Below, in pieces: positions 1 through 64,000 of a DNA stretch of 64,000 bases (position 1 is its first letter; the number at the start of each line of letters is the position of its first letter). A model generated the notes under the pieces. That model did no database searches, was not told where the DNA came from, and saw only the letters and a list, made by a program, of their open reading frames with translations. A program made the position numbers and the translations under genes. Source of the stretch: Sabellastarte sp. h YS-2021 (lineage: Eukaryota; Annelida; Polychaeta; Sabellida; Sabellidae); NCBI GenBank assembly GCA_964017235.1, contig OZ024929.1, positions 17,791,464 to 17,855,463 of the forward strand, read 5' to 3'.

Positions 1-722
1 GACAAGAATTCAGTTTGTTAAAAGCCAGGGCTGCATTTTTGTGAGAGATATGAATAAACAACTGCGTGTCGTCTGCATAAAAGTGGTATTTGATGTCAGG
101 ATGCGTTCCAATAACCTTACTCAAAGGAGTGGTGTATAAGGAGAACAGCAGAGGACCAAGGACGGAGCCTTGTGGTACTCCAAACAACAGCTCATGCAAA
201 TCAGAGAGGGTTGACCCAATTTTAATTGCCTGGAAACAGTGGCTGAGATAGGACGTGAACCACTTCAAGGCTGTGCCAGACACACCAAACCATGATTTAA
301 GACAATTAACAAGAGTCGGGTGGTCAATTGTGTCGAACGCAGCTGACAGATCCAGTAAGACCAATGCAGTAGGCTCGCCCCGTGATAGTGAGATATGGAT
401 CTCATTTTTGATAAGCAGCTGGGCGGTTTCTGTGGAGTGACCACTTTTGTATGCAGATTGCCTAGGATTATCAAGATTGTTACTATTGATATGTTGCATG
501 AGCTGTTTAACAACTACACGCTCCACCAATTTTGACATGAAACATAGTCCTGATACCGGTCGATAATTTTGCAAATCCTCATTTGGAAGTGAGGCTTTCT
601 TAATGAGAGGAGTGACAACTGCCTTCTTGAATTTTTGAGGAAATACACCCTCAGCCAATGACAGATTGACAAGTTTTGTAATTGACGGGAGTAAAATTTC
701 CACACAATCTTTCAAAAGAAAA
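1..722 (-). pseudogene. LINE reverse transcriptase, C-terminal half missing at window edge (CR1/L2-like)
   Basis: Read on the minus strand in one frame, this segment is open throughout and encodes the core of a non-LTR retrotransposon reverse transcriptase. In order it shows the PLIKK and NYRPVS region (about 560-650), LLDLSAAFDTIDH with the first catalytic aspartates (about 330-370), GVPQGSVLGPLLFSLYT (about 150-185) and the catalytic box FYADDTQLF (about 60-85). Such enzymes copy the element RNA at a nicked genomic target. The frame runs off the left edge, so the C-terminus lies outside the window. The N-terminal half of the same element resumes at 7163 after a 6.44-kb insertion, so the protein is broken here although this half carries no stop. 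The motif style points to the CR1/L2 group; the exact clade is inferred. Confidence 0.9.
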
Positions 723-1057
723 TTGCAAATTTAATAAGTAAATTAAATTTTTATAAGTTAATACCCTATCCAATGGACAATAGCTTATCCGGTCGGCGCA
801 GACCGGCCCGCCAAACGCCAGAAAAAGACGTCCTGTGTTGCCACTAGCTGGCCGGTCCGTAGTACTGTGCACTCCCCAGATGGCGCCTCGTACTTCCTTC
901 CTGTCTAGACAACCTGACGTCATAGCATCTTTTTCGTTGTCTAAACCTATTAGACCCCTAGTAAGTTGAAAGCGGGGTCGGTGGGAGGGTCTTGTGTGTC
1001 CATTGGATAGGGTATTAACTTATAAAAATTTAATTTACTTATTAAATTTGCAATTTT
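723..1057. repeat. Palindromic left terminus of composite element
   Basis: A 55-bp AT-rich arm (723-777) is repeated inverted at about 1003-1057, enclosing about 225 bp that include the left copy of the long CCGG-rich TIR. A second terminus beginning ATTGCGTTAATACATCC starts right after it, at 1059, and matches the far right end (7127-7162) better at the tip than the outer left end does. The left end was therefore probably rebuilt by a partial inverted duplication. Confidence 0.6.
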
Positions 1058-1439
1058 ATTGCGTTAATACATCCTATCCAATGGACAATAGCTGAATAAC
1101 TACCGCTTGGTCGGCGGGTAAGTTACTAGGGACTTATGTGAACTCACAAGTAATAGCAAATTTTAAACCTAAGGTCTAGGCTGACTTCGTCAGAAGACCT
1201 ATAGGTCCAGGCCTGGGTTGACTTTAAGGTCAGGAAACCCTGCAAGGCCATGGTCGGTTGCCAGCAGCCGGTTACCCGGGGCTATACCGCCGTTGCCCCC
1301 CCCCCCCCCTTTTTTACAGACCTGCTCTGAGGTAGGGGAAGAGAGGGATGAGTTCAGTCCCAGAATGCAAATAAACCTCCCGAAGGAAGCAGGCCACTCT
1401 TAATTCTTATGTACATGAAGAAACTGTTTATACATATAT

Positions 1440-4400
1440 ACAAATCTCCTCAAGCTAAGGGCCACTTGTGGATCTGCTGAGCAGCCACTACCGAGCCCAA
1501 TTGGTAAAGCCCTGAATCAGCCCAAGCCCCGACCTTCATATAGAACTGTGTGAAGGTATTGTGACTTCAGTGGCGGGCTGACAAGATTGGATCTAAGGAG
1601 ACTCCCGACTGGAAGACCTTAGGAGCAGCAAAGGCCCTGACATCATGGGCTTTAACCCGACGTCAAGTGTGGGCCTCCTGGTCAGAGAGCTCATAACATA
1701 GGATCACAGTCTGCTTGATCCAAGAGGAGATAGTGGCAGGTGAGATGTCTTTGTAGAAACCTTTCTTAAAGGAGACAAAAACCACCTCCTTATTCTGCCT
1801 GATGTCTGAGGTCCTGTCCAAATAGTAGCACAATGCTTTGAACTGACAGAGGGACCTGTCAGACTTGAGGGAACTATCCAGAATCGGGGCAAGGGCTGTT
1901 ATAACCCCCGGGACCACACTGGACACTCTATGGCCAGCTGATTCTAGGATAGAAAGCTGGGTGATGGATACAGGGACACCTTTGACCAATCGGATGGGTG
2001 TCCAATATATCAGTTTTGCTAGGCATGGATCTCACTTTTGCACTTGCCCGACCCAAGGGCCAAGAGGAATACCGTCTTGAAGGTCAAATGCTTCAAGGGG
2101 GGGGCCTCCTTGATTGGATCAAATGGAGTCTTAGCTGGTGCACAGCCAGTGAGAAGTTCCAGGAGGGTATGCCACTCCTGCCTTTGGGTCTGTCTCTGAG
2201 GAATCTATCCAGGAGACGAGTGAGATTTCCGTCCTTACCGATGTTGAAGGGTGAATTTCCCAGTTTATCAACAATGGGTGACCTATAACCATCAATGGTG
2301 CTGGGCTGTTTGCCAAGCATGTATCTCACTTCTACGCTTGCCCGACCCCATGGCCAAGAGGAAAACTGCCTTGAAGGTCAAATGTTTCAAGGAGGCCTAT
2401 AATTGGTTCAAAATGAACCTTGTCAACTGGTGCAAAAACCAGGGAGAGGTTCCAGGAGGGGGTTCCCCTCCGGCCTTTGGGTCTGTCTCAGTGGAAGCTA
2501 TCCAGGAGACGAGTGAGATTTTCATCCTTACTAACATTGATGGGCAAATTTTCCAGACTATCAGCAATGGTTGACCTGAACCATCAATGGTACTGGGCTG
2601 CAACTTCCTGTCCTGAAGCAGGTACCTAAGGAAGTCAGTAACTGACTTTACAGGTGGTGCCCGAAGTCCACCTGATGAATGATACATCACTTGGTAAAAA
2701 TGACCCATTTGCCCCATAGACTGATCTGATTGACCTCCCTTTGAGGAGCCTCAATTCTTGCTGTCACTGCCTCAGACAAGTCCTGCTCTTCAATTGCTGA
2801 GGCTCTAGGAGCCCTGCATGGAGATTAAGATTTGTCAGATTTCTGTGAGGGATCTGATCGAATGGCTGTGAACAGGCTGGGCAGATTGGGCAGGTTCAGC
2901 GGGATGTGGCTGGACATGGCCACTAGATCCCAAGACCAAGGCATGTTGGGCCACCCCGGAGCAATCAGAATGATTCTCTTACATGGGGAGTCTTGCAACT
3001 TCTCCACCACTTTGCCCAATATGGCTGATGGTGAGAAGGTGTATCCTTTTAGATCCTACCATGGCCGACTGAGCACATCCACTGCTGTGGCCAGGGGAAC
3101 CGGTACCGGTGACACAAAACAGAGGTGACTTGTCGAACCTCGTGGCAAATAAGTCTATTTTGGGCCGGTGCCACCTACTGCCTAGAGTGGAAGATCTCTG
3201 GAAGGAGAAACCACTGTTTGGATGGTCTGGCCTAGCCTGGACAGCCTGTCTGCTACCACATTAGGCCGGCCTGGAATGTGTCGTGCTTAGAGTCACTTGT
3301 TTCCTGGTACACCAGGTCAAGATTCTCCATAGTAGGGCACAAAGTGGGCCCAACCTCATTCCTCCTTCCTTTATGTATGACACTACTGTGGTGTTGTCAG
3401 TTGCTACAAGTACTATCTTGTTTGAGCAAAGGTCTTAGAACTCTGAAAGTCAGAAAAAACTGCGTAGAGTTCTAGATAGTTTATATACAACTTGCTTCCC
3501 GGAGGGGACCAGGTTGCTCTTGCAAAGTGCTCATCTAAGTGAGCGCCCCACCCTTCTATTGATGCGTCTGTAAATATTTGCAGAGCATGTTTTATTGAGT
3601 GTAATGGTTGGCCTGTAAGTGGATTGTCTTCCTTCAGCCACCATTGTAAATGGGGGTGCAGGGACCTGGGGACTTGGATCACCTTTTCCAGTGATTCTGG
3701 TACCCTCCAGTTGTTTTGAGATGCCACTGTATGGGTCTCATATGAAGTCGACCTAGCTTAACCTGCTTTTCTGTAGCCGTCATTAACCTATCAAGGACAT
3801 GAATTCCTAGACCGGGCAAGCCGGTAGGGATAGCAGTTTAACATAGTCTCTTGAAGGTTCTGTCACCGGTCCAGAGTCGGTCGGAACCGATCAGACCTGA
3901 AGTCGAACTGGTAGCCAACAAAAACAAAGTCTTGTTTGGGCTCCCGCTCTGGTTTCTGTAAGTTCATCAGCCAACCCAGTTGCTGATACATTATTTACCA
4001 GTTCCTGTGTATGTTGGAGACAAGCCTGGTGGGATCTGGCTCCCACCAACCAGTCGTCTAGGTACTGGTGGCTTCTTAAATCCTTGTGTATGGTCACAAA
4101 TTTCACCTCCTTTGGTATCACAGTGAACTCCAAAGGTGCTGTGGGCAAAACCGAATAGCAGGCATTACCTGGATTGTCCTTGTATAGGTATATGGGAGTA
4201 GGTATCCCTCCTTGAACATTTATAATACCAAGGGTCCAGCCCCCAAGGCTTCCTAAGTTCCCTAAAAAAAAAAAAAAGGGGGGCTTAGTCTGGACCCTAC
4301 AGGCAGATTGTGTGCCACATTTGGGACATTTGGTATTTTGATAAACATTTTCTGTCCCTCCGGACACTGGTCCGGTCTGGTGACAATAATCCAGGTTAAC

Positions 4401-4440
4401 AGTCTCTCTGTTCTTATTGTGGTCTGGTGGGGCTGACACA
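1440..4440 (-). pseudogene. Decayed DIRS-type retroelement fragment (RT, RNase H, tyrosine recombinase)
   Basis: On the minus strand, successive blocks resemble the pol and recombinase regions of DIRS elements in the expected order. RT with HQYLDDWLV lies near 4040-4080. The RNase H block IFTDASIEGWGAH lies near 3550-3590. The linker block APGWPNMPWSWDL lies near 2920-2970. Tyrosine recombinase blocks SLCQFKAL and FYKDISPATISSWIK lie near 1720-1850, and the C-terminal catalytic stretch with VKAHDVRAF and NTFTQFYMK lies near 1520-1660. The frame changes several times and stops occur, so it is a relic. It diverges from the better-preserved DIRS element at 17.8-23.6 kb and was carried in by the composite insertion. 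Frames are recognised by family resemblance; exact ends are uncertain. Confidence 0.8.
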
Positions 4441-4739
4441 ACTTTTCATATTAATAGACTCTTTGCCCCGGGCCAGCAGCCTGCAAGGTGCAGCATTTAC
4501 AGAGCAATTGTTATTCGTGAGATGTCTGACCCCTGGCCGGACCTGATGACAAAATTTATTATTATCTCTCCAGTCAAGTCCAGCACTGATAACAGATTGC
4601 TGAGAGATGTGATAAGGGAAGGTTTCCTGGCAGTAGGTTGGGACACTGTCATGTCACATCACCAAGACCACTGACCGGTCTAAGAATTCTGTAACCAAAT
4701 TAACCTTAGGCAACTCTGTCCGGTACCAGGACTCCATAC

Positions 4740-5450
4740 CCGGTACTTAACTGTAAGGACTGTGTAGCCAGCACCCTGTTAGTAGACCTGTAACCCGTAG
4801 GTTGAAGCAAGTGTACTAGGCTGTGTAGCCAATACCAGTCGGTACACTCTGTAACCAGTTGTTGAAGCAAGTGTACTAGGCTGTGTAGCCAGTACCACCC
4901 GGTACACTCTGTAACCAGTTGTTGAAGCCAGTGTACAAGGTTGTGTAGCCGGTACACTGTAACCAGTTGAGGCTACTGTATAAGGCTGTGAAGCCGGTAG
5001 CCGGTCGGTACATACTGTAACCAGTTGTTGAAGTGAGTGTACCAGCTGTGTAGCCAGTACCAGCCGGTACACTCTGTAACCAGTTGTTGAAGCCAGTGTA
5101 CAAGGCTGTGTAGCCGGTACACTGTAACCAGTTGAGGCTACTGTATAAGGCTGTGAAGCCGGTAGCCGGTAGGTACATACTGTAACCAGTTATTGAAGTA
5201 AGTGTACAAGGCTGTTCAGCCGGTAGTCGGTCGGCACACTCTGTAACCAGTTTTTGAAGTAAGTGTACAAGGCTGTGTAGCCAGTAGGTACACTGTGTAA
5301 CCAGTTGCTGAATGAAGTTTACAACTATCTTGACTGTGCTGAATTCAATTTTCTCCATTAATTCCTCTGTAACCGGTTGTTGAAGCAAGTGTACAAGGCT
5401 GTATAGCCGGTACTGGTCGGTACACTCTGTAACCAGTTGTTGAAACAATT
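4740..5450. repeat. 60-bp minisatellite
   Basis: Copies of a 60-bp unit (CTGTGTAGCCAGTACC, then CTGTAACCAGTTGTTGAAG) recur; for example 4801-4830 and 4861-4890 are nearly identical with a spacing of exactly 60. About nine copies are contiguous and more degenerate ones reach 5450. The unit length is divisible by three, so long but meaningless minus-strand frames appear (for example 4876-5604). The same unit recurs at 9220-9390. Confidence 0.9.
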
Positions 5451-5589
5451 TACAACTATCTTTTGTGTAAAATTCAGCTGGCTGTAGGTTTCCGCCATTA
5501 ATAAAAGTATTTCTTGGAACACACGTCTTATTTGTAGATTTTGACAGTTGCTGGGAAAACCCTTGTGAGCTATATTTAGAAACAAATGT

Positions 5590-6520
5590 TGGTCGGTGTG
5601 TCACGTGACCAGCTTGCTGGTCGGAGGGACAACGTGATTGGCTGATTGGAGATGACGATCAGCTTCGTGAACTGGTCGGAAAATCACGTGACCAACTTCG
5701 GGGATACGCCCTCACTAGAGGTGTTCTTTCCTCATACCACAGTAAACGTAAGCTTACTGGTCGACTGATGTCTGTAGCAGAGATGTCTGTACCAGTACGC
5801 TGGAGGTGGATTACAGGAACTAAAAACTGGAATCACAGTAGACGTGAGTGCAAAGAATGTACTTCCGACCTTCTTGTTCGGTGAATCAGGTGATAAACTT
5901 CGTGACTGGTCGGTGAAAACACGTGACCAGTTTCGTGAAGACACGCGATTGGCTGACTGGATATGACGTCAGAGGTCGCGTTCTTTTGTGCTGGCCGGCC
6001 GGCTGATGCTTTAAAAGCAGAGAAGCCTGGGCCATTGCGCTCTGTAGATGAAGTCCTGGCCGGTCTGAAGTCGATTCTTCTTTTCAGCCGGCTGTACACT
6101 CAAACCAGTTTCCTGGCCATCCACCTCCCTTACTACCGACATAATTGCCGGGTCCACAAGGGAGGGACTGAGAGTGATTAAAGATGAAGTTCCTTCTATG
6201 TAAATACTAGGTGAGGTCGGCTGAACATGAGCTTGCCGGTCGACTAATGCTTTACAGCAAAGATGTCTGGACCAGTGCGCTCTGAAGAAATCTGAAGAAT
6301 TCATCTCTTGCTGCTGATGCACATATATATAAGCTTACCGGTCGACTAATGCTTTAAAGCAAAGATGTCTGGACCAGTGCGCTCTGAAGAAATCTGAAGA
6401 ATTCACCTATTGCTTCTGATGAAAAAACACTAAATACTCGAGCTAGGCTGGTGTGACTGATGCTTTACAGCAGAGAAGTCGGTACCAGTGCGCTCTGAAG
6501 AATGCACCTCTTGGGGATTT
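5590..6520. repeat. Degenerate repeats of about 100 bp with CACGTG motifs
   Basis: Blocks containing GACTAATGCTTTACAGCA followed by CCAGTGCGCTCTGAAGAA recur at about 6240, 6340 and 6450, with weaker copies at 5760 and 6000. Three CACGTGACC motifs occur at 5601-5610, 5684-5693 and 5919-5928. No coding region is recognised. Confidence 0.65.
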
Positions 6521-7162
6521 CCTTCTATTTGCAGTGTTCAAAACTACGTAGATTGAAGATTTCCGTGATATCTATTCGTAGTACTAGAAAAGACGTTTCT
6601 ATGGTGATTGAACTGGAAGTTACAGAGTACATTCAACAAACGAACACGGATAAAAATACCTGTAAGTAGTATATCCATTATTTCCTTAATATTGTCGATC
6701 TGCCCCTAACAACACCATGGTTGAATGGGAGGAAACTAGAAAAAAATGGCTGCCTTCATATTCCTCGTCGATTACTGCCCTATCATCAACACTAAATTGA
6801 GTCAGCTAGGGAGCGTTTCCAGCAGATTTCTTAAGGTATATCCGTGCTTGATATGCAGATAACATTTCTACACTAAAATATTCCCAAATAAGGTCGAAAA
6901 TCCGTCATAATGCACACTTTTCCTTTTAAAACTCTGGAGATGTTGAAAACACGTCTGCACAGTACACGCGCCAAACGAAAAAGATGCTATGACGTCAGGT
7001 TGTCTAGACAGGAAGGAAGTACGAGGCGCCATCTGGGGAGTGCACAGTACTACGGACCGGCCAGCTAGTGGCAACACAGGACGTCTTTTTCTGGCGTTTG
7101 GCGGGCCGGTCTGCGCCGACCGGATAAGCTATTGTCCATTGGATAGGATGTATTAACGCAAT

Positions 7163-8705
7163 AAAAGTAGGGACTGGATCTAAAAGACATGATTTTGTAG
7201 GGGAATTTTTGATGATTTTTAGTACCTCGTCCTCCGAGACCTCATTGAAGGAAGGTAGGTTGGGAGGTGTACACATGGGTGATATGACTGTTGCCGAAGA
7301 GGCTGTGAACATATCACGAATCCTTTTGATTTTTTTATGAAAGAAGGAAGCAAATTTGTTTGCTAAGGATTTCTCAGACTGATGATGAGGGAGAGTACTC
7401 TCTTGACCACTATTGAGGACTTGACGAAGTGTATGCCATAACTTCTTTGGGTCACGGCTGTTATCACTAATGATGGTGCTATAGTATTCAGCCTTGTCTC
7501 TTTTTATGATTGCATTGCACCGGGCAATCTGTCTGCGCAATCTACTTCTGCTCAACTGTGACCTATCCCTACGCCACATGTGCTCAAATTGACGCCTGAT
7601 AGATTTGGCCCTACGGTAAGAATCTGACAGCCATCCAGCTGGTGTTTTCTTAGCTCTTTGACAAATCAATGGTGCATGCCTGTCCAACACACCACCAAGG
7701 TCACGAATATACTGGTCATACAGGTCTGCAGCCACTATAGCAGGAGATGTGACAAAGGATGTGTTTGCAAGATCCTCACAAAAGCTCTTCATATTGATTT
7801 TATGGTACCTGCGGTAAGAAATACTGTCAACCTTCGGTACTGCAGGGCATGCAAAATCCAAATGACATTTCACCAGTGCATGATCTGAGACCATTTCCCC
7901 AACTGTCGCATTACTGACAAAGGAGGAATCGCTTGGGCTAAGTATCAGATCCAGTGTATGACCATGCAAGTGGGTAGCTTTATTAACATTTTGGGCAAGA
8001 TTAGAGGTATCTAATAGATTGAGAAATTTTCTTTGGTCAATACAATCTGTATCCACATGGACATTGAAGTCTCCACAGATGATAAAGGAGGAAGTGAGAG
8101 ATGACAGAAAACCACAGAAATGCAGGAAATCATCAAGAAAGGCAGAGGAACATGAACCTGGGGTGCGATAGACACAAGCCATAACAAATGATTTTGAGTT
8201 AGTGACAATTGATTTCGAAAGTGGAATGTGTTGGTGCGTCAACAGTCTTAGCAGGTAAGTTTTTCTTGGAAAGGAAGCCCACTCCGCCACCACGACCAAT
8301 CGTCCGGGGCCTATGAGTGAGTTGAAATCCAGGCGGAGTTACTGACTTCAGTAGGCTGTCGGTATCAGAAATGTGAATGTGAGTTTCTGCAAGTGCCAAA
8401 ATATCAAGATTATTCGAGACAATTGTGTCACAGATCAAGGGACCCTTATTCCTGATGGAACGGCAATTCACAAAGCCAAAGTTTATAGGACCTGGATTAA
8501 GGGCGATGTCACCAGATAACAACAACAGAATCAAAAGACATTTGAACCTGGCATATGCAGGGAACTTATTTGAGAAAATTTTACAGGAGTAATCCCTGAT
8601 CGGGGCAGGAACACGAAGGGCACAGGGAGAGACTAAGAACTGACTTTGGTCAGCCACTTTCAGCCAAAAGAGGAGACTGAAGCACAGAAAACCCAACAAC
8701 ATCAT
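7163..8705 (-). pseudogene. LINE N-terminal region and AP endonuclease, frameshifted and interrupted
   Basis: This is the 5' half of the minus-strand LINE. The first frame starts at an ATG at 8705 with a hydrophobic N-terminus, then a DIALNPGP motif (8487-8510), then the endonuclease start (FVNCRSIRNK, ILALAETHI, GRGGGVGFL). Near 8220 the frame shifts by one and continues in the next frame with ACVYRTPGS, CGDFNVHVD, HTLDLILS and the catalytic SDHAL. A basic linker with WLSDSYRRAK follows, then the RT start KSCLLDPVPT. At 7163-7166 it meets the AAAA duplication of the 6.44-kb insert; the RT resumes at 722. The endonuclease of such elements nicks the target DNA to prime reverse transcription. 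Two lesions (frameshift and insertion) make this copy inactive. Confidence 0.9.
8487..8510 (-). other. 2A-like NPGP motif near LINE N-terminus
   Basis: The minus strand encodes GDIALNPGP directly after a leucine-rich stretch at the start of the LINE ORF. Co-translational 2A separation sites have the consensus D-[VI]-E-x-N-P-G-P, and such sites are known at the N-termini of CR1-type LINEs of marine invertebrates. Here the consensus glutamate is alanine, so activity is doubtful. Confidence 0.6.
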
Positions 8706-9214
8706 GGCTAAGGAGCAGGCAAGACAGAGTAATAGACACCTAGCAAACTAAGTGGTTGGGGTGACTCATGATAAATGTCCCTAGTAAGCTCACGTTCCGA
8801 TCTTCGTCCCGTGGGCGACTCACGGGCACCCTATTCACCCCAATAAGCCTCAGAACCTTAAAACTGCCCTCAAGATAGCCACAATAACTTATATAACACA
8901 AGAACCATACAACAAAGCAGCAAAAAAGGTTACTGGAATAACTCTGTGAAAGATAAATAATAGGGATGATACACCAATAGTTTGGACAGTTACACGGTAA
9001 TTCCCAGTAAATGGGCGATAATACCCGATTATGGGGTAATAAAAGAGCAGACAGCTATAAACTACATAAGTGGTAGAAAAATGAAAACATGGTGTAGTAA
9101 AACAATAATTGAAATAATTGGACTGAGAAATGTGTACTAATATGCTGAATTGGTGTTACAATTGGAGTTTATAATTTTGTTTTCGAGAAAAACGACGTCT
9201 CCGTGGTTCGTACT
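8706..9214 (-). other. Probable LINE 5' untranslated region
   Basis: This is non-coding sequence between the LINE ORF start and the first minisatellite unit of the second composite element. I assign it to the LINE by position only; the true 5' end of the element cannot be seen. Confidence 0.4.
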
Positions 9215-11015
9215 AAATGACTAACTAGTTGTTGAAGCAAGTGTACAAGGCTGTGTAGCCAGTACCAGTCGGTACACTCTGTAACTAGTTGTTGAAGCAA
9301 GTGTACAAGCCTGTGTAGCCAGTACCAGTCGGTACACTCTGTAACCAGTTGTTGAAGCAAGCAACTGTAACCAGTTGTTGAAGCAAGCAATTGCTAAAGC
9401 AATTTTACAACTGTCTTCTGTGTTGAATTCAGCTTGCTGTATGTTTCCTCCATTAATGTACCGGTAGATCTGTCCTCACTGGACATGTGCCCTGTACCTG
9501 CCTTTTCCTTGCCAGTAATGGTGGGAACAGGAGATTTCTCTGTAACTGGCAATACTCTGTAACCGGTAGCCCTGCTTAAGAAGTGGCCGGTTCATATAAT
9601 GATCTGTTGGTTGGATGATTCTTGATGCTGGGTGGCAAGAAGCTATTGGGCTACCGGCTAGTGTGAAGGTCGGTATAAGCTCTGTAACCGGCTAGTGTGA
9701 AACAAACTGATCAGTGTAGGTTGTGTAGCCGGTAGCCGGCCGGAATACTCTGTAACCGGTCAGTAGCCTCTGTAAACGGCTTGTATTTGGTGCTGTCTGT
9801 AGTACTAGTCAGATTGTTATCAGTCTTAGGCCGGTAAACAGGCTGCTGATGAACAATGGCCGGTGGAGGTTGGTGCTCTCTTTAGTTTTCCTGTCTTTCA
9901 CTACCCCAAAGGTGCTACTCGACTTTTCTGAACTCTTATTAATCTTCTCGACTTTCGCTAACACAAGGTTGCTACTCAACACTTCTCAAGTTCTAACTGT
10001 TTCTTGTGTTCTGTTGATTTCACGTCTTCATTGCCAAATTTGACAGTTGCTGGGATAGCCCTTGTGAGCTATATTTAGAAATCCCACGCATGCGCAGTGC
10101 ACCGGCCGCTTGGCTGGAGATGATGTAGTTGTGTTTCTTTGAGGCCGGCTGATATTTCCGGCCGCTTACAGCAATGCTGGTATCAAGAGTGAGGACGGGA
10201 TTCTATTCATAGATCTCGCAAGTGACCTTTTGACTACTTGCTGGCCGCTTACAGCAATGCTGGTATGAACAGTGAAGACAGGAATTCTATTTATAGATCT
10301 CGCAAGCGACCTTTTGACTAGTTGCTGGCCGCTTACAGCAATGCTGGTATGGAGAGTGAAGACGGGAATTCTATTTATAGATCTCGCAAGCGATCTGTAC
10401 TTGTCTCCTTGTTGGCCTCTTACAACAATGCTGGGATAAACAGTGAAGACGGTACTTCTATTTATAGATCTCGCAAGCGACCTGCCACTTGCTGGAGATG
10501 AAGAAGTTAAGGAAACTCTTTGAAATGCACATTCCAGCATATTTCATTGTAGTCCATCTTCTACTGGCCCTATCATCAACACAAGGTTGAATCGACAAGG
10601 GAGGAAACTAGCAACATGGCCGTCCGCATATTTTTCGTTGCTTACTGCCCTATCATCAATGTAAGATTGAGTCGACTAGGGAGCGTTTCCAGCAGATTTC
10701 TTAAGGTGAATCTGTGCTTGGTATGTATATAACATTTCTGCAATAAAATATTTGCAATTGAGGTTGAAAATCCGCCATTATCCAAACTTTCTGCAGATGT
10801 TGAAAACACGTCTGCACACTACACGCGCCAAACGAAAAAGATGCTATGACGTCAGGTTGTCTAGACAGGAAGTACAAGGCGCCATCTGGGGAGTGCACAG
10901 TACTACGGACCAGCCAGCCGGTGGAAACACAGGATGTCTTTTTCTGGCGTTTGGCAGGCCGGTCTACGCCGACCGGTTTAGCAAATTGTCCATTGGATAG
11001 TATTATTAACGCAAT
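9215..11015. mobile_element. Partial second copy of the composite CCGG-rich TIR element
   Basis: This segment shares with 723-7162 the 60-bp minisatellite (9220-9390), the block TTTGACAGTTGCTGGGA (about 10040, compare 5540), the pre-terminal block GGGAGCGTTTCCAGCAGATT (about 10679, compare 6808) and the complete right terminus (10800-11015), ending GTATTA..AACGCAAT before an A-run. Its left end is absent; the LINE 5' end abuts it instead. The simplest history is that the LINE inserted into this copy and was later hit by the 6.44-kb copy. Confidence 0.65.
10161..10495. repeat. 84-bp tandem repeat, four copies
   Basis: Units starting GCCGCTTACAGCAATGCTGG occur at 10161, 10244, 10328 and (variant) 10415. 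Each ends in TATTTATAGATCTCGCAAG or a close variant. The array lies inside the second composite element and its minus-strand frame is a repeat artefact. Confidence 0.85.
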
Positions 11016-11369
11016 AAAAACGCGGTTTCCTCAAATTCGGGTTATTTTTTTTCGAAACACCCGGCTGCTTTTCATTGTCGTAAACGCCCATCCCCAACTT
11101 TTGCAAATATTTGGTCACATTGCCCATGGGCGTTACAGAGCGTGGCACCGGTATATTTTTCAAAGCTTGTGTTTTTCCAGTGTTAAATTTAAAGAAATTC
11201 CGAAATTTTACAAATTATTGGAAATCTATGAATAAATATAAACATCTTACATATTTGAAATATGATATGGCTCACATACTTACATTATTTGCCTTTTCTC
11301 AAAGCTTTCCATAATAAATGAAAAAACAAGCAACAACTTCCTACACCTTACGGTTTCCGAGATATAGCC

Positions 11370-11560
11370 CAGACACAGTGTTGATTCTAGGAATTTCGAA
11401 AAGTGGGGGCGATCCCCCACCACTGCACAAAATGTGGGGGCGGGGCTAAAAATTCTGGGGGACGACTTCATGATAAAGTTTAAACTAATGAAGAATTCTT
11501 CTTCAGTTTATTTAGACATTATTAACAGTGGACTTCTAATAGTGATCAAGGCCACTTGGC
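11370..11560 (+). repeat. Dispersed direct repeat, copy 1 (other copy at 25240-25420)
   Basis: GTGTTGATTCTAGGAATTT, then a GTGGGGGCGATCCCCCACCA hairpin and GGGGACGACTT, recurs in the same orientation near 25245. The hairpin GGGGGCGATCCCCC is preserved in both copies. The family is not recognised. Confidence 0.7.
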
Positions 11561-12602
11561 TACCCAATAAGTAGTGGTTATCTACCATTGAATACCCACC
11601 TTTTAGCTAATACTTTCAAATTAATTAAATAAATAATATTTTAAATTCTATTAACAGGCTTTGATTTTAGTGTAAGTGTACCAGAATACGAATAGATATG
11701 GTATAATTAGCAGTTGTAAGTCTGATAATATTTGCTTTAAAGCTATGTATTTTGACAAATTACATTGATCATCGGTCATTTTATGCCAGTGAACAGTCAT
11801 TTAGTTCACATACAGAAGCATTTGTCCTTGACTTCTATTGTATTGAAGAAATATAAGGTGGGCATTCACTGGTAGGCTTGCGTTCACTGGTAGAATGCCA
11901 CTATATACATTTATGAACAAAAGTAAATGTCAGGTGATTGTCTTGCCAAATAAAAACTAGAGGATCGCTCGCAAAAAAGATCATGTTTTTGCATAGCAAA
12001 AACAAAGCGTCCCGAAAAGGATATAAAGACGAGTGCTAAAGTATTAAGAAAATGCTTCGTTTCTAGCCTTATACTGTTGTGGCAACCAAAGTCAGCGCAG
12101 TCTACTCTATGTAGCACGGTTTTCAAGATATAAGCATTTTTGTGTTTTGCAAAAATTCTAAAATTCAAAATGTCCGCTATATTTTTCAAGACAAAAATAT
12201 TTTGAAAATTGGCATGGCTACTCTGCAGAGATACCCAGCAGGTCAAAAATTTTGTTGAGTTCGCTCCATCTAGCACGGTTTTCGAGATATAAGCATTTTT
12301 GTGTTTTGCAAAAACTTTGGAAATTCAAAATGGCCACCATTTAACAGGGTTTCAGATTCGCGTCGGCCATCGGTCATTGACCGAATTTTGCTACAACACC
12401 CCGAATTTTAAGCAGAATATTAGGACATATTGTCCGAGTCGTATCCGTGGGCGATAATAGAAGATCTAGACGTCTTTTTATTTACAAAATATGAAGTCAC
12501 GTTACAACCCTAAAATCTCGCGAGATCTACGTGATTTTAAATTTTTTTATTGTAGCAAGGTCTAGACGTCTTTTATGAAATCTCGTGACAAGCCACGTGA
12601 TC
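11561..12602. other. Non-coding stretch with one internal repeat
   Basis: No coding frame is convincing. TATAAGCATTTTTGTGTTTT occurs at about 12130 and 12289, each after an AGCACGGTTTTC block, which is a short local duplication. Confidence 0.5.
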
Positions 12603-13190
12603 TGCAAGGAAATCCCAGGGGAAATCCGTGTCCTCATATCTTCTCATAAATATTAATGACTTGGGTGCTGTGGCCGTGAGTTCTCAAGTTTAAAGTATTT
12701 GATCTTCGCCTATGCTTTCATTTTATAAAATATTGCAAGGAAATCCCAGGGGAAATCCGTGTCCTCATATCTTCTCATAAATATTAATGACTTGGGTGCT
12801 GTGGCCGTGAGTTCTCGAGTTTAAAGTATTTGATCTTCGCCTATGCTTTCATTTTATAAAATATTGCAAGGAAATCCCAGGGGAAATCTGTGTCCTCATA
12901 TCTTCTCATGAATATTAATGACTTGGGTGCTATGGCCGTGAGTTCTCGAGTTTAAATTATTTGCTTTTCGGCTATGCTTCCATTTTAAAAAATATTGCAA
13001 GGAAATCAAATGGAAAATCTGTGTCCTCCTATCTTCTCATGAATATTAATGACTTGGGTGCTATGGCCGTGAGTTCTCGAGTTTAAATTATTTGATTTTC
13101 GTCTATGGTTCCATTTAATAAAATATTGCAAGGAAATCCCAGGGAAAATCTGTGTCCTCATATCTTCTCATGAATATTAAATATGGTCGT
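12603..13190 (+). repeat. 131-bp tandem repeat array, about 4.5 copies
   Basis: Units beginning TGCAAGGAAATCCCAGGG start at 12603, 12734, 12864, 12996 and 13127. Each contains ATATTAATGACTTGGGTGC and GGCCGTGAGTTCTC. The same unit is present inverted at 24700-25075. Confidence 0.9.
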
Positions 13191-13779
13191 CTGGTATTTT
13201 CGTCTAATTGTAGATTTTGTTTTCTGTAGGGTTCCACATAAATTTTACTGTAATATTCTGAATTTTTGCTTTGATTAATATTTCTTTTTATTAATAATTG
13301 CACTGAAAAAAAATCAGATTGAAAGTTTATTTGCTAGCTGTAATGTTTACTGCCTGTGGACATTTTAATAGCATGAAAATCTCATGGATCACCGATTCAC
13401 CATACTTAGGTTCTGTGGCCGTGAGTTCTCATTCTAGTAATACATGATCATTAAACATCATAAAGACTTTTTGACATTTTAACTAAAATGAGATTTTTAT
13501 TATGATTCAGTAAATTTTACTTTATATGCCATTCATATAGGGTCATTGACTTTAATGACTTAATTTTAGCAACCTGTAGAATGAAAATTTGATTGACAAA
13601 AATTCTGTCCTAAATTCTCCGAAAATGTCCTAAACGTTTTCCTAGTCTTAGGACAGAATGTCCGGCCGGACTTTTCATGTAGCAGAATCACTGCATTTTT
13701 GGGGAGACAAAAATTTTTGAAAAGACCAGTGCCGCGGTGTGTATCTCCCGCCGAGCATTAAACAAAAAGAAATGGCTTT

Positions 13780-15190
13780 TCCGAGATATTCACAATTTTT
13801 CATTTTCGTGTGTGAAAGCTCCTCCAAAAGTAGGTGAATGAGTTATTTGAGAAAAATTGGCTGTCTGCAATACTATTAAGAGATAATTCACATTTACTCA
13901 TTTTGAGTAGGTGAGTAATTAGCTATGGGTCTGAAACTTCACCATGTGAAAGCTCTCCCACAAGTAGATGAATGAGTATTTGATAAAAATTGGGTATCCG
14001 CAATACTTTTACAGATAATTAGCATTTACTCATTTTGAGTTAGTGTTGAAGACGGTAAACCGGAAACCTATTTGCCGACCGAAAGACAGTGTTCCGGTTA
14101 CGTTTCGTTTTCTTCAAACCAAAACCGGTTTCATCACACATTTCATTCCTTCACCTCAAGTTCACCAAAATATTGAACTGCAACAAATATTTCACAGTAT
14201 TTTATAATATTCTATTGATATATCACACATTTTGTCCTCGAAAGTCTTCAAAAACTCCCTTGTGGTTCTTATTTATATACGAGTTAAAGCTCATGTACGC
14301 GTTTGAAAACTTATTTCTTCACGTTTTATAAATCAAACGTACCCGGTTTTTCGCCGAATTTTCGCTTTCGGAAACCGGTTCTAAAATTCGCATTCAACCA
14401 CAACACTATTTTGAGTAGGTGAATAATTAGCTACAGATCTGAAACTTCACCGAGTGAAAGCTCTCCCAAAAGTAGATGAATGAGTTATTTGATAAAAATT
14501 GGGTATCCACAATACTTTTACAGATAATTAGCATTTACTCATTTTGAGTAGGTGAATAATTAGCTATGGGTCTGAAACTTCACCATGTGAAAGCTCTCCC
14601 GAAAGTAGGTGAATGAGTTATTTGAGAAAAATTGGCGATCTGCAATACTTTTAAGAGATAATTCGCATTTACTCATTTTGAGTAGGTGAGTAATTATCTA
14701 CAGGTCTGAAACTTCACCATGTGAAAGCTCTCCCAAAAGTACATGAATGAGTTATTCGTAAAAATTTGGGTATCCGCAATACTTTTAGAGATAATTCGCA
14801 TTTACTCATTTTGAGTAGGTGAATAATTAGCTATGGGTCTGAAACTTCACGGAGTGAAAGATCTCCCAAAAGTAGGTGAATGAGTTATTTGAGAAAAATT
14901 GGTTATCTGCAATACTTTTAGAGGTAATTCGCATTTACCCATTTTGAGTAGGCGAGTAATTAGCTATGGGTCTGAAACGTCACCATGTGAAAGCTCTCCC
15001 ACAAGTAGATGAATGAGTATTTGATAAAAATTGGGTATCCGCAATACTTTTACAGATAATTAGCATTTACTCATTTTGAGTAGGTGAGTAATTATCTTCG
15101 GGTCTGAAACTTCACCATGTGAAAGCTCTCCCAAAAGTAGTTGAATGAGTTATTTGATAAAACTTGGGTATCCGCAATAGTTTTAGAGAT
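13780..15190 (+). repeat. 133-bp tandem repeat array interrupted by a hAT MITE
   Basis: About nine units are marked by TTACTCATTTTGAGTAGGTG at 13894, 14026, 14535, 14669, 14803, 14935 and 15067, a spacing of 132-134 bp. Each also contains GAAACTTCACCATGTGAAAG. A 368-bp insertion (14041-14408) breaks one unit. Confidence 0.9.
14041..14408. mobile_element. hAT-type MITE with perfect 8-bp target duplication
   Basis: The element starts TAGTGTTG and ends CAACACTA (perfect 8-bp inverted tips). It is flanked by TTTTGAGT at 14033-14040 and 14409-14416, and the host repeat is restored exactly when the element and one duplication are removed. Eight-base duplications and TAGTG-type tips are the hAT signature. 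Subterminal AACCGGAAACC and GGAAACCGGTT extend the inverted repeat. The 80-codon frame inside is not a transposase. Confidence 0.88.
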
Positions 15191-15191
15191 A

Positions 15192-17590
15192 ACTAGACCT
15201 AGCGCATCGGAGAACCGATGCAAATTGTATCCACCGCAAAGACAATGCACCAAAACCTCTAGGACCAATAATAAGCGAGTTATAAGCACTTTTAAGTTTG
15301 GCTGTCCTCATTTGACCTTCAAGGAGGGGCCCAAGCTCAAATCCGACCACGCCAGAAGATTCCCAGCGCATGATTTCCTAGATGTTGGTTTACCATCCCA
15401 AACATCTAGGACCAATAATAAGCGAGTTATAAGCACTTTTAAGTTTGGCTGTCCTCATTTGACCTTCAAGGAGGGGCCCAAGGTCAAATCCGACCACACC
15501 AGAAGATTCCCAGCCCATGATTTTCTATATGTTGGTTTACCATCCCAAACCTCTAGGACCAATAATAAGCGAGTTATAGGCACTTTTACCTTTGGCTATC
15601 CTCGTTTGACCTTGAAGGAGGGGCCCAAGGTCAAATCCGACCACACCAGAAGATTGCCAGCCCATGATTTCCTTTATGCTGGTTTACCATGCCAAACCTC
15701 TAGGACCAATAATAAGCAAGTTATAAGCACTTTTAAGTTTGGCTATCCTCGTTTGACCTTGAAGGAGGGGTCCAAGGTCAAATCCGACCACACCAAAAGA
15801 TTCCCGGCCCATGATTTCCTATAGGTTGGTTTACCATCCCAAACCTCTAGGACCAATAATAAGCGAGTTATAAGCACTTTTAAGTTTGGCTGTCCCCATT
15901 TGACCTTGAAGGAGGGGCCCAAGGTCAAATCCGACCACGCCAGAAGATTCCCACCCCATGATTTCCTATATGTTGGTTTACCATCCCAAACCTCTAGGAC
16001 CAATAATAAGCAAGTTATAAGCACTTTTAAGTTTGGCTGTCCTCATTTGACCTTGAAGGAGGGGCCCAAGGTCAAATCCGACCACACCAGAAGATTCCCA
16101 GCCCATGATTTCCTATATGCTGGTTTACCATGCCAAACCTCTAAGTCCAATAATAAGCAAGTTATAAGCACTTTTAAGTTTGGCTATCCTCGTCTGACCT
16201 TGAAGGAGGGGTCCAAGGTCAAATCCGACCACACCAAAAGATTCCCAGCCCATGATTTCCAACAGGTTGGTTTACCATCCCCAACCTCTAGGACCAATAA
16301 TAAGCGAGTTATAAGCACTTTTAAGTTTGGCTATCCGCGTTTGACCTTGAAGGAGGGGTCCAAGGTCAAATCCGACCACACCAAAAGATTCCCAGCCAAT
16401 GATTTCCTATAGGTTGGTTTACCATTCCAAACCTCTAGGACCAATAATAAGCGAGTTATAAGCACTTTTAAGTTTGGCTATCCCCGTTTGGCCTTGAGGG
16501 AGGGGTCCAAGGTCAAATCCGACCACACCAAAAGATTCCCGGCCAATGATTTCCTATAGGTTGGTTTACCATCCCAAACCTCTAGGACCAATAATAAGCG
16601 ATTTATAAGCACTTTTAAGTTTGGCTATCCTCGTTTGACTTTGAGGGAGGGGTCCAAGGTCAAATCCGACCACACCAAAAGATTCCCGGCCAATGATTTC
16701 CTATAGGTTGGTTTACCATCCCAAACCTCTAGGACCAATAATAAGCGAGTTATAAGCACTTTTAAGTTTGGCTATGCTCGTTTGACCTTGAAGGAGGGGT
16801 CCAAGGTCAAATCCGACCACACCAAAAGATTCCCAGCCCATGATTTCCAACAGGTTGGTTTATCATCCCCAACCTCTAGGACCAATAATAAGCGAGTTAT
16901 AAGCACTTTTAAGTTTGGGTATCCCCGTTTGACCTTGAAGGAGGGGTCCAAGGTCAAATCCGATCACACCAAAATATTCCCAGCCCATGATTTCCTATAG
17001 GTTGGTTTACCATTCCAAACCTCTAGGACCAATAATAAGCGAGTTATAAGCACTTTTAAGTTTGGCTATCCTCGTTTGACCTTGAAGGAGGGGTCCAAGG
17101 TCAAATCTGACCACACCAAAAGATTCCCAGCCCATGATTTCCTATAGGTTGGTTTACCATCCCAAACCTCTAGGACCAATAATAAGGGAGATATAAGCAC
17201 TTTTCATGACTGCAAAGAAACGCCTGTGGCGGCCATCTTGTTTTTCAAAATGAGGCCAAAAATATTCCCAGTCAAGATTTTATAATGAGGAACATATGCT
17301 GCGAATTTGAGATCTCTACCTAGAATACCCTTTGCTCTAGAGGGCCACCAAAAGTCCTTGTTTAAAGTCGAAAAACGCCTGTGGCGGCCATCTTGTTTTT
17401 CAAAATGAGGCCAAAAATATTCCCAGGCAAGATTTTATGGCTTTGAATATATCCTGCAAATTTGAGAAGGCTAGCTATAATATTTTTTTCGTTAGAGCGT
17501 TAACGGTGAAATCTCTCTACACACTGCTGCGGCGGCGGCATAACGAAGTCAAATCCATAGTATCCACCGGATGCTACCCGGTGGATACAA
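15192..17590 (+). mobile_element. Hairpin-ended element with 147-bp tandem core (Helentron-like, non-autonomous)
   Basis: The element opens with ACTAGACCTAGCGCATCGG, forming a GCATCGG-AGAA-CCGATGC hairpin, followed by TTGTATCCACCG. It closes at 17560-17588 with the hairpin GTATCCACCGG-ATGCTA-CCCGGTGGATAC. Between them lie about 13 tandem 147-bp units (15255-17200) and a unique 3' block. The block CGCCTGTGGCGGCCATCTTG occurs twice in it (17230 and 17380). An inverted, shorter copy with the same ends and order lies at 38881-40019. Hairpin ends, a short motif (GTATCCACCG) at both ends and a tandem core match non-autonomous Helentron or molluscan pearl-like elements; the class assignment is inferred. 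Confidence 0.65.
15255..17200 (+). repeat. 147-bp tandem repeat, about 13 copies
   Basis: CTCTAGGACCAATAATAAGC recurs at a spacing of exactly 147 bp in the part I measured (15261, 15408, 15555, 15702). Because 147 is divisible by three, the array gives long open frames with a 49-residue repeat (SRTNNKRVISTFKFGY and so on) on both strands. These are repeat artefacts and I do not call them genes. Confidence 0.95.
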
Positions 17591-17826
17591 TGACAAAAAT
17601 ATTAATGCAAGCAAAGTTTCATAATATTACAGTATAATTTATATTCAAGCCCATGGAAAACGGGATGCACAAAAACACCATTGACACGAAAATACCTAGA
17701 GCTGAAAGGGATATTCATATTATTCGTTTTCCAGTCTGCATTTTCCGGATTCGACTTTCATCATAATCAAACAAATATTCCGTATGAATATGGAAATTAG
17801 GCTTGGTATATGTAAATATTGCAAAT
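17591..17826. other. Unassigned spacer
   Basis: AT-rich sequence between the hairpin-ended element and the DIRS terminus; nothing recognised. Confidence 0.4.
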
Positions 17827-18021
17827 TTGGTTAATTTTATTGTAATTGGAATTTTTATAAATAAAAATACTTACATAATCCCAACAAATGCTTACGTGAC
17901 CTACCGTTCGGTCAAGGACACAGACAATGTGTCTCGCCATTTTTTTTCTACTGAAAGTACACACGTAAACCCCAGCGGGCACCTGCTGGAGGTTATATAT
18001 TCTCTGTAAGTTGCCATTCTT
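17827..18021 (-). repeat. DIRS inverted terminal repeat, 3' side
   Basis: 17869-18021 is the reverse complement of 23400-23551 with very few differences. It carries ACTTACATAATCCCAACAAA at the outer side and GTTGCCATTCTT at the inner side. The outer 42 bp (17827-17868) are specific to this end. Confidence 0.92.
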
Positions 18022-18077
18022 CAATTTTTGACCCTATCCCTCAGAAGATGGTAGAGGGGAGGAGGGTGGGACTCTCC

Positions 18078-18182
18078 TTGTTGGGATTATGTAAGTATTT
18101 TTATTTATAAAAATTCCAATTACAATAAAATTAACCAATTTTATTGCATAAAAACGTACTTACATAATCCCAACAAATGCTT
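18078..18182 (-). repeat. DIRS internal complementary region
   Basis: The first half (to about 18136) is the complement of the left outer edge, and the second half (from about 18137) is the complement of the right outer edge. They are fused as a circle junction. This region is thought to template completion of the ends during replication. Confidence 0.9.
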
Positions 18183-18699
18183 GAATGCAGCCCTGAGGTC
18201 CATGGTGGGTAGACTTCTGAGGACTGTCAAGTGCTATAGGAGAATTCTTGAGGTTATACAGACAGAAAAAATGCATAGACACCATATGTTATACTACAAA
18301 CAACTGTAATATAGTACATATAGTTAAACTGTAATTATTATATTATTGTTATTACAAGTACTGATAAAGTGAAAAAGTAGTTGTAATAAAGTAACTGCAA
18401 AGTACTCACCCACTTATGAAAGCAGCATGCTGTACTATACATAGTATGATATCTATGAATCCTGTCACTCTATCTGTGCAGATGTGCAGGGGTCAAAGGT
18501 CAGCTGTGGCCAGTTGAATAGAACTCCAACAGTCAGAGTGCAGCTGTCCCTCAAGCCAAGCAACCATAAACAGGAATTCTTATCCATAGTCGTGTTCAAA
18601 AATCAAAGTCCTACTACAATCCAGTCCAATTCCATACATCCTGAAAAAATAAAGACTGATTAAACTATTAAGTCTCAATTGTTCACTATATGCTGTGCA

Positions 18700-19243
18700 G
18701 ACACAATGGGACCTAACTTAAAAATATCATCATTTTCCCAGCAAATATCTTTCAAATAAAAGTTTCTGAAGGTATTGTGGGATCTCCAATAACATGAGCT
18801 CAAGACCTGCTCTAAGGAGATACCTCCTTTGAACGCAAGTGATGCAGCCATAGCTCTACATCATGAGCTCTGACCTGAGTGACCTGTTGATCAGTCATAT
18901 CCGAAGACTGATAGCAAGTGTGAATGGTGTGTTTGATTCACTGGGAAATGGTTATTCTTGAGATATCCTTGGAATAATCTTCCCTAGGTGATACAAAGAG
19001 AAGGGCCTTGCCCTTTCTCATGGATTTGGTCTTGTCTAAGTAGACTTTGAGGGCCCTAACTGGACAAAGTGACTTGTCCTCCACCAGTGAACTGTCCAAC
19101 ATGGTAGTAAGAGCTGGTATAACTACTGGTTTAATGGAATCAGGGCCATCCGAAGCCAACTGGTTTTTGGCCAGGAATGCTGGAGAAGGAGAAACAGTGA
19201 CCTCTGACCAATTTCTCCTTGAAGAGACAGAAGAGTGAGTCTA
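18700..19243 (-). pseudogene. DIRS tyrosine recombinase, C-terminal catalytic part
   Basis: After a TAG at 19241-19243, where a tryptophan codon is expected following SGKRRSEIHA, the frame continues with LAKNQLASDGPD, SLCPVRALKVYLDKTK, LLFVSPREDYSKDIS and RITIS. It then shifts frame into the blocks that carry the remaining catalytic residues: QVRAHDVRAMAAS and SHNTFRNFYLKD, the latter with the nucleophilic tyrosine. With the arginine of GKRRSEIHA upstream, all recognisable catalytic boxes of the recombinase are present, but they are separated by a stop and a frameshift. The enzyme would integrate the circular DNA copy in an active element. Confidence 0.85.
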
Positions 19244-19926
19244 AGCATGTATCTCACTCCTTCTTTTACCTGAGGCTAAAGCCAGCAGGAAAACTGTCTT
19301 GTAAGTTAGCCACTTCAAAGGAGCCTCAGATAAAGGCTCAAAAGGAGGTTTTGTCAAAACTAAGAGGACCAAGGAGAGGTCCCATGTAGGTATGGACCTA
19401 TTTGGTTTACGTCTATCCCTGGTGAAGCTGGCAATAAGTCTATTCAGTTCTAGACTTTTTGAGATGAGTTCACCCTGAGAACCCAAAGCATCACCTATTG
19501 CTGTTCTATAACCAGTAATTGTAGCTGGTTTGAGGTTTTTGACTGTGAACAGGTAGTTTAAAAATTCTGCTACCTGGGGAACAGTTGTTGAGGTGATGTC
19601 CACCTTATTCTGTGAGCACCATTGCCCATAAATGGCCCACCTTGATTGGTAGACATTTCTTGAGGATTCCCTCTGAGGTGTCTTAATTCTTTCTGCCACC
19701 TGAGATGAGAATCTTCCAGAATTAGATTCCTGGAATCCAGAAGCCACACATGTCGATTCAGGTACTCCACGTTGTTGTGGAACCTGTTGGAATGTGGCTG
19801 CTTCAGAAGTGTCTTCCAGTGAGGGAGCTGTAGGGGTACCCTGGTCGAGAGATCCACCAGATCCCAAAACCATGGCATCCCTGGCAACCCTGGGGCCAGT
19901 ACTATCATCCTGCATGGGTATGTTAT

Positions 19927-19961
<35 letters not shown>

Positions 19962-21380
19962 TAATTACTTGTGGCAGGATGGCTACTGGACAGAAGACAT
20001 AGCCGTCTAGGCCTTCCCAACAGATATTCAATGCATCTATTTTCCAAGCCTTTTTGTCTGGGACAGGAGATACATAAATTGGAAGTTTGTAATTTAGATG
20101 AGTTGCAAACAGGTCTACCAATGGTGTGTGCCAAACTTTGCAAATTTGGTTGAATATCTGTTGGTGAAGGGACCACTCTGTTTGTATGACCTTGTCCCTT
20201 CTTGATAGGGAGTCTGCTATCACATTTTAGGGATCCAGGTACATGTCTTGCTCTTATCTGGATCCTTCTGGAATTTGTGAATGCCAGAATTCTCCAGATA
20301 AGAGCACACATTTCTATGGAATGGGTGCCTCCTTCTACTGTACTGTTGTCTGAACAGATGAGCACGCTTTGACCTTGCAAATGCTCCTGAAACCCCTTTA
20401 GGGCCAGAAGAACAGCTTTTAGCTCCAATACGTTGATGTGAAGCTGAGCCTCCTTGTTTGACCAGAGGCTACTGAGGACTATTTGGTTAAAGTGAGCTCC
20501 CCAGCCTTTTTGGGAGGCATCTGTGAACACCAAAGTGTTGTGAACATGAGGATGGAGAGGAGCACCTGCCATAAGATTTTGTAGATCCTCCCACCATTTG
20601 AGATAATTCAGGAAATTCCTTGTTACTGGAATGCTTTTGTCCAGTGACTGGGGAAACTTCCAGTGTGACCTTAGGTACCACTGAAAAGGTCTCATGTGCA
20701 ACCTTCCCAGAGGTACCGTTTTTTCTAAGGAGGCTAATGTCCCTATGAGTGACATGAGCTTTCTTGGAGTCAAGACTAATGACTTTCTGATGGAAACAGT
20801 CTGAACTTTTAACCGATCAAGTTTCTTTTGGGTTGGAAAGACCAGACCCCTCTGAAGATCGAAGTGATAGCCGAGAAAATCTAGATTTTGTGTGGGAACC
20901 AATTCCGATTTTTGGAAATTGATGAGCCAGCCTAGTTCTTGGACCAATTTCACCAAATTTTCCAAATCTTTGAGACATTGATCCTTTGTTGGTGACCGAA
21001 GAAGCCAGTCGTCCAGATATTGATGGATTCTGAGGTTCTTGGCTTGAGCTATGAGTTTTACCTCTTTCACAATGCGAGTAAACTCTAGGGGAGCTGTTGC
21101 GACACCAAAAGGGAGTGCCTGAAATTGGAAAACCCCTTTTTTTGTTTGAAATCTCAGCTATTTTTGAGATTGTGGGTGAATTGGAACATGAAAATAAGCG
21201 TCTGTGAGGTCTATCGAGGTGACCCACTCCCCCTTTCGAATCGACTTCCTGATAGATTCGGCTATTTCCATTTTGAAAGTTCATACATGCAAATGACTGT
21301 TTAAAAAACTCAAATCTATCCCTGGTCTCCACCGTTTCATGGGTTTGGTACCAGGAATAGCTTGGTATAATATCCTCGAG
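19241..21380 (-). pseudogene. DIRS reverse transcriptase-RNase H and recombinase N-terminus
   Basis: On the minus strand the RT begins near 21370 (MKRWRPGIDLSFLN) and runs through WVTSIDLTDAYFHVPIHP, QALPFGVATAPLEFT and RIHQYLDDWL. RNase H follows with TLVFTDASQKGWGAHF, LELKAVLLALK and CSDNSTV. In-frame stops occur at 21281-21283 and 21158-21160. Near 20220 the continuation IADSLSRRDKVIQTEW, WHTPLVDLFATHLN and CRMIVLAPGLPGMPWFWDL lies in a second frame (20223-19570). Meanwhile the first frame becomes the recombinase N-terminal domain (TVPQVAEFLNYLF, LKPATITGYRTAI, ASGKRRSEIHA). Overlapping pol and recombinase frames are normal for DIRS. A T-run of about 33 at 19927-19961 reads as poly-lysine in both frames and looks like slippage expansion. 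Confidence 0.9.
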
Positions 21381-21755
21381 TTGTGAATTGTGACATAACT
21401 ATCGCCTTGATAGCATGACCTGAACTACTTCATGGAGGGCGCCATGTTTGTTTTTGTTGTGAAATTCGCTCAAATTGAGCGGAATTTTCGACAATTTTTG
21501 AAGGATATTGAACTCTAGGCGATAGCCATGTTGTAGTAAACCTACTAATCTGGGCTGAGGTTGGTATTTTGAGTTGAACATACCTGGCGAAAAAGCTGCA
21601 ATGCTGGCCATTCATTTCATCTTCTTCACTGCCACTTTGCGATGCGCGCGCAGAAGGTATTTGGCTGTGTTCGTTTGTAACGAAAAGACTTGATACCTTC
21701 GTGAGCAGTTTTTGAGTGAGATGACCTCCCGGAATCCTGATATTCAACTCCTCAA

Positions 21756-22300
21756 TAGTATAGGGATCGACTGCCATGTTGAGGATCGATATCGAATGAA
21801 AATTTAGGGTGGCAGATCGATCGATATTTCAATATCGGGACCAGTAACGTAAGCCGTGGACGATAATACAAGTTCTTTGAAAACGTGCACATATTAATTC
21901 ACGAAATTATCAAAACATATTATTTACACACCAAAAATATATTTCTGCAATATAAAATAAAATAAAACAAACAAAAATCCAAACAAATAAGAGTTTTCAT
22001 GCTTTTTTGTGTACTAGCTGTCAGGTTTTGTTTCTCTTCCGTGAAACCGGAAGTTGTTACTGACAATGTAAACAAAGATGGCGCCAGACTTTAACCAGTT
22101 TATTTCGGCTGTAAATGTGCTTTTTATTGTGTTTATATAATAAATGTTTATTTTAGCAGTAAAATTACTCTGTTTATTTTATTTTTGTCTGTTTCTTATA
22201 TGTGGTTTCGATATTGAAATGCTGGTAGCATGTGTCGATATCGGGAGTTTCGTGGGATGATCGATCGATATTGAAAGATCGAGCACCAATCCCTACACTA
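21756..22300. mobile_element. 545-bp hAT MITE, copy 1 (inside DIRS)
   Basis: Tips are TAGTATAGGGATCG and CCAATCCCTACACTA. It is flanked by CTCCTCAA at 21748-21755 and 22301-22308, a perfect 8-bp target duplication. Other copies lie at 26787-28709 and, inverted, at 37584-38128, each with its own perfect duplication. The ends contain ATCGATCGATATT palindromes. No transposase is encoded. Confidence 0.93.
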
Positions 22301-22308
22301 CTCCTCAA

Positions 22309-23399
22309 TGGGCATCTTAAACTACCTAACATGGCCTAAAATCTGCACATTCTCTCTACAGACTGACTCCTGTATAATGTGCTTTTTGATGAGACAGAGA
22401 TAGAAGAGGAGACTTCAAAGGAGTCTCTTGGGAGAAGTTTTGTAAGATCATATCTGGCCTCTCAAAGGCAAGAAACTGACCATGAGAACAAGGATTATGA
22501 ACCAGAATTGTCCTACAATGTTGTTCCTGAAGCTTCCTAAACCTGTGAAACCATGTGCTAAACAGGAGATAAAGCTAAATTCTGGTTCCTAAGAACCACA
22601 ACCAGGAGCCACAAGACACTCAACTTGTGGAACTTCTAGATACAGCAGCCCTCTAATGGCATTCCACATCTCCACATGGGAAGGGTGCAATTGTAACTGA
22701 TATGAGTCTGCCTCACCCTGAGGAGACCTAAAGCGATGGTGTTTCCTGGAAGTAAGTTTGAATCATGTAAAAGTTCACCTTCTGATAAATCAGGTCTTGT
22801 CTGAGAGACAGGGGCACACATACCCTGCTCCTGTGAAAAGATGAATGTCTGAGAAAAGAGGGAGACCTAGAGTGTTTCCTGGAAGGAAAGTTTGAATCAT
22901 CCAAAAAGATCACCTTCTGATGACTCAGGTCTTGTCTGAGAGACAGGGGCACACATACCCTGCTCCTGTGAAAAGATGAATCTCTGAGAAAAGAGGGAGA
23001 CCTACAGTGTTTCCTGGAAGGAAAGTCTGAATCATCGAAAAAATTCACCTTCTGATGACTCAGGTCTTGTCTGAGAGACAGGGGCACACATACCCTGCTC
23101 CTGTGAAAAGAAGAATCTCTGAGAAAGAAGGGAGGTTTGAACTTGGCTTCAACTCCTCAAACTGGGAAATCAGAAACGGCACCTCACTGCTCATGGTGTT
23201 AATAAATTCCTGAAGAGATGAATTCTCTTGTGAAAAATTCTTACCAGAACATTAATCCTTTCCTTGCTCATCATCTCTGCCTTTAATGCAAGCTTGGTGA
23301 ATATTCCAAGGTAGCATAACAGAAGAATAAACTGCGCCTATTGTAAATATACTTTGAAGCGCCAAAAAGAACGCGTGTGCACTTGACGGCGGTCAAAAA
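22309..23399 (-). pseudogene. DIRS 5' (gag-like) region with 136-bp tandem repeat
   Basis: This fills the position of the first DIRS ORF. Three tandem units of about 136 bp (22730-23130) encode on the minus strand a repeated peptide with SLRQDLSHQKV, PSRKH and RSPSFLRDSSFHRSRVCVP, rich in serine and arginine. No complete open frame covers the region. The gag role is inferred from position and basic composition only. Confidence 0.5.
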
Positions 23400-23570
23400 A
23401 AGAATGGCAACTTACAGAGAATATATAACCTCCAGCAGGTGCCCGCTGGGGTTTACATGTGTACTTTCAGTAGAAAAAAATGGCGAGACACATTGTCTGT
23501 GTCCTTGACCGAACGGTAGGTCACGTAAGCATTTGTTGGGATTATGTAAGTACGTTTTTATGCAATAAAA
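23400..23570 (-). repeat. DIRS inverted terminal repeat, 5' side
   Basis: Inverted partner of 17869-18021, with its own outer edge ACGTTTTTATGCAATAAAA (23552-23570). The outer edges of the two ends differ and are reunited only in the internal complementary region. Confidence 0.92.
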
Positions 23571-24010
23571 AACACTCATTTTGTGTAATGTTTTACTAAA
23601 TAATTGAGCAAAAAGTGAACTTACTTGTTTTTCTTCCAGTGGCTGACTGAAAACCTAAATGTCCGTGATTTTACCTAAATTTTGGAACACACTCAAACTA
23701 GAAAATTCCCATTAACAAATTTATTCTAAGATTTATTACTATTGTTAGCTTTATTTATGTGCTATGTTAGCTTTTTCTGGCCTTTTGTATGCTTCTATCA
23801 TATTTATAACGAATTCTCGGAAAATATCGAAAAATACGTAACGAATACTCGACCGCAATTTTTGTCTCCGCTTTCAGCACTAAAAATACCACAGATGACC
23901 ATATTTGCTCATTACAAGAAAAGACGTACAAACAAGACTTTTTATTAATAAAATATTGCATGTCACCTTACATTTTCAAATAGATGTAGATACATTTAAA
24001 TTTTTTGTTT
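23571..24010. other. Unassigned AT-rich stretch
   Basis: Short open frames occur on both strands (for example 23742-23948) but have no recognisable motif and are probably chance. Confidence 0.4.
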
Positions 24011-24240
24011 GAAGTGGCTAGAGTACAGTAAATCACCGCACTCGAGAAGAAATTCTATAGTACGGTAACATTCATTTGCCGTATTCCAGTAAATTAACTG
24101 GAGTACGGTTCAAACTGGTATCCTAAACATCTCATGGAGTGAAGGAAATACGAGGCCACAATGGGGGTTTCTAGGTTTTAAAAACAGAAAATATAGCAAT
24201 GTTTTACAAATAAGAATATCAAATGCTAGTACTTGCACAG
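24010..24240 (+). repeat. Inverted-repeat arm (partner at about 29960-30195)
   Basis: GGCTAGAGTACAGTAAATCA, ACTCGAGAAGAAATTCTA and GGAGTGAAGGAAAT return as complements between 30195 and 29960. Related blocks (AAATATGAGGCCACGAT, TTAACCAATGAAAAC) recur at 24240-24545 and 28910-29100. I read these as ends and internal parts of a diverged repeat family. Confidence 0.6.
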
Positions 24241-24699
24241 TGCACACAAAGACTTAAGAAAATATGAAGCCACGATCGATTTTTTAACAATATTTTACAA
24301 ACAAAAGTCCAGCCAACCAGCCTATTTTTCGTCTGCAAACATGACTAATTTAATTAACCAATGAAAACAATTGTTACTGAAACCTCATTCTAGGCAAATA
24401 CTTTACTCATATGCACATACAGACTTAAGGAAATATGAGGCCACGATTGGGTTTCTAGCTATATTTAACAAACAGAAGATCTATCCAACGAGTATGTTGT
24501 CTGCAAACGTGATTAATTGAATTAACCAATGAAAACCATTGTTACTGAAACCGCACTCGGCACAAAGTTCTGGAGTGCGGCAATCCGTACTGCAGCATCG
24601 TTCGTTATATTTTCCGAAATTCCAAAAACAGGTGTGTCGAGGTGCGGTGTTGAAATATGAGGTGCGGTAAAATGGTGCGGTGTTAAAATATGAGGTGCG

Positions 24700-25075
24700 G
24701 TCATTAATATTCATGAGAAGATGTGACGACACATTTCTTTGGAGTTTCCTTGCAATAGTTTATTAAATGGAAGCATCGACGATGATCAAATACTTTGAAC
24801 TTGAGAACTCACGGAGATAGCACCCAAGTCATTAATATTCATGAGAAGATGTGACAACACTGATTTCCTTGGAGTTTCAATAGTTTATTAAATGGAAGCA
24901 TCGACGACGATCAAATACTTTGAACTTGAGAACTCACGGCCATGGCACCCAAGTCATTAATATTCATGAGAAGATGTGACGACACAGATTTCCTTGGAGT
25001 TTCCTTGCAATAGTTTATAAAATGGAAGCATCAACGACGATCAAATACTTTGAACTTGAGAACTCATGGCCACTG
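24700..25075 (-). repeat. Inverted copy of the 131-bp tandem array, three units
   Basis: CATTAATATTCATGAGAAGA occurs at about 24703, 24832 and 24956, followed by TACTTTGAACTTGAGAACTC. These are the complement of the 12603-13190 unit. Confidence 0.88.
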
Positions 25076-25239
25076 CCTAAATTTCCAAATAACATTGCCC
25101 TAAAATAGGCTGCTATACTCAGGGTTTATGAAAGGTGTGTAGGATTGAAGTCCCGCCCCCATACTTCCAAGAGCCAATAAGGATGGAGGTGCGGTAAGAG
25201 GTGCTATTCCGGAAAAAATTTAGATTTCAATTCCAGGTT

Positions 25240-25420
25240 TTATAATCAGTGTTGATTCTAGGAATTTAAAAAAGTGGGGGCGATCCCCCACCACTACATA
25301 AAATGAGGGGGAGGGGCTAAAAATTCTAGGGGACGACTTTATGATGAAGTTTAAACTAATAAAAAATACATTTTCAGTTTATTTAGACATTTTTAACAGT
25401 GGGCTTCTATTAATTAGTGG
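25240..25420 (+). repeat. Dispersed direct repeat, copy 2
   Basis: Second copy of the 11370-11560 sequence, with the same GTGGGGGCGATCCCCCACCA hairpin and the same orientation. Confidence 0.7.
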
Positions 25421-26410
25421 TCAATTTTTATTGTCTTGTCCAATAAAAATAAACTTCAAGGCTAGTGATAGAATTTAAAAAAAATACTGAAAATGGTTAT
25501 TTACATCAAAGTGGCTCCTGTCACGGTACTGTGGTTTTAAGTTTTCATCTAAAGTCACAGCATCACAAATTCAGTCATTACACCATCAATTCGTACAAAT
25601 TGAATATTAATGAGTAGTCCATAAATTCTTCAAGTAAAATATTGTTAAAAAATCCAATGGAATCGTCAAATATTTTTTAGGCATATATAAATATTCATGA
25701 GCTCTGTACAGTAGTCCATCTAGTCGATATATTTGAGCTTAAAGCAGAAAAATATTAAGAAACCACCATCAAAATCTGTGACCTCATTAATATTAATGAG
25801 CTGTCCGTGAATTTTGATCAAGTAAAATATTTTTCTACACATATATTATTGGAAATCCAACAGATGTGAACGCCGGGTCAGCCCCGGCTTCAATGCCATG
25901 TCCAGTCTACTGTAAGTTTCGATTTTCTTCCAGCCATTTTTTATATAATCATCCACTTTCAGCTTAATTTTATGTTTTTGGTTATAATATGTCCAAATAC
26001 TGTCTGTACCTCATAATATATTTAAGTTTGTAAACGATCACGAAACCACAATCGTCAACAGGCATTATTCGAAGAAAGGTTTCGACGGAAAAATCAAAAC
26101 CTCAACAAACTCTCGATCCGTGCAGTGTTTCGATTTTCTAGATCTCTCGTCTTTTCGCTTCATATATTTCCCGCATCACCTTGTGTACTACGCATTCTCA
26201 TATAATTTGGTTACCGCAGACTCCAAGAAAATCCGCGTTTGTAGGCTAATTAATGTGCGATCCCGCGGAGAACGCATCCTAGAAGCAACTCTGATAATGT
26301 ACCCTGCAGCATATTTTCTACAAAACGGTTTTACCGTACCCCAGCCACAACCTTTGTTTGCTTTTGGGTGCTAGTTGTTGGGTGCAATTTGTTTTGGTCG
26401 TGACTTGCCG
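25421..26410. other. No recognisable gene
   Basis: AT-rich with scattered frames; the longest (26120-26374) has no motif and I do not call it. Confidence 0.4.
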
Positions 26411-26419
26411 GTAATTCCT

Positions 26420-26625
26420 TTGGTACCACCCATGATTAAATGCCAAACTTGCAAACCACTAAGCCACCAAGGACCTTTAAATTTTAAAGACCATTGAAAC
26501 TAGACGTGTTGCCCTCGGCGAGTTGGCATGTCGCCGACTTGCAGGTAATTCAAACCTGCAACGCAAGGATAATACTCTACTGCCTTGCTACCATTTATCG
26601 CAGGGTACCAATTATCGCCAGGCAA
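26420..26625 (-). repeat. tRNA-like SINE fragments
   Basis: On the minus strand GGTGGCTTAGTGGTTTGC (near 26450-26470) resembles a pol III A box. Separately, GGCAGTAGAGTATTATCC followed by GGTTTGAATTACC (26620 down to 26545) gives an A box and a B box at tRNA-like spacing. Stems are poor, so I read these as decayed tRNA-derived SINE heads and not functional tRNAs. Confidence 0.35.
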
Positions 26626-26786
26626 AGTTAAAATAGACATAACTTGGAAAATATTCACATCTGAAATTTGTTGTTAGGGTAAAACTGTTGCAAGAGTCTA
26701 TTGATCGGGTTCCCGTTCGTTAGAAACGCTAGCTATCGATCAGGTCCCCTGTAATATAATATGATGTATTGCATATATAATGTATG

Positions 26787-28709
26787 TAGTATAGGGATCG
26801 AGAGCCATATTGAGGATCGATATCGAATGAAAATTTAGGGTTGTGGATCGATCGATATTTCAATATCGGGACCGTTAATGTAAGCCGTGGGCGATAATAC
26901 AGGTTATTTGAAAACGTGCACATCTAAATTCACGAAATTATCAAAAGATACTACTTATGCACCAAAAATATATTTCTGCAATATAAAATTAAACAAGAGG
27001 GTCAGAGGTGCCCCAAAAGGTGGGTTGCGCACGCAGGAAACAAGGTTAGCAACTGCTCTCATTAAATTTAGGAACAAGGAAAGAAATGTTAGGTTACCCA
27101 CTTAAGGTAAATGTGTTCGACGTGCTAAGAAATGTAATACTTCTAATCTAAGGAGATCTATCTCCCTATCAAGTTTGAATCCGATTGGTCAAACCATTTT
27201 CGAGTTAGAGTCCGGAAATGAAAATGTAGACAAACAGATGGATGGACAAACGGACGAAAAACAGACAAATGAACGGACGGAATTTCACCAATATCGAAAG
27301 GAACCTACCTATGATGGAGATCTATCTCCCTATCAAGTTTGAATTCGATTGGTCAAACCGTTTTCAAGTTAGAGTCCGGAAACGAAAATGTGGACAAACA
27401 GACGGATGGGCAGACATACGGACGAAAAACGGACAAACGAACGGACAGAATTTCACCAATATCAAAAGGAACCTAGCTATCATGTTGATCTATGTCCCTG
27501 TCAAGTTTGAATTTGATTGGTCAAACCGTTTTCAAGTTAGAGTCCGGAAATGGAAAATGTGGACGGACAGACGGACGTCAGACACATCAATCTAATAGGC
27601 GGGTTGGTTACACGCAACCCGCCTAAAAACGAACAAATGGACAGAAAAACAAGACAAATGAACGGACGGATTTACACCAATTTCGAAAGGAACCTAGCTA
27701 TGATGGTGATGTATGTCCCTGTGAAGTTTGAATTAGATTGGAGTAACCGTTTTCGAGTTAGAGTCCGGAAACAAAAATGTGGACGGACAGATGGATGGAC
27801 AGAAAAACGGACAAAAACGAAGAAACGGACGGAAAAACGGACAAACAAACAGACGGAATTTCACCAATTTCGAAAGGAACCTAGCTATGATGGTGATCTA
27901 TCCCCCTGTGAAGTTTGAATTTGATTGGTCAAACCGTTTTAAAGTTAGAGTCCAGAAACGAAAATGTGGACAAACAGATGGATGGACAGACAAACGGACG
28001 AAAAACGGACAAACGAACACACGGAATTTCACCAATTTCGAAAGGAACCTAGCTATGATGGTGATCTATCTCCCTGTAAAGTTTGAATTTGATTGGCCAA
28101 ACCGTTTTAAAGTTAGAGTCCGGAAACGAAAATGTGGACAAACAGATGGATGGACAGACAAACGGACGAAAAACGGACAAACGAACACACGGAATTTCAC
28201 CAATTTCGAAAGGAACCTAGCTATGATGGTGATCTATCTCCCTGTGAAGTTTGAATTTGATTGGTCAAACCGTTTTAAAGTTAGAGTCCGGAAACGAAAA
28301 ATGTGGACGGACAGACGGACGTCGGACACATCAATCTAATAGGCGGGTTGGTTACACGCAACCCGCCTAATAAAATGAACAAAAATCCAATCAAATAAGA
28401 GTTTTCATGCTTTTTTGTGTACTAGCTGTCAGGTTTTGTTTCTCTTCCGTAAAACCGGAAGTTGTCACTGACAATGTAAACAAAGATGGCGCCAGACTTG
28501 AACCAATTTATTTCGGTTGTAAATTGTGCTTTTTAAGGCGTTTATATAATAAATATTTATTTAAGCAGTAAAATTATTCTGTTTATTTTATTTTTGTCTG
28601 TTTCTTTTTTGTGGTTTCGATATTGAAATGCTGGTAGTATGTGTCGATATCGGCAGTTCTGTGGGATGATCGATCGATATTGAAAGATCGAGCACCAATC
28701 CCTACACTA
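26787..28709. mobile_element. 545-bp-family hAT MITE, copy 2, split by a Helitron-like insertion
   Basis: Starts TAGTATAGGGATCG and ends ATCCCTACACTA. It is flanked by AATGTATG at 26779-26786 and 28710-28717 (perfect 8-bp target duplication). Left (26787-26995) and right (28369-28709) parts match copy 1; the extra 1.4 kb between them is the tandem-repeat element at 26996-28368. Confidence 0.9.
26996..28368 (+). mobile_element. Helitron/Helentron-like element with 168-bp tandem core
   Basis: Starts near AACAAGAGGGTCAGAGGTGC and ends with the hairpin GGCGGGTTG-GTTACACG-CAACCCGCC followed by TAA, giving a terminal CTAA next to T. The core repeats a 168-bp unit (AAAGGAACCTAGCTATGATG at 27873, 28041 and 28209) containing GGACAGACGGAC tracts. 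An internal copy of the same 3' hairpin at 27596-27627 shows two ends in tandem. A second, inverted copy is at 60146-60693. Open frames in the core (for example 27779-28339) result from the 168-bp period being divisible by three. Confidence 0.7.
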
Positions 28710-29368
28710 AATGTATGGCTGTCTTTTGTTGTGTCATGATTTTAATGAAATAAAGCTAAAATAAGTTGAAAGGAGAAATATAGTGGCAATTTACAATGAA
28801 AAAAAAAATTTTGCGCAACACTACTACTGGATCCGAGAATTGTATGAGTGCATTATGATCTACCGATATTTTACTCTCACTGCACCTAGTGTTGAACTTG
28901 CATGAAGTGAAGAAAACATAAGGCCATGATGCTGGTTTCTGACAATATTTTACAAAAAAAATGTCAAATGCTGTTACTTGTACACATGCAAACTGAAGAA
29001 AATATGAGGGCACGATCGATGGGTTTCCTTGCAATAATATACAAATAGAAGATCTAGCCAACCGTGATTAATTTAGTTAACCAATGAAAACAACTGTTAC
29101 TGACAATTCAATCAACTAAATAAAATGGGACCCGTTCGTTAGCCGCGCCTTCTATTGACCGGGTCCCCGTTCGTTAGCCACTTCGAAAACTGTTTCCATA
29201 CTAATACTCTACACTAAATACTTCAAATCTGAAAAAGTAGCTCATTAATTAATTTGAAAAAGTAGCTCATTAATAGTTATGCATGCGTAGAAAATATATT
29301 AGGTAATGGAAATACGTACATAATAGGGCGTGGCTACGGTACGGTAAAACCGTTCCCTAGAAAATATA

Positions 29369-29932
29369 CTACAGTACTGCTTCTAGGCATAAGTTGGCCG
29401 CAGTCATAAGTTGGCCGCCACTAATTTAATAGGGCCAAACAGACAAATAAGTCTTTATACAGTGTTTAAAATGAATAAAAAGCATAAATGTAATAATAAT
29501 GGACCATTTACGATTGCAATCAGCTTTTAAATTTGTACTGCTCAGCCAGTGAATTTCGTCACCCCAGTGAAGTTCGTCACCTGCCGTAAAAATGCTCAAG
29601 GAGACAAACTTCACTGGGGTGACGAAATTCACTGGCTGAGCAGTACTGGTCGGCCAGTGAATTTCGTCACCCCAGTGAAGTTCGTCACCTGCTATAAATG
29701 CGTTCAAGGACTAGCAATATCCACATTTTAAAAAGTGGAATAGTTGCCTTGGAGAGCAAGGTATAATTGTTTGCAGGAAGATCACAGTAAAGAAGTTTTA
29801 ATACTGTCATAAAATATGAGTGACGAACTTCACTGGGGTGACGAAATTCACTGGCTGAGCAGTAGCAATTTCAAATTTGGTGATGGCGGCCAACTTATGA
29901 CCGCGGCCAACATATGCCTAGAAGCAGTACGG
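29369..29932. repeat. 564-bp foldback element
   Basis: TACTGCTTCTAGGCATAAGT and two GGCCGC blocks on the left return as complements at 29880-29932. An inner arm (GCTCAGCCAGTGAATTTCGT, CACCCCAGTGAAGTTCGTCA) occurs at 29541-29583 and 29652-29694. It is inverted at 29605-29645 and 29820-29863. The arms read as short frames with a repeated ELHWGDEIHW peptide, which is an artefact. Confidence 0.8.
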
Positions 29933-30199
29933 ATTGCTACACTCCCATCATGGCCTCACCCATCCATCGTGGCCTCATATTTTCGTAAGTCTGTGTGTGT
30001 ACAAGTACCGTACCAACATTTGATAATTTATTTGTAAAATATTGCTACATTTTCAATTTCCTTCACTCCATGCACTGTTTAGGATACCAGCTTGAATCAC
30101 ACTCTAGTTAATTTACTGGGATACTGCAAATGAATGGTACCGTACTGTAGAATTTCTTCTCGAGTGCAGTGATTTACCGTACTCCAGCCACTTCGTACG

Positions 30200-31450
30200 T
30201 AATAATGAGTGACCGGTAATATGGTGGATTCATTAGGTCGAACACGAATACAGAATATCCAGAAGAGGTTAAAGGACTCACTAAAACACGACTTTTATCT
30301 TACCTGAGAACATATCCTTGTAAATGATCATGGTTAAGAGATGTTTATGGATTACCTTCCTTCGGTAATTACTTCCACCCGATACTGTCAAACAACGATT
30401 TGTAAAGGAAGTAACATTGCCGTGGTGCAGACTAAAAAATGCTCAGGGTAGGGATATAGAGATAGATGTGTATGGTGTATTGAATGTAGATAACCATTGA
30501 ATGTGTAGTTTCAATGGGTAGTCATTCAAGAGCAAGCAGTCATAGTTCTGGATTGGTTCAAGTCTTAATTCTCTGATCGTTCACAATGTGTCAAGATTGG
30601 CTCTGTTCTATCTGATGCAAAGAAGCTTTTTTGTCATGCCTCAGGGGCGGATTTCATTAAAGGTCTCAGACTTAGCCCAGTCTCAGGCTCAGCCACTGGC
30701 TCAAATCTGAGCCTTTGGGCTCAGCTAAGTCTTTGTCTCAAATGGTTTTCACAGAAGGGGTCTCAGTTGAGACCAAGCTTATCCAATAACCACAGTGGTT
30801 TTCTGTGTCATGTGACCATTTTTTGTAGTTAAAATATTCTACTGATGACATATATGTTCCTTGTTTGACACATAATATCTCTGATCAAATGCTATTTTGC
30901 AGTGGGAAACCTTGTAAACATGTAAAAACACCCAAAGACTACTTCAGGGGGTTGTTTTATATACTTGTACCCTATTTTCAGCCATTTCAAATTTTGAAGT
31001 GAAGAAAGAATTATGGCGGCCATATTTGAGCCTTTGTTTACAAGACTTAAGCCCACTTTCAACTACACTGTAAAATATATTTGTATTTATTACTAAATTT
31101 TATTGGGTAAGTGTAACTAGATTTCAGATTCATGAAGTCTTAAGTTGTAATAAATAAACTTTTTTAGGTAACCAGTACTACATTTCTGGAGTAGTTCCTG
31201 CAACTCAAAAATATCTATGGCTGGAAGTTTTTTTTTTCAGTTCACGTCCTCATGACGTCATAGGTATGCTTATATGGCTGATGGAAGCAGTGATTTAGGG
31301 GTAAGATATATCTAAAATTATCTTGCTGTATGTGACCCATCATGCTTAAAACATTATCTCATTGATATTCATTGATGTATTGCTAGATTACTTTGTTAAT
31401 TAGATTTATCTTTGAATGGGTTAAGTGATAATTATGTGTGATTTAATTTC
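30200..31450. other. Intergenic stretch with a GGTCTCAG-rich repeat
   Basis: No gene is seen. From about 30648 a block beginning AGGGGCGGATTTCATTAAAG and rich in GGTCTCAG/CTGAGCC shares its terminus, inverted, with 58640-58797, which suggests a dispersed MITE-like family. Confidence 0.45.
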
Positions 31451-31459
31451 ATGAGAACA

Positions 31460-33340
31460 CGTGGTGAAATATTTTACTGCCACCGCACCTAATACTGCCT
31501 TCTCGCAATATTTAAAACAAATAAAATATAAAATGCTGGTAGTTCTACACCCACAGAGTGCTGAAAACGTGAGGCTACAATGAGGTTTCTAACAATATTT
31601 TACAAATATATAATCCAGCAATATTTTACTGTCACCGCACCTAATACTGCCTTCACGAAATATTTAAAACAAATAAAATATAAAATGCTGGTACTTGTAC
31701 ACCCACAGAGTGCTGAAAACGTGAGGCTACAATGAGGTTTCTAACAATATTTTACAAATATATAATCCAGCAATATTTTACTGTCACTGCACCTAATACT
31801 GCCTTCACAAAATATTTAAAACAAATAAAATATAAAATGCTGGTAGTTGTACACCCACAGAGTGCTGAAAACGTGAGTTACAAATATATAATCCAGCAAT
31901 ATTTTACTGTCACTGCACCTAATAGTCTAATACTGCCTTCACGAAATATTTAAAACAAATAAAATATAAAATGCTGGTAGTTCTACACCCACAGAGTGCT
32001 GAAAACGTGAGGCTACAATGAGGTTTCTAACAATATTTTACAAATATATAATCCAGCAATATTTTACTGTCACCGCACCTAATACTGCCTTCACGAAATA
32101 TTTAAAACAAATAAAATATAAATTGCTGGTAGTTGTACACCCACAGAGTACTGAAAGCGTTAAGCTACGATGGGGTTTCTAACAATATTTTACAAATATA
32201 TAATCCAGGAATATTTTTTTGTCACCGCACCTAATACTGCCTTCTCACAATATCTAAAACAAATAAAATATAAATTGCTGGTACTTCTACACAAACAGAG
32301 TGCTGAAAACCTGAGGCTATGATGGCCCGGTTTTCTAACAATAATTTACAAATATATAATCCAGCAATATTTTACTGCCACCACAGCTAACACTGCCTTC
32401 ACAAAATATTTAAAACAAAATATAAAATGCTGGTAGTTGTACACCCACAGAGTGCTGAAAACGTGAGTTACAAATATATAACCCAGCAATATTTTACTGT
32501 CATCGCACCTAATACTGCCTTCACGAAATATTTAAAACAAATAAAATATAAAATGCTGGTAGTTCTACACCCACAGAGTGCTGAAAACGTGAGGCTACAA
32601 TGAGGTTTCTAACAATATTTTACAAATATGTAATCCAGCAATATTTTACTGCCACCGCACCTAATACTGCCTTCACGAAATATTTAAAACAAATAAAATA
32701 TAAAATGCTGGTAGTTCTACGCCCACAGAGTGCTGAAAACATGAGTTACAAATACATAATCCAGCAATATTTTACTGTCACCGCACCTAATACTGCCTTC
32801 ACGAAATATTTAAAACCAATAAAATATCAAATGCTGGTAGTTGTACACCCACAGAGTGCTGAAAACGTGAGGCTACAATGAGGTTTCTAACAATATTTTA
32901 CAAATATATAATCCAGCAATATTTTACTGTCACCGCACCTAATACTGCCTTCACGAAATATTTAAAACAAATAAAATATAAAATGCTGGTACTTGTACAC
33001 CCACAGAGTGCTGAAAACGTGAGGCTACAATGAGGTTTCTAACAATATTTTACAAATATATAATCCAGCATTACTGCCACCGCACCTAATACTGCCTTCA
33101 CGAAATATTTAAAACAAATAAAATATAAATTGCTGGTAGTTGTACACCCACAGAGTACTGAAAGCATTAAGCTACGATGGGGTTTCTAACAATATTTTAC
33201 AAATATATACTCCAGGAATATTTTTTTGTCACCGCACCTAATACTGCCTTCTCACAATATTTAAAACAAATAAAATATAAATTCTGGTACTTCTACACAG
33301 AGTGCTGAAAACCTGACGCTATGATGGCCAGGCTTTCTAA
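31460..33340 (+). repeat. Tandem array of about 13 units of 125-150 bp
   Basis: AATACTGCCTTCACGAAATA marks units at about 31490, 31633, 31795, 31934, 32083, 32234, 32388, 32511, 32662, 32790, 32941, 33089 and 33238. Each also carries CACCCACAGAGTGCTGAAAA. Some units are shortened, so the spacing varies. One further unit lies at 35500-35660 beyond the inserted element. Confidence 0.9.
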
Positions 33341-33342
33341 CA

Positions 33343-35493
33343 AATAATTAAGCGTCCCTGAAAGGGCGCTTATTTGTTTTCGCCTCAGTTTCCTCCCCGC
33401 CGCCGCCGTATTATGGTCTCCCTTGAATATCTCCCTTTAACTTATTATTAGACGGTTTCAAGCCATATTTGGCAGTTATATACCTTAGGCGTGGGAAAAT
33501 TTTTCTGCATGCTTAAATTTGACCTTTGACCTTTATGAAGGTCACATGATCAAAAACTATTTTTTGAAGTACACCCCCCGTCATCACAGTTCAGGAAAAA
33601 CTACTTGCTACAGAGCCTTATAATTTGACACAACTGTTCAGACTATCAAAAACGCGAGCTGATTAGATTTTGGGAGTAATCCCTTGAAAAATGTCTCATT
33701 TATGAGTGATTTTCTGACACCTTCCAATCTGAAAGCCTTAAATTTAGGCCAAGCCCCCTATTATCTTCTTAAGTATTGCATTTAGAGCTATAAAATGTAC
33801 TGGGAGGTAATAGGAAACCATATGTGGAGAGTCTAAATAGCCGGTCAGTTTTACCCCACGGCCCCCCCTCTTATGGGTCAAACTGGGGTCATAAAATAGC
33901 TGATTTTGAGTTTTTGCCTTATATCTCCTTTATTGTTGCTTTTATAGCTTCAGAATGTATTAAGAGGTATTGGGAAAGCATATATGGAGAGTCTAAATAG
34001 CCGGTCAGTTTTACCCCCTGACCCTCCCTTATGGGTCAAACTGGGGTCATAAAATTGAGTTTTTGCCTTTATCTCCTTCATTGTTGCTTTTATAGCTTCA
34101 GAATATATTAAGAGGTATTGGGAAAGCATATGTGGAGAGTCTAAATAGCCGGTCAGTTTTACCCCCTGGCCCTCCCTTATGGGTTAAACTGGGGTCATAA
34201 AATAGCTGATTTTGAGTTTTTGCCTTATATCTCCTTTATTGTTGCTTTTATAGCTTCAAAATGTATTAAGAGGTATTGGGAAAGCATATATGGAGAGTCT
34301 AAATAGCCGGTCAGTTTTACCCCCCGACCCCCCCCCCTTATGGGTCAAACTGGGGTCATAAAATAGCCAATTTTGAGTTTTTGCCTTTATCTCCTTTATT
34401 GTTGCTTTTATAGCTTCAGAATATATTAAGAGGTATTGGGAAAGCATATGTGGAGAGTCTAAATAGCCGGTCAGTTTTACCCCCCGACCCCCCCTTAAGG
34501 GCCAAACTGGGGTCATAAATAGCTGCTTTGGAGTTTTTGCCTTATATCTCCTTTGTTGTTGCTTTTATAGCTTCAGAATATATTAAGAGGTATTGGGAAA
34601 GCATATGTGGAGAATCTAAATAGCCGGTCAGTTTTATCCCCCGACCCCCCTTTATGGGTCAAACTGGGGTCATAAAATAGTTGCTTTCGAGTTTTGCCTT
34701 ATATCTCCTTTATTGTTGCTTTTAGACCTTCAGAATGTATTAAGAGGTATTGGGAAAGCATATATGGAGAGTCTAAATAGCCGGTCAGTTTTACCCCCCG
34801 ACCCCCCCCCCTTATGGGTCAAACTGGGGTCATAAAATAGCCAATTTTGAGTTTTTGCCTTTATCTCCTTTATTGTTGCTTTTATAGCTTCAGAATATAT
34901 TAAGAGGTATTGGGAAAGCATATGTGGAGAGTCTAAATAGCCGGTCAGTTTTACCCCCCGACCCCCCCTTAAGGGCCAAACTGGGGTCATAAATAGCTGC
35001 TTTGGAGTTTTTGCCTTATATCTCCTTTGTTGTTGCTTTTATAGCTTCAGAATATATTAAGAGGTATTGGGAAAGCATATGTGGAGAATCTAAATAGCCG
35101 GTCAGTTTTATCCCCCGACCCCCCTTTATGGGTCAAACTGGGGTCATAAAATAGTTGCTTTCGAGTTTTGCCTTATATCTCCTTTATTGTTGCTTTTAGA
35201 CCTTCAGAATGTATTAAGAGGTATTGGGAAAGCATATGTGGAGAGTCTAAATAGCCAGTCAGTTTTACCCCCCGACCATCCCTTATGGGCCAAACTGGGG
35301 TCATAAATAGCTGCTTTGGAGTTTTTGCCTTATATCTCCTTTATTGTTGCTTTTATAGCTTCAGAATGTATTAAGAGGTATTGGGAAAGCATACGGTGCA
35401 GCTTTGTGCATTCTTAGCTTTACAGCATGCTTATTAAAACCACAAAGCATTTTAAGGACGCTTCGCTTTTGTTAGCAAAAGCATTCCTCTAGT
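33343..35493 (+). mobile_element. Helitron-like element with tandem core, inserted in the 31-kb array
   Basis: The array is interrupted between A and T. The insert starts TTAAGCGTCCCTGAAAGGGC and ends with hairpin GCTTTTG-TTAG-CAAAAGC, eight bases, then CTAG next to T. A 3' hairpin before a CTRR terminus at an AT target is the Helitron signature; the 5' end is less typical (TT and not TC). The core has about ten 158-bp units. A related, larger copy occupies 47560-50882. Confidence 0.65.
33820..35400 (+). repeat. 158-bp tandem repeat with a 474-bp higher-order unit
   Basis: AGTCTAAATAGCCGGTCAG recurs every 144-160 bp. The segment 34256-34729 is repeated almost identically at 34730-35203, so three units were duplicated together as a 474-bp block. 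The identical 86-codon minus-strand frames at 34256 and 34730 reflect that duplication. Confidence 0.88.
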
Positions 35494-35841
35494 TTACAAA
35501 TATATAATCCAGCAATATTTTACTGCCACCAGGCCTAACACTGCCTTCATGAAATATTTAAGACAAATAAAATATCAAATGCTGGTAGTTGTACACCCAC
35601 AGAGTGATGAAAACATGAGGCTACGATGGGCTTTCTAACAATATTTTACAAGTATATAATCCAGCAATATTTTATTGTACAAATATTTTTGCCGCAACCC
35701 TCTGACAGCACCTCCGGAGGCACCCATTTCTTTACATGTATGATGCAATAGGTGTATTTTACAACCGTAATCCATCGAATCTAGATTCGTCAGATCAACA
35801 GATTTACTTGTGTTGCGGCTTGAATCTGAATCTGGATTCAT

Positions 35842-35879
35842 AATCCGTTGATCTACCTCTCGAGGTAGATCAACGGATT
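35842..35879. other. Near-perfect 38-bp palindrome
   Basis: AATCCGTTGATCTACCTC is followed at once by its complement around a central CTCG. It could extrude as a hairpin. It sits just left of the next hairpin-ended element and may be an element tip, but I cannot assign it. Confidence 0.6.
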
Positions 35880-35959
35880 CAAATTGCTTGGATTACCCAT
35901 AATTCTTCAAAAAATAATGGCGGCAACATGTGACAGGAAATTTTAACATTTGGCAAATT

Positions 35960-38821
35960 GTATCCCCAGATGAAAGTCGGGGATACTTAGGATTCAGTAC
36001 GGTCACGCCGCCGCCGCCGCAGAGATTTCCTTTTGGACGCGATAACTTAAAAAATATTTTAGCTAGAACTTTCAAATTTGATATGTGGGTATATATGGGC
36101 AATGCCACGAACGCTATTGTTTTGTGACCTTGACCTTCAATCTCAAGGTCACTGGTGGCCTCTTAAAGGTCCGATTTTGGCCATTTTTTCACTTTTTGGC
36201 CCAGTTCTCCTATACAGAAACTCAGATCATCCTATGGCTGGTATATATAATACATATATATGTCCTCTGTAAGCATGCAGAAATTTGACCTTGAAGCTCT
36301 TCATTGAAGGTCATCCACTGACCGCCAAAGTACCTGACCGAGGGTCATTTTTGGCCTTTTTGGAGATATTTTCACACTTAATGCTGACTATATTGCATGG
36401 AAACTATTGAAAATGGCTTTGGAGGTTGAGTACATGATGGAGTACCAGCATCCAGGCTTATTGGTTACAGATCTTCATTTAAGGCCATCCACTGACTGCC
36501 AAAGTACCTGACCGAGGGTCATTTTTGGCCCTCTATTTGTTTGTTTGTTTGTGAACAAGATAACTCAAAAACTGACAGATGGATTTTGATAAAATTTTCA
36601 GGATATGTCCAAAATGGTAAAAGGAAGATATGATTAAATTTTGGGAGTGATCCGGATCACTGTCTGGATCTTCTGGATCCATGAAATTTAATTTCTAAAG
36701 ACAGATAACTCAAAAACTTATGGGTGCATTTTGATGAAATTTTCAGGAAATGTCCTTAATGGGACGAGAAACAAGTGATTAGATTTGGGGAGTGATCTGG
36801 ATCACTGGATCATCCGGATCCAGGCTGCCAGATGTGTTTGGGTACAATATAGCTCAAAACCTTATTGATGGATTTTGATAAAATTTTCAGGATATGTCTG
36901 AAAAGGTAAAGGATGAAATGGTTGAATTTTGGAAGTGATCCGGATCACTATATGGATCTTCTGGATCCATGAAATGTAATTCTTAAAGACAGATACCTCA
37001 AAAAGTTATGGATGGATTGTGATGACATTTTCAGCAAATGACCTAAATGGTACCAGGAACAAGTGGTTACATTTTTGGAGTGATCTGGATCACTGTCCGG
37101 ATCATCTGGATCCAGGCTGCAACATAATTTCAGGATGAATTTTTGATGATATTTTAGGATATGTTAGAAATGGTAAAAGGAAGAAGTGGTAAAAGGAAGA
37201 AATGGTTCAATTTTTCGAGTGATCTGGACCACTATCTGGATCTTCTGGATCCATGAAATATAATTTTTAAAGACAAATAGCTCAAAAAGTCATGGGTGGA
37301 TTTTGATGAAATTTTCAGGAAATGTCCTAAATGGGACAAGGAACAAGTGATTAGATTTTGGGAGTGATCTGGATCATCTGGATTCAGGCTGCCAGATGTG
37401 TTTGTGTACAAGATAAATCAAAAACTTATGGACTGATTTTGATGAAATTTTCAGGATATGTCTGAAAAGGTAAAAAGGATGAAATGATTAAATTTTGGAA
37501 GTGATCCGGATCACTATATGGATCTTCTGGATCCATGAAATGTAATTTTTAAAGACAGATACCTCAAAAAGTTATGGATGGATTAGTATAGGGATTGGTG
37601 TTTGATCTTTCAATATTGATCGATCATCCCACGGAACTGCCGATATCGACACATACTGCCAGTATTTCAATATCGAAATAACATACACCAAACAGACAAA
37701 ATTTAAAAAAATTTTTATTTTACAGCTTAAACGTATATTTATTGCATAAAATCTTTAAAAGACACAGGTTCAACAAATACAAAACGGGGTCAAGTCTGCC
37801 GCCATCTTTGTTTACATTGTCAGTGACCTACTTCCGGTTTCACGGAAGAGATACAAAACCTGAGAGCTAGTATACAGGAAAGCATAAAACGCTTGTTTTA
37901 TGTGACTTTTGTTACTTTTCTTTATATTTTCTATTGCAGAAATTTATTTTTGGTGGATAAATAGCATGTTTTTATTATTTCTTGAATTAATATATGCACG
38001 TTTTGGAAGAACCTGTATTATCACCCACAGCTTATGTTACCGGCCCCGATATTGAAATATCGATCGATCCACTACCCTAAATTTTCATTCGATATCGATC
38101 CTCAACATGGCATTCGATCCCTACACTAGGATGGATTGTGATGACATTTTCAGCAAATGACCTAAATGGTGCGAGAAACAAGTGATTAGATTTTGGGAGT
38201 GATCTGGACCATCTGGATCCAGGCTGCCACATAATCTTGGGATGGACTTTGATATTTTTAGGATATGTTACAATGGTAAAAGAAAGAAGTGGTAAAAGGA
38301 AGAAATGATTCAAATTTGTGAGTGATCTGGACCACTATCTGGATCTTCTGGATCCAAGAAATGTAATTTTTAAAGACAAATAGCTCAAAAAGTCATGGAT
38401 GGATTTTTATGAAATTTTCAGGAAATGCCATAAATGGGACAAAGAACACGTGATTAGTTTTTGGGAGTAATCTGGATCACTGTCTGGATCATGTGGATCC
38501 AGGCTGCCAGATGTGTTTGTGATAACTAAAAAGCTTATGGACGGATTTTGATGAAATTTTTAGAATATGTCTGAAAAGGTAAAAGGATGAAATGATTGTA
38601 TTTTGGAAGTGATCCGGATCACTATATGGATCTTCTGGATCCATGAAATGTAATTTTTAAAGACAGATATAAGTGAAAGAACTAGTGACTAGCTTTTGGG
38701 AGTAATCTGGTACTATGGAGAATCCTGACCTGGTGCTCCAGGAAACAAGCTCAAGACCGACATATTCACGCTTTAACTATGTCCCGTCCGGGGATACACT
38801 GCGTCGAGACGCAATCTGTAG
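35960..38821 (-). mobile_element. Hairpin-ended Helentron-like element with 290-bp tandem core
   Basis: Read on the minus strand, the 5' end carries the hairpin TGCGTC-TC-GACGCA (38800-38813) followed by GTATCCCCGG. The 3' end is the hairpin GTATCCCCG-ACTTTCATC-TGGGGATAC (35960-35986) preceded by a CGG-repeat run (36007-36020). This is the same architecture as the 147-bp element, with GTATCCCC in place of GTATCCACC. The core (36540-38720) repeats a unit of about 290 bp with GATCCGGATCACT and TCTTCTGGATCCATGAAAT. A hAT MITE (37584-38128) lies inside it. Confidence 0.6.
37584..38128. mobile_element. 545-bp hAT MITE, copy 3, inverted
   Basis: Tips are TAGTATAGGGATTGG and GATCCCTACACTA, with GGATGGAT duplicated at 37576-37583 and 38129-38136. 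It has the same length as copy 1 (545 bp) and the opposite internal orientation. Confidence 0.93.
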
Positions 38822-38880
38822 TTTTTTTTGTACTGTACATGTGATATTATAATATTACGGTATATTACTGCATCTTAATT

Positions 38881-40019
38881 GTATCCACCAGATAACATCC
38901 GGTGGATACTATGGATTTGACTTTATTCCGCCTATGCCGCCGCCGCAGAGTGTAGAGAGATTTCACCGTTACTGCTCTAAAAAAATTATAGCTAACCTTC
39001 TCAAATTTGCAGGATATATTTATAACCATAAAATCATGCCTGGGAATATTTTTGGCCTCATTTTGAAAAACAAGATGGCCACCAGGGACGTTTATTTGAC
39101 TTTAAAAAAGGACTTTTGTTGGCCTTCTAGAGGAAAGGGTATTATAGGTAGAGATCTCAAATTCACAGGATATGTTCCTCATTATAAAATCTTGACTGGG
39201 AATATTTTTGACCTCATTTTGAAAAACAAGATGGCCACCACAGGCGTTTGTTTGTCAGTCATGAAAAGTGCTTATATCTCTCTTATTATTGGTCCTAGAG
39301 GTTTAGGATGGTAAACCAACCTATAGGAAATCATGGGCTAGGAATCTTTTTGTGTGGTCAGATTTGACCTTGGACCCCTCCTTCAAGGTCAAACGTGCAT
39401 AGCCAAACTTAAAAGTGCTTATAACTCGCTTATTATTGGTCTTAGAGGTTTAGGATGGTTAACCAACATGTAGGGAATCTTCTGGTGTGGTCGGATTTAA
39501 CCTTGGGCCCCTCCTTTAAGGTCAAACGAGCATACCCAAACTTAAAAGTGCTTATAACTCGCTTATTATTGGTCCTCGAGGTTTGAGATGGTAAACCAAC
39601 GTGTAGGAAATCATGGGCTGGGAATTTTCTAGTGTGGTCAGATTTGACCTTGGGCCCCTCCTTCAAGGTCAAACGAGCATAGCCAAACTTAAAAGTGCTT
39701 ATAACTTGCTTATTATTGGTCCTTGAGGTTTGGGATGGTAAACTAACGTGTAGGAAATCATGGGCTGGGAATTTTCTGGTGTGGTTGGATTTGAACTTGG
39801 GCCCTCCTTCAAGGTCAAACGAGAATAGTAAACTCATTTATTATTGATCCTAGAGGTTTGCAATGTGAAACCAACTTGCAGAATATCATGGGCTGGGAAT
39901 CTTCTGATGTCAGAAGCTTTGGCCCATGCTTCAAGGTGAAACGATGATTCACTAGCTTTGGTGACTTATCTTTCTGATGGATACAAATTTGCATCGGTTC
40001 TCCGATGCGTAGGTCTAGT
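38881..40019 (-). mobile_element. Inverted copy of the 147-bp-repeat hairpin-ended element
   Basis: The 3' hairpin GTATCCACC..GGTGGATAC is at 38881-38909, the unique block with the CTTGTTTTTCAAAATGAGG complement at 39050-39260, about 4.5 units of 147 bp at 39290-39960, and the 5' tip hairpin GCATCGG-TTCT-CCGATGC at 39991-40008. It abuts the 5' side of the transposase-like gene. Confidence 0.75.
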
Positions 40020-40159
40020 GTATTTCAATTGACAGTATTTTCCTACAGGTACCCACAAGGTTCTTATTGCTTGTTTTTCATGTGCATCTCATTAACATTT
40101 ACTCACTAAAACTGACTAAAACAGTTGTTTATTTTAATGTTTTTAACATTTAGATTCAG

Positions 40160-42871
40160 GTGTGCAAGATATGTGGCTTTTCATCGAACCCAAGGAAGTT
40201 GTACCAACATTATCGTCTGGACCATTATAATACTTCAACATCGGTATTACCATGCTTCTTTCATGATTGCAGCATCACATTCAGGAATCTATCATCTTTG
40301 TCAACTCATATATCCCGCCATCATAGAAACGCTGCAAATGATAAATACTTGGTTACCTCGGCAAATATTGTAGAAGATAAATTGCTAAAATGTGTCATTT
40401 GTAATACAATAGTACAAGATACAATAGCTTTGATATCTCATTTAAGAATCCACCTTAGAGATCATGTTGCTGTGTCCTGTCCTTTTCAGGGATGTGATTT
40501 TCAAACTAGTAATGTCAAAACTTTTAATTCACATATAAATGTAAAACACAATTTCATATTTGAAGAGGTTATAAAAGAAAATTATTTACTAAACTCTGGA
40601 AGAAATTTAGAGAACAGACAAGTCAATACTCCTTTCACTGTCCCTGAATCTTTCACTCCTAATGCAGATGACAATGATGATACAAATGATGAAAATATTG
40701 TTGAAAAGTATGACCAAAGATTGTACAAGAAATGTGCATTGTTTTTATTAGAGTTACAGACTGTCTCAAAAGTACCTGTGCGGACAATAGAGAAAATATT
40801 AGAAGGAATCAAGGATATTCATAGACTATCTGAATCTCTGTTAGTTGACATTGTAAAATCAGTGACAGAAAAACATAAAATTGATTCATGTGTGGCAACA
40901 GAAATTTCAGAGAAGCTTTTAAATGAATATCCTCTCATAAGATACATCAGTAAGAGTCAAGAATGCGGCAGCACTGACTTATCAAATAATATAAAAAGGA
41001 AAAAGTATTTTCAGCAATCTTTGCCATATGTAGATTTTATTGAGTGTGACTTAGGTTACGTTGATGGGAAGAAACGCACATTTGTGTATATTCCAATATT
41101 ACAGGTTCTAAGTAAGCTTCTTGAAAAAAATGACATCTTAAAGTTCATATTAGATACTGAGGCAGTGCCAGAAGGGGTTTACAAATCATACAAAGATGGT
41201 CTTTATTTTAAAAGTAATACATTCTTGCAAAATAAACATTGCCCAGTCTTGATAGGCCTCTACACTGATGATTTTGAATTGTGCAATCCTTTGGGTACCA
41301 GTAGAAAAATACACAAGTTGACTGCTTTTTACTGGATTATTGTAAATATTCCTCAGAAGTGTCGTTCCAAGTTATCTATGATTCAGACTGCAATATTATG
41401 CAAAAGAAGTGATCTGAACTACTTTGGACCTGATATAGTTCTTGAAAGGTTTTTAAGAGATATATCAATTCTGGAAACAAATGGTGTATTTGTGGAATCT
41501 TTGCAAGATGTTCTTTATGGAACATTAGTATATTGTAGTGCTGATAATTTAGGGGCTGCATATATTGGTGGCTTTACTGAGTGTTTTAGCCAGACTGTCA
41601 AAAAATATTGTAGATTTTGTGAATCCGAGTCTTCAGAAATTGCACGAAAATACATACCAGCAAAAACATTTAAGTTGAGGAAAAAATGTGACTATCATGA
41701 AAAGGTATCACTTGTTCAGGCCAATTCATCTTTGGCAAGCACTTTGGGAATTAAAAGAGAAAGTCCATTGCATAACTATGTTGAACATTTTCATATTTTG
41801 GAAGGTTTACCCCCTGATGTGAGTCATGACCTACTAGAGGGAATAGTCCCTTTTGAAATAGCAGTCTTTCTGCAGTACTTTATTGGGCACAAATACTTTA
41901 CATTAGAATACTTGAACAGATGCATACAGGATTTTCCTTTCAAAAGAAGTGAAAAAGTAAATCAGCCCAAGCCAATTCCAAGCAGGCTTTCTGAGAAAAA
42001 AACAGTTGGTGGCAATGCAACTGAAAACCGAACTCTCCTGAATTTTTTGCCTTTAATGATTGCTGAAAGAGTTGCTGAAGATGACCCTGTTTGGAGATTA
42101 TTACTAAAACTGAGAGATATTCTTCTGATTGCCCTAGCACCTGTGGTATCTGATAGTGACATAGATTTGCTGGAAACTTTAATTGAAGATCATTTAAATG
42201 AGTTTAAGACTATTTTTCCAAATGAAAACCTCAAGCCTAAGCATCATTTTATTCAACACTACCCACAACAAATGAAAGCTGTGGGCCCATTGGTATTATG
42301 TTGTACAATTAGATTTGAAAGTAAACACAAGTATTTCAAATCAATAATGCAAAAGACAAAAAACTTCAAAAATGTTTGTAAATCTTTAGGAGAAAGCTGT
42401 CAGCTTGAACAGGCATATCAGCTTGCGGGTCATCAGATGTGTCAGGCTGAAATTGAGCTGAATGACACATACTTGTTAACATCTGTTGAAGTTTCAAAGC
42501 ATGAACAGGAATATCTGTCTCAACATCTTGAAACTCCCTTACATACAGTTCGTGCAACAAATAAAGTGGTAATCTATGGATTAGACTACAAACTGGAACA
42601 GTTTTTGGTGAAGAAACATGATTTGGTTCCTCAGTTTAGTCAAATTTGTAAAATAGTTGTTGACACAGGAATAATGTTTTTAGTTGAAGATTTTGAAACT
42701 TTCATTGAAGAACATGTGGCTATGTATTCTGTTTCACCCAAAAATAATTTGGAACTCTTAAGACTAGATGAATGTTATGACTTTCATCCACTGAATGCGT
42801 ATGACTTTGATGACAAATTGGTGATATCACTAAAGCACTGGATTACAATGCCAGTAGCTCAGAAAATGTAG
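40160..42871 (+). CDS. C2H2 zinc-finger protein with RNase-H-fold transposase-like region
   Basis: One exon is open for 903 codons. Four C2H2 fingers fill the first 130 residues (the first is C2, C5, H17, H22). A large region then resembles CACTA/Plavaka-type transposases: LYTDDFELCNPLG (D370, D371), FYWIIVNIPQKCRSKL, YCSADNLGAAYIGGF (D462), CRFC and VSHDLLEGIVPFE (D557, E560). I propose D370/D371, D462 and D557/E560 as acidic triad candidates. The C-terminal part has FPNENLKPKHHFIQHYP and RFESKHKYFK, which I recognise from uncharacterised multicopy proteins of fish and cnidarians. In this frame a TAG lies two codons upstream, and 40157-40159 is a good splice acceptor (CAG). The true start is therefore in an unseen upstream exon, unless GTG at 40160 is used. 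No internal stop occurs in 2.7 kb, which argues for recent activity or selection. DNA cutting activity is inferred only. Confidence 0.82.
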   Translation: MCKICGFSSNPRKLYQHYRLDHYNTSTSVLPCFFHDCSITFRNLSSLSTHISRHHRNAANDKYLVTSANIVEDKLLKCVICNTIVQDTIALISHLRIHLRDHVAVSCPFQGCDFQTSNVKTFNSHINVKHNFIFEEVIKENYLLNSGRNLENRQVNTPFTVPESFTPNADDNDDTNDENIVEKYDQRLYKKCALFLLELQTVSKVPVRTIEKILEGIKDIHRLSESLLVDIVKSVTEKHKIDSCVATEISEKLLNEYPLIRYISKSQECGSTDLSNNIKRKKYFQQSLPYVDFIECDLGYVDGKKRTFVYIPILQVLSKLLEKNDILKFILDTEAVPEGVYKSYKDGLYFKSNTFLQNKHCPVLIGLYTDDFELCNPLGTSRKIHKLTAFYWIIVNIPQKCRSKLSMIQTAILCKRSDLNYFGPDIVLERFLRDISILETNGVFVESLQDVLYGTLVYCSADNLGAAYIGGFTECFSQTVKKYCRFCESESSEIARKYIPAKTFKLRKKCDYHEKVSLVQANSSLASTLGIKRESPLHNYVEHFHILEGLPPDVSHDLLEGIVPFEIAVFLQYFIGHKYFTLEYLNRCIQDFPFKRSEKVNQPKPIPSRLSEKKTVGGNATENRTLLNFLPLMIAERVAEDDPVWRLLLKLRDILLIALAPVVSDSDIDLLETLIEDHLNEFKTIFPNENLKPKHHFIQHYPQQMKAVGPLVLCCTIRFESKHKYFKSIMQKTKNFKNVCKSLGESCQLEQAYQLAGHQMCQAEIELNDTYLLTSVEVSKHEQEYLSQHLETPLHTVRATNKVVIYGLDYKLEQFLVKKHDLVPQFSQICKIVVDTGIMFLVEDFETFIEEHVAMYSVSPKNNLELLRLDECYDFHPLNAYDFDDKLVISLKHWITMPVAQKM

Positions 42872-42976
42872 ACTTCTTTTAAGTGTTGTGATATATATGT
42901 AACTGCTACAATTTACTGTAGTCACAAGTAACTGTAAATTTCATGATTACCAATAATTGAAAATGTTCTTTCGCAG

Positions 42977-43234
42977 ACAATTGGCTTGTCCTCCACAGTT
43001 CATTACACAGACTCTGGTGACCACCCAATTTTGAAGGAAAGAGGCATATTGCAGGAGCTTCTAGAGATAAACCAAATTAAAAGAGACTTGCTTCGTGAGA
43101 AACAGGTGACACTGATAACACAGTACCATAACATTCCAACTGCCGAAGCAACGTGGAACACTAAACACAAGGACATATTGGTTATCCTTTCTGAAAGAAG
43201 AACAGAATTGCTTTCACAAATGCAAAAGTTACAG
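42977..43234 (+). CDS. Candidate downstream exon encoding a charged helical segment
   Basis: The segment is open for 86 codons, preceded by a good acceptor (TTCTTTCGCAG at 42966-42976) and followed by a good donor (CAG, then GTAAAG, at 43235). It encodes DHPILKERGILQELLEINQI, EKQVTLITQYHNIPTAEATW and LSERRTELLSQMQKLQ, probably coiled coil. A weak donor within the preceding exon (ATGCCA, then GTAGCT, at 42854) would join it in frame, replacing the last five residues. The next acceptor (TTTCTTGCAG, 43551-43560) adds C-Q-G-L and a stop. It could be an alternative C-terminus of the finger/transposase-like protein or part of another transcript. Function is unknown. Confidence 0.5.
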
Positions 43235-43485
43235 GTAAAGAACTTTTTTTTCACATCCAGACACAATTGGTTTGAAATTAACACCTTTCATTGTGCATAT
43301 GCCCTATTTTATGAAATAGTCATAACACAAAAAATTAGAAACTACATAGTGAATTTTGTTCATTCTGATCAATGTACCATAGCTTGGTGGGAGTTGCACT
43401 CAAATCAATACCCTTATCTTTTGGACCTGTGCTAAGACTGCTGTTCTACTATTACCAGTAGATAATGGTTAGGCTCTCAACAATG

Positions 43486-43491
43486 AATAAA
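43486..43491 (+). terminator. Possible polyadenylation signal
   Basis: AATAAA lies in the region after the candidate 42977-43234 exon and before its proposed last acceptor. It would serve transcripts that read through the donor at 43235. It is weak evidence in AT-rich DNA. Confidence 0.3.
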
Positions 43492-43689
43492 TAATAGTCT
43501 TTTAAGGTAAGCATGTTTAGGGATACTAATTTCTAAACTGATTTATTTTGTTTCTTGCAGTGTCAAGGTCTGTGAAGTTTTGTTGTTTAAGGCAATTAGG
43601 CAACTTTGAAAGAAAGTTTTGACAGCATTTTATCCTGATATGTTACAGTGTTGTGGTGCCACTTGATATTATTTTGACCAAAGCGATAT

Positions 43690-44830
43690 ACTTTTTACCC
43701 CACAGCCCTTAAGGGCTGTCGGGGTATTGTTTTCACCCATGGTGTCAGGATGGGGGGGGGTGGTGGGAAAAAGTTTGTCCGGGCTTTATCTCAGAAACCG
43801 TAGGGTGTAGGAAGTTGATACTTGGTAGGGACATTGGTTAGGGGGTGTAGGTGTGCAACGTCATTGTGTGACCTTGATTTGACCTTGCCGTAGTGACCTT
43901 GAGTTTGAAAATCTTGTCCGGGCTGTATCTCGGAAAGCGTAAGGTGTAGGAAGTTAATACTTGGTAGGGACATTGGTTAGGGGGTGTAGTTGTGCAACGT
44001 CATGGTGTGACCTTGATTTGACCTTTGACCTTGCTGTAGTGACCTTGACCTATAAAATCTTGTCCGGGCTATTTCTCGGAAAGCGTAAGGTGTAGGAAGT
44101 TGATACTTGGTAGGGACATTGGTTAGGGGGTGTAGGTGTGCAACGTCATGGTGTGACCTTGATTTGACCTTTGGCCTTGCTGTAGTGTCCTTGACCTATA
44201 AAATCTTGTGTGGGCTAGATCTCGGAAACTGTAAGGTGTAGGAAGTTGATACTTGGTAGGGACATTGGTTAGGGGGTGTAGGTGTGCATTATCATGGTGT
44301 GACCTTGATTTGACCTTGTCGTAGTGACCTTCACCTTTAAAATCTTGTTGGACCTTTGTGTCTGTCTTTTGATGCAGATTAAGCACTGTTAAAGCCATAT
44401 TAGAATTTATTAAGAATTTTACTTTCATAACTTCCCATTGTAAGAGATAGAATTTCAAGTGAGCCACAGATTTTGCTCCAACACCACACATAAGCATTCA
44501 TTAAATGTATTACCACTTCTGTATGCATAGTAATATTCAAACCATCTAAACCATAATTCGGCCATGCAGATGTAGATAAAGAGTGTTGAATTTTAGTTTA
44601 CTGATAAATGCTGTCATCTTGTTATTGAATTATCTTGTTTTAATACTTCATCTTTATATACATTATCTTTCTTTTAAACATTATTTCTCCATTTAAACAT
44701 TGTTTGGACCTTTATATAACTGACAGTGCTCTCAAAGTATCCTGAAGTTTGTACTGGTACAGTACTTCTATATCTCATGGTGTTGAAAATATTTCCCTAT
44801 AGGCTGTGGGGTACGGGTATCTCTGATACT
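43690..44830 (+). repeat. Palindrome-led tandem element, 144-bp units
   Basis: It begins CCACAGCCCTTAAGGGCTGT (a perfect CAGCCCTTAAGGGCTG palindrome) and repeats GTAGGAAGTTGATACTTGGT at 43806, 43946, 44094 and 44240, with GTGTGACCTTGATTTGACC. Diverged copies start at about 46015 and 55317, each also at a CAGCC hairpin. Probably another hairpin-ended non-autonomous family; frames inside are artefacts. Confidence 0.75.
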
Positions 44831-45088
44831 ATTTTTTTTTCAACAAGCCTTCTTCTCTTATAATACTCTTGTACATGGATTGGACACTTGCAATACTGAA
44901 ATCTGCGAGAGTTACAATTTGGAATCTTGATATTTTTTATATATTTTAAGCTTTTGCCTTGCCCATTATTTGTGTTCAATGTTGAAGGGATTTTTAAAAT
45001 TTTGTATAGTAATTAAGTAAGAAACACTTATAAAGGGCTGAATTGATGTAAACATCCTCTAAGGCGCTGATGTGCAAAAAGGGATAGT

Positions 45089-45615
45089 TCAGTTCCAAAA
45101 CAAGGTTCGTTGCCATATTAGCGTCCGAAAGGGGAGAAAAGCTAAGGTGGAAGATAAGCTAATCTGAAAAGATGTTTTCACCTGTTTTCTGAAACCGGAA
45201 ATGCTTTCTATGATACCAATGGCTTGAGGAAGCTTGTTCCACTCTATGGGAGTCCCTACTATGAAGCTGCGCAGCCCTGAGCATTTATTTGGTTTAGACG
45301 AGGAAATATATAGGCGATTGCTCCGTGTGAGATCACTCCTCCTTATTAGAGAGGAAAGATATGGAGATTGGCTGAAATGTATTGCTTTATATGTAAGGAG
45401 ATTGTATTTGAACAATATACGGTAATGAATGGGGAGCCAGTGTCCTTTGTGCAGGAAGGGTGTGACGTAACAATATTTATTTAGCTTGCATATCATACGA
45501 CATAAGACATTCTGTAGCCTGCTAGTATATGCCTTTTTGTGTTGTAAAGCAGTGAGTTACAGTAATCCAGGTGACAGCTAACCAAGGCATTTGCGACCTT
45601 TACAGCTGTTTAATG
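45089..45615 (-). pseudogene. LINE reverse transcriptase C-terminal fragment (CR1/L2-like)
   Basis: On the minus strand, SCHLDYCNSLLYNTK (about 45540-45590), then HWLPIHYRILFKYNLLTYKA, SRLYISSSKPN and FIVGTPIEWNKLPQAI are the conserved C-terminal part of CR1/L2-type RTs. The frame is open from 45496 to 45089, but the catalytic RT and endonuclease are absent, so this is a 5'-truncated copy. It sits between the two core genes, in or near an intron or spacer. Confidence 0.88.
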
Positions 45616-45919
45616 ATTTAATCAGGGCTGTGACGGGTGCTGAAAAACGGCATAGAATACTCGCCCTCTGAAAACTGGCCCGAATTCGAGTAACCGCGAG
45701 ATTTAGTACCTAAAATTAGAAGTCTTCTGTAAACAAATAGTCGGTTCCGGAAACGAAACTTTTGAAGAAAAACGTCTTCTATTTGAACATATATTATAGA
45801 ATATGGAGTAAATTGTATGTTTTCAAGCGAAAATAACAACTTTATTTGATATTATGAGACGGAAATGCTGAAATGTAGCATTTTTTACAGAAACGTTTGA
45901 TTACGTGGGTGATAATACA

Positions 45920-45960
45920 ATATCTCGCATCGGTTTTCCAATGCGCTAGATCTAGTTTAT
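45920..45960 (-). repeat. Solo tip of the 147-bp-repeat element family
   Basis: GCATCGGTTTTCCAATGCGC followed by TAGATCTAG matches the 5' tip hairpin of the 15192 and 38881 elements, with no tandem core next to it. Confidence 0.45.
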
Positions 45961-46223
45961 TTTCGGGACCAGAATTCCAACTGTTCTTTAGATCATTGTG
46001 CTCTTTTTATATCGCTGCCCTTAAAGGCTGTCCAGGTATTGTTTCAGCCCATTGTGTCTGGTGGGGCTGGCTGACATATAATAAATATCTTTTCCAGGTT
46101 GTTTCTCAGAAACTGCAAGGTGTAGGATCCCCATATGTTGTAATGTACAATTAACTAGGTACTGAACTTCTGCATTTGACTATAAGCAGTAAACAGATAT
46201 TTCTTTCAACATTATTTTTCAGC

Positions 46224-46505
46224 ATGACAGAGTGTGACAGTTCAACACCACAGGCTACTTTACACAGATCACAAAGTGCAGAAACTATAGCATACAATAC
46301 CTGTAATATTTGTGAGTCTGGACACGTCGTATCTAATGTATGCCAATGTGATGATCATGTTCTTCTAGAAAATAATATTGTTTTCTTAAAATGCTTCGAA
46401 TGTCAGCGCTTATTTCATTTACAGTGCATCAGTGAGAAAATAGATCTTGATAAGTTGCTGACAGTGGTTGAAACTGGCTATTTATGCAGTTTGTGCCAAA
46501 CCTAG
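46224..46505 (+). CDS. PHD-finger ORF immediately upstream of, and in frame with, the SAMD3-like ORF
   Basis: A 93-residue ORF starts at an ATG one base after a strong acceptor (ACATTATTTTTCAG, ending 46222). It has a C4HC3 PHD-type pattern: CNIC, then KCFEC, four residues to H (CQRLFH), two to C, then CSLC. PHD fingers bind histone tails or act as protein-interaction modules. It ends in TAG at 46503-46505, but the same frame continues for 14 sense codons into the ATG of the next ORF. The transcript is therefore either bicistronic or one PHD-PB1-SAMD3-like protein broken by a single stop. A loop of 25 residues between the second and third zinc ligands is long for a PHD finger. Confidence 0.7.
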   Translation: MTECDSSTPQATLHRSQSAETIAYNTCNICESGHVVSNVCQCDDHVLLENNIVFLKCFECQRLFHLQCISEKIDLDKLLTVVETGYLCSLCQT

Positions 46506-46547
46506 GGACTATATATAGGTGATAGCCAACTCAAAGGTGGGGAGACA

Positions 46548-47426
46548 ATGGCAGAAAAATATTGTATAAGCGCTGAAGCAAAACAACATGGTGTTTTTGC
46601 TAGGTGTGTTGGGGAATCTACCTGTGATTTGAATGTAAGGGTTGTTCTCAACTCGTCAGATATACGAAAAGTAAAACTTAAGATAGATGAACACACATCC
46701 CTGGATTCAGTCAAGAACTCCGTGAAGGACTCTGTAAATGTTAAAGGTAACTTTGTTCTACAATATTTGGACAAAAAATTTGGTGATTACTGTAATGTAT
46801 CCCATGTTAAAGAAATTGAAAACTTTAGCACACTGAAGTTGGTGCAGAAAGAAGAGGTAACTGATGCTGCACCTACAAGTCATAATGCAAATTTGCCCAA
46901 TTCGACTGAAGGTGTCACTGCCAGTGTTAGCCATGAGAAATGGCCAGAGTCGTTCCCTTTGCCCAATTTTGATGAAGTTGACCCACCATTGGCTGCTTAC
47001 TTGAACAAGAATGGTGGAGAAGGTAAAGTAAATCTAAGTGATGTTCACAGACGCAAAGTAATTAACTGCTTGGCTAACAGTATTGCAAGATTCACAGTGT
47101 ATCCAAAGTATAAAGATATTGATCATGTTTGTTTGAAGTTGATCACAAAGTTCCCTGCTCTACGAGATGGTGGACCAAGTGGATTCTCCTCCTGGTCAGT
47201 AGCCCTCAGGTATAAAATCTGCAATTTGAGGAAAACGTTGAAAGGTGTTTCTGAAGAAGTTGATGTAAACAAGCGTAAGAACAAGGATGATCCACCAAAT
47301 AAAGGGATTAAAAAACAAAGGAGGGGAATTACACGACAGTTTGTTGCTGAAGAAAGTGTAGAAGAAGGAGACCTCCAGAAGGAAATGCAAGAGGAGATGA
47401 AAAAATGGAGACCTGATCTGCTAAGG
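46548..47426 (+). CDS. SAMD3-like gene, exon 1: PB1-like domain and SAMD3-family domain
   Basis: First exon (293 codons) of a five-exon gene with exons 46548-47426, 51712-51822, 54094-54207, 54916-55014 and 56275-56580, giving 502 residues. Residues about 27-105 look like a PB1/ubiquitin-like domain (NVRVVLNSSDIRKVKLKI, GNFVLQYLDKKFGDYCNV). Residues 130-225 match the conserved region of SAMD3-like proteins (EKWPESFPLPNFDEV, NSIARFTVYPKYKDIDHVC, SWSVALRYKICNLRKTL). A basic stretch (KRKNKDDPPNKGIKKQRR) may be a nuclear signal. No SAM domain is seen, unlike vertebrate SAMD3. The exon ends CTAAGG, then GTAAGT, a consensus donor. ATG 46548 opens the frame after the TAG at 46503. The biochemical role of the family is unknown to me. 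Confidence 0.88.
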
Positions 47427-47559
47427 GTAAGTTGAGCATAGCTAACCCCTTAAAGTTATATCTGAAGGTACTGATAAAAATACTTAAGAAAAAAATCCGT
47501 TTGGGTCACACAAAGGCAATTTCTTTAAAATTAAAATATGTCCTAGAAGTAGTAATTAA

Positions 47560-50500
47560 GAGGCCCGTCTGGGACGCTTCTTTGTTTTCACCTAAGTTCG
47601 ACTGATTACCGCCGCAGGTTTATGGTCTCCCTTAAATAACTTCTTGATCTTTCAAATTTTTCTTTCCTTCTCATCTTTCTTTAAAACTATAGGGACGGGA
47701 AAAATTTGTGGGATACTTTGCGGAGATCTTAAGCTTTACTAAAGGTAACCTTAAGCATTTTTCATAAACACCCCATCATTGTGTTTTGGAAAAAAACACA
47801 CCAGTGCTATAAAATTTATCAGGTACATTCTGCACCAAATTTTGAAGGTCGGAAAGGATTTTCTGATGAATTGGACCATATATGTCTCAATGAGAGGCGT
47901 TTCATTTTCGTAAATTTTTTTAAAATGGGTACTGGGTCTGTATCTCAAAAATATTCGGCATTTTGTTGGATAACTTATTCAGCTACTTTTTCATAATCTT
48001 TCACATGCCAAAGTTTTAGCCCTGTATCTGCAATCTTAAGGTCACCTTAATGTCAATAAAGGGGGTTTAGCCCTCCAGTTCACTTAGTTTTTCACTTTTT
48101 TCAACCAAACTTGGCACATATATTTAGATTTGCCAAAGGAATATCCTGACTTTATGGTGACCTTAAACTCAAAGCCCTATGGCCTGTTTAAACTCATGAA
48201 ATTGGAATAAAATCCTCTGGCTCCTTTCTTTTTCCATTTTTTTATATCTAAATTATCACTGGTATTAAAATAGATCTAAATAATACTTATGGTCACCTTA
48301 AACTCAATATGAATGGAGTTGTAGCCACCTTAAAGAGAAATAAGGGGGTTTTCAGCCACCAACTATCTTATTGTTCAACTCACCGGAGTTAAACTTTGCA
48401 GACCTATAAAGGATGGCAAAAGGAACACTGTTATTTTATGGTCAACATATTATTCTCTACATTGGCCACATTATAACAAAATACCAAAACATAAATTTCA
48501 CTTACAGAAGAATGCATACTTTATCCTTAAGCCAAAAACAAGCCTTTACCTAAACTTGGCAAGCTTTAATGTATTGTTCATACAAAAGCACACAAAATAT
48601 CACTGGTTAAAACAGATACACACCAGCAGTAAAGAAATAGGAGATTTATTTTAAACATTATACTATCACTTGTAAAATAACAAACACGTCACAAGATTAT
48701 GAAAATCAAACTGACAATACTTTTTCCCCACACTATTCCAGTGAAAGGAGTATAAAAACACAAAAGCTTTTCATGATACGAGTGCTTGGATTGAACAACC
48801 TACATATGGTCTCCATTATAAAGAAACTTAATCCCCTGTTTCAAGTAAGTCTAATCAGAATGGGACCTTTGTCTGTCTTTTAAGGTAATCTTATAGTCAC
48901 ACAGAAGCCATCAAACATCTCGAACTACCATAGTCTCCTACAAAACATATAAAAATTTACTTGTAGGATTTGAAAATTATTTACACAAAATGTGAAAGGA
49001 AGACTGATTTCCCTTAAAAACTAATCACATACTTCCAGATGTTTAAGGTTAATTTTATCTGTCTGCATCAGATGACGAGGCTAGCTGAACCAACAATTAC
49101 TTCCCAAATACTTTCATACGTTTTAGAAGAAGTTTATCTGTCTGCATCAGATGACAAGTTTAACTGAACCAGCAGTTGATATTAATATCTTGCATATGTG
49201 TACAACACCACCAGTAGTTTCCCTTGTGGGAGTATCAGGCCTGCATCTTTCTTAATTATTTTTTTATAAATTTTTCATGCACTAAATCACTTATAACTTG
49301 AAAAGTATTACATATAGAGCATTTTGTTAAATGTGTTTTTTATGTAGTTTTGTGTCGGTTATAACATAGTAAAATTTCAGAACTGTAGACCCTTACATAA
49401 TTAAGTAATTGCTGTAAAACCTAAGCATTCTACTGCAGTAAGTAATCTTTTTCTAAACTGGATTTTATTTCAGTGAGGGGAGTGATGAAGAGATAGTCTT
49501 TTTCTGCTCAGATCTGCCACCTCCCCACTCCCCCCACTCAAATAAAAATGCATATGACAAAAGAATTTCCGTCTGTGGAGGATGGGGGGAAGTGAGATGG
49601 GGAAGTGAGATTATGTGTGTGCCAAATTAATCTGTAAGTTGTTTTTTCTTGCAAGCAATAACTCTGAAGCAAATTCATTAACTTTTGAACAAAACGTCTT
49701 AAGCACTTTGGTTCACTGGATTTGATGAGTGTTTTTGTTAAGTTTTTAGTTGAAGCACAATCAGTAAATATAAATAATAGTTCTTAAGCATATTAGCCCA
49801 CTGCATTTAATTAGTGTTTTATACTTAAGTCTCATGCTAGTGACATTTGTAACAGAAACGTCTGTGGTCAATGTATCCCTTACACTTGAGACCTCTTCTC
49901 TGAGAACATTCCCAAAGAATGTAGGACATCCAGAATTCGGGGAAAAATGGCTCCTGGAAAAAATGCCTCCTAGAAAAAAGATCTGGAAAAAATGCCTCCT
50001 ACAAAAAATGCCTCCTGAGAAAGAAATGTTATTTCAACTTGTAAACATGTTATACAATGAAAACTATAACGTACAATATCAAAAACATGTTAATTTCAAA
50101 TATGTTTAGTCAAAACCAGAATATACAATATCACAAAGTACAAATTTTTACAAATATCTTCTTGAAAGGGTATCCCTTCAGCTGTACTCAGTACCAGTTT
50201 AAAACCAGGATTTGTGGCCTTTATGGCTTAGAATGTGCATTCTTATCAAATTACAACATAGGTTATCCCCTCTGTATGGAGCTGATTGCAGTTAGATGCA
50301 CTAGGAGGGGCAGAAATATACTTAAAGAAAAACATGGAAACTGTCATGGTGGAAACTAGGAATGAGCAGCCAGCCAAAAGAGTGAGAAGAACCAGCAAAA
50401 CCTTGCAACAGAAACTTTACAAGAGAAACTTAAGTACCTTTCTACAGCTAAGCAAAATGGGTAAAAGACTGTAAATTTTTGACAGACATTGGCAACTATA

Positions 50501-50882
50501 AGACTCAAGTGGAAAAATGAAAATGCCTCTGAAGTTGTAATGTGAACCTGTAGTATTATAATACTTGAAAGAACTTTTTTTCTTAGGAGGCATTTTTTTC
50601 TAGTCACAAAATATTCAGGAGGCATACATGTATTTTCTAGGAGGCATTTTTTCCAGGAGGCATTTTTTCCGCATACCAGACATACATTCTTTTGAGAAGT
50701 AAATTTCACACCTACAATTTCTCTTCTGCCAAGCTTTAATTTGTTAAATATAGTAACATACACAATGCAATAAAGTTCACATTTTCTATTCCTTATGATG
50801 CATATATTGACATCTTTTACAGATTACTTCGCACTTTTTCATCAGGGCCGCTTCGTTTTTGTCAGCAAAACCTTTTTTCTAG
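47560..50882 (+). mobile_element. Helitron-like element in intron 1 of the SAMD3-like gene
   Basis: The left end (TTAAGAGGCCCGTCTGGGAC, GCTTCTTTGTTTTCACC, TATGGTCTCCCTT) and right end (TTTTGTCAGCAAAA hairpin, then CCTTTTTTCTAG) match the termini of the 33343-35493 element. The interior differs and has no long frame. It holds an inverted pair of GGAGGCATTTTTTC blocks (49930-50035 and 50575-50680). Gene splicing appears unaffected because the insertion is wholly intronic. Confidence 0.55.
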
Positions 50883-50984
50883 TTGTAGTACAATTTAGCA
50901 TTTATAAATGTCCAAATTAATGAAAACATCCTCTAATGTGCTGTGGAAATTCTGCTAAGGTTGATGTATTTCATTACATTTATT

Positions 50985-51215
50985 TATTTGGGGTTTTACT
51001 TCCCTTTTAACACTGTACAGGTCATATCACGACGGGTAGTTTGAACGGCAGAGGAAACCAGTACATAGAGTTTGTTAGGGTTCTGTACTGTAAACTGCCG
51101 ACCAACGGCAAGCAACTACCAGCTTTCCCACTTGAGACCATGGCGGGGATCGAACCCCAGCCTCAGAGGTGGGAGGCGAGAGTGTTGCCACTCTGCCACC
51201 GTGGCCCCTGTATTT
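50985..51215 (-). mobile_element. tRNA-derived SINE
   Basis: On the minus strand the head reads GGGGCCACGGTGGCAGAGTG (A box) and GGGGTTCGATCCCCGCCATG (B box). The body follows, ending at the left in the complement of TTTGGGGTTTTACTTCCC and TCATATCACGACGGG. The body resembles the conserved core of molluscan and other lophotrochozoan SINEs as I remember it. It is intronic, about 500 bp before exon 2 of the SAMD3-like gene. Confidence 0.8.
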
Positions 51216-51711
51216 CATTAGAACCTCTGGATATTCAAGTGGATTCAACAATATACCATAATTATCCTGCATGGGTACCTAATATGACAAAGTAGTTTAT
51301 TAGACCCATGAAAAGGTCAATGGGGTATAAAATAAGGAAGTTTTATCACAAGGATCAGGTCTTTCTGATAACAACTTCTTTCATCTGGAATTTCATCTAG
51401 TCAAGTGAGGTTCCCCCTTACAAATTAAAAGGATTCAGTCATTTTTGCTTTTTTTAAATTGCTTATGTTTTATTTTAACCATTTAAAATTAGTCATTTAT
51501 TCTCAGCTTTCAAGATATCCCTGATAGAAGCATTCTCTGTTGCAACATTGATGTGTTATGGTAATATTTTGGTCAGAAATGCTAGCGTCTGTTGTACTGG
51601 TATATATAAAGGCCAGTAGCCACATATTTTTCCATTTCAATAGTTAAAACATTTGAAACACCAAAAAAATTCTAGCATGTTATTTGAACTCACAATTTTG
51701 CATTAATATAG

Positions 51712-51822
51712 GTCAAGAGACTAATGGATGCAACATGGTCGAAAAGATGGAAGTTCATTAATTCTGATCCCCCAGTATGTGCTATACTACAGCAATGGCC
51801 AGCTTATAGACTCTCAAGTTTG
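51712..51822 (+). CDS. SAMD3-like gene, exon 2
   Basis: 37 codons, acceptor ATATAG before 51712 and donor GTAAAG at 51823, phase 0 at both sides. It encodes VKRLMDATWSKRWKFINSD and then CAILQQWPAYRLSSL. In SAMD3-like proteins the equivalent helix region follows directly on the segment encoded by exon 1, which supports the join. Confidence 0.85.
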
Positions 51823-54093
51823 GTAAAGCCTAATATTAATATAATACTTTCAGTAAATTTCTGTATCTGTCAAAAAGTATAGAGCTTCATGTGTTACAGG
51901 CGCATAACCCAGGGTGAATAACACAGTAAAAGACTAAACTATACTATTTATTGTACTAAAGTTTTCTTAGAATGCCGTACAGTATTTTTTCAGTATGAGA
52001 GAAGGAATTAAGTTCCAAAGAGGTTGTGTTACTGGTTATGACCTCAAAAACAGTTAATAACTTTGTTTCGGTAAGATTGGTAAGATCTAAAAGCATCAGT
52101 GAGAGACATGAAAGTGTTGAGATAAAGACTTGGTGTTGTAAAATTAATGCCTGTAATAACTAAGGCTGTGATAGATTACCCGGTTACTCAAAAACAATCC
52201 AAATTCTTTAAGAAAACGAGTACAAACTGGCGAAGCGAGTAACCCAAAAAATATTAAATATAGCATAAATCAATGAAATACTTGGATAAACCTAAGTATT
52301 CTGTCAGATTTCTTTAACTGACATTAGTTTTTCACCTAATTTTCCTTATTTATACTTATATTTAACAATTTTGTGTAATGGTTTGTTTACATCATCTGCT
52401 ATGTTTGCTTCACCGCTACTTCCACTGGGTGACAACTAAAAATGGTTACCCTAATTCGGATTGGTTCTTTCAAGGCGAATACCAGGTATCGTTTTTCTAA
52501 CAAAGTCACAGCCTTAGTAATAACTGATAGACCTATTTAAAGTTTAAACTTTTGCAAGAATGTGCTATAACATTATGCTATGGTGACCTTAGAAGGCCAA
52601 GCTTCTTCATGTCACCCATCTGGCCATGGCATTAATGTTAAAGGTAACAATGAAAACAGATAGCATAAAATGCCATTGAGAGTGATCAGGTGCTGTCCCC
52701 CTTTTGTCTAGAATAAGTACAAGATATTTGTTCAAGGAAAAAAATTGTTAAGACTTTATCTGGATTGGATTCATCTTTGTAAAAGACCGAGCTGCAGTTA
52801 AACTCAACCATATATGAAAATATGATTGATTGCAATTCTCTTGCCCCTCTGCTTTGGAGATATCAGTTAGAAAAATATGTGAACACTTGCTCACTGACAT
52901 TTAATTTTGGGTGAATTTTTGCAACAAGGATTTTGAAAAACTCAACTATATTGTACTGTACTTTTAGCCATTGCGGATTTCTTAGAATTTGTTGAAATCT
53001 AGGGATGGATCAACAACCGAAGTGTCAAGATATCAAGTGCACTTTATTGAAATTCTGTGATGGGCTTTACAACTGCCATCCCACTGGTCTGGATATATAA
53101 TGAAAGGAAAACATAAAATATTGGAAACAAAACTCCAAAAGAAACTTATACCCCTTTTTTGGCATTTGCAGCCTTTTATAGCAATTTTGTGGTAAATAAG
53201 GTACTTTAGAATCTTCATCTGGCTTGTCAAGATATATAATGGAAGGAAAATTTAAAATAATGGAAAAAACCCAGAAATATGACAAAATTAGACACTTTTA
53301 TTCCAAACTTTTGTGTATTTCAATAGTTGATTGTGATTATGTTTAGAGGAAACATCCATGTTTTTGCTTCAAGAATTTTCTTTCTCAATTATATTGGGGC
53401 GTACTAAAATGTGACTCCCTTAATCGGAATGGTTTTAAATTGGCAACCATCCGATAGCACATTTTTGAAACCAACCCATCCCCATTAAAATCTTTATCAA
53501 AGTTTGATAGGTAAATATCTTTGGTGTCTTTTGGGTTCCCTGTGTTGTATTTACTATTCTAATCCTATTCCTTCTGCTTTAGTTAAGCTTTGTTAGCTAA
53601 TGCAAATGTCCCTTCATGGAGTTTTGACAAACATATTTGTCACTACAGTGCATGTGTTTGGCAGGCATTGTGTTGGAATACTCGAGTTTCATGACGAGTC
53701 AATTTGAATCAAACTCAAGTCAATTACAATACTGAATACCTTGTGTATATATGCACTAGTATGCTTCCTTTCACAATAAAATCTTTATCAACAAAATTTA
53801 TCATATTTACTTTCAAACTAAGGATTAACATCCCAATATTTTGACAAGTAAGATGATTGGTTTTGATTGGTTGTTTTATCAGGTAATGTATATGGAGAGA
53901 ATTCATTGGTTTAGAGTCATAATAGGAAAACTTGAAGGAAATATTAAGTAAACGAGACAAATTGGGCTTTTATTGCATCTTTGTACACAGGCAAGTGGTT
54001 TATGTATGTATTTTTCCAATTGTTTTATTTATGCTTTTAAAGAACTCAAATTTGCAATAAGCCAAACTCACATTCACCAATTTATATCTTCAG
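51823..54093 (+). other. Intron 2 of the SAMD3-like gene
   Basis: 2.27 kb of AT-rich sequence with GT and AG ends. No coding frame or repeat family stands out. Confidence 0.7.
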
Positions 54094-54207
54094 CTCTATG
54101 AAGATTTTTATCGCCTTACAAAAGTACGGATGGAAGTTGCATTCAAGAAAGGACTGGACATGGTCCATCAAAAAATTGCTACTGAATCTGATGACACTGC
54201 TGTTACT
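54094..54207 (+). CDS. SAMD3-like gene, exon 3
   Basis: 38 codons, acceptor TATCTTCAG and donor GTAAGA, phase 0. It encodes LYEDFYRLTKVRMEVAFKKG and then LDMVHQKI, matching the family segment EF-x-RITT-x3-ESTF that follows the WPAL segment. Confidence 0.85.
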
Positions 54208-54915
54208 GTAAGATATAAACATGTTATAGTTGATGTTTCATTGATTTGTACTAGACAACAATATATAAAGCATATTGAGTGACTTCATGCTTAGAATATT
54301 TTTGATAATACTGTACAGACATCACTATTGAATGTAAAAATATTTCAATATTGAGGTTACATTTTTGTCTCCAAACCATGGCAAATCCAGGATACTGAAA
54401 ACTTTGTGTTGTACATAGTATATACCCAATCAAAGAGATATACCCACAGAAAGTAGAAAGGAGTTCATGAAAGCAAAATGTGGGATTTCCGAAATAACTT
54501 AAAATTTAAAAAAACAGATAGAAGTTTATAATTTCTCTAGATTTAGGGTTTCTTTACAATATTTGAAGATAATACTGATACATGCATCTGTTATGATCTG
54601 CACATCAATATTGTCCATGCTATCCTGATACATATTGACAATATTGATAAACAGTATACCCACTAGCTAGAACCTCTTTTGTGAAGTACCATTATCCCAC
54701 AAACTTAGGTTGAGAAAAGGATTGATCTCCTTGAGGTTTTGGGTGTATAAATTCAGTCCATAACTTGACACTCATATTTAGAAATGAAACAAAATGGGAA
54801 ATATTTTAGATGTCTAACTTGTTATTGTTTAATATCTATAAGAATAAATGTGTCTTAATTTCATAAAACCACTTGTTGAGTTGTACTATTTCACCTATGT
54901 ATTATTTTTTTCCAG

Positions 54916-55014
54916 GATAAGGACAGAGAAGAACTTCTAAAAATTCTTCCAGATGTTTTAGGATTGAGAAGTTGTAAGGGTAGTGAAAAGCCTCATATAA
55001 TAAAAAAATTCAAG
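54916..55014 (+). CDS. SAMD3-like gene, exon 4
   Basis: 33 codons, acceptor TTTTTTCCAG and donor GTATGT, phase 0. It encodes DKDREELLKILPDVLGLRSC and then KPHIIKKFK. This is the most variable part of the family, so the join rests mainly on the splice signals and the kept frame. Confidence 0.8.
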
Positions 55015-55316
55015 GTATGTGTTTGCTATGGAATTATTCATTTAAAGACATAAACATCTTTGTTTCACATTTACTGATGGTAAGTCGTTTGGCTGTGTGG
55101 ATATTGATATTGAATGTAAAGATATTTCAAAATCGGCTGATATCACTTAATGTTCTGAATCCGGCATGCTGTGAACATTTTGTTCAAACATAACCCCAGG
55201 AAGTGAAATTTTCCAAAACAAAACATGGCAATTTTCATCAAAAAAGCATTGAAAACTACAAATAAGCTAGATAATTTTTTTAAGAATTTAGGCTTTACTT
55301 CAAATATTTGCAGTTT

Positions 55317-55760
55317 TTACCCAACAGCCATTGAGGCTCTGTGGGTTTTGTTTTCACCTATGGTGTCTGGATGGTTGGGCTGGGCTGGATGGTTTTTGGC
55401 TGGGCTGTTTCTCAGAAATCGTAAAGTGTAAGAAGTTGATACTTGGTAGACACATTATTTGGGGGTGTAGGTGTGCAACGTCATGGAGTGACCTTGATTT
55501 GACTTTTGCTTTAGTGACCTTGACCCTAAAAATCATGTCTGGGCCATATCTCAAAACTGTAAAATGGAGGAAGTTGACACTTATAGGGATGTCAGTTTGG
55601 CGAGGTGTAGTTGTGCAATGTCATAGTTTGGCTTTGATGTGACCTTGCTATAGTAACATTGACCTTGAAAATCTTGTCGGCCATATCTCAGAAATTGTAA
55701 GGTGTGCAAGGTTGATATGTGGTAGGTTTTAGGTATGCTAATTCATAGTGTGACCTTTTA
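55317..55760 (+). repeat. Diverged copy of the 43.7-kb tandem element in intron 4
   Basis: It starts ACCCAACAGCCATTGAGGCT, then repeats AAGTTGATACTTGGTAGAC and GTGTGCAACGTCATGG-type blocks about three times, more diverged than the 43690 copy. Confidence 0.7.
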
Positions 55761-56274
55761 TCTTGGCTGTACCAAAGTGTGTGCACGTGTCATATTTAAG
55801 ATATAGTTCTCTCAGGACAAACATACATGGTTTGCTGTTACTGATTATTTATGCAACTTTACTAAATTGTGCTATTTCCATTGACAGCAATACTTCAATC
55901 ACTAAATTTTACAGCTTCATAATTTCTACTTTAATTATTTATGCTGCTACCTTGCTATTTAATTGTCCTGTTTTGATATGGTAGCTTTACATACATTTTT
56001 TTCTCTCTTAGTCATTACTTTCTCTACTATTTACATACATGTATTTATATTGTATCACTTCTGTATCTCATGGCATTTACTGTAGATTACCAGGGTACTG
56101 TTAAATACAGGTCCCTCCCATGCTATTTATTTGTGTGTAATCATTGTACTTGAAGTAAGAAAACAAACAGTATTCATCAGAGAAGTCTTATACTTGCTAA
56201 CTTAATAAATTGCAGCGTAGTAGTGTTTACTTGATACTGAAGTATTGTAACAACTTCCATCCTTTGTTTCACAG

Positions 56275-56580
56275 GAGGGATCATGTGAAGAAGACATAAT
56301 TCAAACAGAGGATCTAATCTTCATTGCAGCAGTTGACACTGATGATGTTGGAGAAGACCCTCCAACCTACAGTATTGTTGTTGAAAAGGAAATTGTAAAA
56401 GAAGAATTGTTAGACTTGCAACAAGCAGTCATGTTTGCCATGGCATTAATTTGGGTCTGCAACATAAAATACCCAAAGCCCATCTGTATTTGGGAATTTT
56501 TGGAAAAGATAGTGTTACAAATTGACCCTGGAAATCTCTCACCAAAACTTGCCCTATTAAAGGCAAAATATAATTTGTAA
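56275..56580 (+). CDS. SAMD3-like gene, last exon with conserved C-terminus
   Basis: 101 codons and a TAA, acceptor TTTGTTTCACAG before 56275. It encodes DLIFIAAVDTDDVGEDP, YSIVVEKEIVKEELLDLQQA, VMFAMALIWVCNIKYPKP and ISPKL-type ending NLSPKLALLKAKYNL. The block AMALIWVCNIKYPKP plus the terminal SPK-x2-LK is the hallmark C-terminus of SAMD3-like proteins (usually AL-x-YALNL-x-YPK). With the upstream exons it completes an unbroken 502-residue protein. Confidence 0.9.
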   Translation, partial: EGSCEEDIIQTEDLIFIAAVDTDDVGEDPPTYSIVVEKEIVKEELLDLQQAVMFAMALIWVCNIKYPKPICIWEFLEKIVLQIDPGNLSPKLALLKAKYNL

Positions 56581-56660
56581 AGAAATTATCAATACTGGTC
56601 AGTGCATTATGACCTTTCACTTAAATCTCATGCCATATTCCCACTTGGGTTATTGAACAC

Positions 56661-56666
56661 AATAAA
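56661..56666 (+). terminator. Polyadenylation signal of the SAMD3-like gene
   Basis: AATAAA lies 80 bp after the TAA stop, at normal distance for a short 3' UTR. Confidence 0.6.
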
Positions 56667-56756
56667 TATTTGAAAGTTAGCTAGAACTGTAATTTTCTCA
56701 GAAGTACATTGTTTTCACAGATATTAATGTATGTTATGATTAATGTGGCCTTTGAG

Positions 56757-56920
56757 ATAATTCAAGCAGAGGATGTAATTTTTATTGCAGCAGTTGATAC
56801 TGATTATGTTGGAAAAGATATTGTTGCAAATTAAGTAAAGACATTTTTAATACTGGTCAGTACATTATTACCTTTTCACTTGACCCTTAATGCCATATTC
56901 CTACCTAGGTTAAAAAAGTT
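56757..56920 (+). pseudogene. Degenerate partial duplicate of the last exon and 3' UTR
   Basis: 56762-56825 repeats the start of the last exon (CAGAGGATGTAATTTTTATT against CAGAGGATCTAATCTTCATT). It then jumps over about 190 bp to the stop-codon region and 3' UTR (AATACTGGTCAGTACATTAT against AATACTGGTCAGTGCATTAT; ATGCCATATTCCTAC against ATGCCATATTCCCAC). It is a tandem copy with an internal deletion and cannot encode the domain. Confidence 0.85.
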
Positions 56921-58600
56921 GGATCTTTGGTAATTTTCTTAGATGTACTGTTTTTTTAGTAAACATTAATGTATGATGTGATTAGCTAGTATATGGTTTG
57001 ATTGACTATGTCATTAATACATTGTTTATTTCGTTCAACAGTTTGACAGGGTCGGGGAGAGCAACCTGTGTATAATGCAAGAGTATTTATTTTAAAGGCA
57101 CTTGTTGGACGTGTATTGGCAAAAGTTAACCAATATTCATGTCTTTAGATGATACATTTATAGAGTTTGTGCTTATTGAAAATGGCACTTATAATTTCAT
57201 TACATTTGTGCATCTGTTTTATGGTACTGGGTATATTTAGAACAATATTTTTAAGACGAGACTGTAGTCTTTATTCTTTGTTTTGAGTATCAATCAGTTT
57301 TTTTTTGGTGAACTTAACACTGTTGTTTCACCAAATAGATATACATGAGGAAAAAGTATTTCATGTTTATGCTTCCTCCAGTCTTGGGTTTTTTATCTTC
57401 GTTGTTTCCTGTTTGGCACTTTTTAAGGCAAAGGGTAATTCATGTAGTATTTGTAAGGATCTACTCTGCATTCATTTATTTAGAAATTGAGTTAAGATGT
57501 TGAAAAGTGCTCCATACTTAAATTTATTACCATAATTTGTGATACACCCAGCCTGGATTCATTATAGTGATTAACTGCAGCAATGTGTAAAGTATGTAAC
57601 ACTGCAAGACAAGGTGTGTTCACCTTGTGGGCAAGGTGATGATATTGTGTACAGTTTTCATATGGTGGTGTTTAGTTCCACATCGTCCTGATGGAGACTT
57701 CTTGGTTATCACTGACACAATAATTCAACAGTGCAATAATCTTTAAAGGTGGAGATTATGACTTAAAACAGGTTAAATACTTATTCTGTTTGGAACCTTT
57801 TTGGGTAAGTTATTTGATGATTTCTGTTTATATTATGCATACTGGAATTTATTTTTTCCTTTATCTCTGATGGGACTATTTTATTTGAAGTTATCATACA
57901 GTAATCAAGGGTATATTTGCAAAAGTGTGCTAAGTGCACCGGTATTGTAATTAATTTTTTGCCCACTTCTATGTTCAAAGCATTTGTATGGTTCAGTCTG
58001 TAATTATCTTTTTTAAAAGCATACATATTGTGAAAATTAATGACAAAATAAATGTTTAATTTTCCTCAAAATGGTTTTCTCACTGTTTCTTTACAGGTTT
58101 GACTGCACATTTGCAAGTTTGCAATATAAAAAAATCATCATGTCAGTCTTTCATAGTCTAAAGGTTGGCAAGAAATTTATAAAGGTCTTATACTTTAAAG
58201 TTAGAGTATCATATATTTGAAATGTATACATAACAGAAAGTCTCAATAGTTGACCCATTTAGAAATGTTAAGTTCGCATGACTTCAATTATTTTAGTTGT
58301 GGGAACACATCCATATTCTCACCAAGATAATTGGGTAAGTTGTATTTTACCCAGTAAAGATGGTAATGTTAACTAACTTTTTTTGGGTCATCTAAAATGG
58401 GATACCCAAATGTTTTGGTAATGTCAACTTAAATTTTTTATGGTCAACAAATACATATTTACCAAGAAATTTTGATTTCTCTGACACAATTTAAGAGGTA
58501 CAGATAATGTTATGCACAAGCAAAGTTAGGTAATGAAAACATAAAAAATATTGATAACTGTTGAAGAAAGTTGTTAGTTTCTGGTAACACATCCATTCTC
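56921..58600. other. No recognisable gene
   Basis: AT-rich downstream flank; scattered frames such as 57305-57490 show no motif. No inverted terminus that matches the region just before 40160 was found by eye. Confidence 0.4.
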
Positions 58601-58639
58601 ACCAATTTTTTTTAGTTGCAATTACAAGAATAATTTTAC

Positions 58640-58797
58640 AGTGTAGTCTCAGCCAAAGCTGAGACTGAGACCTTTTGTGAAATCCATTAAGGCTGAGTCC
58701 ATGGGCTCAAATAAAATATTCCAATAATTTGAGACAAAAGTCTCAAGTTTGAGTCTGAGACCGGGCTAAGACCTTTCGTGAAATCCGCCCCAGGGCT
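58640..58797 (-). repeat. GGTCTCAG-rich repeat terminus, inverted relative to 30648
   Basis: Its right end reads, on the minus strand, GGGGCGGATTTCACGAAAGG, matching AGGGGCGGATTTCATTAAAG at 30648, followed by CTGAGAC-rich sequence in both. It abuts the LINE relic at 58798. Confidence 0.6.
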
Positions 58798-59650
58798 CCA
58801 TCCTTGGTCCAATACTCTTATCCTTACATACTACTCCCCTCAGCAAAGTCATGCGTAATCATCCCAGCATTGGTTTCAACTTCTATGCAGACGATACACA
58901 TTATATGACAGCTTGAAAACTTGCTCGGATGATGTCAAAAGTGGCTATATGCAAATAAGTTGAAGCTTAACCCAGATAAAACTGAATTCATTATTTTTGA
59001 GGCATGTTCAGAATATTTGCTGTTTTGCTCAGGCATCTTTTTTTAGAGTCTGTCTTACACATTACACTGAAAATTATTAATTTGTCGAAATGGTGCCTAA
59101 AACGACAAGTTTCCAAATTTGCTAATTTAAATGCCATTTTCTTGTTGGATTATAGCCAAATGTTGATAACTTATTACTCAGATTAGCTGAAAACTGATGA
59201 TAAGAAAATTAGTGCACTTAAGCTTAATTTCATAAGAACTTGGCCAATAACAGGTGGCCAAAATGACAAATTAATTGGACTATCAAGGTCATTTTCTTGT
59301 CAAAAGTTTGTCCGTTAATTTGTCCAACAAGAAAGTGACAAGTTAAAATTTGTCAATTGGGAAGTTTGTCGTTTTAGGCACCATTTTGACAAAGTCTTGA
59401 CGAATTAATGTTTGTCAGAGGCTTTCAGTGTATATTGCTCTGATGGCTATGAATGCTTTGGATGGGAATTGACTTTACTGTATAATTCCTTGTTTAGGAG
59501 CCTCTCAGCTCTTGATCTACGTAAGTTGCAATGTGTCCAAAACAGTCTGACTGGAATTGTTACTACCACCACTAAGTACTCACACATTGCTCCTGTCAAG
59601 AAGAGTCTACATTGGTGGCCTATTGAATACCCTTCAATAAGTAAATTGTA
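58798..59650 (+). pseudogene. LINE reverse transcriptase relic interrupted by a MITE
   Basis: The plus strand encodes LGPILLSLHTTPLSKVM and the catalytic-type FYADDTHYM (58800-58910). After the 59065-59430 insertion it resumes with LYNSLFRSLSALDLRKLQ, CVQNSLTGIVTTTTKYSHIA and SLHWWPIEY (59470-59640). The order and sequence match the RT core and C-terminal part of the LINE family at 1-722. Stops and frameshifts are present. Confidence 0.85.
59065..59430. mobile_element. 366-bp MITE with CACTGAAA tips and TA target duplication
   Basis: The left tip CACTGAAAATTATTAATTTG and right tip ending GCTTTCAGTG are inverted, as are inner GGTGCCTAAAACGACAA blocks. TA flanks both sides (59063-59064 and 59431-59432). 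The TA duplication suggests a Tc1/mariner-like or similar mobiliser, though the CACTG tip also fits other superfamilies. Confidence 0.65.
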
Positions 59651-60145
59651 ATAAAATTATAGAAAAGTATTATATTTCAATAATTTGGGTGTAGTAAAAA
59701 ATCTAAAAGATAGTAACAAAATATTAAATTTTGTCTGATATTTTACAGTATAGATTTTTTGGTTCAGTGAAAACTAAGTTCAAAAGTACTGGTGCTTGAG
59801 TATTTCATTCACTTCATAATTTCTGCAGTTTCTGGAGATAAATTTTTATTCCTTTTCAACCCTTTTGTGTATTTTAATTTGTATACCCATCAGGTAGGTG
59901 GTGGTATCAGTTTGACCTAAACAAACTACATATTTTATGTAACAATAAAATTGGGGATGTACTAAAACATACATTTTTCTAAGTCAGAACAGTTTCACAG
60001 GTGCTACACTGAAAAGAACAATTTGCTACTGTCACACCCCTTAATTGCATTACCCTACCAGCTGTTTTTGACTGTATTAGTCATTGAATATTTCATAACT
60101 AAAGCTAATGTCACATTAAAAGTGGATACACAAATTAACTGCTTT

Positions 60146-60693
60146 TTAGGCGGGTTGCATGTAACCAACCCGCCTATTAGATTGATGTGTCTGTCTGTCC
60201 GTCTGTCTGTCTGTCAGTCCACATTTTCGTTTCCGGACTCTAACTCAAAAACACTGTGTCCAATAGAATTCAAACTTGACAGGGAGATACATCACCATCA
60301 TGGCTAGGTTTCTTTCGAAATTGGTGTAATTCTGACCATTCGTTTGTCTGTTTTTTGTCCGTTTGTCTGTTCGTCAACATTTCTGTTTCTGGACTCTAAC
60401 TCGAAAATGCTGAGTCCAATCAAATTCAAACTTGACAGGGAGATACATCACCATCATAGGTAAGTTGCTTTCGAAATTGGTGTAATTCTGTCTGTTCGTT
60501 TGTCCGTTTATAATATAGATACAATTATGTAACCTAGATTACAAGTTTTACATTTCTTAGCATGTCTAACACATTCAACTTAACTGGGTGACCTAACATT
60601 TCTTTCCTTATTTCTAAATATAATTACAGCAGTCTCTAACCTTATTGCTGCCTGCGCAACCCGTCTTTTGGGGCATCATTGACCCTCTTGTTT
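60146..60693 (-). mobile_element. Second copy of the CAACCCGCC-hairpin Helitron-like element
   Basis: On the minus strand it starts near CAAGAGGGTCAATGATGCCC, has about two 168-bp-type core units with GGACAGACGGAC tracts, and ends in GGCGGGTTG-GTTACATG-CAACCCGCC followed by TAA. It is shorter than the 26996 copy and single-ended, so it gives the likely ancestral form. Confidence 0.7.
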
Positions 60694-60949
60694 AATGTTT
60701 AATAATATGCATAACTAATGGTGAATGTCTTTATCTCACTGACAAACGCCATGTTTTTCTTTTATAACCTGAAAACATTGTTGAAGACATATCAGTGATT
60801 AAAATCCAATAATTATGATTCTGCAACATGGCAAGAAAGATTAGATAGCATATTTGGAATTAGACATTCATTTGTACACCTCACTGGACCTGGTTACAGA
60901 GATGGTCAAAGACTAGATATAGTAGTTGAAGCAGGTTGACTTAAGTTAC

Positions 60950-62090
60950 TTGAACCTACATTGAAAACCGCGGTCGAATTAATGTTTGTAATTTATTTGT
61001 CTCTCGAATTGTCACCGATTAATGTCACTATTTCGTGTTTAGTATTACCCACGTGGCATGGTTGAAGAAATTTACATAAGGGAGTTTATGAAGTAGGTAT
61101 GTTTTAAACAAAATATGTACACATACAGTAAAGTAATGGCTAATATTAATTGCTACTTGATGTATAGGTTGAATTGAAATGAATATTCGAAGCTGAAATT
61201 GAGAAATAGACAATTTACAGACAATTGTAAATGTGAGTTGGATAGAATTCTCTATTGTCACCCATCATAATAAAGTGACTTGCTGCTGATTGTTTTCCAA
61301 AAATTTGGAAAGAAATAGATGCATAGACTTATTTGGAATGGGTAGCATATCAATTTTTATCTTCTTTATGCTATATGTTTGAACTGTTAGTTTAATTTAG
61401 TGTTACTTTTGTAGTTGACCATGTATGTATTTTAGTTGTCACAAATTAGTCTCGAAATAGAGCAAAGTTTGTCAATTGACTAACTTCCTGTGTCATTGTC
61501 ATTCTACAGTCGAATCAATGTTCGTCAGAGATTTGTCATACTGTTAAAGGTTTGTCAGGTGACAAATTTCATTAAAATTATTGCCTTGGAAACATAATCA
61601 GTGGCTAATGGGTGCATACCAATCGTAGGTACCACACACCTATTTTAGTTGACCTACTTAAAGTTACCTGTACTGAAAACCGCAGTCAAAGTATTTATCG
61701 TAGTTTGTTTTCGTTTTTCTCTCAGTCAATTCCTGAATGTTTGGTGATCACCTGATGCGCACAGGAAAGTCGGGAAGTTCATGAAGTGGGCTGCAGGTTT
61801 TCAAGTAAAGATTTGGACAGAATTTACCCAAAAGTTTACCCAGAATGGGTCAGATAACAATATATATCTTCTTTATATTATTTATTTCAATTGTCAGTTT
61901 AATTTGGGGCAATTGTTGTAGTTGATTAGGCCACATGAATTTTAGTTGTCACAACTTAGTCACGGAAAAGACCAAACTTTGTCAACTGACTATACCTTCC
62001 CCTGCCATTGTCAATCTGTGTCAAATTAGTGTTTGTCAGATGTTTGTTATACTAGGCAAGGTTTGTCAGTTGACAAATTTCAATGAACTT
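60950..62090 (+). repeat. Diverged direct duplication
   Basis: Two blocks share GAAAACCGC-GTC (60965 and 61678), AAGTTTGTCAATTGACTAAC-type (61467 and 61975) and GGTTTGTCAG-TGACAAATTTC (61549 and 62059). Offsets are about 713 and 507 bp, so one copy has a deletion or insertion. GTTTGTCAG and TTGACAAA motifs echo those in the 59065 MITE. Confidence 0.5.
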
Positions 62091-62099
62091 ATAAGCCTT

Positions 62100-64000
62100 A
62101 TTGGAGTTCCGTTCGTGGAAAATGTATGTGGATAAACAAATCTACGTAGATCTAAACCAGGAAGTGATTTAAACATGATAAAAATGCAAAAGTATACATA
62201 TTTTCATGCATAACACACATCATGCTTAATTTTTATAAAAAGTATACATATACATGTACAAAATCGTGATTTTTCAATGCAAAAATATCTTCTAAACTAT
62301 GGTTTTAAGCCTTCTAAGGTGGGCGAAAATAGAGATTTTTGGAAATGAATGAATCTCTTTTTTACTCTACTTTTTTATTTAATTAAAAAAATTATTAAAC
62401 TTTTTAAAAGGAAATAATTTTATTTTGGGGTGCTTTTTATATTAATAATTCTGTAGCATGTTGGCAAATATTTTTTTAACTCTTGAGAACACAAGAAATT
62501 AGATGTTGAGGAACTAATTTTGCAAGGTAATAACATACATTAAACATTCATAATAATTGAAGTAAAAATATGGCATGTGTACGATTCTGATGACATTTTA
62601 TTGTAGTTTTAGATTTCCTCTTAGTTTAATGAAATTAGTTGTGGATATGATAAAATATTATATAAACTGGTGCATACACCAAATTAAATATAAGATGTTA
62701 TAAAACCACAAAAAAGTTACATATATGTAATATTTTCTTTATTGTGTCTGGATTTTAATAGACAAAAATGAATAGAGGTACTGTTAAATCCCTTTCCAAT
62801 AATATGGCAATTTTTGGAATATTTTTGAAAGATCCCATGTTGACATCCCATGTATTGCCAAGATTAGAGTGAAACCTATTTTATAAAATGTGATATATTA
62901 TATCATTTTAAAGGTAAATGTTTTGCTTCTAATAATTCTTAATTGAAGCAGTTTGATTGTATATTTGCCAATTTTTGGATTAAATGGCAAAGAAAACTTT
63001 TTTGAGGTATATTGTCCAAGCAACCAGATATTAAGGACGTTAGCTGTTGTTTACTGCAGTGTCTAGCCATTCAGAGGACAATTATAACTGGGGACAATCT
63101 GGCCACACGCTTTTTCTAGCCATGTCTGATTTTAAAAGTGATCATTGAAAATAAATAACCTTTTAAGAAGGTGTGGGGGAGGATAGTCCCCAGTGAAAAC
63201 AATAACTGTGATCCATTGGGTGTTTGTAAATAGAAGTCACAATGCCATATCTGCTCAATAAAATATGTCCATAATTCCCTTGATAAATGGATTACCTTAT
63301 TTGAGCAGTATTATATTCAGTGCCATTAATTTTATTTGAAAAAAAATTTTTGATGAAAATCATTCTACACTATTCTTTTTGTACTAAACTGTGAATTCAT
63401 CTGCATGCTTAAAGAATGCCTTATGAGAGGAAACAATTTTTTCACATATACCTATTTTTAAACAATTGTGTCTCAATGTTTCCTTTTTTCTGTGACTTTG
63501 TCTATGAATCAGACTGGAAATATTATGAATATTTGCTTTTATTCATCTTCCTTTTTTACTACAAACTTATGTATTGGTGAAAATGTGACTAAAAACGATT
63601 TTACATGGGAAATAATGCTGTCAAAATATTGCAGATCATAAAATTATTAGCATAATTCTGTAAAATTAGGGTGGATGTATTTTTTTACCCATGACTCTGT
63701 GACTTTTGCACATCTGTTGATATTTTAAAATTTACATGTATATGTCTAGAATTATAATTTGCACATGTAGGCTTAACTTGGCCAAACTTGTAAAACAAAG
63801 TTAAGCCTAAGACTTGTTAGTTAATTTTACCCCAGACCTTTCGAAAGCTGGTATATGAACATGACAACTCTACAATAATTATTTTATCTTTTTCAATTTT
63901 TAAAATAGTTTACTCGCAAATATAGATTAAAATATATTAAAATAAAATCTGAGCTAATTATTTCACTCTTCATATTCAAAATATATGTCTAGGCTTTAAA
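62100..64000. other. No recognisable feature
   Basis: AT-rich sequence without long frames, tandem repeats or clear inverted ends visible to me. Confidence 0.4.

What the first reader, a model, noticed from the sequence alone, without database searches (positions are those of the whole stretch)
40160..56580. Co-linear transposase-like C2H2 gene, PHD ORF and PB1/SAMD3-like gene: candidate multi-gene mobile element or domesticated module
The sequence shows an uninterrupted 903-codon exon with four C2H2 fingers and DDE-type candidate motifs. It is followed on the same strand by a PHD ORF and an intact five-exon PB1/SAMD3-like gene. I recognise both large proteins as multicopy families in fish and cnidarian genomes that lack assigned function. 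Their pairing here, within 16 kb and surrounded by relic repeats while they remain open, suggests a transposon carrying a transposase plus accessory proteins, or a locus domesticated from one. Chance adjacency is the alternative. I saw no terminal inverted repeats or target duplication.
Basis: partly seen in the sequence, partly recalled or inferred. Interest (0 to 1): 0.9.

Follow-up and report, generated by a model that had tools for sequence, protein, structure and literature searches.

The report
Giant animal transposon with accessory genes
The three neighbouring genes are cargo of one large jumping DNA element whose enzyme resembles the RAG1 recombinase of our immune system; a second element family in the same genome has the same three genes, and several fish gene models join two of them in the same order.

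Summary
The finding is real; the mobile-element reading holds and can be sharpened. It begins CACTGTAAAAT, ends ATTTTACAGTG and is flanked by TA/TA. A second copy on another contig (34,580 bp) differs at 46 of 26,967 aligned sites and has the same ends and duplication; its joined flanks align across the junction to related repeat units. A sister family (transposase 40% identical, at least 37 places, 5 read in full) has the same ends and order: transposase, PHD ORF, PB1/SAMD3-like gene. Six fish gene models fuse transposase to a SAMD3-like part in that order.

The parts
31064..31065 (.). left target-site duplication TA
   Evidence: 2-bp duplication supported by empty-site alignments of the C1 copy
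31066..58643 (+). whole element, 27,578 bp
   Evidence: similarity to the C1 copy stops within 3 bases of both ends
31066..31076 (+). 5' terminal inverted repeat CACTGTAAAAT
   Evidence: same in the C1 copy; the sister family starts CACTGTAAAAC
31468..33321 (+). 5' subterminal tandem array, about 152-bp unit; shared with the sister family (140-bp unit) at the same place; length differs between copies
33762..35393 (.). second tandem array, period about 157 bp
40154..42871 (+). transposase exon, 905 codons: C2H2 fingers (about residues 4-131), RAG1-like core (about 187-768), BAH-like domain (about 766-891)
41267..41269 (+). catalytic D372
   Evidence: invariant in 48 sequences
41543..41545 (+). 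catalytic D464
42317..42319 (+). catalytic E722
46224..46505 (+). PHD-finger ORF from its ATG to the stop (open frame from 46155)
   Evidence: homologous ORF in the sister family, 31% identity, E 5e-14
46548..47426 (+). PB1/SAMD3-like gene, exon 1
51712..51822 (+). PB1/SAMD3-like gene, exon 2
54094..54207 (+). PB1/SAMD3-like gene, exon 3
54916..55014 (+). PB1/SAMD3-like gene, exon 4
56275..56580 (+). PB1/SAMD3-like gene, exon 5 with stop
58633..58643 (+). 3' terminal inverted repeat ATTTTACAGTG
58644..58645 (.). right target-site duplication TA

Best explanation
[quoted passage not shown] SHOWN: element ends, TIRs and TA duplication; a second near-identical copy; a sister family with the same three genes in the same order; transposase plus SAMD3-like part in the same order in fish gene models; an intact DDE-C(2)C-H(3)H signature; a predicted RAG1-like core and a predicted BAH-like domain. 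INFERRED: (1) The C2H2 fingers and the core bind and cut the CACTG ends and insert them, mostly at TA or TG, with a 2-bp stagger (about 0.85). (2) The PB1/SAMD3-like protein is the counterpart of maize TnpA: it binds element DNA, perhaps the 5' subterminal array, and multimerises through its PB1-like domain to pair the ends or to control the promoter (about 0.45). (3) The BAH-like domain and the separate PHD protein read histone marks and steer integration or expression, much as the PHD of RAG2 assists RAG1 (about 0.4). The confidence below is for the element and its gene content; the roles carry their own odds.
For: Boundaries and recent movement. Empty site of the C1 copy: 10 printed alignments span the junction, 4 with neighbouring units and 6 with related units on C14, 5 of the 10 without any gap. 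Sister family: 37 places; 5 fetched; right ends of 20 of the other 32 fetched, 17 of 20 ending at TTTTACAGTG with different flanks. Same gene order; identity between families tnp 40%, exon 1 34% (E 8e-46), PHD 31% (E 5e-14). Fish. Catalytic signature: against PMC12730594 (Results, part 1 of 3). Fold. Array core inside 5 of 5 complete copies, scarce in 159,189 bases of flanks. TnpA/TnpD precedent: passages of PMC1636069.
Confidence: 0.9

Rival explanations
1. The element is as described, but the PHD and SAMD3-like genes are passengers (captured host genes) without a role in transposition.
For: Giant transposons with unexplained additional genes are on record in brown and red algae (passages of PMC12477816). 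No PHD part is seen between transposase and SAMD3-like part in the fish model P0116.
Against: Both genes stay open and in the same order in two families whose transposases are only 40% identical, and the SAMD3-like part accompanies the transposase in fish models. Neutral cargo would be expected to decay or be lost.
Confidence: 0.2
2. A locus domesticated from a transposon and kept by the host.
Against: TIRs and TA duplications around both copies, 0.17% divergence between contigs and an empty site for one copy.
Confidence: 0.03
3. Chance adjacency of a transposase gene and a separate multicopy host gene family.
Against: The same order lies inside the same kind of ends in two families and on one strand in six fish gene models. 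Of the 5 long proteins found with one fish SAMD3-like region (the query among them), 4 carry this transposase upstream.
Confidence: 0.01
4. The two copies are a segmental duplication, not a transposition.
For: 27-35 kb shared between two contigs.
Against: The shared stretch ends at TIRs of the CMCT type with 2-bp duplications, and the C1 flanks close without the element.
Confidence: 0.01

Closest known systems
CACTA/EnSpm elements (maize En/Spm TnpD plus TnpA; animal SmTRC1)
   Same: DDE transposase with the C(2)C and H(3-4)H motifs, CAC..GTG termini and short duplications (PMC12730594); a second protein encoded beside the transposase in Spm, and a 2-bp duplication in 7 of 14 SmTRC1 copies (PMC1636069 passages).
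   Different: N-terminal C2H2 fingers and a predicted BAH-like domain, a PHD ORF, and an accessory protein of the PB1/SAMD3-like family rather than a recognised TnpA. Pfam Transposase_21 is not among the matches of the window protein up to E 1. SmTRC1 termini start CCC.
RAG1/RAG2, ProtoRAG (BbRAGL) and Transib
   Different: About 12% identity. 2-bp duplication instead of 5 bp (5 bp recalled). No RAG2-like protein was searched for.
Plavaka and ESTA (fungal CMCT lineages)
   Same: Two of 48 aligned relatives match Pfam Plavaka at E 0.01 or better. ESTA shares the TA duplication.
   Different: Described there in fungi; the part of the paper that I read (passages) mentions no PB1/SAMD3-like or PHD gene. 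The window protein has no Plavaka match up to E 1.
Giant EnSpm/KDZ elements with accessory genes in algae
   Same: Elements generally over 10 kb with additional genes and nested insertions (PMC12477816 passages).
   Different: Other hosts; EnSpm there reaches 15.2 kb and KDZ 30.3 kb; accessory genes mostly of unknown function; the word PHD does not occur in the main text.

Membership tests
CMCT transposons | catalytic D, D, E | tested here: met
   D372, D464, E722 invariant in 48 sequences
CMCT transposons | C(2)C and H(3-4)H between second D and E | tested here: met
   C486-x2-C489 and H702 invariant, H697 and H698 nearly so; H698-x3-H702
CMCT transposons | 5'-CA..TG-3' termini and 2-5 bp target duplication | tested here: met
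   CACTG...CAGTG, TA duplicated in 5 of 5 complete copies
CMCT transposons | RNase H / RAG1-like fold | tested here: met
CACTA/EnSpm superfamily proper | CAC..GTG termini with 2-3 bp duplication | tested here: met
CACTA/EnSpm superfamily proper | Pfam Transposase_21 (tnp2) domain | tested here: inconclusive
   not among the window protein's matches up to E 1; 8 of 48 relatives match at 0.01; DUF4218 6e-5, below cut-off
CACTA/EnSpm superfamily proper | grouping with EnSpm rather than Plavaka, ESTA or Transib in a transposase tree | not tested
   no reference set of these transposases was on hand
ESTA | TA target duplication | tested here: inconclusive
   TA in 5 of 5 complete copies, but the right flanks of 17 further copies also show TG, TT, AA, AG and CA
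RAG / ProtoRAG transposons | 5-bp target duplication (recalled) | tested here: not met
   duplication is 2 bp
RAG / ProtoRAG transposons | RAG2-like partner gene | not tested
   no RAG2-like search was made
SAMD3-like protein family | sequence similarity over the whole protein | tested here: met
   profile from five fish models, 5e-60 over residues 30-492; of these models only P0101 bears a SAM-type name, 'Sterile alpha motif domain-conta...'
SAMD3-like protein family | SAM domain | tested here: not met
   Pfam finds no family at all in the spliced 502-aa protein up to E 1
PHD finger | C4HC3 zinc ligands | tested here: met
   pattern present in both families, 1 of 2125 ORFs in the window; Pfam 7e-4 and 7e-5, both just below cut-off

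The most novel reading that the evidence does not exclude
An old animal lineage of RAG1-fold transposons works as a multi-protein chromatin-guided machine. The BAH-like domain of the transposase and a PHD protein read histone marks, as RAG2 does for RAG1. An accessory protein with an exchangeable head-to-tail polymerising domain (PB1-like here, CIDE-N in an ant model, perhaps SAM-like in a killifish model) assembles the ends on a conserved 5' array. The multicopy 'SAMD3-like' genes of fish, and possibly vertebrate SAMD3 itself, descend from this accessory gene.
Probability: 0.25. Interest if true: 0.88.

Novelty: new variant of a known kind. Interest (0 to 1): 0.76.

Why it matters
It gives a mobile origin to two protein families that the databases list as uncharacterised or name after the SAM domain in fish, so their expansion or trait association may need re-reading. 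For example, PMC8945855 (passages) reports SNPs in a carp Samd3; I did not test whether that gene is of this kind. It adds an animal CMCT lineage with predicted chromatin-reader domains beside a RAG1-like transposase, which bears on how RAG1 and RAG2 came to work together. The sister family has at least 37 places in one genome; four fetched copies are 99.8-99.97% identical to the fifth over 14-16 kb, which makes transposition directly testable.

Tried and rejected
CACCAATTTCGAAAG inverted pairs looked like TIRs but are units of a tandem-repeat element (8 places); rejected. My first TIR scan asked for 14 of 20 matching bases and missed the true 11-bp TIR. Viral contigs: 163 pattern matches, none a relative by tblastn. 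Sequence search of solved structures: two zinc-finger chains at E 0.24-0.25 only. NCBIfam: none at 0.01 for four window proteins. The 502-aa spliced protein found only its own exon 1 in the protein database among 7063 candidates, and no Pfam family. Literature (open-licence PMC only): 10 searches. Those that paired SAMD3 with transposon, transposase or domestication listed 6, 5 and 5 papers, none with such a link in title or start of abstract; I opened passages of two of them. Searches found none; 13, 41, 52, 53 and 104 concerned other subjects. Empty site for the window copy: not found in the sequence fetched. The ORF 42947-43435 has no counterpart between transposase and PHD in the sister family, where the gap is about 50 bp. 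Foldseek matches of the low-confidence accessory model are used only as support for a PB1/ubiquitin-like topology.

Not done because the genome search was busy: copy number of the window family by its ends, genome-wide linkage of SAMD3-like and transposase loci, left ends of more sister copies, window empty site.
Full report
What was checked. The 905-codon frame at 40154-42871, the PHD frame at 46155-46505 and the exons of the PB1/SAMD3-like gene are in the sequence as described. Pfam gives a C2H2 finger and DUF4218, a domain that I know from CACTA transposases (recalled), both below cut-off, for the first protein. The third gene splices, phase 0 throughout, from 46548-47426, 51712-51822, 54094-54207, 54916-55014 and 56275-56580 into 502 residues without a stop. 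Pfam finds no family in that protein up to E 1.

The pair in fish. Four of the 112 hits (P0058, P0101, P0109, P0112) continue into a SAMD3-like part. Four of 5 carry this transposase upstream (P0058, P0109, P0114, P0116; P0114 mainly its finger part), and P0115 does not. The fish are Coilia, Mugilogobius, Astyanax, Nothobranchius, Hoplias and Merluccius. These are automatic gene models, so a fusion shows neighbouring genes on one strand and not necessarily one protein. The SAMD3-like profile was built from five of the six plus the window protein, so its hits on those are by construction; the transposase profile included none of the six. P0112 is weak on the SAMD3-like side (1.9e-6).

The element. 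A whole-genome DNA search (1.786 Gb, 647 contigs) gave 40 scored matches: the window, a second place on C1 at 100% rounded identity, one weaker place on C7, and 37 places with the same 168-base match at 73% (the tool calls such counts lower bounds). Aligned with C1, similarity stops within 3 bases of 31066 and 58643. Both copies begin CACTGTAAAATATATTTG, end ATTTTACAGTG and have TA on either side. They differ at 46 of 26,967 aligned positions; the length difference comes mainly from the arrays and one 5,049-bp insertion in C1. All coding exons are intact in both, with two amino-acid differences in the transposase and none elsewhere. For C1 the joined flanks with one TA align across the junction to units of the tandem repeat in which it sits: 10 alignments printed, 4 with units beside the element and 6 with related units on C14 (L055); 5 of 10 have no gap, and two of the rest have a gap close to the junction. 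For the window copy no empty site was found in what was fetched.

The sister family. Five of the 37 places were fetched with 40 kb each. Four are 99.78-99.97% identical to the fifth over 14.3-15.7 kb. They end at ...CAGTTTTACAGTG; three show both ends, with TA on both sides, and are 20,787, 20,071 and 16,911 bp long. For C18b and C14 the left end was not reached. Of the other 32 places I fetched 20 right ends; 17 of 20 stop at TTTTACAGTG with different flanks (next two bases TA 9, TG 4, TT, AA, AG, CA one each), one is truncated, one runs into N, one has no match. The gene order is transposase, PHD ORF, PB1/SAMD3-like exons; exon 4 was not recognised. Between the families identity is 40% for the transposase, 34% for exon 1 and 31% for the PHD ORF. 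In the five copies the transposase is open in 4 (C14 has one stop); PHD ORF and the exon 1, 2 and 5 pieces are identical to C11a or without a stop in all 5.

A shared 5' array. About 400-500 bp inside the 5' end both families have a tandem array (152- and 140-bp units) with stretches of near identity, although of the coding DNA only one stretch of 171 bases aligns at that setting. A 17-base core occurs 9-21 times, always in one orientation, in 5 of 5 complete copies; one unit searched against 159,189 bases of flanks gave a single weak 37-base match. Against this, a 26-base stretch at 30022-30047, just outside the window element, is 88% complementary to array units, and the families share other repeats of this genome, so exchange by recombination is not excluded. 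No 8-10-mer occurs at least twice at each end of the window element; in the sister family only A+T-rich words do.

Mechanism. Movement by a CMCT transposase that cuts at CACTG ends and duplicates two bases follows from the anatomy. En/Spm needs two proteins, TnpA and TnpD (PMC1636069 passages); the SAMD3-like protein is the natural candidate for the second one here. Its N-terminal domain is PB1-like: Pfam 4.5e-4 in the sister family, weak in two fish models, topology in a low-confidence model. An ant relative of the transposase carries a CIDE-N domain above cut-off, a killifish accessory part has a weak SAM-like match (0.015) and a hake part a weak CIDE-N match (0.049). PB1, CIDE-N and SAM domains can form head-to-tail chains (general knowledge), hence the multimerisation proposal. 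BAH and PHD domains often bind histone tails (general knowledge); binding here is untested.

Limits. The window family's transposase lacks an in-exon ATG at its start, whereas the sister family has one. In both families the PHD and PB1 frames are the same frame parted by a stop, which may mean one bicistronic transcript; a shared frame alone has a one-in-three chance each time. Genome-wide linkage could not be counted because the search machine was busy.

Verdict. A real, recently mobile, giant CMCT transposon with an accessory gene set conserved between two families here and partly in fish; new variant of a known kind.

Noticed in passing
30644-31065 and 58644-58791: Both flanks of the element look like halves of one short repeat with inverted ends (GGGGCGGATTTCAT...), i.e. 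the transposon seems to have landed in it (arms I4); an intact copy was not found in the fetched sequence.
   Followed up: partly
56720-56960: Read by eye: a decayed partial repeat of exon 5 and its 3' flank lies just behind the SAMD3-like gene.
   Followed up: no
46503-46548: PHD and PB1 frames are in the same frame, parted by one stop, in both families.
   Followed up: partly
30022-30047: A 26-base stretch outside the element, 88% complementary to units of its 5' array; perhaps a relic of a related element.
   Followed up: no
27286-28219 and 60305-60482: Tandem units with CACCAATTTCGAAAG and hairpins GGCGGGTTG..CAACCCGCC, a repeat on both sides of the element, unrelated to its ends.
   Followed up: partly
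C1 copy (L009-L014), opposite window 37691: 5,049-bp insertion present only in the C1 copy; identity unknown.
   Followed up: partly
45089-45556 (-): Reading frame that looks like a decayed reverse-transcriptase fragment inside the element (recognised by eye).
   Followed up: no
42947-43435: Open frame with an exon-like stretch between transposase and PHD, absent from the sister family.
   Followed up: partly
protein P0116 (Merluccius), residues about 1590-2055: Behind a Harbinger nuclease in the same model lies a second, divergent accessory-like part with a weak CIDE-N match.
   Followed up: partly
L003 (C7:118616648-118616907): A third transposase relative, 44-48% identical in two pieces.
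   Followed up: no
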